Shown here in pieces: positions 1-40,908 of a stretch of 40,908 nucleotides of DNA. The position numbers were made by a program, and so were the translations under genes. Position 1 is the stretch's first letter, and each line of letters begins with the position of its first letter. Source of the DNA: Terriglobia bacterium (GTDB lineage Bacteria > Acidobacteriota > Terriglobia > Bryobacterales > Bryobacteraceae). The notes beneath the pieces were generated by a model. The model worked only from the letters and a program-made list of their open reading frames with translations. It had not been told where the DNA came from and ran no database searches. The stretch covers positions 1 through 40,908 of the forward strand of contig JAIQFJ010000005.1 of assembly GCA_020073325.1 (NCBI GenBank), given 5' to 3'.

Positions 1-356
1 GCCGGCAGCGTGCGCACACGGGCCGCCAGGTAGCCGCCCTCTTCGTCGACTTTGACGATGACCACCCGCTCCAGTCCGAACACCAGCAGTTCAAGCTGCT
101 CTTTGCCTCGTCCCACCTTGCGGATCACCGCGCGCGTCCCGATGGTGAACAGGTCGGCGCCCTTCGGCGTATCGACGCTCACGTCGCGCTGCGTGACCAC
201 GATGATTTCTTTTTCTTCCGTCGCCAGTGCTTTTTCCACCGCCGCGACAGAACCGGCCCGCCCCACCGAGAGCGGCATCAGCAGCCCCGGAAACAGTACC
301 GAATTCTTCAACGGAAGCAACGGAAGCGTACTGATCTGATTTTCTTTTTCAGCCAT
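1..356 (-). CDS. lon: Lon protease, N-terminal part (runs off window)
   Basis: Translation of the minus strand from ATG at 354-356 begins MAEKENQISTLPLLPLKN and continues for 118 codons to the window edge. LPLLPLKNSVLFPG followed by MPLSVGR is the signature opening of the Lon N-terminal substrate-binding (PUA-like) domain. Only this domain is visible; the AAA+ ATPase and Ser-Lys protease parts lie outside the window. Lon is the cytoplasmic ATP-dependent protease that degrades misfolded and regulatory proteins. It lies downstream of clpB on the same strand with a 130-bp gap that holds a palindromic repeat, so the two stress genes may be co-transcribed. The identification is firm; completeness cannot be judged. 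Confidence 0.93.
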   Translation of the reverse strand, partial: MAEKENQISTLPLLPLKNSVLFPGLLMPLSVGRAGSVAAVEKALATEEKEIIVVTQRDVSVDTPKGADLFTIGTRAVIRKVGRGKEQLELLVFGLERVVIVKVDEEGGYLAARVRTLP

Positions 357-427
357 TGTGTTGTCTCTTTCTTCGCTTCATCCGCAAACCACTGCCGGTT
401 CACGTCAGCATCCAAACTTCACTCACT

Positions 428-460
428 CAGCGAGCCGCGACCGTAGGGAGCGGTTTAACC
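428..460. repeat. Short interspersed repeat, copy 1 (GAGCCGCGACC-type)
   Basis: The 33 bp starting CAGCGAGCCGCGACC and continuing GGGAGCGGTT recur at 30363-30395 with about five mismatches. The copy sits in the 130-bp lon-clpB gap, overlaps a small hairpin (GCGGTT-T-AACCGC), and is followed by GC-rich sequence. It looks like a REP/BIME-type dispersed element. The wider copy number in the genome cannot be seen here. Confidence 0.6.
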
Positions 461-486
461 GCCCGGCCGCGCGGTCGCCCTCTTTA

Positions 487-3009
487 TTAAGATGCTTCAG
501 CCCTCACCGCGGACTCGACCTCGAACACCAATCCTCCTCCGCGCTCGGTCACCGCCACGCGATTCCCGTCCCGCACCTCGCCCGCGACGATCTTCCTCGC
601 CAGCGGCGTCTCGATCTCCTTCTGGATCGCCCGCTTCAGCGGCCGGGCCCCGAACGTCGGGTCATACCCGACCCGCACCAGGTGCTCCCGGGCCGGCTCG
701 CTCAGCGTCAGCTCGATGTGCCGCTCGCTCAAGCGCGCTCGCAAGGTCTGCAACTGAATCTCGACGATCTGCATCAGTTCCTTCTCCGTCAACCGGTCGA
801 AGGTGATGATCTCATCCACACGATTCAGAAACTCGGGCCGGAACAGCCGCGGCAACTCGTCGCGCTGGGCATTGGAAGTCATGATCACGATCGTGTTCTT
901 GAAGTCGACCGTGCGACCCTGCCCGTCCGTCAGCCGCCCGTCGTCGAGCACCTGCAGCAGTACATGAAACACGTCCTGGTGCGCCTTCTCGATCTCGTCG
1001 AACAGCACCACCGAGTACGGCCGCCGCCTGACGGCTTCCGTCAACTGCCCGCCCTCGTCGAACCCGACGTATCCCGGAGGCGCGCCGACCAGCCGCGACA
1101 CCGTATGCCGCTCCTGATACTCGCTCATGTCGATCCGGATCATGGCGTGCTCGTCATCGAACAGATATTCCGCCAGCGCCCGCGCCAGTTCCGTTTTGCC
1201 GACACCCGTCGGCCCCAGGAAAATAAAGCTGCCGATGGGCCGCTTGGGATCCTTCAATCCGCCGCGTGCGCGAATCACGGCATCGGCTACAGCCTGTACC
1301 GCTTCGTCCTGGCCCACCACTCGCTTGTGCAGCTCTTCGGCCAAATGCAGCAACTTCTCGACTTCGCCTTCCAGCAGCTTCGTGATCGGAATCCCGGTCC
1401 AGCGGCTGACCACCTGCGCGATGTCCTCTTCGTCGACCTCTTCCTTTAAAAGCGTCGTCTCTTTCTTCTGCGATTCGAGCTGTTTTTCGAGCTGCGTCAG
1501 CTTTCCATACTTCAGCTCCGCGGCTTTGTTCAAGTCGTAGGCGCGCTCGGCCTGCTCGATCTCCTGTTTCACGCGCTCGATTTCGGCGCGAATCTCGCGC
1601 TGCTTGCGGACCGTCTCCTGATCCGACTTCCATTGCGCCTGCAACGACGCCGATTCGGTCTTCAACTCCGCCAGTTCTTTTTCGATCTTGGTTAATCTTT
1701 CGCGCGACGCTTTATCCGACTCTTTCTTCAGCGCCTCGCGCTCGATTTCAAGCTGCATCTGCCGCCGCAGCAGCGCGTCCAGCTCAGCCGGCATCGAATC
1801 GATTTCAGTGCGCAGCTTTGCCGCCGCTTCGTCCACCAGGTCGATCGCCTTGTCCGGCAGGAACCGGTCCGAGATATAACGTTGCGAAAGAATCGCCGCG
1901 GCTACCAGAGCCGAATCCTTGATCCGCACGCCGTGATGAATTTCGTACCGCTCGCGCAATCCGCGCAGGATCGAAATGGAATCTTCCACCGACGGCTGGT
2001 CGACCAAAACCGTCTGGAATCGCCGCTCGAGGGCGGCGTCTTTTTCGATATGTTTCCGATATTCGTCAAGCGTCGTTGCACCGATGCAGTGCAGCTCGCC
2101 TCGCGCCAGAGCCGGTTTCAGCAGGTTGCCGGCGTCCATCGCGCCTTCGGCCTTCCCTGCCCCCACCACCGTGTGGAGTTCGTCGATAAAGAGGATGATC
2201 TGGCCCTCGGCCGCCTGCACTTCTTTGAGGACCGCCTTGAGCCGCTCCTCGAACTCGCCGCGGAACTTCGCCCCCGCGATCAGCGCGCCCATGTCGAGCG
2301 CGACGACTTTCTTCTTCTTCAGCCCTTCGGGTACATCGCCGCGAACAATTCTTTGCGCCAGCCCTTCGACGATCGCCGTCTTGCCGACGCCCGGTTCTCC
2401 GATCAGCACCGGATTGTTCTTCGTGCGCCGCGACAAAACTTGAATGACACGGCGGATCTCCTCGTCGCGTCCAATGACCGGATCGAGTTTTCCAGTGGCC
2501 GCCAGCTTGGTCAGATCGCGACCGTATTTTTCGAGCGCTTCGTACGTTTCTTCCGGATTTTGCGACGTGACGCGCTGCGAACCGCGGACTTCCTGAAGCG
2601 TCCGCATCAGCCGCTCCCGCGTGATGCCCAGGTCTTTGAAAATCTTCTCGTCAGAGGCTGCCAGCAGCACGTGTTCCACCGAGACGTATTCGTCCTTCAG
2701 CCGCTTGGCCTCGTCCTCGGACTGCTGCAGTAGTTTCTGCAGCCGCGCGGTGACATAGATCTGCTCCATCCCCGCCGACGGTCCCGAAACCTTGGGCAGT
2801 TTCTGCAGTGCCTGCGTCAGCGCCTGGTGCACCCCCGGCAAATTCACACCGGCCTTCGCCAGAATCGACGGCGCGAGCCCGCCCTCCTGTTCGAGCAGCG
2901 CGACCAGCAAATGCTCGACATCCAACTGCTGCTGCCCGTTGCGCTGCGCGATCGACTGCGCCGACCGAAGGCCTTCCTGCAGCTTTTCTGTGAAGCGATT
3001 GAAGTCCAT
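487..3009 (-). CDS. clpB: ATP-dependent disaggregase ClpB
   Basis: An 840-residue Hsp100 chaperone that, with DnaK, pulls polypeptides out of aggregates through its hexameric pore. Visible in order: N-terminal Clp repeat domain (about 1-145), first AAA+ module with Walker A GEPGVGKT (204-211) and Walker B ILFIDE (272-277), the long charged coiled-coil M domain (about 405-525) that distinguishes ClpB from ClpA/ClpC, and a second AAA+ module with GPTGVGKT (599-606), [15 protein letters not shown] (667-672) and the C-terminal D2-small domain. The start is [10 protein letters not shown] at 3007-3009, preceded by AGGTAGG; the frame stays open upstream, but that stretch overlaps the divergent gene. 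Odd: between sensor-1 TSN (711-713) and FRPEF only 9 residues remain, where E. coli ClpB has 29. Confidence 0.97.
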
Positions 3010-3059
3010 AGAACCTACCTCGACAGAGCCAGCATAACACATGAGCGGATGCATGTCCA

Positions 3060-3079
3060 CTAATCTTAGTCTAATCTTA
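3060..3079 (-). promoter_or_regulatory. Direct repeat in clpB promoter region
   Basis: Reading toward clpB, TAAGATTAG occurs twice (9-bp repeats, 2-bp spacer, 11-bp period, about one helical turn), just after TTGATA. It lies 51-70 bp upstream of the clpB start codon in the 123-bp gap to the divergent permease gene and is AT-rich in a GC-rich neighbourhood. It could be a heat-shock regulator site or part of the promoter. It is not a CIRCE sequence and only vaguely recalls the HspR HAIR box. Function is inferred from position. Confidence 0.4.
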
Positions 3080-3132
3080 TCAACTCCCCCGCGGCGTGAC
3101 CCTTCCGGCCATGCTTCGTCTTTCCATTCAAT

Positions 3133-5553
3133 ATGTTCCAAGACCTCCGATTCGGCCTCCGCATGCTCCGCCGCACTCCCGCCTTCGCTCTTCTGGCGAT
3201 CCTCTGCCTCACCCTCGGAATCGGCGCAACCACCTCTGTTTTCAGTTGGATCGAAGGAATCTTGCTGCGCCCCTTCCCGCTGGTGGCTCATCAGGACCGC
3301 ATGGTCGCGATCACCGGCACCGACCGCAATGGCCGGGACGACATCTCCTGGCCGGATTTTCAGGACTTCGCGAAAAACTGTGCGCTGATCGACGCCGTTA
3401 TCGCCGAGCACATCGGCGGCACGACCCTCAGCATCGGCGAAAAGGCCGAGCGGGCGACGGGCAGCGTCGTCTCGGCCAACTACTTCGATGCTCTCGGGAT
3501 CCGGCCGATCCTCGGGCGCACGTTCGATCCGTCCGAAGACGCCGGCCGCAACGCCCATCCGGTCACCGTGATCAGTTATCAGGCCTGGCAGATGCGCTAT
3601 CACGGCGATCCGGCGATCGTCGGGAAAACCCAGATGCTCAACGGCGTTCAGCACACGATTATCGGTGTCACCCCGCAGGGATTTTTCGGAAGCTTTGTCG
3701 GCTATTCATTCCAGTTCTGGGTGCCGGCCTCGATGGAAGAAGTCTTCGAAGGCGGCGGCTATAAATTGGACGACCGCGGCGCGCGCTGGATCGAAGGCTT
3801 CGCGATTCTGAAACCCGGCGTGTCCGTCGAGCAGGCGCAGGCGGAGATGTCCGCGGTTGCGAAACGCCTGGAAGCGGCTTATCCGGCAACGAATCGCAAT
3901 CATGGCATCCGGCTTTACCGGCTGTGGGAGACTCCGTTCAACGGGGCCGGCAATCTGCTGCCGACCCTACGCATTTCACTGATCGTCGCAAGCTTCGTCC
4001 TGCTGATCGCGTGTGCGAACGTCGGCAATCTGCTGCTGGTGCGATCCTTCGCGCGGCGGCATGAAATGACCGTGCGGCTTTCGGTCGGCGCGGGACGCTT
4101 GCGGCTGCTGCGGCAGCTCCTGACCGAAGGCCTGATCCTTTCGACGCTGGCCGCGGCAGGCGGACTCCTGGTGGCCAACTGGTGCCGCAATCTGATCATG
4201 CTGATGTTTCCGCCCAGGCCCGGCGTCATCATTAATCTGCCGGCCCAAATTGATTTGCGCGTGCTGGCTCTCAGCGCGGGCGTTTGTCTGGTCTCTACGA
4301 TCCTGTTCGGACTGGTCCCCGCGATTCAGGCGGGAAAGATCGATCTGGCGGCGGCGATGAAGTCGGAATCGGGCGGTGTGGTCGGCGGACGCGGCCGGGC
4401 CTGGCTGCGGTCGAGCCTGGTCCTGGTCCAAGTGTCGCTGAGCTTCATTCTTCTGGTCGGCGCCGGGCTGCTGCTGAAAAGCCTGAACGCGATGCGCAAC
4501 ACGAATCCTGGATTTTCTTGGAGCGTGCTCAGCGGCTCGGTCGACATGGTTGCGGCGGGATACGATCCGCAGCGCATTCGCACTTTCGAAGATCAACTGA
4601 TCGACCGGCTGGAATCGACCGGCGGCGTCGAGTCGGCCGCCTTCGCGCGCGTCTCGCCGTTCACCAATCGCACCTTCGCGTCGGCCCCCATCGGCGTCGA
4701 CGGATTCGTCGCGGAACCGGGCGAGCAACCCGTCGTCGATTATGACGAAGTCGGGCCGGGATATCTGGCGACCATGGGCATCCCGATGGCATCCGGACGC
4801 GAGTTCACGCGAGCCGATGTCGAAACCGCTCCGCTGGTCGCGATCGTCAACGAAACGATGGCGCAGCAGTATTGGCGCGGCGAGGATCCGGTGGGCAAGC
4901 GGCTGCAGGCGAAAGGGCGCTGGATGAACGTGGTCGGGGTGGCGAAAACTTCGAAGTACCGCAGCCTGATCGAGTCCGCCAAGCCGTTCTTCTACATTCC
5001 GATGCGGCAGAGCACGATGGGCCAAACGCTCGCGATCCGGACCAGGCTCGGCCCGGAGGCGATGAACAATGTGCTGGTGCGCGAAATCAAGGCGCTCGAC
5101 GCGAATCTCGCGCCGGGCGAAACGATCACGATGCGCGAACAGGTCGAGCGCATGACGTGGAGCCAGCGCGCCGCGGTCACGCTGCTGACCATCTTCAGCT
5201 CGATCGCGCTGCTGCTGGCCGGAATCGGGCTGTACGGCGTGATGTCGTACGCGGTCTCGCAAAGCAAGCGCGAACTGGGGCTGCGGATGGCGCTGGGCGC
5301 CAACACCGGCGATCTGCTGCGGATTGTGATGGCGCGCGGTCTGGCGTTGACGCTCACGGGGATCGCCGCCGGCGCGATCGCGGCGCTGGGATTGACGCGG
5401 CTGATGGGCGACCTTCTCTACAAAGTGAGCCCGCGCGATCCTGAATCGTTCGCCTCGGCGCTCGCGATCATGACTGCTGCCGCCATGGCCGCCTGCTTTC
5501 TTCCGGCGTGGCGGGCGATGCGGACGGACCCGGTGCGCGCGCTGCGAGAGTAA
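3133..5553 (+). CDS. ADOP-type ABC transporter permease (MacB/FtsX family) 1
   Basis: An 806-residue inner-membrane protein. It opens with the short cytoplasmic motif [13 protein letters not shown] and a first membrane segment (about 17-45), then a large periplasmic MacB_PCD-like domain (about 50-270). A first FtsX permease domain follows (about 275-400), beginning [18 protein letters not shown], then a second periplasmic domain (about 450-680) and a second FtsX domain (about 690-800, [11 protein letters not shown]). This duplicated layout is typical of the acidobacterial duplicated orphan permease (ADOP) group. No ATPase gene is adjacent, so it must use one encoded elsewhere or have a different role. 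Substrate unknown. ATG at 3133 has no clear Shine-Dalgarno sequence. The last 86 bp overlap the convergent kinase gene. Confidence 0.9.
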
Positions 5554-6721
5554 GGCTGTCGGGTCCCTGGGCCGATTTCGATCGCACGGATTTCACCGGC
5601 AAAGTGAAGAAGAACGTGGTGCCGGAACCCGCCTCGGACTCCAGCCAGATCCGCCCGCCCGCGCGCTCGACGATCCGGCGGCACAGCGCCAGGCCGATGC
5701 CCGTGCCAGGATATTCGCGGCCGTGCAGGCGTTTGAAGGGATGAAAAATCGTCTCGTGATAATCGGGCTTGATGCCGATGCCGTTGTCGCGCACCCAGAT
5801 CAGGGACTCGCCCGCATTCATTCCGGAGCCGATCTCGATTCGAGGCGGCGCGTCGCCGCGGTATTTCAGCGCGTTGCTTAACAGGTTCTGGAGCACTTGC
5901 GTAATCTCCAGCCGGTCGCACACCAGCACGGGAAGCGATTCGCAGTGAATCGTCGCACCAGTCTCGCGGATCAGCGCGGCGAGATTCGCCGTGGCGTCCT
6001 CCACCGCGTCCCGTACCGCGACTTCCTCGGCTTCGTCTTTGTCCGCGCCGTGAATCACATGCGAGTACGACAGCAGATCGCGAACCAACGTTTCCATGCG
6101 CCGGACGCCGTCGACGATGACGCCGAGGAAGGTATCCGCTTCGGCGTCGATCCGGCTGCCGTAACGCCGCTTCAGCAATTCCGAGTAGATGCCGATCAGC
6201 CGCAGCGGCTCCTGCAAATCGTGCGAGGCGATGTAGGCAAACTGCTGCAGATCGGTGTTGGACCGCGCCAGTTCGTCGGCCTGGCGAAGCAGCAGCGCCT
6301 CGCGCTCCTGCAGCGCGGCGTTGGCGGTTTCCAGCTCGCGGGTGCGAAGGCGGACGCGTTCATCGAGCTGCTCATTCAGCTCGCGCAGCATCGCTTCGCG
6401 CTCATTGCGGCCCTTGCCGACGCGGCTCACCAGTATGGAAACGATGGGTACCAGCAGCAACTGCGCCGAGTTGATGCGCGCCGCCGTGAACCCGGGCGTA
6501 AGCGCAAACGGGACTCCGGCGAGGGTCACAATGGTGGCGAAAATTCCCGGTCCATAGCCGCCCCACCATGCGCTGGCAAGGATCGCGAGAAGAAACGCCG
6601 TGCTGAAAAGGAATCGCGGAACCGAATGCGGAAGCAGCACCGCGGCCGCGGCGGTAATCAACGCCAGGGCTGCCAGCGTCGCAGCGTAGGGGGCAACGAT
6701 TCGAGAGAGGCGTTGCAGCAA
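5468..6721 (-). CDS. Membrane sensor histidine kinase (DUF4118-like)
   Basis: A 417-residue kinase. Residues 1-100 form about four membrane helices with AWWGGYGPGIFATI, resembling the DUF4118/KdpD-type membrane domain. A coiled coil (about 103-155) and HisKA with FAYIASHDLQEPLR (phospho-acceptor H167) follow. The HATPase has N box NALKYRG, G1 DNGIGI and G2 GTGIGLAL. About 30 low-complexity residues trail the catalytic domain and are encoded within the permease overlap (5468-5553). The SHDLQEP type is shared with phytochrome-like and NtrB-distant kinases. No response regulator is adjacent, so the partner is unknown. The start is TTG at 6719-6721; no in-frame ATG lies close upstream, and the divergent peptidase gene begins 38 bp away, so the exact N-terminus is uncertain. 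Confidence 0.87.
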   Translation of the reverse strand: MLQRLSRIVAPYAATLAALALITAAAAVLLPHSVPRFLFSTAFLLAILASAWWGGYGPGIFATIVTLAGVPFALTPGFTAARINSAQLLLVPIVSILVSRVGKGRNEREAMLRELNEQLDERVRLRTRELETANAALQEREALLLRQADELARSNTDLQQFAYIASHDLQEPLRLIGIYSELLKRRYGSRIDAEADTFLGVIVDGVRRMETLVRDLLSYSHVIHGADKDEAEEVAVRDAVEDATANLAALIRETGATIHCESLPVLVCDRLEITQVLQNLLSNALKYRGDAPPRIEIGSGMNAGESLIWVRDNGIGIKPDYHETIFHPFKRLHGREYPGTGIGLALCRRIVERAGGRIWLESEAGSGTTFFFTLPVKSVRSKSAQGPDSLTLAARAPGPSASPATPEESRRPWRQQS

Positions 6722-6759
6722 GTGTGGGATCCAACGCCATTTTACACGATCATAGAAAA

Positions 6760-7905
6760 ATGCACGACTTTCTGAGCGCGGCGCGCGCTCGCCATGAGGA
6801 GATGCTCGGCTTCACGCGCGAGCTGATCGCGATTCCGACGGAAAATCCACCCGGGAACTGCTATGGAGCCGCGGTGCAGGCGATCGTCGCACGGCTTCGC
6901 GCGCTGGGGTTCGAGGCGCAGATCGCGGGCGATTGCGTCCTGAGTTTTATCGGGTCGGGCGAAAGGACGGTCTACTTCAGCGGCCACTACGACGTGGTCC
7001 CGGCGCAATCGCGCGAACAGTTCGAGCCGGCGGTGAAGGGCGCGAATCTTTTCGGACGCGGGTCGTCGGACATGAAATCGGGGCTCGCCGCGATGACCTG
7101 CGCCGCGGCGATGTTGCGGGACTCGGGTGCGCTATCGAACGGCCGGATCGGCCTGGTGTTCGTACCCGATGAAGAAACGGCGGGACCGCGCGGATCGCGA
7201 TTCCTCGAAGCGGAGGGCTTGCTGGGCCGCAACGCGATCGCGATGCTGACCCCGGAACCAACCGGGGGCGTCGTCTGGAACGCGAATCGCGGAGCGATCA
7301 CGCTGCGTGTGGCCCTGCGCGGGAAGATCGCTCATGTCGGACGCCAGCGGGAAGGAGTCAACGCGTTCGAAAAGATGCTCGCCGTGGCCGACGCTGTGAG
7401 AGAACTGAAGAAGGAAGTGGAGGAGCGCGCGACCGCGTATCGCATCGCGCCCGAGCCGCTGCGACGGTCGATTCTGATGATGGGCGGGCAGTGCGGATCG
7501 GGCAGCGGGTTCAATGCCGTGCCGCAGGAATGCTGGTTCACCATCGACCGGCGGATCAATCCGGAAGAAAACTTCGAGACGGAAAAGCGGCGGCTGCTGG
7601 AAGAGCTTGGCGGCTGCGACGTCGAAATTCTTCAGGAAGGCGCGGCGGCGGGGACGGAGGAAGACTGCTCCGCAGGTCGCGCGCTGGCGGGAGCAATGCG
7701 GCGCGTGACGGGACGCGATGCGTCGTTTGAGATGTGTCCGGGGTTGCTCGAGACTCGATTCTACGCGGCGCGCGGGATTCCGGCGTTTGCATACGGTCCT
7801 GGATTGCTGACGGTGTCGCACGGGCCGAACGAGTTTGTTCCGGTCGAAAGAATCGCCGAGTGCGCGGCGATTTATGCGGAGACTGCGGCGGAACTGCTCG
7901 GGTGA
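6760..7905 (+). CDS. M20 family metallopeptidase (ArgE/DapE-like)
   Basis: A 381-residue cytoplasmic di-zinc hydrolase of the M20 family, which includes acetylornithine deacetylase, succinyl-diaminopimelate desuccinylase and carboxypeptidase G2. Metal-site motifs are present: FSGHYDVVP (H76, D78), GRGSSDMKSG (bridging D104), the catalytic/ligand pair DEE (E138, E139), and a late His in TVSHGPNE. The dimerisation insert begins AHVGRQREGVNA. The family fold is certain but the substrate is not: neighbours do not belong to arginine or lysine biosynthesis, so a general amidohydrolase or peptidase role is as likely. ATG 6760 is chosen because homologous sequence begins at MHDFL; an in-frame GTG lies 12 codons upstream. 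Its stop is 7 bp from the stop of the convergent radical SAM gene. Confidence 0.88.
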   Translation: MHDFLSAARARHEEMLGFTRELIAIPTENPPGNCYGAAVQAIVARLRALGFEAQIAGDCVLSFIGSGERTVYFSGHYDVVPAQSREQFEPAVKGANLFGRGSSDMKSGLAAMTCAAAMLRDSGALSNGRIGLVFVPDEETAGPRGSRFLEAEGLLGRNAIAMLTPEPTGGVVWNANRGAITLRVALRGKIAHVGRQREGVNAFEKMLAVADAVRELKKEVEERATAYRIAPEPLRRSILMMGGQCGSGSGFNAVPQECWFTIDRRINPEENFETEKRRLLEELGGCDVEILQEGAAAGTEEDCSAGRALAGAMRRVTGRDASFEMCPGLLETRFYAARGIPAFAYGPGLLTVSHGPNEFVPVERIAECAAIYAETAAELLG

Positions 7906-7912
7906 GATCGCC

Positions 7913-9655
7913 TCATTTTCCGATCTTGACCAGCGAGGCTTGCATTTTGGCCGCTTCGGATCGCGCGGCCTCGGAGTTGGCGAACATCTCGTACGATTCC
8001 AGATCGTCGGCGGCAACGGGCGTCAGTGCAAGATCGGTATAGCTGCGGGCGCCGGGATCGCTCTTCAGCTTTCTGCGGAACATGCCGAGCGTCCAGATCT
8101 GGCGGGCGAGCCGCAGGTGTTTCGCGATCAGGTCGAAAACGTAGCGTGGATAGAAGACGGCCGGGCTTTCGAGCGGCAGCGTCGGCCTCCGCTCTTTGCG
8201 ATATTTTCGCCGCAGATAGCCGCCCTGCAGCGGATGGATTTTTTCCAGCTCGATGCAGCCCCAATACCAGCTCAGCAGCAGCAGCATGTTGCCGGGATTG
8301 CTGTCGGTCGCGGTCGCGCGGCGCATCACGGTCTGCATGTGATCCGTGGTGTAGAACGTCTTCCAGGCCTCGATGTAAATCCGCTCCCACTCCTCGCGCG
8401 ACATGGTCTGGTGTTTCGCGGTTACATGCTCCAGGTCGTACTTGTTCAGGTCGGGATCGAGGTAGGCCCCTTCCTTATATAAGCGCTGATGGTCCTGCGA
8501 GCCGGGCAGCGGCGTCAGGCAATGGAACTCCAGCAGGTCGATCGGCAGCTCGCGCTTGATGATTTCGATATCGCGGACGATCGATCCGGGCGTGTCGCCG
8601 GGGAAGCCGAGGATATAGCCGGCGAAGATAGTGGCTCCGGCGTGCTTCCAGGCGAGCAGCATCTTGCGATATTCGGTGATCTTGTTCTGCTTTTTACGCG
8701 CGCTGAGCAGCGCGTCGGGATTGATGCTTTCGAGTCCGATGAACACACGCGCGACCCCGGCGCGCCCCGCCTTTTCGATGAAATGCGGCAGGCGGTGGCA
8801 CATCGTGTCGACCTGCAGGATGAACTTGATGTTCAGCTTTTCCTGCTCCCGCATGGCGATGAGGCGGTCGAAAATCGCTTCCCAGTCCTGGTTGCGCGCG
8901 AAGTTATCGTCGGTGATGAAGAACCGGTTGACGCCCTGCGCCAGGTTCATGCGGATGATCTTTTCGACATCGTCCGCCGAGCGGCGCCGCGATTTGCGCC
9001 CCTGCACGTTGATGATGGTGCAGAACGAGCACAGGAACGGGCAGCCGCGGCCCGCGTCGAAACTGGTCAGGCTGCCGCCGGTGCGCTTGATGCGCGATGC
9101 CGGAAGAATCGGCAGAGTGGCGCCGGCGATGGACGGAAGATCGTCCATGTAGTTATAAATCGGTTTGAGCGAATGGTTCCAGGCGTCGCGCAGGACCTGC
9201 TCGAAGCGTCCCCCCTCGGCTTCGCCCGCGAACAGCGAGACGCCCAAGTCGAGCGCTTCCTGCAATTCGGGAGTAATGCCCGGCAGCATCGACAAAACGC
9301 CCGAGACGTGGAATCCGCCGAGGCAGACCGCGACGCCGGCTTTTCGAAAAATGCGCGCCAGATCCATCGCGCGCGGATATTGGTTCGACTGGACGCCGAC
9401 CAGCACGACCAGGCCGCGCTCTTTCGACAACTTTTGAGCGATGCGATGCGGCCGGATGCGGGAATTGGTCTCGTCGATGGCGGTGATGTCGATCTCGACA
9501 TCGCCCAGAACGCGATTCGCCTTGGCCTCCAGCGCAAGCCCGTTCATCACCGCGAGCGTATTGGAGGGAATCGCGGAACGAAACCATTGGATGATATAGC
9601 CGTCATCATCATAGTGGGACGGTTTGATCAGCACCAAAGAAAACCGCTCGGCCAT
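7913..9655 (-). CDS. B12-binding-domain radical SAM protein
   Basis: A 580-residue protein with the layout of the BchE/MagE-like cobalamin-radical SAM group. The N-terminal 160 residues form a Rossmann-like B12-binding fold (VGVQSNQYPRAMDLARI, VCLGGFHVSGV) but lack the DxHxxG lower-ligand motif, so cobalamin would bind base-off without histidine ligation, if at all. The radical SAM core (about 195-420) has CPFLCSFC, giving the CxxxCxxC cluster ligands C205, C209 and C212, and the later segments FFITDDNFARN, FIGLESINPD and GYILGFPGDTP. A basic C-terminal region of about 160 residues follows. Members methylate or rearrange unactivated carbons in lipids, cofactors or natural products. The substrate cannot be named here. 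It is divergent from the ADOP 2 gene, with 24 bp between starts. Confidence 0.88.
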   Translation of the reverse strand: MAERFSLVLIKPSHYDDDGYIIQWFRSAIPSNTLAVMNGLALEAKANRVLGDVEIDITAIDETNSRIRPHRIAQKLSKERGLVVLVGVQSNQYPRAMDLARIFRKAGVAVCLGGFHVSGVLSMLPGITPELQEALDLGVSLFAGEAEGGRFEQVLRDAWNHSLKPIYNYMDDLPSIAGATLPILPASRIKRTGGSLTSFDAGRGCPFLCSFCTIINVQGRKSRRRSADDVEKIIRMNLAQGVNRFFITDDNFARNQDWEAIFDRLIAMREQEKLNIKFILQVDTMCHRLPHFIEKAGRAGVARVFIGLESINPDALLSARKKQNKITEYRKMLLAWKHAGATIFAGYILGFPGDTPGSIVRDIEIIKRELPIDLLEFHCLTPLPGSQDHQRLYKEGAYLDPDLNKYDLEHVTAKHQTMSREEWERIYIEAWKTFYTTDHMQTVMRRATATDSNPGNMLLLLSWYWGCIELEKIHPLQGGYLRRKYRKERRPTLPLESPAVFYPRYVFDLIAKHLRLARQIWTLGMFRRKLKSDPGARSYTDLALTPVAADDLESYEMFANSEAARSEAAKMQASLVKIGK

Positions 9656-9679
9656 CTCTAGGATTGTAAGCTAAACACC

Positions 9680-12082
9680 ATGCGCGACATACGTTTCGGG
9701 TTCAGAATGCTGTGGAAATCGCCGGGGTTCACGGCGGTCGCGCTGGCGACGCTCGCTTTGGGGATCGGAGCGAACACCACCATTTTCAGCATCGTCAATT
9801 CGGTCCTGCTGCGTCCGCTTCCTTATGAGAAGCCGGACCGGATCGTGCAGGTGATGGATCGGAATCCATCCGCGGGTCCGGCGGTGATTACGTCGTCGGT
9901 TCCGAAATTCGAATTTCTGCGCGAGCACGCGCGCAGTTTCAACGCGGTGGCTGCGACAGGCTTCGGCAATTTTCAATTGTCGGGTCCCGCGACGGCCGCG
10001 CCGGCCGAAGCGATCGGAGCGCGTGTGTCAGCCGATTTCTTGCGCGTATTGGGCGCGCACCCGGCGATGGGGCGCGATTTTCTTCCCGAGGAGAGCACAC
10101 CGGGAGCGCTCCGCGTCGCCATCATCAGCGACGGCTTGTGGCAGAATCGTTTCTCGTCCAACCCGGCCGCGATCGGCCAGACGATCAGCGTCGATGGGGC
10201 GGCTACGACGATCATCGGCGTGATGCCCCCGGCGTTCGATTTCCCGAGCCAGACGGAAATCTGGGTTCCGCGCTATTTCGAGAACTCGGCAATCACGCCG
10301 GTGCAAGTCCAGCGCGGGGCCAGCATGTTGTACCTTTATGCGCGGTTGGCCGAGGGCGTCGATTCCGCGAGCGCGCTGGCGGAGGTGGAGACACTCACGC
10401 ATCAATACGACGAAAGCCATCCGGGGTTCGGCGATATCAACCGCGGCATGGCGATCGCCCCGCTGCGCGACACCGTGGTCAACAATGTCCGCCAGACGCT
10501 GATCGTGCTGCTGGGCGCGGTGGCGTTTGTGCTGCTGATCGCTTCGGCGAACGTCGCCAACCTGCTGCTGGCCAAGGCGATGGCGCGGCAGAAGGAAGTC
10601 GCGATTCGGGCCTCGCTTGGCGCAAGCCGCGCCCGTCTGCTGGTTCAATTCCTGACGGAGAGCGTGCTGCTGGCGATTTTGGGAGCAGGGCTCGGATTAC
10701 TGCTGTCGCTGTGGAGCATGCGATTCATCACCGCAATCGACCCGAGCATTCTACCCCGCGCGGGCGAAATTCACATCGATTTCGCCGTATTGCTGTTCAC
10801 GGTCGCGGTGGCGGCGGGCACGGGAATCCTCTTCGGATTGGGGCCGGCGCTGCATTCGTCGCGCATCGACCTGAACGAAGCGCTCAAGGTCAGCAGTCGC
10901 GGCGTTGTGTCGGGCGGCAGATTGCGGGGCGTGATGATCGCCTCGGAGGTCGCGCTGGCGATGGTGCTGCTCACCGGCGCCGGCCTGCTGATGCGGAGCT
11001 TCCTGCGGCTGGAAAGCGTCAACCCCGGCTTCGCTCCCGAAAATCTGACGACAATGCGGCTTTCTCTGGCAAGCGCGCGATATCCGCAACCCGAGCAGCG
11101 CGCGTCGTTTTATGACCACGTGCTGGAGCGGACCGCGTCCATCCCCGGCGTCCGCGCGGCGGTTCTAGCCAATGCGCTGCCCGTCAACGGCCCCTCCATC
11201 GGGTATTACTTCAACATCGAAGGACGGCCCACGCTTGAACCGACCAAGGCGCCGACGTTCTGGCTGGAGAGCATCAGCCCGAATTATTTCGAGGCCCTTC
11301 AGATTCCGCTGCGCTCCGGACGTTCGTTCACGGCGGCCGATCGCGCCGGAACGCCGCTGGTCGGCATCATCAGCGAAAGCATGGCGCGCCGCTTCTGGCC
11401 GAACGAAGATCCCATCGGCAAGCACATCGTCTATGCGCGCGAATCGATCACGGTGGAAATTGTCGGCGTCGCGGCCGATGTGAAAGTCTTCGGGCTGGGC
11501 AACAACGTTCTCAACAACCAGATGTATGTTCCGTATCGCCAGAAGCCGTTTCTGACGATGTTCCTGATCGCGCGCGGACCTGCCGCGGTGGCTTCGGCGG
11601 CGCGCCGGGAGATTCTGTCGATCGATGCCGATCAACCCGTCGCCAATATCCGCACCATGGAAAACGTCATCTCGGCGTCCGTCTCACAGCCGCGCCTGCG
11701 GACGATGCTGATCGGAGCCTTCGCGACGCTGGCGCTGATTCTCGCGGTGATCGGCATCGGCGGAGTGGTGGCGTGGTCGGTTTCGCAGCGGACCAACGAG
11801 ATCGGGATCCGCATGGCGCTCGGCGCGCGGCCGGCGGATATTTTCGCGATGATCATCCGCCAGTCGTTCACGATGATCGGCGCGGGACAGATCGCCGGGC
11901 TGATCGGTGCGTTCGCGCTTACCCGCGTGCTGGCGTCTTTCCTGTTCGGAATTTCTCCGGAAGATCCCGCGACATTCATCGGAGTGCTCGCGCTGCTGAG
12001 CGTCGTCGCGCTGGCGGCGTGCGCGTTTTCGGCGCGGCGCGCGTTGCGGATCGATCCGGTGATCGCGTTGCGGCGCGACTAG
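9680..12082 (+). CDS. ADOP-type ABC transporter permease (MacB/FtsX family) 2
   Basis: An 800-residue paralogue of the permease at 3133, with the same layout: DIRFGFRMLWKSPGFTAVA and first membrane helix (about 15-42), periplasmic MacB_PCD domain, FtsX domain 1 starting IASANVANLLLAKAMARQKE (about 280), second periplasmic domain, and FtsX domain 2 with TNEIGIRMALGARPAD (about 715). Sequence divergence from permease 1 is clear outside these motifs, so it is not a recent duplication. No ATPase is nearby. Members are presumed to act as mechanotransmission-type export or signalling permeases. The start ATG follows AGGATTGTAAGC at a loose distance, so SD pairing is weak. Confidence 0.9.
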   Translation: MRDIRFGFRMLWKSPGFTAVALATLALGIGANTTIFSIVNSVLLRPLPYEKPDRIVQVMDRNPSAGPAVITSSVPKFEFLREHARSFNAVAATGFGNFQLSGPATAAPAEAIGARVSADFLRVLGAHPAMGRDFLPEESTPGALRVAIISDGLWQNRFSSNPAAIGQTISVDGAATTIIGVMPPAFDFPSQTEIWVPRYFENSAITPVQVQRGASMLYLYARLAEGVDSASALAEVETLTHQYDESHPGFGDINRGMAIAPLRDTVVNNVRQTLIVLLGAVAFVLLIASANVANLLLAKAMARQKEVAIRASLGASRARLLVQFLTESVLLAILGAGLGLLLSLWSMRFITAIDPSILPRAGEIHIDFAVLLFTVAVAAGTGILFGLGPALHSSRIDLNEALKVSSRGVVSGGRLRGVMIASEVALAMVLLTGAGLLMRSFLRLESVNPGFAPENLTTMRLSLASARYPQPEQRASFYDHVLERTASIPGVRAAVLANALPVNGPSIGYYFNIEGRPTLEPTKAPTFWLESISPNYFEALQIPLRSGRSFTAADRAGTPLVGIISESMARRFWPNEDPIGKHIVYARESITVEIVGVAADVKVFGLGNNVLNNQMYVPYRQKPFLTMFLIARGPAAVASAARREILSIDADQPVANIRTMENVISASVSQPRLRTMLIGAFATLALILAVIGIGGVVAWSVSQRTNEIGIRMALGARPADIFAMIIRQSFTMIGAGQIAGLIGAFALTRVLASFLFGISPEDPATFIGVLALLSVVALAACAFSARRALRIDPVIALRRD

Positions 12083-12108
12083 CGTCCACGAACCCGGATT
12101 CTTCACTC

Positions 12109-12257
12109 GTAAGATGTCCCGGGAATTTCGACAGCGGCGCTACCCACTCGCTGCGCTCGTGGTTCTGTGGTCTGCACTGCAACCCCATCGCTGAGCACTG
12201 AACCGCGAACGCGAGTGAGCAGGTCCGTTCGCTTTCGAAATCGGCGGGACATCTTAC
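12109..12257. mobile_element. MITE-like element with 23-bp inverted repeats
   Basis: The left end, GTAAGATGTCCCG followed by 3 bp and ATTTCGA (12109-12131), is matched in inverted orientation by 12235-12257 (TCGAAAT, 3 bp, CGGGACATCTTAC): 20 of 23 positions pair. The 149-bp interval has no ORF. Its core contains GAACCGCGAACGCGAGTGAGC, reminiscent of the dispersed repeat at 428. This looks like a non-autonomous transposon or a remnant of an insertion sequence lying between ADOP 2 and the chitinase genes. No obvious target-site duplication was seen. Confidence 0.6.
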
Positions 12258-12476
12258 TAGGGCGAAATCCCCTCCCCTGTAGGCCCGCTTCCTAATGGTT
12301 CGCTCCCGCCATGCTCCGTATCATGGCTGAGTATTCGGACGAACAGTCGTAGCGTTCGCACCCGATTTCTCTAGCCAACGAAGTATCCTTGGCGCGACTC
12401 CCGCAGTTCGCATTGAGCTGAAGCATCGCTCTGCGCGTTCCCGCCGGAAGTGTGCGCGAAAACAAGAAAGGAATCA
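12258..12476 (+). other. 5' region of first chitinase gene
   Basis: 219 bp without a gene. It contains the 20-nt element shared with the second chitinase gene (12280-12299), a hairpin GCCATG-N8-CATGGC, another small hairpin GCCAA-N10-TTGGC, and a good ribosome-binding site AGAAAGGA 5-6 nt before the ATG. No known riboswitch consensus was recognised. Confidence 0.4.
12280..12299 (+). promoter_or_regulatory. Shared chitinase upstream element, copy 1
   Basis: TAGGCCCGCTTCCTAATGGT matches 14046-14065 at 17 of 20 positions. Both copies are on the coding strand, 177 and 182 nt before their respective GH18 start codons. Flanking sequence is not alignable, which points to a constrained cis element (promoter, operator or leader-RNA segment) rather than a simple duplication. 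Function is inferred only. Confidence 0.45.
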
Positions 12477-13898
12477 ATGAAAGTCGTCTGCTTTATTTTG
12501 CTCTCATGTTTCAGCGTTTACGGACAGTGGATCACTGGTTTTCTCGGCGCACAGAACGGCGTCCTCCCTCCTTCCAGAATTCCCTGGAGCAAGTACACCC
12601 ACATCATTCATTTCGCCGCCGCTCCCAATAGCGACGCGACCGTGGATCTGCATTACCTGGTCCCCAGCGAGATCGCCCAGGTGGTCGCCTCGCGCCCCAG
12701 CGGCAAAAAAATCATGTTCTGCCTGAAGGACAACGATTGGGATCTGAACGCGTTTCCCGCCGCCACTTCCTCCGGCCAGATCGCGACGTTCGTCGATAAT
12801 CTGGTCGCGTTCACGAATCAATACGGCTATGACGGAGTCGATATCGACTGGGAGGCGAACGTCGACGTCGGCCAATATACCGACCTCATCACGCGCCTGC
12901 GCGCCGCGATGCCGAACAAGACCATCACCATGGACGGCGGAAACTGGGGCAACATCTGGACCGTCGCCGCGAACACGGCCTCCGCGCTCGATCAGGTCAA
13001 CATCATGTGCTACGACCTGGATGGCGCGAGCAACGGCTATTCCTGGTTCGACGACGCGCTGTTTCAAAACGGCAACCCGAACCTGCTGACCTGCGACTGG
13101 CGCATGCGGCCGTTTCTCAACGCGGGTGTCCCGCCGGCGAAAATCGGCATCGGCATTCCGTTCTACGGCCGGCGCTGGACCGGCATCGCGCTCCCGCTGA
13201 TCAACGGACTCTTTTCGCAAAGCACGTTCTTCTACCGCGACCTCGCCGTGGACACCACGCGCTTCCAGCCGCAATACCAGATGTACGACAACACATACAA
13301 ATCGAACTATCTGAGTATTCCCTCCATGGGAGAATTCGATTCCTACGTCGGGCCGGAACACATTCGCGATACCGTTGCCTGGCAGCGATCGGCCGGGCTC
13401 GGCGGATTCATGACGTATACGCTCGATTACGAATTCATCGCCAGCCGAAGCGGGGATGCGGCCTCGCCGCTTTCGACCGCGCTCGCGGCGGAGGTGTTCG
13501 GATCGGGCTCCGCGCCGGCCCCTGCACCGTCGCCCGCTCCTGCTCCGGCTCCCACGCCAACTCCCGCGCCCGCGCCTGCTCCCGCTCCTGCTCCGGCGCC
13601 GTCCGCCGCTGGACCGGTCATCGTGAGCGCAACTCCGCTCGGCCTGCTCTCTTCGCCCATGAGTTCGACGCTCGCAACGATCGTCACAAACGTCGCGGCG
13701 ACGTGCCGCTACTCGGCGGTCCAGGGTGTCGATTTCTCCAACATGCAGGGGATGTTCATGGATCAGGGGACCTCGCACGTCACCACTCTTTCCAACCTGA
13801 CGCCGGGTCCAAACACTTTCTACGTCCGATGTCAGGACACCAGCGGCAACACGAACAGCAGCGATTTCTTCTGGTGGATGAACCTGCCGGGTAACTGA
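12477..13898 (+). CDS. Secreted GH18 chitinase-like protein 1
   Basis: A 473-residue secreted glycoside hydrolase family 18 protein. The signal peptide is MKVVCFILLSCFSVYGQ. The catalytic TIM barrel (about 18-342) contains HIIHFAA, the active-site motif DGVDIDWE (D119, D122, D124, catalytic E126), the substrate-contact segment VNIMCYDLD (about 174-182) and IGIGIPFYGRRW. A Pro-Ala-rich linker of about 33 residues (346-378) joins a C-terminal module of about 95 residues that resembles an Ig/FnIII-like fold with two Cys. Family members cleave chitin or peptidoglycan-like beta-1,4-GlcNAc polymers with substrate-assisted retention. Start ATG 12477 has AGAAAGGA upstream and gives a clean signal peptide. 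An intrinsic terminator follows the gene, so it appears monocistronic. Confidence 0.92.
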   Translation: MKVVCFILLSCFSVYGQWITGFLGAQNGVLPPSRIPWSKYTHIIHFAAAPNSDATVDLHYLVPSEIAQVVASRPSGKKIMFCLKDNDWDLNAFPAATSSGQIATFVDNLVAFTNQYGYDGVDIDWEANVDVGQYTDLITRLRAAMPNKTITMDGGNWGNIWTVAANTASALDQVNIMCYDLDGASNGYSWFDDALFQNGNPNLLTCDWRMRPFLNAGVPPAKIGIGIPFYGRRWTGIALPLINGLFSQSTFFYRDLAVDTTRFQPQYQMYDNTYKSNYLSIPSMGEFDSYVGPEHIRDTVAWQRSAGLGGFMTYTLDYEFIASRSGDAASPLSTALAAEVFGSGSAPAPAPSPAPAPAPTPTPAPAPAPAPAPAPSAAGPVIVSATPLGLLSSPMSSTLATIVTNVAATCRYSAVQGVDFSNMQGMFMDQGTSHVTTLSNLTPGPNTFYVRCQDTSGNTNSSDFFWWMNLPGN

Positions 13899-13940
13899 GA
13901 GCCCCCAAAATCAACGTCGGGCGGACCGTCCGCCTTCGCA

Positions 13941-13988
13941 GCGCGAATTCACGAATACCTCTCCCGAGGCCGTGAATTCGCGCTTTTT
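13941..13988 (+). terminator. Intrinsic terminator after GH18 gene 1
   Basis: A perfect 13-bp stem, GCGCGAATTCACG (13941-13953) with CGTGAATTCGCGC (13971-13983), has a 17-nt loop and is followed directly by TTTTT. It lies 42 bp after the stop codon. Confidence 0.85.
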
Positions 13989-14023
13989 CGTTTGCATTGC
14001 GGCCCTGCAAAACTTTTTTGCGA

Positions 14024-14091
14024 TAGGGTCAATACAGCCTGACCCTAGGGCCGGTTCCTGATGGTAGCGAATGGCAAAGGTAAGTACCATC
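14024..14091 (+). other. Hairpin-rich leader of second chitinase gene
   Basis: Within the 349-bp gene-free stretch 13899-14247 there are two consecutive perfect hairpins: TAGGGTCA-N8-TGACCCTA (14024-14047) and GATGGTA-N18-TACCATC (14060-14066 with 14085-14091). The shared 20-nt element spans the junction between them. The arrangement could be an operator followed by a structured 5' leader. It did not match the GEMM, TPP, cobalamin, SAM or glycine riboswitch signatures I know. Nothing else was recognised in the stretch apart from the terminator of the preceding gene. Confidence 0.4.
14046..14065 (+). promoter_or_regulatory. Shared chitinase upstream element, copy 2
   Basis: TAGGGCCGGTTCCTGATGGT, 17/20 identical to the element at 12280-12299 and on the same strand. 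Its first two bases belong to the right arm of the TAGGGTCA hairpin and its last six form the left arm of the GATGGTA hairpin, so the region may act as folded RNA or as overlapping protein sites. Confidence 0.45.
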
Positions 14092-14247
14092 GACATGTAG
14101 TTAACGTTTCCGCAGGCCGAGTGGTACCGAGTCCTGCTGCTTTTGAAAAACCAGCCCTCCTCTTGAAAGCGCGCCACTCATCCCCTGCCCGCGTCGCGTC
14201 GCCGGCGCTCTTTTAGCAAGACCAGAAAGAAAGGGTTTAGTCTGTCT

Positions 14248-16575
14248 ATGTACTCAGGGAGTATTCTGTCCGTTTCGCGGGCGTGGAGATATTTCACGCT
14301 AAGCGCCGCCGCGCTGTTATCGATGAGCTTTCCGATCAAGGCTCAATGGGTCACGGCTTATTACATCAATACAAGCATTTACGTGAACGATATTCCGTGG
14401 TCCAAGGCGACCCACGTGGTCGACCTCGGCGTGAGTCCGTCGAGTTCGTCGGGAAATATCGCCGGCATCGCCGGTTCCGACGCCGACGCCTTCACGGCCG
14501 CCGCACATGCCAACGGAAAGAAGGCGCTGTTATGCGTCCGCGACGCGGATGGCAACATCGGCCTGTTCGGTTCCGCCATCACCAACAACCTGAGCGGATT
14601 CGTCGGCAACATCGTGAGTTTCGTGAACGCGCACAATTACGACGGCGTGGACCTCGATTGGGAAGCCGGAAATTTCAACGGCCCCGACGCGGCGAACTAC
14701 ACGAATTTCATCGCGGCACTCCGCAGCGCGCTGGGATCGGGCAAGCTGATCACGATGGCCGCCTACTGGAATTACGGCCTTGCCAATGTCGTGCAGAACA
14801 GCAGTTCGCGCCTGAACCAGGTCAACGTGATGTGCTACGACATGGACCAGTGGAATAGCGACGTCTATTACAACCTGGCGACGACGCTCGCCGCCGGCGA
14901 CACGACGCACAATTCCTGCGCCACGCAGGCCGCGAATTTCGCTGGCTATATTCCCGCCGCGAAAATCGGCCTCGGGATTCCCTTCTACGGCCGCGTGTGG
15001 ACCGGCTGCGCCGATTCAGCCTGTTCCGACGGCTTGCACAACCTGCTTCAAACCTGGAGTAGTCAGAACAACAACCCCATCGCCTATCGCGACCTGGTTG
15101 CCTCCAGCTACTGGTCGCAGCCGCATCAATGGGATGCGACGCGCGGCGCAAGCTATATTTCGATCAACGGATCGGGATCTTCGGGCGACCGGTTTATTTC
15201 CTACACCGACAGCCAGCAGATCAATTCCATGGTTCAGTTGATGCGCTCCGGCGGGTACGGCGGAATTATGGAATACGAAGTGGACTACGATTTCATGTCG
15301 AACCAGACCGGCGATGCGCGTCATCCGCTGGCAACCGCGGCATGGGCCGCCGTCTTCGGGTCGACCTCGACGCCGAGCACTCCGTCGACACCCACGGTGT
15401 CGGCGCCGGTGGTTTCTTCGGGATCGCCCAGCGGTACGCTGCCGGCGACCACGACGCAGGCAACGATGACGGTCGCAACGAATGAAAACGCGACCTGCAA
15501 ATATGCAACGACGGCGGGAACCGCGTACTCGTCGATGCCTTCGACCTTCTCCACCACGGGCGGCACCGCGCATTCCACCGCTCTTTCGGGGCTGACCAGC
15601 GGCCGGACGTACACCTATTACATCCGCTGCGCCAGCAGCGGGGTCGCGGATACCACCGACTATCAGGTGTCATTCGCCACCGCCGCGCCGCCGACGATCA
15701 GTTCCGGCGTCACGCTGACTCCGTCCTCGGGCTCCGGCTATAGCCAGAACTTCACCGCGCAAGTGATCGACGCGAACGGAGCCTCCGCGCTCACGCAGGT
15801 CGATCTGATCATCGGCTCGGTGGGGACCACGAATAGCTGTTGGGCCGAATACGCCCCGGCAACGCGGACGATCTATCTTCGCGATAACAATAACAACTGG
15901 ATGCCGGCCGCGCTCGGCTCTTCGACCGTGCTACAGAACAGCCAGTGTTCGCTGAATGCCGGTTCGTCCAGCGCCGCGACTTCGGGTGCCGGCACACAGC
16001 TCAACGTGAACTTCGCCATGAGCTTCACATCGTCATACGTAGGCGCGCAGCCGCTGGTGACGTTCGTGGCCGATTCCAGCAATTGGCTGACGGGCTTCGT
16101 GACCGAAGGAACCTACAACGTCACGGCTCCACCGGTTGTGGCCGGGATGTCTCTCTCGCTCAGCCCCGCGAGCGGCGCGGGAAGCTCCGCCAAGTTTGTG
16201 ATGAAGGCGACCGACTCGGCCGGCTATGCGTCGGTCCAGCAGTTGAACCTCTTCATCGGCAGCAACCTCGGCGACGCCAATCAGTGCTACATGGACTACG
16301 AAGCGTCGTCGCGCACGCTGTACCTGATGTCGAGCGACAACAGCCACTGGATGCCGGGCACCGTGGGAAGCCAAACGACGCTGATTAACAATCAGTGCGC
16401 GATTCATCTGTCCCAGGTCCTGGTGGTGGGATCGGGCAACACACTGACGGTCACCATTCCGGTGGCGCTCAATCCGTCCACGTTCAGAGGCGCGAAGTCG
16501 GTCCTCACCTTCGGCGCCGACGCCGCCGGTCAAGTAAGCGGCTGGCGTCAGGCCGGAACGTGGACCGTACAGTAA
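14248..16575 (+). CDS. Secreted multidomain GH18 chitinase-like protein 2
   Basis: A 775-residue secreted protein. The signal sequence ends near PIKAQ (about 33). The GH18 barrel (about 34-370) has DGVDLDWE (D132, D135, D137, catalytic E139), VNVMCYDMD and IGLGIPFYGRVW. A Thr/Ser/Pro linker leads to an Ig-like domain (about 385-480, two Cys). Two copies of a module of about 115 residues follow (about 485-630 and 635-775). Each contains a V/L-DL/NLFIG segment, a Cys about 10 residues later, a TRT/SRTxYL..DN..WMP strand and a second Cys, implying one disulfide per repeat. Such repeats are probably adhesive or carbohydrate-binding. The start ATG follows AAAGGG at a somewhat long spacing. A strong terminator follows. 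The catalytic domain is closest to the protein at 16644. Confidence 0.92.
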   Translation: MYSGSILSVSRAWRYFTLSAAALLSMSFPIKAQWVTAYYINTSIYVNDIPWSKATHVVDLGVSPSSSSGNIAGIAGSDADAFTAAAHANGKKALLCVRDADGNIGLFGSAITNNLSGFVGNIVSFVNAHNYDGVDLDWEAGNFNGPDAANYTNFIAALRSALGSGKLITMAAYWNYGLANVVQNSSSRLNQVNVMCYDMDQWNSDVYYNLATTLAAGDTTHNSCATQAANFAGYIPAAKIGLGIPFYGRVWTGCADSACSDGLHNLLQTWSSQNNNPIAYRDLVASSYWSQPHQWDATRGASYISINGSGSSGDRFISYTDSQQINSMVQLMRSGGYGGIMEYEVDYDFMSNQTGDARHPLATAAWAAVFGSTSTPSTPSTPTVSAPVVSSGSPSGTLPATTTQATMTVATNENATCKYATTAGTAYSSMPSTFSTTGGTAHSTALSGLTSGRTYTYYIRCASSGVADTTDYQVSFATAAPPTISSGVTLTPSSGSGYSQNFTAQVIDANGASALTQVDLIIGSVGTTNSCWAEYAPATRTIYLRDNNNNWMPAALGSSTVLQNSQCSLNAGSSSAATSGAGTQLNVNFAMSFTSSYVGAQPLVTFVADSSNWLTGFVTEGTYNVTAPPVVAGMSLSLSPASGAGSSAKFVMKATDSAGYASVQQLNLFIGSNLGDANQCYMDYEASSRTLYLMSSDNSHWMPGTVGSQTTLINNQCAIHLSQVLVVGSGNTLTVTIPVALNPSTFRGAKSVLTFGADAAGQVSGWRQAGTWTVQ

Positions 16576-16605
16576 CTTCGATTCTCTACTGAAACAGAGA
16601 GCCTT

Positions 16606-16641
16606 GGGAGGCGGCCGGCAACGGCTGTCTCCCTTTTTTTT
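16606..16641 (+). terminator. Intrinsic terminator after GH18 gene 2
   Basis: The stem GGGAGGCGGCC / GGCTGTCTCCC (11 bp including two G-U pairs) with loop GGCAAC is followed by eight T. It ends 2 bp before the stop codon of the convergent GH18 gene 3. The T tract is only on the plus-strand side, so it serves gene 2. Confidence 0.85.
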
Positions 16642-16643
16642 AT

Positions 16644-17741
16644 TTATTGCGAGCCGAACACCGCCGAGTAAACCGCCGCGGCCAGCGGATGGCGCGCGTC
16701 ACCCTGTTGCGAGGCAAAGAAGTCGTACTGAAGCTCGTATTCCATCACACCTCCATAGCCGCGGTTATTCATCAGTTGCACGATGGACCCGATCTGTTGG
16801 GCGTCGGTGTAGCTGATGAACCGGTCGTTGAGCGAGCCGTTTTGATCGATCGAGATATAGCTTGCTCCGCGCGCCGCATCCCAACTGTGCGGAGCAGACC
16901 AGTAGCTGGAAGCGACCAGCTTGTTATAGTGCATCGTCTTTTGGGTGGGGTTCGCAAACCAGACCTGCAGCGGGTCGTGCAGGCCGTCATTGCAGAAAAT
17001 ATCGGCGCATCCGGTCCACATACGTGCGTAGAATGGAATTCCCAATCCGATTTTCGACGCCGGAACATATCCCGAAAAATTGCCGGCCTGGGTGGCGCAG
17101 CTATTGTGAGTGGTATCGCCCGACGCGCTATAAGTCGCCGTGTTGAAATACAGATCGCTGTTATATTGATCCATGTCGTAACACATGACGTTGACCTGAT
17201 CGAGATTCGACACCGTTCGCTGCACCACGGAAGCGAGCCCATACTGCCAGTACACGGAAATCGTCATGATCTTTGTGGGACCAAGCAGATTTCTTAATTC
17301 CATGATCAGGTTGATGTAATTATTCTGGTCGATCAGGCCGTTATAGTTTCCAGCCTCCCAGTTCAGATCGACTCCGTCGTAATTATGGGCCTGCACGAAC
17401 GACGCGACGTTGTTCGCGAAGCCGTTGAGGTTATTTCTCAGCACGGTGGAAAACAACGAGATGATCGAATTGTTATCGCGGACGCAGAGCAGCGCTTTAA
17501 CCCCCGCCTGGTGAGCCGCCGCGGTGAATGCGTCGGCGCTGGCTGGATCCACGGTCGTGATCCCCCCGGCGGGATCGGACGGATTAATCGCGAAATGGAT
17601 GACATGCGTCACCTTGGACCACGGGATATCGTTAAGCGACATGCTGCCGTCCATATAGTAAGCTGTGATCCACGGTTGAGCTTCCGCGGAAATGCTAAGT
17701 GGAAGAGAAGCCAGGAAAAAGAAAGCCATCGTGTGCGACAT
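16644..17741 (-). CDS. Secreted GH18-like protein 3 with altered catalytic motif
   Basis: A 365-residue single-domain GH18 protein with signal peptide MSHTMAFFFLASLPLSISA. It is clearly paralogous to the barrel of the 14248 protein (shared HNYDGVDL, VNVMCYDMDQ, GDTTHNSCATQA, SKIGLGIPFYARMWTGCAD). The active-site motif reads DGVDLNWE: the general acid E129 is present, but the third Asp is Asn (N127, codon AAC at 17361-17363). In characterised chitinases this Asp positions the substrate acetamido group, and Asn there sharply lowers activity, so this may be a weak enzyme or a chitin-binding lectin. It has no linker or accessory modules. Start choice is uncertain: ATG 17750 and TTG 17762 are in frame. 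It begins 26 bp after the glycosyltransferase stop, so co-transcription is likely. Confidence 0.9.
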   Translation of the reverse strand: MSHTMAFFFLASLPLSISAEAQPWITAYYMDGSMSLNDIPWSKVTHVIHFAINPSDPAGGITTVDPASADAFTAAAHQAGVKALLCVRDNNSIISLFSTVLRNNLNGFANNVASFVQAHNYDGVDLNWEAGNYNGLIDQNNYINLIMELRNLLGPTKIMTISVYWQYGLASVVQRTVSNLDQVNVMCYDMDQYNSDLYFNTATYSASGDTTHNSCATQAGNFSGYVPASKIGLGIPFYARMWTGCADIFCNDGLHDPLQVWFANPTQKTMHYNKLVASSYWSAPHSWDAARGASYISIDQNGSLNDRFISYTDAQQIGSIVQLMNNRGYGGVMEYELQYDFFASQQGDARHPLAAAVYSAVFGSQ

Positions 17742-17767
17742 AGATCCCATTTCTTTCTGCAATCATT

Positions 17768-19237
17768 TCATTCACCCGGTCTCTGCCGGGTGTACAGCGT
17801 GTAATAACTGTTGGAAAAAGCCAGACGGTATTGTCGATTTAAGAAGTCAGCGATATAAGTCCGGACCGGCTGCGGCGCATCCTTTATATAGGACTCGTAA
17901 CGCGGATCGAGAACGATATTATCCGGAGTTTGTCCGGTATAGAAGCCAAGCCGGGGATCGTCCAGAACATTTTCGAAGCCCAGCCCGAAACCGAGCTCGG
18001 CGGTTCCCATCGTGAATGTGCCGGGAGCGACGTGTTCGATCAACGGCATATAGGTCTTGCGATATTTGTCCTGCACGATCACCATCGCGGGATAGGCCAG
18101 TTGCAGGCCGATAAAGGCAGCCATCGCAGCGGTCCAGGCAGACCGCCGGGGCACCGCAAGAGCGAGCAGCGCGGCCAGCGGGAAGACGAGATAGATCAGG
18201 TACCACGGCTGTTTCGCGCCCTCGAACAACAACAGGATCATGGCGATGAGCCCAGCCTGGACGAGCGCGACTTTCGCAAGAGGATTTCTGCGCAGGCGCG
18301 GCGTGGCGAGGACCGCGATCACGGCCGTAAGATAGGCGGCGAGAATCAGAAGCCGCACGTCGGCGAGGCGGCTCCAGGCGGATCCCATGGTGTAGCCTCC
18401 GATGTAGCGCTCGACAACTTCGCGCCGAACAGCGAGCAGCGGCAGCTTCCAGGGCCACAGCCGCTCGCCTGAATTTCCGCCGAATTGCGCGAGGAAAAAT
18501 TGGGGCGCGCGGGCGATGTAGAGTCCCCAGGCGGCGGCGCCGGCCGCATACGGAATCGCGGCGATCGCGATGCGACGCGCGCCGTCGAAGTAGAACTGGA
18601 GGCAGACCAGCGACGCAAACGCGGCGAGTCCGCCGATGGGATGCGTCAACCCGCTGGCGGCGACAAAGGCATGCGCGACCAGCACGGCTGTGGTGAGTTT
18701 CGACGCGCGCAGCGTCAGATAGCTGGCCTGCGCGGCGGCTCCGAAGGCGAGGCTGAGCATGTCGCTACGGCCGGTTCCGGCCAGAACCAGGAACGAAGTG
18801 TCGACGGCGATCAGTCCCATAACGAAAAGCGCCAGTCTCTCCCGCGACGTGATACGCCGTACGACGATGTAGAAACACAGCAACGCCGCGAGTCCCGCAA
18901 CTGCGGACAGCATGCGTGCCGAAAACAGGCTCGGCCCGAAGATCCGGTCCCACGCGGCCTGCACCAGGATGTGGACCGGCATGATCCAGTACGTTTTCTG
19001 ATCGATGCCTGTGAGAAACGTGCCGGCGCTCTCGAGCACCGGTGACCCCATATTTCCGTGGCGAATCAGATGGAGCGCCGGATCGGCGTACCAGCCTTCG
19101 TCGCAGATGGGAATTTTCGTGAGACTGAGGGCGGCGGCGATCAGCATATAGGCGGAGGCGATGACTGCAAGCGTCACGCGGCGTGCGTGGGCACGCAGAA
19201 CCGCGTCGTCTGTGGCTGGCTCAACTGCTGTCTGCAC
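17768..19237 (-). CDS. GT39-type membrane glycosyltransferase (ArnT/PMT-like)
   Basis: A protein of about 489 residues with roughly ten membrane helices. After the first helix comes PICDEGWYADPA (D46-E47 in this numbering), the periplasmic acidic pair expected of GT-C family 39 enzymes (ArnT, protein O-mannosyltransferases). These transfer sugars from polyprenyl-phosphate donors to lipids or proteins at the outer face of the inner membrane. The region about 110-135 (VVRRITSRERLALFVMG) and the long helical middle fit the PMT_2 layout. The acceptor is unknown; the downstream GH18 gene suggests an envelope-sugar context. GTG at 19235-19237, with GGAG 8 nt upstream, is chosen over a GTG 14 codons earlier that gives a Cys/Arg-rich N-terminus. 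Confidence 0.85.
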   Translation of the reverse strand: MQTAVEPATDDAVLRAHARRVTLAVIASAYMLIAAALSLTKIPICDEGWYADPALHLIRHGNMGSPVLESAGTFLTGIDQKTYWIMPVHILVQAAWDRIFGPSLFSARMLSAVAGLAALLCFYIVVRRITSRERLALFVMGLIAVDTSFLVLAGTGRSDMLSLAFGAAAQASYLTLRASKLTTAVLVAHAFVAASGLTHPIGGLAAFASLVCLQFYFDGARRIAIAAIPYAAGAAAWGLYIARAPQFFLAQFGGNSGERLWPWKLPLLAVRREVVERYIGGYTMGSAWSRLADVRLLILAAYLTAVIAVLATPRLRRNPLAKVALVQAGLIAMILLLFEGAKQPWYLIYLVFPLAALLALAVPRRSAWTAAMAAFIGLQLAYPAMVIVQDKYRKTYMPLIEHVAPGTFTMGTAELGFGLGFENVLDDPRLGFYTGQTPDNIVLDPRYESYIKDAPQPVRTYIADFLNRQYRLAFSNSYYTLYTRQRPGE

Positions 19238-19379
19238 CGGACAAGCTCCGCGCGGATGTCGCGTTACATCGCGACACACAACGCCTGCATTGAAGTGAGC
19301 ATGTACGCTTCCAGCGGGAAGTCGATCATTTACCGGGATCGGGCGGGCAAAGAATCAAGGGAAGGTGCGCGAAGTGGAA

Positions 19380-21692
19380 TCACTCTTCCACGGTTTCGAC
19401 CGACTCGAGGGGCGCAAGGGGAAGGCTGAAAGAAAACGTGGATCCCTCGCCGACGCGGCTGCTGACCCAGATACGGCCGCGCTGTCCTTCGACCAGCCTC
19501 TTCGACAATTCCAGGCCGAGCCCCGTCCCGCCGATTTTACGGGTCGCCGTGTTGTCGACGCGGAAGAAGCGCGTGAAGAGCTTGGGCAGGGCTTCTTCGG
19601 GGATCCCGATGCCCCGATCTCTGACCGAGATCACCACTTCCCGGACGCCTTCGGTTGCCGAGAGTTCGATGGCGCTGCCGCGCGGAGAAAACTTGCGTGC
19701 GTTCGACAGAAGATTGTCGAGCACCTGCCGCACGCGCTCGCCGTCGGCGGAGACCAGCGGCAGCGATTGATTCACCTGCAGGCGCAGCGTGTGGTCTCCG
19801 TCGCCGGTGCTGAACAACTGCGCCGCTTCGCGAACCACGCGCTCGATCGCCATGGGCCTGGTGTGGAAGCGCTCGCGTCCGGCGGCGATCCGTTCCAGAT
19901 CGAGAAAATCGTTGACCAGTTCCGTCAGGCGGCGGCTTTCGCGATGAATGATGTGCAGAAACCGGCGCATTCGTTCCTGCGGGAAATCGCGGGTGAGCAT
20001 CAGTTCGGCGAAGCCGTAGAGGCTGGTGAGGGGCGTGCGAAGCTCGTGGCTGACGGTGGAGATCAGATCGTTCTTCAACTGTTCGATCTCTTTGTGATGC
20101 GTGATGTCGACCTGGACGCCGACGAAATGCGTCACCGCTCCATCCGCACTGTGGATCGGCGTGATGGAAAGACGATTCCAGAAAGTTCGCCCATCCTTGC
20201 GCATATTGAGTAGCTCCACGACGCAAGGACGGCGCTCAAGGATCGCGCCGCGAATTTCGGCTACGGCGGCAGGATCGGCCCCGGCGCCTTGCAGGAAGCG
20301 GCAATTGCGGCCGAGCACGTCGGCGGCGTGGTATCCGGTCAGCGTTTCGAAGGCGGGGTTCACGTAGACCAGCGGCTGGTCCGGCGCGAGCGCGTCGGAA
20401 ATGGTGATCCCTTCGCTGGCCGCGGCGACCGCCCGCTGGAACAGGACGAGCTCGGCCTCGGCCTCGGTCTTGCGGCGCATGGCGAGCTGCAGCTCGGCGT
20501 TGTTGCGATTCAGATCGTCGGTGCGCTGCGCGACGCGCAATTCCAGCTCGTCGTTCATGCGCCGCAACTGCGCGTGGGAGGCGAGCATCCGGGACGTCAT
20601 GAACTCAAGTCCGCGATGCAGCTCGGCGATTTCCGCGGCGGCGCCGGCGCGAAGCTGGGGAAGGCGCATATCGGGCTCGCGGCCCTCGGCCACGGCTTCG
20701 ACCAGATTGTGGCCGCTTGCGGCGAGATGTTCGAGCGGACGCGTCACGCGCAGCGCGGCCATGCGCGCGACCACCAGGCACAGCAGTGTTCCCGCGCCGA
20801 GCCCGGCCAGCAGATTGCGAAGCCAATCCAACATCGTCGCGCCGAAATTCGAGGCCGGCTCAAAGACGAAAACCTTCCAGCCATAATGCGACCCGCCCGC
20901 GGATTGCGCCACGATATAGTTCCGCGTTCCTTCGCGCTCGGCAAACGGCGTGGCCGCCTGCCGGCGCACGAGAGAGGTCGAAGAAAGGTCCTGAAGCGGC
21001 GCAAATGGGAGCGAGGGACTCGAATAGGCGACGCGATTCGCGCCGTCGACAATGACGATCGCCGTGGAGCGGTTGCTGTACTCCGCCGCGAACTGGCGGA
21101 GCTTCTGCAGGTCGAGCGATCCTTCCACGATTCCGGCGGGCTTGCCCGCGGTGTCCACATACGCGCGGGCCACGGCGACCAGCGGATCCGTGCCGAGGCC
21201 GCGGCCGCGAAAGGTTCCCGAGACGAACGGCTCCGGCGATTGCATGGCGCGCCGGAAGTATTCGCGGTCCCCGACATCGCCCGCGCCGGGCGACCGCACC
21301 AGCGCGCCGTCGGGACGAATCGCCATCATCACATTTCCGTTTTGATTCGCCACCAGCATGGTGAGAAACCCGGGATAATTTTCGCGAAACGTGCGGATCG
21401 CTTCGCGCCACACAGCGGGATTCCTGCGGTGCTCCGGCGGAACGATTCGCGCGAGCGCGTCGACGGCCTGGGTGTGGCGATCGATGTAGTCGTCGATGCG
21501 GCGCTGAATCGCGCTGGCGCGGCCCGCCGTGCTTCCGGCCGTGCTGATTTCGCGAATCCGATAGGAGCGCTGTGCGTCCATCAGGCTGACGATCAGGACC
21601 GGAACGGCGGCCACCGCGAGCAACACGCGAAAGAGCTGCGTGCGCAGCAGCGGCGGACGGGCGGGCTCCGCAAATGGGTTGGTTCCCGTCAC
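19380..21692 (-). CDS. LOV-domain membrane sensor histidine kinase
   Basis: A 770-residue kinase. TM1 (about 18-37), periplasmic dCache-like sensor (about 45-280), TM2 (about 291-314), HAMP-like linker (about 315-370) and coiled coil (370-420) precede a PAS domain of LOV type (about 422-532). This domain has GRNCRFLQG with the photoreactive cysteine C464 (codon 20301-20303), plus N496 in LLNMRKDG, N506 in FWNRL and Q527 in VGVQ, matching the flavin-contact residues of plant LOV2. HisKA carries VSHELRTP (H549), and the HATPase has NLLSNARKFSP, DRGIGI and GGTGLGLEL. It should bind FMN and respond to blue light as well as to a periplasmic ligand. The start is GTG with AGGAG 4 nt upstream. It lies 7 bp after a receiver gene and downstream of an HD-GYP gene in one operon. 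Confidence 0.93.
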   Translation of the reverse strand: MTGTNPFAEPARPPLLRTQLFRVLLAVAAVPVLIVSLMDAQRSYRIREISTAGSTAGRASAIQRRIDDYIDRHTQAVDALARIVPPEHRRNPAVWREAIRTFRENYPGFLTMLVANQNGNVMMAIRPDGALVRSPGAGDVGDREYFRRAMQSPEPFVSGTFRGRGLGTDPLVAVARAYVDTAGKPAGIVEGSLDLQKLRQFAAEYSNRSTAIVIVDGANRVAYSSPSLPFAPLQDLSSTSLVRRQAATPFAEREGTRNYIVAQSAGGSHYGWKVFVFEPASNFGATMLDWLRNLLAGLGAGTLLCLVVARMAALRVTRPLEHLAASGHNLVEAVAEGREPDMRLPQLRAGAAAEIAELHRGLEFMTSRMLASHAQLRRMNDELELRVAQRTDDLNRNNAELQLAMRRKTEAEAELVLFQRAVAAASEGITISDALAPDQPLVYVNPAFETLTGYHAADVLGRNCRFLQGAGADPAAVAEIRGAILERRPCVVELLNMRKDGRTFWNRLSITPIHSADGAVTHFVGVQVDITHHKEIEQLKNDLISTVSHELRTPLTSLYGFAELMLTRDFPQERMRRFLHIIHRESRRLTELVNDFLDLERIAAGRERFHTRPMAIERVVREAAQLFSTGDGDHTLRLQVNQSLPLVSADGERVRQVLDNLLSNARKFSPRGSAIELSATEGVREVVISVRDRGIGIPEEALPKLFTRFFRVDNTATRKIGGTGLGLELSKRLVEGQRGRIWVSSRVGEGSTFSFSLPLAPLESVETVEE

Positions 21693-21699
21693 GGATCTC

Positions 21700-22077
21700 C
21701 TATTCGATTTGCGAGGAAGCGAGCAGCGATTCGACCTGCCGGACCAGTTCGAGCGGACTGAAGGGCTTCGACAGAAACGCGCTGGCTCCGGCGGAGATTC
21801 CGGCCTGGCGATCCTCGGCCTGGCTGCGCGCCGTCAACAGAATGACGGGAATGGCACGCGTCGCGGGGTCGGCTTTCAGCGCGCGAACCACGTCGACGCC
21901 GGACATGCCGGGCATCATCCAATCCATCACCACCAGCGAGGGCAGCTCGGCGCGCGCGATCGAGAGGGCTTCGCTGCCGCTCTGCGCTTCGAGGATTTCG
22001 TAATCGGCGTCTTCGAGCGTCGCCTGCAACAGCAGCCTGAGTTCTTCCTGATCGTCGACGAGCAAGATCTTGGGCAT
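21700..22077 (-). CDS. Single-domain response regulator (CheY-like receiver)
   Basis: A 125-residue lone receiver domain: acidic pocket VDDQEE, phospho-acceptor Asp in VVMDWMMPGMSG, Thr in LLTARS and Lys in FLSKPFSP. It has no output domain, so it works by protein-protein contact. Start ATG 22077 has AAGGA at proper spacing; an in-frame upstream start would fall in the HD-GYP tail. It sits between the HD-GYP gene (17-bp gap) and the LOV kinase gene (7-bp gap). This makes it the obvious phospho-acceptor for the LOV kinase and a candidate regulator of the phosphodiesterase. That link is inferred from gene order. Confidence 0.93.
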   Translation of the reverse strand: MPKILLVDDQEELRLLLQATLEDADYEILEAQSGSEALSIARAELPSLVVMDWMMPGMSGVDVVRALKADPATRAIPVILLTARSQAEDRQAGISAGASAFLSKPFSPLELVRQVESLLASSQIE

Positions 22078-22094
22078 TCCAGTTTCCTTTCCGG

Positions 22095-22919
22095 TCAGAG
22101 TTCCCACGCGGCGTCATCGCCGCAGTTCCGAAAGATTTCTTCAAATTCGCGATGCATGGTTTCGAACAGGCGCAACAGTTGTGGATCGAAATGTTCGGGG
22201 CGGCTGCGGTCGTCGCCGTCCAGAATGATGGCGACCGCGGTCGCGTGATCGAGCAGCGGCTTGTAAGCCCGGCGCATCCGCAGCGCGTCGTAGGTATCGG
22301 CCAGCTTGACGATGCGTCCCTCGATGGGGATCTGTTCCCCGGCCAGGCGATTGGGATAGCCCGTACCGTCGTAATGTTCGTGATGCGTGGCGGCGATGCG
22401 GCAGGCCGTTTTGAGCAGCGGCGAGTTGGACCCGTCGAGCACCTGCGCCCCGATGCGCGTATGCTCCCGCATCAGCGCCCATTCGCTTTCGTCGAGCTTT
22501 CCGGGCTTCCGCAGAATCGCGTCGGGAACGCCGATTTTTCCGACGTCGTGAAGCTGCGAGGCCCGGAATATACGGTCGGCGTAGCGTCCCGATCCGTTGA
22601 GCCGCTGGCAGGCCAGGCGCGCGTACAGGCCGACGCGCCAGATATGCGCGCCGGTTTCTTCATCGCGAAAACGGGAAGCTTTAAGCAGCCGCACCGCGGT
22701 TTCCTCCTGCGCCTGCGCCACTTCATTGGCGCGCTCGCGCTCGCTGCGGCGAACGTGGCGAAAATCGATGGCGAAGGCTTTCAGTTGACGCTGCGCGGCG
22801 GCGAGCTGCTCGCCGCGATCCAGCAGGATCTGTTCCTGTCTGGCGATGTAGCTCTGCAGCGAGTGAAGATCGCTCCGCGCGATCGCGTCGCTGATTTCAG
22901 GCGGGCACGTGAGCAGCAT
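22095..22919 (-). CDS. HD-GYP domain c-di-GMP phosphodiesterase
   Basis: A protein of about 274 residues with a helical N-terminal part (LHSLQSYIARQEQILLDRGEQ region, coiled-coil-like) and a complete HD-GYP domain. Present are ETGAHIWRV, the metal-binding HDVGKIG, the REHTRIGAQVL helix, HHEHYDGTGYP (full HHExxDGxGYP consensus) and KLADTYDAL. All metal ligands of active c-di-GMP hydrolases are present, so degradation to pGpG/GMP is predicted. The start is uncertain. ATG 22919 leaves a 176-bp divergent promoter region; an in-frame ATG at 23093 would add 58 Gly/Ser/Arg-rich residues and abut the divergent gene. First gene of the operon with the receiver and LOV kinase. Confidence 0.9.
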   Translation of the reverse strand: MLLTCPPEISDAIARSDLHSLQSYIARQEQILLDRGEQLAAAQRQLKAFAIDFRHVRRSERERANEVAQAQEETAVRLLKASRFRDEETGAHIWRVGLYARLACQRLNGSGRYADRIFRASQLHDVGKIGVPDAILRKPGKLDESEWALMREHTRIGAQVLDGSNSPLLKTACRIAATHHEHYDGTGYPNRLAGEQIPIEGRIVKLADTYDALRMRRAYKPLLDHATAVAIILDGDDRSRPEHFDPQLLRLFETMHREFEEIFRNCGDDAAWEL

Positions 22920-23019
22920 TTGCCCGAAAGAATGCACGTTTTGCGCCGAACCGCGGATGGCGGCAAGTGCCCGCAATTCAATGCCAATCGCGTTTCCCGC
23001 AGCCGCCGGCTTTCCCGAT

Positions 23020-23039
23020 TCCGAACCCGCGGGTTCGGA
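23020..23039. promoter_or_regulatory. Perfect 20-bp palindrome in divergent promoter region
   Basis: TCCGAACCCGCGGGTTCGGA is fully self-complementary. It lies 101 bp from the HD-GYP start (22919) and 57 bp from the hybrid-kinase start (23096), the right place for a dimeric repressor or activator site controlling both. It could also be a stand-alone palindromic repeat. Confidence 0.45.
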
Positions 23040-23095
23040 TCGCGAACCTCGCTCATACTTCCGGCGGATAGGGCCGATGAGAAGTAGGAACATCC

Positions 23096-25429
23096 GTGCC
23101 TGCCATCGAGATTCCCGCACCGATCCCGGAAAGCGTCCCGTTCGATTTGGAGCAGATGCGGTCGATCTTGAGACATTTGAAGGAAGTCGTGTTTCAAACG
23201 GATGCCGCGGGCCGCTGGACCTACCTGAGTCCGGCATGGTCGGAAATTACAGGCTTCGCGGTCGAGGAAACGCTCGGGCGCGTCTTCCTGGATGCGGTGC
23301 ATCCCGACGATCGCGAGGGCAACCTGGAGCGATTCCGGCCGCTGATCGCGCGCGAAAAGGAGTCGTGCCGGCATGAGGTGCGCTACCTGCGCAAGAATGC
23401 CGAGCCATGCTGGATCGAGGTGCATGCGCGGCTGACGCTCGACCGGCATGGGGAAATCATCGGGACATCGGGCACGCTTTCCGACGTCACGGCGCGGCGG
23501 ATCGCGACCGACCGGCTGCGCGAGACGACGGCCGAATTGCAGAAGCGCGAGACGCTGCACGAGGCCATGATGGCGGCAAGCCCGATCGGACTGCTGGTGG
23601 TCGATCCCGCGAGCGACCGGATTCTGCGGGTCAGCGACCGTTTTTGCGAGCTGACATGCCTGGCGGGCGCGGCGGATGCGATGCGCCGGGGGTTGATTTC
23701 CGCCTCCGATCTGCGGGAGGCCATCCGTTTGCAGACCGCCGACGGCGTCGGCGCGCGCGATCTGCTGCGCGGTCCGAACCGCCAGGAAATCACGATGCGC
23801 GACGGCCGCGTGCTTTCGATTCATGGGACCGAGGTCCGCGACCCTGCGCACGGCAGTTACGGCTGCCTCTTCGGCGTCGAAGACGTGACCGCGATGAAAG
23901 ATGCCGAGCGCGCGATGCTGTCGGCGCGGGCCGAGATGGAACGCCACGCCGACCAGCGCACACGCGAGCTTTCGAGCGCGCTTCACCGGCTGCGCGAGAG
24001 CGAGGAGTTATATCGGACCGTAGTCGAAACGTCGCCCGACGCCCTGCTCTTCACCAGCATGGAGGGGCGCGTGGAAATGGTGAACGAGCGCGCGGTGTCG
24101 CTGTTCCATTGGGAATCCGCCGAGGCGATGGACGGGTTGCGCATCGAACATCTGGTGAAGGCCGAATCCGCGTCCGCTCTGCGAAACGCCTGGGAGGAAA
24201 CGCGCCGCGGCGCTTCGCAGAACGTGGAGTGCTGGCTGCGGCGCCACGACGGCTCCCTCTTTTTTGCCGACATCAGCGGATCGATCGTGCCGGACCCCTC
24301 CGGCGGTACGCGCTTTCTGGTGGTGGATATTCGCGACAACACTCCCCGGCGCCAGTTGGAAGAGCAGCTTCTACAGGCCCAGAAAATGGACGCGGTGGGG
24401 CGACTCGCAGGCGGCGTCGCGCACGACTTCAACAATCTGCTGACGGTGATCAAGGGCTACAGCGAGCTGCTGCTGAAGAAACTTCCCGCGGGCGAGACCA
24501 CCACGAACCGCGTCGCGCAGATCGCCAGGGCCGCGGATCGAGCGGCGGGGCTGGTGGGACAACTGCTCGCGTTCAGCCGCAAGCAGTCGGTGGAGCCGAA
24601 AATCATCGATGTCAATCGGGCGATCACGGACCTGCACAAGATGCTGCGGCGGCTGATCGGAGAAAACATCGCGCTCGACAGCGTACTCGATCCCCGCGCG
24701 GGCTGCGTGCGGATCGATCCCACGCAATTCGATCAGATGATCATCAACCTGGCGGTGAACGCGCGCGACGCGATCGGGGAATCGGGTCGAATTACGATTC
24801 GCACGCACGCGCTCGATTCGGCCGTGGCGATTTCGATCGCCGACACCGGCGCGGGGATGACGGAAGAAGTCCGGTCGAAAATTTTCGAGCCGTTCTTTAC
24901 GACGAAAGAGGTCGGCAAAGGGACCGGGCTGGGATTGTCGACGGTGTACGGGATCGTCGAGCAGGCGGGCGGCAGAATCGTCGTAACGACGGCCCCTGGC
25001 GAGGGAACCACGATGGAAGTACGGTTCGGCTCGACGGTTCCCGAAAACGCCGCGTCGGAGGAGGAGGGCGACGGCGAGTCGGCGCGAGGCTGCGGAACGA
25101 TTCTGGTGGCGGAGGACGAAGACCTGGTGCGCGCGATGATCGTCGAAACGCTGGAGGATCGCGGCTACCGCGTGATCGAAGTGCGCGACGGCCGCGAAGC
25201 GATCGAGGCTGCCCGGGCTGCCGGGCCGATCGACCTGTTGTTGTCCGACGTGGTGATGCCGCAGATAAGCGGCACGCAGTTGCGCGACGAAATTTCGCGC
25301 ATCCGTCCGGAGACGCGCGTCATCCTGATGTCGGGCTACGCCGAGCATGACACGTCGCAGGAAGCGTGGCTGCAAAAGCCCTTCGATCCGCGCACGCTGG
25401 CCGACCGGGTCAGGGACGTGCTGCGCTGA
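23096..25429 (+). CDS. Triple-PAS hybrid histidine kinase with C-terminal receiver
   Basis: A 777-residue cytoplasmic protein without membrane segments. PAS 1 (about 20-135; [16 protein letters not shown], then a PAC motif ending TLSDVTARR), degenerate PAS 2 (about 155-270), coiled coil (270-300) and PAS 3 (about 303-418) are followed by HisKA with [14 protein letters not shown] (H443). The HATPase domain has [17 protein letters not shown] and [13 protein letters not shown] receiver (about 650-777) follows, with phospho-acceptor D718 in LLLSDVVMP and K761 in LQKPF. The AHDFNNLL type is common in hybrid kinases that dephosphorylate or relay internally. None of the PAS domains has the LOV cysteine. 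The start is GTG with AGGA 6 nt upstream. It is divergent from the HD-GYP operon and ends 1 bp from the convergent NtrC-type regulator. Confidence 0.93.
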
Positions 25430-25430
25430 G

Positions 25431-26768
25431 TCAGCGCAGTTGGTAGTCTTTCAGTTTTTTGTACAGCGTCGTTTTTCCGATGCCCAGCACCTTCGCCGCG
25501 CGGACGCGATGGCCGCGCGTGGATTCGAGCGCCTCGGAGATTGCCTTGCGTTCGACCGTTTCCAGTTTTCCGATCGCTGCCCCGGCGGATGGGACACTGT
25601 CACGAACTTCGGGCGCCAGGTCGCGCGGCTCGATCCGCGGGCCGTCGCTCACCGCGATCGCACGCTCAACGTGATTGCGCAATTCACGGACATTGCCGGG
25701 CCAGGAATGGCGCGCCAGCAGATCGAGCGCCGTGCGCGAAATTCCCGCCACCGGGTTGCCTGGACCGCGCTCCTGGTCGACGAAGGCCAGCGCGAGAGCG
25801 GCGATGTCCTCGCTCCGGTCGCGCAGCGGAGGAACGCGGACGGGCAGAACGTTCAAGCGGAAGTACAGGTCCTGGCGAAACGTCCCGTCCTTCACGGCGG
25901 CTTCCAGGTCGCGATGGGTGGCGGCGACAATGCGCGCTTCAAAAGGCTGCGGCTGATTGGCGCCCACCGGGCGAATTTCGCGCTGTTGTATCGTGCGCAG
26001 CAGCTTCGCCTGCATCTCCAGCGGCAATTCGCCCACCTCGTCGAAGAATACGGTTCCCCGTTTCGCCGCCGCGAGCAGACCCACCCGCCGCTGCGATGCG
26101 CCGGTGAAGGCGCCGTGCGTGTGCCCGAACAGCTCGCTTTCGATCAGCGCCGGACTGAGCGCGGCGCAATCGACCGCCACGAAAGGATCGCCCGCGCGCG
26201 GACCGCATTCGTGGATCGCGCGAGCCACCAGTTCCTTGCCGGATCCGCTCTCGCCCGAAATGAGCACCGCCTGCGGCCGCTGTGCGATTTTCAGGATCAG
26301 CCGGTACAGATCGAGCATCACCGGCGACGCTCCGATCATCCCGCCCGGTCCGCGGCCCGTGCGCAACTGATCGCGCAGCAGGCGATTTTCGGCCGACATT
26401 TCTTTGCGTTCCGCCAGGCGGGCGACGCGCGTGATCAGCTCGTCGATCGAGAACGGTTTGCGGACATAATCGTACGCGCCCAGGCGCAGCGCGGCGACGG
26501 CGCTTTCGACGGTGGCGTAGCCGGTCATCAGGATCACGTCGGTCCGCCGAAAGTTTTCGCGAATTTCGGCGAGCAGTTCGAGGCCGCTCATTTCCGGCAT
26601 GGAAAGATCGCTCAACACGATTTCGCGTGGCGCGGCCGCCAGCGCCACAAGCGCCTCGCGCGCGGAAGCGGCGCTCGCAACCGCATATCCGTCACCGGCC
26701 AGCGCATCGGCGCACAGGGCGCGGATATCCGGCTCATCGTCGACGATCAGAATGCTGGACGCACGCAT
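25431..26768 (-). CDS. NtrC-family sigma-54-dependent response regulator
   Basis: A 445-residue transcriptional activator. Receiver (1-120, D54 in VLSDLSMPEM, Lys in VRKPF), AAA+ sigma-54 interaction domain (about 143-370) with Walker A GESGSGKE (172-179), the sigma-54-contacting loop GAFTGA (219-224), Walker B VFFDE (240-244) and the RLNVLPVRVPPLRDR segment, and a Fis-type helix-turn-helix (RAAKVLGIGKTTLYKKL) at the C-terminus. Phosphorylation would drive oligomerisation and sigma-54 promoter opening. The closest kinase is the convergent PAS hybrid kinase, 1 bp away stop-to-stop, a likely but unproven partner. No clear sigma-54 promoter (GG-N10-GC with flanks) was found in this window, so its targets are probably elsewhere. 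Confidence 0.95.
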   Translation of the reverse strand: MRASSILIVDDEPDIRALCADALAGDGYAVASAASAREALVALAAAPREIVLSDLSMPEMSGLELLAEIRENFRRTDVILMTGYATVESAVAALRLGAYDYVRKPFSIDELITRVARLAERKEMSAENRLLRDQLRTGRGPGGMIGASPVMLDLYRLILKIAQRPQAVLISGESGSGKELVARAIHECGPRAGDPFVAVDCAALSPALIESELFGHTHGAFTGASQRRVGLLAAAKRGTVFFDEVGELPLEMQAKLLRTIQQREIRPVGANQPQPFEARIVAATHRDLEAAVKDGTFRQDLYFRLNVLPVRVPPLRDRSEDIAALALAFVDQERGPGNPVAGISRTALDLLARHSWPGNVRELRNHVERAIAVSDGPRIEPRDLAPEVRDSVPSAGAAIGKLETVERKAISEALESTRGHRVRAAKVLGIGKTTLYKKLKDYQLR

Positions 26769-26802
26769 ACCGGAGTGCTTATCGGCCGCGTCCGGCGAAA
26801 CT

Positions 26803-27720
26803 TCAGTTGGTTGGCGAATGCGTGCGCACCGGCATCGGGTCTTCCAGCGGATTTAACTTCGAATCGAAATATTGCACCGACATCGTGCTCTGATCGATGC
26901 GTAGATCGAGAAATCCGTAGGAGACGTGGCGGAAAACCGTGCCCGGCTTCGTGCCGTGAAATTGACGGAGGCGCGCTCCGCCGCCGCCGCAGATGAAGAA
27001 ATCCATCCCGTCGGCGCGCACGTGCTCCATGTCGTGATCGTGACCGCAGATATAAGCATCAACTTTGGCGGACTTCAGCACGGGCAGCAACTCCTCGCGC
27101 AGCTCGCCGATGCGCCGTTCGTTCAGATGCACGCCCGAGGTGTAAATCGGATGATGGCCGTAGACGATCCGCCACTTGATTTCAGGATCGCCCGTCGATT
27201 CCTCCAGCGTCGTGCGGATCCATTCGAGCTGCTTCCGCGACCAGCCTTCGGTGTCGATCGCCACAAACAGCACCGGTCCTGCTTTAAAGGAGTAATACCG
27301 CGCCGGCATGTGCCAGCTCTTGCTTTTCTTCGAATAGGCGACTTCGGCGTCGGGCGAGCCGCGTTCGGCGGGGCAGATCACCGGCGGATGTCCGTAGTCG
27401 TGATTGCCCAGCGTCGCGTAGAAGGGAATGCCGAGAGGTGTGTACAGATTCTCCCAGCGCGACTTCCATTTCGGATCGTCGACGCCGCGCACGCCGCAGC
27501 GATAGAAATTATCGCCCATGGTGATCCCGAGATTGAACGGCTGCTGCTCATGACGCCGCGCCATCGCACGGGCCGTCTGCGCCTGCACCGGAGCGCCGCT
27601 GCCGAAATCGCCGAACGCCAGAACGTGCAGCGCCTGGTCGGCGGGAAGCACGCGTCCGGCATTTTCCTGGGCAAAAAGGAACGATGAAAATACAACGAAG
27701 GGAAAAACTCGAATCATCAT
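26803..27720 (-). CDS. Secreted metallophosphoesterase (purple acid phosphatase-like)
   Basis: A 305-residue calcineurin-like phosphoesterase with signal peptide MMIRVFPFVVFSSFLFAQ. The dimetal motifs are in order: LAFGDFGSG, ITMGDNFY, LGNHDYG, IVYGHHPIY and ICGHDHDMEH. GDNFY together with the short length and the pattern of motifs resembles mammalian-type tartrate-resistant (purple) acid phosphatases (ACP5). It is predicted to hydrolyse phosphomonoesters in the periplasm or outside the cell, helping to scavenge phosphate. The frame is open upstream for 38 codons, but those residues are not signal-peptide-like, so the double ATG at 27715-27720 is preferred. It is divergent from the cytochrome gene and no Pho box was recognised. 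Confidence 0.9.
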   Translation of the reverse strand: MMIRVFPFVVFSSFLFAQENAGRVLPADQALHVLAFGDFGSGAPVQAQTARAMARRHEQQPFNLGITMGDNFYRCGVRGVDDPKWKSRWENLYTPLGIPFYATLGNHDYGHPPVICPAERGSPDAEVAYSKKSKSWHMPARYYSFKAGPVLFVAIDTEGWSRKQLEWIRTTLEESTGDPEIKWRIVYGHHPIYTSGVHLNERRIGELREELLPVLKSAKVDAYICGHDHDMEHVRADGMDFFICGGGGARLRQFHGTKPGTVFRHVSYGFLDLRIDQSTMSVQYFDSKLNPLEDPMPVRTHSPTN

Positions 27721-28038
27721 CTGCTCGACTGCTGTGGAACCGGCACCTTCAGCATAGCGGGTGTGCGCCATCGCGCGAAGCTTCACCCAAAACTGGGTGA
27801 GCGATCTCCCGCACCCCATCGCGTTTTCCCGCAATTCCTTTCGACGGCGGACTTCAGTCCGCGCAGCGATTCAGCGCCGCAGATCCCGCGGAGCCGGACC
27901 TCCAACTCAAAGTTTTTCATTCAGATAATCCGCGCCCCGCTTCCGAGCCGCGCGCCGGCAAGCCGCTCCGCCCAGCTCGCGGAACCTCAATTGCAATGCC
28001 CTTCGGAACATCGGTCAGCTTTTGGAAAGGAGCTTGAC
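27721..28038. other. Divergent intergenic region with short palindrome
   Basis: A 318-bp gap between the phosphatase and cytochrome genes. It contains the hairpin GCGGACT-TC-AGTCCGC (27847-27862), related to a sequence near 40751-40770, an AT-richer patch near 27905-27925 that could hold a promoter, and the strong ribosome-binding site GGAAAGGAG just before 28039. No gene is supported in it. Confidence 0.45.
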
Positions 28039-29418
28039 ATGCCTCGTGCCACGTTCCCCGGCGCCCAGCGCATGATTGCTGTGGGCGCGTCTCTTCTCGG
28101 AGCCTCGCTGGTTCTCCAGGCGGCGGACGCCGAAAAGAAGCCCGTCACCTTCTCGAACCAGGTGGTTCGAATCTTCCAGGAAAAATGCCAGGACTGCCAT
28201 CGGCCCGGCACTGTCGCGCCGATGTCGCTGGTGACTTACGAGGAGACCCGCCCCTGGGCGCGCTCTATTAAGGAACGCGTCGTGTCGCGAAACATGCCGC
28301 CCTGGCATATCGACGCCACTTACGGCGTCCGCCACTTCGCCAACGACATGTCGCTCAGCGAGGACCAGGTGCAGACCATCGTGAAATGGGTCGACGCCGG
28401 CTCGCCCCGGGGCGACAAGGCCGATCTGCCTCCCGTCAAACAGTGGCCCAACGACGACGGCTGGCAGCTCACCAGGGAATTTAATCGGCCGCCCGACCTG
28501 ATCGTCAAGTCCGATCCGTACACGATGCCCGCGAACAGCCAGGATCAGTGGTGGCGTCCTCTCTCCGAAATTAATCTGACCGAACCGCGCTGGGTGCGCG
28601 CCGTCGAAATGCGCCCGGGCAGCAACGCGGGTCGGAAGATTACGCATCACGCGCTGGCGCACCTGGTTCAGGACGATCCCGACGCGCGCCGTCTGTCCGA
28701 TCCGGTGGGCAGCGGCGGCAATCGCGGACCGAATGAGGCCGGCACGCTGATGGAATGGGCCATCGGCAAAAGCTACGACATCTACCGCGAAGGCACCGGC
28801 AAGCTGTTGCTGCCCGGGTCGCATATCTGGTGGGACATCCACTATCACGCGGTGGGCGAAGCGATTCGCGATCACGTCGAGCTGGGCGTGTGGCTCTATC
28901 CCAAAGGACAGGAGCCGAAATATCGCACCTACCTGACCGGCTTCCAGGCCGTTTCCCGCGTCGGCGCCGCGCTCGACATCGCGCCCAACTCGATCACCGC
29001 CAGCGACAGCTTCACCGTCCTCAAGGCTCCCGCGCGCCTGGAAAATTATCAGCCGCACATGCACCTGCGCGGCCGGGCGATGGCCATGGAAGCGATTCTT
29101 CCCGACGGAACGATCCAGCCGATCGCCAGCGTCGACCGCTTCGACTTCAACTGGATGACGAACTACATCTTCACCGACGACGAAGCTCCGGTCCTGCCCA
29201 AAGGCACCGTGATCCATGTCAAAGCCTGGTTCGACAACACGGCCGCGCACAAAGGCAATCCCGATCCCGACCAGTGGGTCGGCTGGGGCGATCGCACGGT
29301 CGACGAGATGGCGCATGCCTGGGTCAACGTCACTTACATCTCGGAGGAAGACTACGCCGCCTGGGCCGCGAAGCACAAGAAAGCCGCCGAGCCAGGTCGT
29401 GGAGGAACGATCAATTAA
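28039..29418 (+). CDS. Secreted cytochrome c fused to PHM-like copper domain
   Basis: A 459-residue exported protein. Signal peptide to about A29. A short cytochrome c domain with CQDCH (C50, C53, H54) and RPGTVAPMSL, M62 being the likely sixth ligand. A domain of about 310 residues follows with the histidine pattern of copper type II ascorbate-dependent monooxygenases: THHALAH (H203, H204), IHYH (H268/H270) and PHMHLRG (H340, H342). These align with the CuH pair, third CuH ligand and CuM pair of peptidylglycine hydroxylating monooxygenase; a Met for CuM could be in FNWMTNY. The heme domain may feed electrons to copper in place of ascorbate. Substrate unknown. ATG 28039 has GGAAAGGAG. First of three same-strand secreted-protein genes. 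Confidence 0.87.
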   Translation: MPRATFPGAQRMIAVGASLLGASLVLQAADAEKKPVTFSNQVVRIFQEKCQDCHRPGTVAPMSLVTYEETRPWARSIKERVVSRNMPPWHIDATYGVRHFANDMSLSEDQVQTIVKWVDAGSPRGDKADLPPVKQWPNDDGWQLTREFNRPPDLIVKSDPYTMPANSQDQWWRPLSEINLTEPRWVRAVEMRPGSNAGRKITHHALAHLVQDDPDARRLSDPVGSGGNRGPNEAGTLMEWAIGKSYDIYREGTGKLLLPGSHIWWDIHYHAVGEAIRDHVELGVWLYPKGQEPKYRTYLTGFQAVSRVGAALDIAPNSITASDSFTVLKAPARLENYQPHMHLRGRAMAMEAILPDGTIQPIASVDRFDFNWMTNYIFTDDEAPVLPKGTVIHVKAWFDNTAAHKGNPDPDQWVGWGDRTVDEMAHAWVNVTYISEEDYAAWAAKHKKAAEPGRGGTIN

Positions 29419-29459
29419 ATGCACACCGAAGCGTCCTGCACACCCATAAAGGATCCCTC

Positions 29460-30314
29460 ATGAAACCGATCTTCTTCCTGACCCTCGCCTCCATCCTCGG
29501 AGCCCAGCAGCTCCCGCTCGAACCGCGCCACGACGCCGGACAAAGCATCACTGGCGTCTTCGAAGGCTGGTACAAGAATCCCGACGGCACCTTCAGCCTC
29601 CTGTTCGGCTACTACAACCGGAATCTGAAAGAATCGCTCGACATCGCCATCGGCCCCAACAATCGCATCGAGCCCGGCGGCCCCGACCGCGGCCAGCCGG
29701 CGCACTTCGTCGCCGGACGCATGTGGGGCAGTTTCACGGTCGCCGTTCCCGCCGATTTCGGGACCGGCAAGCTCACCTGGACCATCGTCGCCAACGGCAA
29801 ATCGACCGTGATCCCGGCGAGCCTCAAGACCGACTGGGAAATTTCCCCGTTCCTTGACGCCACCAACAACACGCCGCCGTGGATCAGCTTCCACGATTTC
29901 GATCACGACGGCCCCGTCGCGCAAGGCCCGCGCTCCGTCACCGCATCGACGGAAGCCACCACCGGCGCGCCCTTCACGCTCGACGTGTGGGCCGCCGACG
30001 ATAACGTCGTTTCTCCAGGAACACGCCAGCCGAGGTCCCCCGTTTCCGTCGTATGGACGAAATTTCGCGGACCCGGCGCCGTGACGTTCTCCACCGCACG
30101 TCCTGAAGTTCACAAATTCGACGGAAAGATGCCCCCCAAAGCGACCTTCGCCGGCAAAGCGACCACCACCGTCACCTTCAGCGAACCCGGTGAGTACGTC
30201 CTGCAAGTCATGGCCACCGACGCCTCCGGCGAGGGCGGCGGCGGGTTCCAATGCTGCTGGACCACCGCTCATCTGAAGGTCTCCGTCAAGGGCGAATCCG
30301 CCACCGGTCGTTAA
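29460..30314 (+). CDS. Secreted protein of unknown function
   Basis: A 284-residue protein with signal peptide MKPIFFLTLASILGAQQ. The mature part is mostly beta-strand. VFEGWYKNPDGTFSLLFGYYNRN opens a first beta domain, and the C-terminal third (TKFRGPGAVTFS to VMATDASG) resembles a PKD/Ig-like module. A late pair of cysteines (FQCCW) is the only Cys content noted. I do not recognise a catalytic motif. ATG 29460 is preceded by AAAGGA at 6 nt. It follows the cytochrome/PHM gene by 41 bp and precedes the metal-binding gene by 5 bp, so it is probably part of the same exported redox or metal system. Confidence 0.8.
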   Translation: MKPIFFLTLASILGAQQLPLEPRHDAGQSITGVFEGWYKNPDGTFSLLFGYYNRNLKESLDIAIGPNNRIEPGGPDRGQPAHFVAGRMWGSFTVAVPADFGTGKLTWTIVANGKSTVIPASLKTDWEISPFLDATNNTPPWISFHDFDHDGPVAQGPRSVTASTEATTGAPFTLDVWAADDNVVSPGTRQPRSPVSVVWTKFRGPGAVTFSTARPEVHKFDGKMPPKATFAGKATTTVTFSEPGEYVLQVMATDASGEGGGGFQCCWTTAHLKVSVKGESATGR

Positions 30315-30319
30315 CGCGT

Positions 30320-31294
30320 ATGTCGAACCGCTCCCTTCCATCGAGGCTCGCCGCTCGCAAAACAGCGAGCCGCGACCACGGGGAGCGGTTCACCCTCGCT
30401 GTGCTCAACACCGCCCTGTTTTTCGCGCTGACGCTCGCCGCCAACGCGCAGCCCCCACCGCCGCCCGCCGATCCCGAAGTCGAATGGATTTGCCCCATGG
30501 ACAAAGACATCCGCTCGAACGGCCCCGGCTTCTGTCCGCGGTGCGGGATGAAGCTGGTTCCCGGAATCCCCGAAGCCATCGAGTTTCCGGTCCAGATTAT
30601 CCCTTACCCGCGTGTCCTCAAACCCGGCCAGGACACGCAACTCGATTTCCGCATCTTCGATCCGCGCACCGGCAAACAAGTGCGCGATTTCGAAATCGTG
30701 CACGACAAATTTTTCCATCTGTTCGTCGTCAGCCAGGACACTACGTTTTTCGCCCACCAGCATCCCGAACTCCTGCCCGACGGTTCTTTTCGCTTTCACC
30801 TGAAATTTCCCAAGCCCGCGGCCTATCGCATCCTGTGCGACTTCTACCCCACAGGCGCCACGCCGCAGCTCATCTCCAACACGCTGATCGTACCCGGCCA
30901 GGGATTCCATCTTTCCCCCGCGAGCCTCACACCGAATCTCGCCCCGCAGCACGCCGCGAATCTCGACGTCGAGCTGGTCACCGAGCCCGCCCAGCCGATC
31001 GCCGGCGCCCTCACCCTGATGTTCTTCCGGCTCAAACCCGACGACGGCATCGAGCAATACCTCAGCGCCTGGGGACACATGATGGCCGCAAGCTGGGACC
31101 TGATCGACATGATCCATACGCACCCGATCTACGTCACCGATCCCGCTCCTTCCAGCGAAGGCGGCGCGTACAAACAAGTCCAGTTCAATCTGATTTTTCC
31201 GCGCGCCGGCATTTATCGCCTGTGGGTCCAGTTCCAGCGCAAAGGCGTCGTTAACACCGTGACTTTCGACGTCCCGGTCAGCGAACTGAAGTAG
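30320..31294 (+). CDS. Exported heavy-metal-binding-domain protein
   Basis: A protein of up to 324 residues. After a hydrophobic signal segment (LNTALFFALTLAANAQ) comes a small metal-binding domain, ICPMDKDIRSNGPGFCPRCGM, with C58, M60, C72, C75 and M77: the CPM...CPxCGM pattern of the heavy-metal-binding domain found in copper/silver efflux proteins. The rest (about 85-324) is beta-rich with many His (FAHQHPEL, MIHTHPIY) and may form one or two FixG/cupredoxin-like folds. A periplasmic copper-handling or delivery role alongside the upstream copper enzyme is inferred. The start is doubtful: ATG 30320 puts a palindromic repeat inside the first 25 codons, while GTG 30401 would begin just after it and directly yield a signal peptide. 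Confidence 0.8.
   Translation: MSNRSLPSRLAARKTASRDHGERFTLAVLNTALFFALTLAANAQPPPPPADPEVEWICPMDKDIRSNGPGFCPRCGMKLVPGIPEAIEFPVQIIPYPRVLKPGQDTQLDFRIFDPRTGKQVRDFEIVHDKFFHLFVVSQDTTFFAHQHPELLPDGSFRFHLKFPKPAAYRILCDFYPTGATPQLISNTLIVPGQGFHLSPASLTPNLAPQHAANLDVELVTEPAQPIAGALTLMFFRLKPDDGIEQYLSAWGHMMAASWDLIDMIHTHPIYVTDPAPSSEGGAYKQVQFNLIFPRAGIYRLWVQFQRKGVVNTVTFDVPVSELK
30325..30395. repeat. Palindromic repeat, copy 2, at a gene's 5' end
   Basis: The outer arms GAACCGCTCCC (30325-30335) and GGGAGCGGTTC (30381-30391) and the inner arms GGCTCGC / GCGAGCC form an imperfect hairpin of about 70 nt. Its right half (30363-30395) matches 428-460. It overlaps the first codons of the heavy-metal-binding gene, so it is either translated into the n-region of the signal peptide or part of the 5' leader. 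Confidence 0.6.
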
Positions 31295-31348
31295 TTTCCT
31301 TCCTCAAACTCCCGGCCCGCCGCCCGATAAGCCCCTCGAGGCTACAGC

Positions 31349-31717
31349 ATGTTGGACATTCTGATCGTGGATGATTCCGCGGCAATCCGAAAAATTCTCG
31401 CCCGCGTCCTGAGGCAGGCGGAAATACCCATTGGCAATATTTTCGAGGCCGGCGACGGCTCCGAAGCCATCACCGCCCTGCAGTCCCAGAACATCGGCCT
31501 GATTCTTTCCGATATCAACATGCCCAACATGAACGGACTGGAACTGCTCAGCCAGGTCAAAGCGCACGACACCTGGAAGAATGTCCCCGTCGTCATGGTC
31601 AGCACGGAAGGCAGCCAGGCGAAAGTGCTGGAAGCGGTCCGCCTCGGCGCCGCGGGCTACGTCCGCAAGCCGTTCAATGCCGAACAAATCAAAGAAAAGC
31701 TGGAGTCGTTTTGCTAA
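31349..31717 (+). CDS. cheY: CheY-like response regulator 1
   Basis: A 122-residue single receiver: acidic pair VDDS (D8, D9), phospho-acceptor D55 in LSDINMPNMNG, switch Ser/Thr in MVSTEG and K107 in VRKPF. It is the CheY output of a chemosensory system, phosphorylated by CheA and acting on a motor or pilus component. It is the first gene of the che cluster, 54 bp after the metal-binding gene and 13 bp before cheX, whose phosphatase product would turn its signal off. A second CheY lies downstream (37402). Confidence 0.93.
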   Translation: MLDILIVDDSAAIRKILARVLRQAEIPIGNIFEAGDGSEAITALQSQNIGLILSDINMPNMNGLELLSQVKAHDTWKNVPVVMVSTEGSQAKVLEAVRLGAAGYVRKPFNAEQIKEKLESFC

Positions 31718-31730
31718 ACCCGAGGGACCC

Positions 31731-32294
31731 ATGAATCCACCGCCAGAAATCACCGCCAGCGACATCATTGAGGCGATCACGGCCGCCACGCACGACGTCT
31801 TCTCCACCATGCTCGGTTTGCAAATCGAGCCGCGCGGCGGCGCCACCGAGGATGACTCTCCCGCCGCGCCGACCTCCGGCCTGATCGCGCTGATCGGACT
31901 CGCGGGTCCGTGGACCGGCACGGGAAGCGTTTCCGCCAGCGGCGATTTCGCCTGCCGCATGGCGTCCGCGCTGCTGATGGCTCCCTGCGACGCGCTGAAC
32001 GAAAACGTCCTCGACGCCATCGGCGAAATCGCCAACATGGTCATCGGCAACGTCAAAACATCGCTCGAGGACAAAGTGGGCCCCATGGGACTCAGCACTC
32101 CAACCGTCATTTACGGCCACGATTTTCAGACCCGCAGCGCGCGCATCCACCGCTGGACCGTCGTCCCGTTCGTCTGCTGCTCCGGGCCGGTCAGCGAAAC
32201 TCTCTACGTTCAAATGTGCCTGGCCCCTAATCGTGAGCCGGGCCAGGGTAATGTGCGTGCGGGGCTGCAAATGCCCCAGGTATTAACGGCGTAA
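31731..32294 (+). CDS. cheX: CheX-type chemotaxis phosphatase 1
   Basis: A 187-residue protein with the CheC/CheX/FliY active-site helix DAIGEIANMVIGNVK (E99 and N102), the acid-amide pair that positions water to dephosphorylate CheY-P. Only one such helix is seen, as in CheX rather than CheC. An MASALL helix precedes it and a beta-rich C-terminal half follows. The last 20 residues (from about PNREPGQGN) extend beyond the usual fold. ATG 31731 has GAGGGA 3 nt upstream. It directly follows cheY 1, its likely substrate gene. A second, diverged CheX is encoded at 37781. Confidence 0.88.
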   Translation: MNPPPEITASDIIEAITAATHDVFSTMLGLQIEPRGGATEDDSPAAPTSGLIALIGLAGPWTGTGSVSASGDFACRMASALLMAPCDALNENVLDAIGEIANMVIGNVKTSLEDKVGPMGLSTPTVIYGHDFQTRSARIHRWTVVPFVCCSGPVSETLYVQMCLAPNREPGQGNVRAGLQMPQVLTA

Positions 32295-32348
32295 AGGCGC
32301 TCATATTTCGCGCCCGCGCGCCGGATCTGTCTACTCAGGAAAAACATC

Positions 32349-32681
32349 ATGAATAAATCCCTCACCTTGGGAAAGAAGCTCGGCTTCGGTTTCGGAGCCA
32401 TGGCCGTCATCACCGCAGCCATCGTGTTGGCTTCGCTCCTCTCCGTCCGGAAAGTCGGCGAGACCTTCGATTCGGCCACGCGCAACGAGACCCGCAAACT
32501 CGACCTCGCCCACTCCATCGCCACCGGAGCCGCCCAAATGCTTTCGTTCCAGCGCGCCGTGCTGGTTCGCGCCTATAAGCACGATCTCACCGTCGCAGCC
32601 CAGTATCAGAGCTCGTTCGATGACGAAGCTCGCAAGGACAAGGCATACCTCGACCAGTTGCGTCCGCTGCTCGTCACATAA
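32349..32681 (+). CDS. Methyl-accepting chemotaxis protein 1, N-terminal fragment
   Basis: 110 residues: a short basic N-terminus, TM1 (about 13-32, FGFGAMAVITAAIVLAS) and the first part of a four-helix-bundle sensor (KVGETFDSATRNETRKLDLA to YLDQLRPLLV). It ends at TAA 32679-32681. The same frame reopens at once and carries the rest of a standard receptor, so this is the 5' part of one mcp gene interrupted by a single in-frame stop. The start has CAGGAAAAA upstream. Alone it would be a membrane-anchored sensor stub. Confidence 0.8.
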   Translation: MNKSLTLGKKLGFGFGAMAVITAAIVLASLLSVRKVGETFDSATRNETRKLDLAHSIATGAAQMLSFQRAVLVRAYKHDLTVAAQYQSSFDDEARKDKAYLDQLRPLLVT

Positions 32682-32705
32682 CGCGGCCGCCGCAACGGGG
32701 AGGAA

Positions 32706-33902
32706 ATGGACTCGATCATGGCTGCCTGGCTCCCCGCCGCAACTGAAATGGGAGCCATCGCCGGAACAGATCCCCAGCGTGCAGAGAAAAAATACGAAGA
32801 GACGCTGGCGCAAGCGAAACAGCTCCAGATATTAACAGCCGAGATGGTCGACCTCCAGAAGGGCCTGATGCAGACCAAAGTCGCCGCGACACAGGATGCC
32901 ATCGCGACCACCACGTGGACCTCCATCGTCCTCTCCCTCGTTTTCGCCGCCATCGGTTTCGCCGTGTTCTGGGTGATCCGCGTCGCCACTCGCGATTTGA
33001 AACAGATCGCCTCCGAGATCGGCGAAAGCACGTCGCAGGTCGCCTCCGCCGCCGGACAGGTTTCCGCGTCCAGCCAATCGCTGGCGCAAGGCGCTTCGGA
33101 GCAGGCCGCGTCGCTCGAAGAAACCTCCGCTTCCACCGAAGAAATCACTTCCATGACGCGCCGCAATGCAGACAATTCCAAATCCGCCGCCGACGTCATG
33201 ACGTCCGTCGACAAGAACGTGAAAAACGGGAACGAGACCCTCAGCCAGATGATGGTCTCGATGAACGAAATCAACGCCTCCAGCGACAAGATTTCGAAAA
33301 TCATCAAGGTGATCGACGAGATTGCGTTTCAAACCAACATCCTCGCCCTCAACGCCGCCGTCGAAGCCGCGCGCGCCGGAGAGGCCGGCATGGGATTCGC
33401 CGTCGTCGCCGATGAGGTCCGCAATCTCGCCCAGCGCTCCGCCCAGGCCGCCAAGGATACCGCCGCGCTCATCGAAGAATCCATTTCGCGATCGAACGAA
33501 GGCAGCGCGCGCCTGAAGCAGGTGGACGAAGTGATTGGCGCGATTACCTCCAGCGCCGCGCAGGTCAAAACGCTGGTGGACGAAGTGAGCCTCGGCAGCC
33601 AGGAACAAACCCGCGGCATCGACGAAATCTCGCGAGCCGTCCAGCAGATGAGCCAGCTCACGCAGAGCACCGCCGCCGGAGCCGAAGAAAGCGCCGCCGC
33701 CAGCCAAGAGCTCACCGCACAGGCCGAAACGATGACGCAGGCCGTCGGACGCCTGGTCAAAATGGTCGCGGGCACGGCCCAGTCCTCCGCCCCGCCGCGT
33801 AAATCACGGCCGTCGAAAGCTTCCGCCCACAGGTTCGCGCCGGGCGCCGTGGCCGCCACCCGCAGCGCGATCCCGCTTGAAGACGAATTCACCGAACTCT
33901 AA
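32706..33902 (+). CDS. Methyl-accepting chemotaxis protein 1, C-terminal fragment
   Basis: 398 residues in the same frame as the fragment ending at 32681. The remainder of the sensor bundle, TM2 (about 70-92), no recognisable HAMP domain, then the cytoplasmic signalling hairpin with the conserved tip [20 protein letters not shown] and [17 protein letters not shown]. The C-terminus carries a tether of about 40 residues ending [10 protein letters not shown], possibly a CheR/CheB docking tail. GGGGAGG lies 2 nt before ATG 32706, too close for an ideal start, but reinitiation 24 nt after the stop is conceivable. Otherwise it is a pseudogene or a read-through product. It precedes cheW by 12 bp. 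Confidence 0.85.
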
Positions 33903-33914
33903 AGGAAAACGAAA

Positions 33915-34424
33915 ATGGCATCCACTGTTTTAGAAGCACCCGCCGCCAAGGTCGATTCCCGCGCCGGCAAATATCTCACCTTCGGATTGGGCAAAGAGGA
34001 GTTCGCCATCCAGGTGCTGGCCGTCCGCGAAATCATGGGCGTGCAGGAAATCACCGTCGTGCCCCAGACGCCGCCCTACGTCAAAGGCGTCATCAACCTG
34101 CGCGGCAAAGTGATCCCCGTCGTCGACCTGCGCCTCAAATTCGGCCTGGAGGAACAGGCCTACACGCAGCGCACCTGCATCGTCGTCGTGCAGATCGAAC
34201 AGGAAGGCTCGCGGCTGCTCACCGGCGTCGTGGTCGACGAAGTCTCCGAAGTCGTCACCCTGCAATCCGCCGATATCGAAGACACGCCCGACTTCGGCCG
34301 CGGAGTCTCCACGCCCTACATCCTCGGCATGGCGAAGTCCAAAGGCAAAGTCAAAATTCTGCTGGACATCAACCGCGTCATGAGCGTCCAGGAAATGAGC
34401 GGCCTCGCCGGCTCCGTGCTCTAA
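33915..34424 (+). CDS. cheW: Chemotaxis coupling protein CheW
   Basis: A 169-residue CheW: KYLTFGLGKEEFAIQVLAVREIM, VKGVINLRGKVIPVVDLRLKFG and the LTGVVVDEVSEVV segment are the conserved surfaces that bind receptor tips and the CheA P5 domain. It links the receptor array to the kinase at the membrane. AAAGGA is well placed before the ATG. It lies between mcp 1 (12-bp gap) and cheA (5-bp gap), consistent with co-translation of the array core. An Ala-rich N-terminal extension of about 18 residues precedes the fold. Confidence 0.96.
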   Translation: MASTVLEAPAAKVDSRAGKYLTFGLGKEEFAIQVLAVREIMGVQEITVVPQTPPYVKGVINLRGKVIPVVDLRLKFGLEEQAYTQRTCIVVVQIEQEGSRLLTGVVVDEVSEVVTLQSADIEDTPDFGRGVSTPYILGMAKSKGKVKILLDINRVMSVQEMSGLAGSVL

Positions 34425-34429
34425 AAACA

Positions 34430-36100
34430 ATGCCTGCCGACTTCCAGTTGAACGAACTCGCCGCCGATCCCGAGCTGATCAACGATTTCATCGTGGAATC
34501 GCGCGAGCACCTTGCCGCCGTCGAGCTGCATCTTCTCGCCCTCGATCAGGACGCCGCCAACGCCGAATCGCTGCACGCCATCTTTCGCGGCTTCCACACC
34601 ATCAAAGGCCTCGCCGGATTTCTCGGCCTCGACGCGATTCAGGAAGTCGCGCACGAAGTCGAAACCCTGCTCGATCTCGCCCGCAACGGCCAGATCAGCG
34701 TCAGCTCCGAACACGTCGACGTGATTCTCACCAGCAAGGACTATCTCCAGCGCTGGCTCGCCGAGCTCGCGGAAATGTCCGCCACGGGGAAAGCTCCGTC
34801 GGCGTCCGCCAACGACGATCTGCTCGCCTCGATCCGCCGCATGGGACAGAAATCCGAAGAACCGGTGGCCCCCGCGCTCGCTGCGCTCTCTCAGGCGCAG
34901 GACCCGGAGCGGGCGCCCGCCTCTGATCAGCACAGCGAAACGCGATCCATCAAAGTCGACACCCAAAAACTCGACTACCTGGTCGACATGGTCGGTGAAA
35001 TGGTCATCGCGCAATCGCTGGTCGAGCACGACCCCGATCTCTCGCTTCAGGGCAAGCCGCGCCTGTCGCGCAATCTCGCGCAGCTCGCCCGCATCACCGG
35101 CGAAGTGCAGCGCACCGCCATGGCGATGCGCATGATCCCCATCCGCCAGCTTTTCCGCAAAATGTCGCGACTGGTTCGCGATCTCTCGCGCAAAACCGGC
35201 AAGCAGATCGACCTCGAACTGCAGGGCGAAGACACCGAACTCGACCGCAACATCGTCGAAGAGCTGGCCGATCCGCTGATGCACATGGTCCGCAACGCGG
35301 TGGACCACGGCATCGAGACTCCGGAAGAACGCGCCGCTACCGGGAAAAACCCCGCCGCGCGCCTGCTGCTCAAGGCGGGCCACCAGGCCGGACACATCCT
35401 GCTTCAGGTCACCGACGACGGCCGCGGCCTCAATCCCGAAAAAATTCTCCGCAAAGCAGCCGAGCGCGGCCTGGTCGACGAGTTCGTGCAGCTTTCCGAA
35501 TCCGAAGTGTTCAACCTGATCTTCGCCCCCGGATTTTCCACCGCCGAGCAGGTCACCTCCGTCTCCGGCCGCGGCGTCGGCATGGACGTCGTGAAGAAGC
35601 AGATCATGAAGCTCCGCGGCAAGATCGAGATTCAATCCACTCTCGGTCAGGGCGCGTCGTTCTTCCTGAAAGTCCCGCTGACTCTCGCCATCATCGACGG
35701 ACTGCTGGTCGGCGTCGGCGGCGAAAGCTACGTGGTGCCGATCTTCGCCGTCCGCGAAATGTTCCGACCCACCGGCGACGCGCTCTCCACCGTGGAAAAT
35801 CGCGACGAGATGGTCATGGTCCGCGGCTCTCTTCTGCCCGTCGTCCGGTTGCATCGCCGCTTCGGCATTCGCCCGCGATCGGAAAATCTCGCCGAAAGCG
35901 TGCTCATCGTGACGGAAGCGCAGGGCAAACGATTCTGCCTCGTGGTCGACGAGCTGATCGGCAAACAGGAAGTCGTCATCAAATCGCTCGGCGAATCCTT
36001 GCGCAGCATCCGCGGTGTCGCCGGCGGCGCGATTCTCGGCGACGGGCGCGTCGGCCTCATCCTCGATCCGGAGGGACTCTTCGGACAGGCGGCCGCATGA
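34430..36100 (+). CDS. cheA: Chemotaxis histidine kinase CheA
   Basis: A 556-residue kinase, shorter than the roughly 650 of E. coli CheA. P1/HPt (about 1-110) has the phosphorylated H56 in FRGFHTIKGLAGFLGL. A linker of about 60 Pro/Ala-rich residues takes the place of a P2 domain, so CheY and CheB must dock directly. P3 dimerisation (about 178-240, KLDYLVDMVGEMVIAQ), P4 ATP-binding (about 240-415: DPLMHMVRNAVDHGIE, DDGRGL, GRGVGMDVV) and P5 CheW-like regulatory domain (about 420-556) follow. It receives receptor input through CheW and phosphorylates CheY and CheB. Its stop overlaps the cheR start by 4 bp (ATGA). Confidence 0.96.
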   Translation: MPADFQLNELAADPELINDFIVESREHLAAVELHLLALDQDAANAESLHAIFRGFHTIKGLAGFLGLDAIQEVAHEVETLLDLARNGQISVSSEHVDVILTSKDYLQRWLAELAEMSATGKAPSASANDDLLASIRRMGQKSEEPVAPALAALSQAQDPERAPASDQHSETRSIKVDTQKLDYLVDMVGEMVIAQSLVEHDPDLSLQGKPRLSRNLAQLARITGEVQRTAMAMRMIPIRQLFRKMSRLVRDLSRKTGKQIDLELQGEDTELDRNIVEELADPLMHMVRNAVDHGIETPEERAATGKNPAARLLLKAGHQAGHILLQVTDDGRGLNPEKILRKAAERGLVDEFVQLSESEVFNLIFAPGFSTAEQVTSVSGRGVGMDVVKKQIMKLRGKIEIQSTLGQGASFFLKVPLTLAIIDGLLVGVGGESYVVPIFAVREMFRPTGDALSTVENRDEMVMVRGSLLPVVRLHRRFGIRPRSENLAESVLIVTEAQGKRFCLVVDELIGKQEVVIKSLGESLRSIRGVAGGAILGDGRVGLILDPEGLFGQAAA

Positions 36101-36918
36101 GCGCATCGCAGGCCACCTGGCCCATGATCACCCAGGCCGATTTTCAAAAGATCAGCCGCTTCGCCCACGATCATTTCGGCCTCGAACTTCCCGCCGGCAA
36201 AGAAGGACTGGTCAACGCGCGCCTCGGCAAAAAAATGCGCCAGGGCGGATTCGCCACCTTCGCCGATTACTACAGCCACGTCCACTCCGACCGCACCGGC
36301 CAGGCGCTGCTCGGCCTGATCGACGCCCTGACCACCAATTTCACGGCGTTCCTGCGTGAGCCCGCGCACTTCGATTTTCTGCGCCAGGCCGCCGCCGAAT
36401 TTCGCGACGCGCGCCCGCTCCGCGTCTGGAGCGCCGCCTGCTCCTCCGGCGAGGAACCGTATTCGATCGCCATGACCCTGCTCGCCGCCGGGCGCGACGC
36501 CGTTGAAATCACTGCGTCCGATATTTCGACGCGTGTCCTCAAAGTCGGCCAGGACGCGGTCTACCCGGCCGAACGATTCCGCGGCATCCCGGAGGAGTGG
36601 CGCCGCGCGTTTCTTCTCAAAGGAACCGGCCCGAAGGAAGGCTCCTTCAAAATCAAGCCGCGCGTGGCCGGTCTTATCAAATTCGAGCGCCGCAACCTGA
36701 TGGAGCCTCTGCCCAGCCGCAAATTTCATTTCATCTTCTGCCGCAACGTGATGATCTACTTCAACCGCGCCACGCAGCAGAGCATCGTCGAGCGCTTCAC
36801 GCCATGCCTCGAACCGGGCGGCTACCTCTTTGTCGGCCACTCGGAATCGTTGAACGGCATCCAGCACACGCTGCGCTACATCAAGCCCTCGGTCTACAAA
36901 AACGAGAGGATCAAGTGA
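36097..36918 (+). CDS. cheR: Chemotaxis protein methyltransferase CheR
   Basis: A 273-residue SAM-dependent methyltransferase that adds methyl groups to glutamates on chemoreceptors for adaptation. It has a helical N-terminal domain (about 10-90; TTNFTAFLREPAHFDFL, the receptor-binding/active-site segment) and a catalytic Rossmann domain with WSAACSSGEEPYSIAM (SAM site), ITASDIS and the late FCRNVMIYF. The length matches standard CheR without TPR extensions. It overlaps cheA by ATGA and is itself overlapped by cheD at GTGA, so these three genes are translationally coupled. Confidence 0.96.
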   Translation: MSASQATWPMITQADFQKISRFAHDHFGLELPAGKEGLVNARLGKKMRQGGFATFADYYSHVHSDRTGQALLGLIDALTTNFTAFLREPAHFDFLRQAAAEFRDARPLRVWSAACSSGEEPYSIAMTLLAAGRDAVEITASDISTRVLKVGQDAVYPAERFRGIPEEWRRAFLLKGTGPKEGSFKIKPRVAGLIKFERRNLMEPLPSRKFHFIFCRNVMIYFNRATQQSIVERFTPCLEPGGYLFVGHSESLNGIQHTLRYIKPSVYKNERIK

Positions 36919-37400
36919 CCTCGCTGGTCGTCGGCATCTCCGATTGCAAAGTCAGCAAGGACGCGGACTCCGTGCTGATCACCTACGCCCTTGGTTCCTG
37001 CATCGCCGTCGTGATGCACGACGCAGCCGCGGGTGTCTCCGGATTGCTGCATTACATGCTGCCCGACGCCTCGCTCGATCCCGCCAAAGCCGCCGCCAAT
37101 CCCTGCATGTTCGCCGATACCGGCATCGCCGAGCTGCTCCGCCGCGTGCTCGCCCTCGGCGCGAATAAGAAAAAGCTCTCGGTCCGCATCGCCGGCGGCG
37201 CGCAGGTCGTCTCCGGTCACGAATTGTTTCAGATCGGCCGCCGCAACTCGCTCGCCGCGCGAAAACTTCTCTGGAAAGAAGGCCTGCTGCTCGCCGGAGA
37301 GGCCGTCGGCGGCGAGGTCTCGCGCACCGTGCGCATCGAAGTCGCCACCGGCCGAACCGCCATCCGCGAAGGCGGCATCGACCGCACCGAAAGAAATTGA
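36915..37400 (+). CDS. cheD: Chemoreceptor glutamine deamidase CheD
   Basis: A 161-residue protein with the CheD catalytic triad: T23, C29 in YALGSC and H46 in LLHYMLP, corresponding to T21/C27/H44 of the Thermotoga enzyme. IRIAGGAQV-like (VRIAGGAQVV) and GRRN motifs follow. It deamidates receptor glutamines and, in species with CheC, also binds that phosphatase. Here only CheX-type phosphatases are seen. It starts at GTG overlapping the cheR stop by 4 bp and ends 1 bp before the ATG of cheY 2. Confidence 0.94.
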   Translation: MTSLVVGISDCKVSKDADSVLITYALGSCIAVVMHDAAAGVSGLLHYMLPDASLDPAKAAANPCMFADTGIAELLRRVLALGANKKKLSVRIAGGAQVVSGHELFQIGRRNSLAARKLLWKEGLLLAGEAVGGEVSRTVRIEVATGRTAIREGGIDRTERN

Positions 37401-37401
37401 C

Positions 37402-37797
37402 ATGCCATTCACTGTCTTAATCGTCGACGACTCCCCCGTCATGCGGACCTTCATCCGCCGCGTCATCAATCTCGCCGGCTATGCCGACGCCACCTTCGTC
37501 GAAGCCTCCGACGGCCGCGAAGCGCTCGCGCGCCTGGAAGATTGTTCGCCCGATGTCATCCTCACCGATATCAACATGCCCGGCATGGGCGGCGAGGAAC
37601 TGCTGCAGGAGCTCGAAAGAAATGGAACGCTCCACACCACGCCCGCGCTCGTGATCTCGACCGACGCCACGCGCGACCGCCTGCATCGCATGATGCATCT
37701 CGGCGCCCGCGGCTATCTCGCTAAACCGTTTCTGCCCGAAGATCTGCGCCGCGAACTGGAACGCGTCCTGGGAGCCAATCATGCAAGTGCCGAGTGA
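37402..37797 (+). CDS. cheY: CheY-like response regulator 2
   Basis: A 131-residue lone receiver: VDDS (D9, D10), phospho-acceptor D56 in LTDINMPGMGG, switch Ser/Thr in VISTDA and K108 in LAKPF. It differs clearly from CheY 1 (31349), so the system has two diffusible outputs, or one acts as a phosphate sink. It lies between cheD and cheX 2 and overlaps the latter by 17 bp, which suggests a dedicated regulator-phosphatase pair mirroring cheY1-cheX1. Confidence 0.93.
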   Translation: MPFTVLIVDDSPVMRTFIRRVINLAGYADATFVEASDGREALARLEDCSPDVILTDINMPGMGGEELLQELERNGTLHTTPALVISTDATRDRLHRMMHLGARGYLAKPFLPEDLRRELERVLGANHASAE

Positions 37798-38212
37798 GAC
37801 CCTTCTCTCTTCTCTTCAAGAAACCGTGCGCACCGTGCTCGAGACCATGTTCTTCTCGACCGCCGAGCCCGTCGAGTGCTGCCACGGCAATCCCTCCATC
37901 GCCGCGCGCCTCGCCTTTCGCGGCGACCCGTCGGGCGAACTCGTCGTCACCGTCTCGCACGACCTCGCCCAGGCCCTCGCCGCCGGATTCCTCGGCGTCG
38001 ATTTCGAGGAAGTCACCGCCGAAGCGGAACGCAACATCGTGTGCGAGCTCGCCAATATGATTTGCGGAGCTGTCCTCAGCCATCTGCATCCCGACGCCGT
38101 GGTCGCGCTCGATTCGCCGCACTGCGCCGAACCCGATTTCCCCGCCGGCGGCGCGCATCAATGCTTCGCCGCTCCCGAAGGCATGCTCGCCGTCACGATG
38201 TCCATCCGATGA
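37781..38212 (+). CDS. cheX: CheX-type chemotaxis phosphatase 2
   Basis: A 143-residue protein with one CheX/CheC active helix, ERNIVCELANMICGAVL (E89 and N92), preceded by a beta-strand region (LAFRGDPSGELVVTVSHDLA). It is predicted to dephosphorylate a CheY-P, most likely CheY 2, whose gene it overlaps by 17 bp. It is shorter than CheX 1 and shares little beyond the motif. A Cys-rich patch (ECCHG) occurs near residue 33. It overlaps cheB by 4 bp. Confidence 0.87.
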   Translation: MQVPSETLLSSLQETVRTVLETMFFSTAEPVECCHGNPSIAARLAFRGDPSGELVVTVSHDLAQALAAGFLGVDFEEVTAEAERNIVCELANMICGAVLSHLHPDAVVALDSPHCAEPDFPAGGAHQCFAAPEGMLAVTMSIR

Positions 38213-39258
38213 ACTCCGATCGCAAAATCCGCGTCCTGATCGTCGACGATTCCGCCATCGTTCGCAAGACTCTCTCGACTCTCGTCAGCGCCCATGCCGA
38301 CCTCGAAGTCGTCGGCACCGCCGCCGATCCGTTCATCGCGCGCGACAAGATCCTCGCCCTCAACCCCGACGTCCTTACGCTCGATATCGAGATGCCGCGC
38401 ATGGACGGCCTCACGTTTCTCAAGAAACTGATGCGCTTCCATCCGCTGCCCGTGATCGTGATCAGCTCGCTCGGCCAGGCCTCCAGCCGCGCCGCGATCG
38501 AAGCGCTGCAATCCGGCGCCGTCGAAGTCGTCGCCAAACCCAACGGTCCTTATTCCGTCACCGAACTGGGCGATCAGCTCGCCATGAAGATCCGCGCCGC
38601 CGCGCAGGCAAAGCCGCACCGCACCGCCGCCGACGCGACGCCGAAACCCGCCCCGCCGCCGATCCGCGTCGCGAGCGACGTCAAGATCATCGCCATCGGA
38701 GCCTCCACCGGAGGCGTCGAAGCGCTCCGCTCCGTGCTGGTCGAGCTACCCGCGCAAATGCCGCCGATCGTCGTCGTGCAGCACATTCCGCCCGTTTTCT
38801 CCGCCGAATTTTCGCGCCGCCTCGATCAGCTCTGCCGCCTGCGCGTCAAAGAAGCCGCCGACGGCGACCCCATCGAGCCCGGCCAGGTCCTGGTCGCGCC
38901 CGGAAATTTTCACCTCACCGTCCGCAGGTCCGGCGGACGCTTCGTCGCCGAAGTCCGCACCGGCGATCCCGTGCATTACCAGCGCCCCGCTGTCGACGTC
39001 CTGTTCCACTCCATCGCCGGATGCGCCGGACGCGGCGCCGTCGGCGCGATCCTCACCGGCATGGGAGCCGACGGAGCCGACGGCCTCCTCGCCATGAAAC
39101 GCGCCGGCGCCCACACCATCGCGCAGGACGAAGCGAGCTGCGTCGTCTTCGGCATGCCCCGCGAAGCCATCCGCATGGGAGCCGCCGACACCGTCCTGCC
39201 CCTCGACCGCATCCCCGCCGAACTGATCCGCTGCGGCGCCGGCACCCAGGCCGGTTGA
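38209..39258 (+). CDS. cheB: Chemotaxis methylesterase CheB
   Basis: A 349-residue protein-glutamate methylesterase/deamidase. The receiver (1-125) has VDDS and D59 in LTLDIEMPRMDG. A Pro/Ala linker (about 133-152) leads to the catalytic domain with triad S166 (AIGASTGGVEAL), H192 (VVQHIPP) and D288 (LTGMGADGADG), matching S164/H190/D286 of Salmonella CheB. It removes receptor methyl groups when phosphorylated by CheA, balancing CheR. It begins ATGA over the cheX 2 stop. A possible weak terminator overlaps its end. Confidence 0.96.
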   Translation: MNSDRKIRVLIVDDSAIVRKTLSTLVSAHADLEVVGTAADPFIARDKILALNPDVLTLDIEMPRMDGLTFLKKLMRFHPLPVIVISSLGQASSRAAIEALQSGAVEVVAKPNGPYSVTELGDQLAMKIRAAAQAKPHRTAADATPKPAPPPIRVASDVKIIAIGASTGGVEALRSVLVELPAQMPPIVVVQHIPPVFSAEFSRRLDQLCRLRVKEAADGDPIEPGQVLVAPGNFHLTVRRSGGRFVAEVRTGDPVHYQRPAVDVLFHSIAGCAGRGAVGAILTGMGADGADGLLAMKRAGAHTIAQDEASCVVFGMPREAIRMGAADTVLPLDRIPAELIRCGAGTQAG

Positions 39259-39267
39259 ATTTTTTTT
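39239..39267 (+). terminator. Possible weak terminator at end of cheB
   Basis: The stem CCGGC (39239-39243) / GCCGG (39250-39254) with a 6-nt loop is followed, after 5 nt, by eight T (39260-39267). The stem is short and the spacing to the T tract imperfect, so it may only attenuate transcription into the second mcp. Confidence 0.3.
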
Positions 39268-39310
39268 CAGCGGACCTCAAACCACCCGGCCACCGTCCGA
39301 TAACATCTCT

Positions 39311-39655
39311 GTGAAGCTGACAATCGGACAAAAATTACTCGGCACCGCCGCGCTGATGTGCCTCCTCCTGATCGCCCTCGCGTCCTCCTCGCTGCTCTCC
39401 ACCGCGAGCCTCGGCGCGCAGCTCGCCACCGCCGGCGGACCCGGCTCGGAAACCATCATGCTCGCCGGCGAGCTGAAGTCCGTCGTCATGACCCTGCGCA
39501 ATTCGCAGCGCGGCGTGTTTCTCTACACCGTCATGCACGATCGCAAGCGCGCCGACACCAACCGCGGCTTCTATCGGACGCTTCGAAGCGTGGAGCCGAA
39601 ATCCTCACCCGCCTTCGCGGCCTCGCCACCGACGACACCGCACGCGCCCTGGTGA
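39311..39655 (+). CDS. Methyl-accepting chemotaxis protein 2, N-terminal part (frameshifted)
   Basis: From GTG 39311 the protein has TM1 (about 8-30) and the first half of a sensor bundle ([37 protein letters not shown] is receptor-like in register). After codon 89 (cgg, 39575-39577) the frame turns to non-conserved sequence and stops at 39655. The conserved continuation is in the +2 frame from GAC 39577-39579 (DASKRGAEI). One extra G in the cgg run would join the two, so a one-base deletion or sequencing error is implied. Only the first 89 residues or so are authentic. Confidence 0.75.
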
Positions 39656-40740
39656 ACGCCATCGAAGCCGGCATGAATCAATACAACGCGTTCTTTGCCG
39701 AGCTTTCCTCTCTGTGCGAAAACAACTGCATCGACCCCGCCTTCGTCAACGTGCGCGATACCGCCGGAGCCGCCGGCGCGTCGATGGAGAAAAACGCCAC
39801 CGAACTGCTCGTGCATCAGCGGACCCTCATGGTGGAAACCGCCGCCGAAGGGAATCGCAAAGTCGCCTCCGCGCGCTTCACCGGTTTGCTTCTCGCCGCC
39901 ATCGGACTCGCCGCCGGCCTCGTCTGTATCCTGATCGTCCGCAGTACGACGCAACGCCTTGCCGGGCTTACGCGCGAAGTGGGCGAAGGATCGAAACAGA
40001 TCGCCGCTGCGTCCCAACAGATCTCCACCTCCAGCCAGTCGCTCGCCCAGGACGCCTCCGAACAGGCCGCGTCGCTTGAAGAAGCCTCCGCCGCTTCGGA
40101 GCAGATCACCTCCATGACGCGCCGCAATTCGGAGCTCTCGAGCGCGGCCTCCGGCCACATGCGCGACGTCGACGAAAAAGTCTCCGCCAGCAACCGCACG
40201 CTGGACGAAATGGTGGTCTCGATGAAAGCCATCACCGATTCCGGCGGCAACATTTCGAAAATCATCAAGGTGATCGACGAGATCGCCTTCCAGACCAATC
40301 TTCTCGCCCTGAACGCCGCCGTCGAAGCCGCGCGCGCCGGAGAAGCCGGCATGGGCTTCGCCATCGTCGCCGGCGAAGTCCGCACCCTCGCCCAGCGCTC
40401 CGCTCAGGCCGCCCGCGAAACCGCCGCGCTCATCGCGGATTCGATCACAAAATCGAACCACGGCGGAGCGCGTCTCGAGGAACTCGCGAAATCCATCCGC
40501 TCCATCACCGAAAGCGCCGCGCAAGTCAAAACGCTGGTCGACGAAGTCAATCTCGGCACCCGGGAACAGTCGCGCGGCATCGCCGAAATTTCCAAATCCG
40601 TCGAGTCCATCAGCCACCGCACGCAAAGCGCCGCCGCCGGAGCCGAAGAGGGAGCCTCCGCCAGCGAGGAAATGTCCGCGCAATCGATGACCCTCAACCA
40701 CATCGTCGAACAGCTCGAATCCATGTTCGGCCACGCCTGA
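39652..40740 (+). CDS. Methyl-accepting chemotaxis protein 2, C-terminal part (frameshifted)
   Basis: The conserved frame is already in use from 39577; GTG 39652 is the first plausible restart, ATG 39673 the next. About 362 residues: the second half of the sensor bundle (with CENNC), TM2 (about 80-102, [18 protein letters not shown]), no recognisable HAMP domain, and the signalling hairpin with [20 protein letters not shown] and [13 protein letters not shown]. The C-terminus ends ESMFGHA without the tether seen in receptor 1. The signalling domain is highly similar to receptor 1, pointing to an old duplication within the cluster. Without repair of the frameshift it would lack its first membrane helix. 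Confidence 0.85.
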
Positions 40741-40908
40741 CAAAACGTGGAGCCGGCTTCAGCCCGCAATGCCCGCATTCATCCGCCGCACGTTTATTCC
40801 TGCCGAGATCGAAGCCCGCTCCACGTCGCATCTCTGCGACAGCCCACTCGAACCGCGACCAAAGCGACTGTGTAAAGAGTCAAGCGAAAATCATGCGTTC
40901 CTGCCAAT
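40741..40908. other. Terminal gene-free stretch with repeat remnants
   Basis: 168 bp after mcp 2 with no supported gene. GAGCCGGCTTCAGCCCGC (about 40751-40768) is a hairpin similar to the one at 27847, and GAACCGCGACCAAAGCGACTG (40850-40870) is a weak relative of the repeat at 428 (about 15 of 21 positions). Confidence 0.35.

Follow-up and report, generated by a model that had tools for sequence, protein, structure and literature searches.

A predicted LOV kinase, lone receiver and HD-GYP operon as a loosely conserved, variable cassette

We analysed a stretch of 40,908 nucleotides (the window), in which an operon of three genes occupies positions 22919-19380 of the minus strand. Its features are as follows.

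22919-22095, minus strand: HD-GYP protein, 274 aa
22077-21700, minus strand: lone receiver, 125 aa
21692-19380, minus strand: histidine kinase, 770 aa, GTG start; in order TM (~20-38), dCache (59-231), TM (~291-309), helical linker, LOV, HisKA, HATPase
20073..20465, minus strand: LOV domain, kinase residues 410-540 (LOV at ~417-535)
22920..23095, no strand: divergent intergenic region, with the operon on one side and a hybrid kinase gene on the other

The three open reading frames, with gaps of 17 bp between HD-GYP and receiver and 7 bp between receiver and kinase, lie where the original prediction had placed them, with the correction that the kinase start codon is GTG. Inspection by eye revealed a Shine-Dalgarno-like AGGAG that overlaps the receiver stop codon ahead of the kinase GTG, and AAGGAA ahead of the receiver ATG. 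No clear Shine-Dalgarno sequence was seen for the HD-GYP start at 22919, and since this reading frame is open upstream to 23237, the start given here is a choice. The intergenic region is a likely promoter region. A sigma-70 scan of 17600-23300 found no consensus promoter, no minus-strand terminator-like site was found in the same interval, and Rfam gave no match anywhere in the window. Chemotaxis genes are located ~10 kb from the operon.

LOV domains are recognized by the signature GxNCRFLQ, which contains the adduct-forming Cys, and by two Asn and one Gln that contact FMN. The kinase has GRNCRFLQ at residues 461-468, with C464 as the adduct-type Cys, and N496, N506 and Q527 at the FMN-contacting positions, which bears out the description of a textbook LOV domain. 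The suggested comparison of LOV with general PAS profiles gave the same answer. Four LOV-type NCBIfam models scored 159.7, 141.4, 137.2 and 125.5 bits, exceeding generic PAS (TIGR00229, 66.5 bits) by 59-93 bits; the other top non-LOV model on this region, NifL, scored 68.9 bits. Sequence matches in the PDB reached 8.7e-38 and included, among the best 60 of 154, phototropins and blue-light-activated histidine kinases. Judged by its sequence, the LOV domain is genuine. The NCBIfam model of blue-light-activated histidine kinases (NF052306) missed its cut-off, with 135.2 of 450 bits, and its best stretch was the LOV part (residues 418-541).

The sensor part of the kinase is flanked by two hydrophobic segments, ~20-38 and ~291-309. 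Residues 59-231 matched dCache_1 with 53.0 bits, against a Pfam gathering cut-off of 45, and in the structure model the sensor matched dCache crystal structures, Tlp3 and rpHK1S-Z16 among them, with E about 1e-12 to 1e-13. Profile score and predicted fold thus uphold the proposed periplasmic dCache-like sensor. The catalytic core consists of HisKA (73 bits in Pfam), with the phospho-acceptor H549, and HATPase (102 bits). A scan of genome contigs yielded no full-length kinase among 16 loci, which is weak evidence of absence because the scan relies on few short exact peptide patterns; its best matches were Dongia-type LOV kinases (38% over residues 407-760). A whole-kinase search of 61 relatives at E 1e-60 returned the kinase's own genome and a kinase-module match in G044. 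This search, like the genome searches with LOV, HD-GYP and the kinase module used below, scored the best 7-17 of up to ~120 first-look candidates per genome, with misses possible. A plasmid search gave 19 records, of which the best 5 were short conserved-domain matches, none with 80% query coverage.

A receiver is marked by an acidic pair, an Asp, a Thr and a Lys. The 125-aa protein has all of them (D8, D9, D52, T82 and K104, with D52 as phospho-acceptor) in a single domain with no output domain, and is a lone receiver as claimed. HD-GYP domains are characterized by the motif set E..H, HD..K, H, HH, GYP and D, and in response regulators of the RpfG type such a domain and a receiver are found in one chain. 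The 274-aa protein scored 101.6 bits with HD_5 of Pfam and contains E88, H92, H124, D125, K128, H153, H179, H180, GYP at 187-189 and D208. Its metal-site and GYP residues do not vary among the aligned homologues (22 of 22), in agreement with the claim of catalytic completeness. The predicted structure matches the HD-GYP domain of PA4781 and the tri-nuclear HD-GYP 4mcw, and from sequence and model we predict a c-di-GMP phosphodiesterase. It departs from the RpfG-type architecture in that its chain lacks a receiver and starts with a helix of 80 residues (7-86). The genome contains GGDEF at 6 places and PilZ at 11 places.

Gene neighbourhoods were compared in the eight best matches to the kinase module, a boundary drawn post hoc with the hits already seen. 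The weaker kinase relatives left out by it (G035, G602, G023, G603 and G495; E 1.1e-54 to 7.4e-51) each have a 230-273-aa receiver-containing protein at most two genes away, all on a separate receiver branch. Upstream of the kinase, all eight relatives carry a lone receiver of the same type, 44-56% identical (directly upstream in four, one gene away in three, two genes away in one), and for this reason the kinase-receiver pairing is well supported. The HD-GYP gene belongs to the run in two of the eight, two others have a small soluble kinase in that position, and four have neither. Of the three-gene order whose conservation was proposed as a check, the kinase-receiver part held in all eight, and the link to HD-GYP was weaker. 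The trio recurs in L152 (REC-HDGYP-HK) and L163 (REC-HDGYP-HK-HK), which come from two further families within the order or class. Genes overlap in L152 and, in L163, between receiver and HD-GYP, the matching kinase of L163 lying 306 bp beyond another kinase and two genes from HD-GYP.

The sensors of this kinase type vary among the relatives (GAF, PAS, REC-PAS-PAS), and LOV is mostly absent, being found with its Cys in one of the eight. The closest layout is that of L132, from the same family, with REC, a small HK and a Cache-LOV-like HK, the only other Cache-LOV kinase that we found. Identities to the window are 56% (receiver), 55% (HK), 49% (LOV) and 27% (sensor). L132 differs in having Pro in place of the LOV Cys, no HD-GYP in the stretch, and a dCache score of only 24 bits, under the Pfam cut-off. 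The swapped sensors and the lost Cys weaken the case for light as a dedicated input. Because sensors are swapped, HD-GYP is in only two of eight runs and searches of the best-scoring candidates in 22 genomes of the same genus (G001-G022) did not turn up the operon, we conclude that the operon is a variable, loosely conserved cassette, in which light is one input, HD-GYP is one output, and sensor and effector are exchangeable.

In the LOV tree, the window LOV falls within a 25-row group (support 91/83) of mostly short Cys-motif LOV proteins, which holds L129 and not L132, while the kinase modules of the window, L129 and L132 form one side of a branch with a support of only 58/61. We also considered whether this kinase branch had LOV from its origin, and the two trees speak neither for nor against it. 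In the HD-GYP tree, the window and L152 group with a support of 44/31, and window, L152 and L163 show no convincing grouping; a single clade of the three was not rejected (p-AU 0.121). This tree speaks neither for nor against the trio as a single co-inherited unit. HD-GYP homologues of genus g5 (15 of 15 loci mapped) and of g243 (5 loci mapped) have no such receiver or kinase adjacent, and therefore the enzyme can work without the kinase-receiver pair. Since the orphans have the N-terminal helix too, docking of a receiver need not be its role. A helix profile, whose training set included four of the g5/g243 orphans, also matched the small kinase in the same slot of L129, which had no part in the training (E 3.9e-7), and gave a weak match to that of L132 (E 0.0068); the next ORF other than HD-GYP came at E 0.21.

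Among known systems, RpfC-RpfG of Xanthomonas resembles this operon in that a membrane kinase controls an HD-GYP phosphodiesterase, and differs in that the receiver is fused to HD-GYP and the system is not known to include LOV. In LovK-LovR of Caulobacter, LovR is a single receiver domain and LovK is not known to have a periplasmic sensor. In that pair, too, a LOV kinase works with its own response regulator; it serves the general stress pathway, and the passages concerned make no mention of HD-GYP (PMC4844311). LOV light-sensing kinases are described in excerpt as mostly soluble (PMC6798134). According to passages on Erythrobacter flavus 21-3, the blue-light kinase LOV-1477 controls c-di-GMP synthesis via DGC-2902, so that there too a LOV histidine kinase reaches c-di-GMP through a separately encoded response regulator (PMC12172448). 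That diguanylate cyclase, however, carries the receiver and makes c-di-GMP (PMC12172448), whereas here the receiver is alone, the separate HD-GYP would break c-di-GMP down, and a periplasmic sensor is part of the kinase. SL2 of Synechococcus elongatus also links blue light to c-di-GMP breakdown via LOV, but is described in part of its source as one LOV-GGDEF-EAL protein without kinase or receiver (PMC8846402). The Dongia-type membrane kinases (L043-L048) are LOV histidine kinases of 726-774 aa, with several hydrophobic segments in each of the three checked (L043, L045, L047). They differ by PAS_7 and no Pfam dCache match in the five scanned (L043-L045, L047, L048), their kinase modules are 33-36% identical, and no such receiver was found among their BLAST-matched neighbours. 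The original prediction had called the combination little described in Acidobacteriota. We did not find kinase, receiver and HD-GYP described together in the literature covered (titles and abstract openings plus passages). For LOV itself, such a statement calls for caution: G-x-N-C-x-F-L-Q is present in 17 of 19 non-self LOV places fetched from the same taxonomic family (excluding seven weak family matches, E 2.0e-23 to 5.2e-21), and, according to a figure legend in a 2014 survey, the phyla that have LOV or BLUF proteins include Acidobacteria (PMC4844311). Taken singly, the parts belong to known kinds; their combination is unusual.

We propose, with about even confidence, that this is a single two-component operon of three genes, leading from the dCache/LOV kinase through the receiver and HD-GYP to c-di-GMP hydrolysis. 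The dCache domain of the membrane kinase would sense some extracellular ligand, and LOV-bound FMN would sense blue light (or flavin redox state). Light would form a Cys464-flavin adduct that turns the helical linker and alters autophosphorylation of H549, from which the phosphoryl group would pass to D52 of the receiver. The receiver may then act in trans on HD-GYP, most likely via the long N-terminal helix, and so change c-di-GMP hydrolysis; this contact is presumed, as are the sign of regulation and a sessile or motile outcome. Of the integration of light and ligand for sessile control, as originally put forward, domains and kinase-receiver pairing stand, and the HD-GYP link and a dedicated light input are weaker. 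A broader version, which we regard as speculative and on the unlikely side, is that the lone receiver couples an exchangeable sensor kinase to an exchangeable effector in trans, recognizing the effector by an N-terminal helix that the effectors share and that takes the place of the fused RpfG-type receiver, and that c-di-GMP breakdown here answers blue light and periplasmic ligand jointly. The effector slot would hold HD-GYP here, and L129 and L132 would have a minimal soluble kinase in it. By combining a periplasmic sensor with an intact LOV, the kinase would lend itself as a natural receptor of two inputs to the study of signal merging on one spine, and a receiver that drives HD-GYP as a separate protein would illustrate how fusions of receiver and effector can be split. 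If true, a receiver-driven HD-GYP would offer an optogenetic route to lower c-di-GMP. We know of no phototrophy in the lineage of the host, for which the operon would provide a concrete, testable light response.

The link to HD-GYP may be only apparent, kinase and receiver being a pair that acts on some other target (a phosphorelay, the chemotaxis machinery or a further kinase) and HD-GYP merely co-expressed. The four relatives lacking a neighbouring effector and the two with a small kinase instead, the g5 and g243 homologues away from such receivers, and the nearby chemotaxis genes all fit this possibility, which we nevertheless hold to be somewhat doubtful, as L152 and L163 again bring together receiver, HD-GYP and this kinase type, with gene overlaps as described above, and the N-terminal helix is common to the slot proteins. 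The light input can be questioned in a similar manner. LOV may be a flavin redox or structural domain in a kinase whose main input is the dCache ligand, with light of little physiological role. RmcA has a LOV-like domain without the Cys, which passages of one report tie to redox and light effects (PMC8846402), and both the mostly LOV-less sensors of this kinase type and the Cys loss in the similar Cache-LOV layout of L132 point the same way. However, the window LOV retains the photochemical residues that were checked, and its place in the mostly Cys-motif group argues for photochemistry; we therefore find this reading rather unlikely.

The proposed operon could also be laterally acquired or contaminating, and atypical of the genus. 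The HD-GYP (1e-45) and kinase-module (1e-50) matches, from searches that scored the best candidates of each genome, include no genome of the 22 others in the genus, and the assembly is in 600 contigs with 4.46% contamination. Against this, the window from 14000 to 33900 outside the operon matches five same-genus genomes, with ~64-76% DNA identity over the longer stretches and many multicopy families among the matches, and the GC content of the region (0.64-0.65) is near that of the rest (0.59-0.65). A foreign origin thus appears improbable. One of the same-genus genomes, G001, carries a different LOV protein.

The trio lies on the minus strand, followed by one further gene:

22919 to 19380, minus strand: closely spaced genes for an HD-GYP protein (274 aa), a receiver (125 aa, after a 17-bp gap) and a histidine kinase (770 aa, GTG start, after a 7-bp gap)
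17768-19279: PMT_2-like gene (Pfam), next downstream of the operon, 100 bp away

Because AAGGAA stands 5' of the receiver ATG, and the AGGAG preceding the kinase gene shares bases with the receiver stop codon, the operon genes are likely to be translationally coupled. The PMT_2-like protein had no BLAST match among the related loci mapped. Divergent from the operon, across 176 bp, is a gene for a PAS-rich hybrid histidine kinase with a receiver (23096-25429, plus strand), convergent with that of an NtrC-type sigma-54 activator (25431-26768, minus strand). Genes for three glycoside hydrolase family 18 proteins stand next to one another (12450-13898 and 14248-16575, plus strand; 16644-17762, minus strand), the last two convergent.

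We compared kinase residues 410-540, called LOV in the original prediction, with LOV and general PAS models. PRK13559 and PRK13557, which we take to be LOV families, scored 159.7 and 125.5 bits, the YtvA family 141.4 and blue-light-activated histidine kinase 137.2. NifL reached 68.9 and generic PAS 66.5, which bears the call out. The top PDB sequence match was 9vf8, a 'histidine kinase' (8.7e-38) that shares GRNCRFLQ in the alignment. Given these matches and the presence of C464, N496, N506 and Q527, the domain very likely binds FMN and has photochemistry. Pfam detected dCache_1 (53.0 bits; cut-off 45), PAS_9, HisKA and HATPase in the kinase. The sensor lies between two hydrophobic segments, at about 20-38 and about 291-309. 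The predicted fold of residues 1-410 (mean pLDDT 83.5) has dCache crystal structures among its matches, for example Tlp3 (3.8e-13) and rpHK1S-Z16 (2.4e-12). An 828-aa paralogue in the same genome (L119, 3677-6163, on G000:C154), also a dCache histidine kinase, has no Pfam PAS match and is 29% identical in the sensor and 39% in the kinase module.

The receiver carries D8, D9, D52, T82 and K104, and no output domain was found in it by Pfam. In the HD-GYP protein, E88, H92, H124, D125, K128, H153, H179, H180, the GYP motif and D208 are invariant among 22 aligned homologues. In its structure model (mean pLDDT 89.1) a single helix (7-86) precedes the catalytic domain. Structures matched by the model include the HD-GYP domain of PA4781 (E 1.3e-12) and 4mcw, the tri-nuclear HD-GYP PmGH (5.4e-12). 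The sequence had been read correctly in the original prediction, and its interpretation, light and ligand controlling sessile behaviour, is reasonable.

We searched for the kinase module (527-770) across the order, in 257 genomes at E 1e-50, and across the phylum, in 396 at E 1e-58. Eight places in eight genomes, besides the window, passed 1e-58; gene calls there were mechanical ORFs chosen by BLAST score and length. In all eight a lone receiver, 44-56% identical to that of the window, lies upstream of the kinase in the same orientation: directly in four, all of genus g243 (G509, with a 207-bp gap, G510, G511 and G513), with one gene between in three (G635, G605 and G044), and two genes away in G324. 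The intervening product is an HD-GYP protein at two loci, L152 (receiver, HD-GYP, kinase, with overlapping genes) and L163 (receiver, HD-GYP and two kinases, the matching one last, past a 306-bp gap), and a soluble kinase of 274-280 aa at two others, L129 and L132. Sensors of the matching kinases, by Pfam, comprise PAS, GAF, PAS and a Cys-bearing LOV (L129), dCache below the cut-off plus a LOV in which Pro replaces the Cys (L132), GAF (L152), PAS (the four of g243) and REC-PAS-PAS (L163). Since the receiver is constant while sensors and intervening proteins vary, gene order points to the kinase-receiver association as the stable core, with light input and HD-GYP output as variable attachments. 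The predicted kinase-receiver pairing is strengthened, whereas the necessity of light and HD-GYP is weakened, an HD-GYP gene being in the run in only two of the eight. The L132 kinase (4807-7086; GRNPKFLQ), which adjoins a receiver of the same type, is a candidate natural light-dead or redox-type Cache-LOV kinase.

The lone receiver might couple a variable sensor kinase to a variable effector through a common N-terminal helix. Searched against ORFs of the related loci, a profile trained on this helix from seven HD-GYPs (those of the window, of L152 and of L163, plus four g243 orphans) matched the small kinases of L129 (E 3.9e-7) and L132 (0.0068), both outside the training set; the next non-HD-GYP ORF was at 0.21. 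Scores of this kind may be raised by coiled-coil bias. Orphan HD-GYPs of genus g5, without such a receiver beside them, also match (1e-14 to 7e-6), which counts against a receiver-docking role and made an exchangeable cassette, already improbable, slightly more so; we consider it unlikely.

None of the 22 other same-genus genomes is among those matching the HD-GYP protein (1e-45) or the kinase module (1e-50), 20 being explicitly without match in each search, where several genomes are incomplete and top candidates alone were scored. The LOV search (1e-20) picked out one of the 22, G001, through a different protein of 477 aa. Among the DNA matches listed between window positions 14000-33900 and five same-genus genomes, just short HD-GYP stretches (about 22322-22558) fall within the operon. 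Homologues of the HD-GYP protein, 46-54% identical, were identified in 17 g5 genomes and in five of g243, and the HD-GYP tree neither supports nor rejects a single origin of the three trio enzymes (window, L152, L163). A 241-246-aa gene lies just upstream of the g5 orphans (L100-L111, L113, L114) in 14 of 15 g5 loci mapped; its product resembles, by eye (L107, L111), the LPS-export ATPase LptB, an arrangement that hints at a connection of lipopolysaccharide export with c-di-GMP breakdown. LOV is common in the window's family, matching in 26 of 237 genomes, its own included (E 1e-20), with G-x-N-C-x-F-L-Q in 17 of 19 non-self places examined; seven weaker places are outside this count.

In the excerpts available, photoreceptor kinases are described as mostly soluble (PMC6798134), LOV-1477 of Erythrobacter flavus activates DGC-2902 under blue light (PMC12172448), SL2 and the Cys-less RmcA domain are treated (PMC8846402), and two papers hold nothing decisive (PMC11481889, PMC13322254). 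The titles and abstract openings listed from mainly open-access literature, with most subscription papers outside, described neither a Cache-LOV kinase nor a lone receiver paired with an HD-GYP protein encoded on its own. Six GGDEF and eleven PilZ places above Pfam cut-offs make a c-di-GMP network likely in the window's own genome. Some 10 kb from the operon, on the plus strand, are chemotaxis genes (MCP signalling domain, 32706-33902; CheW, 33915-34424; CheR, 36097-36918).
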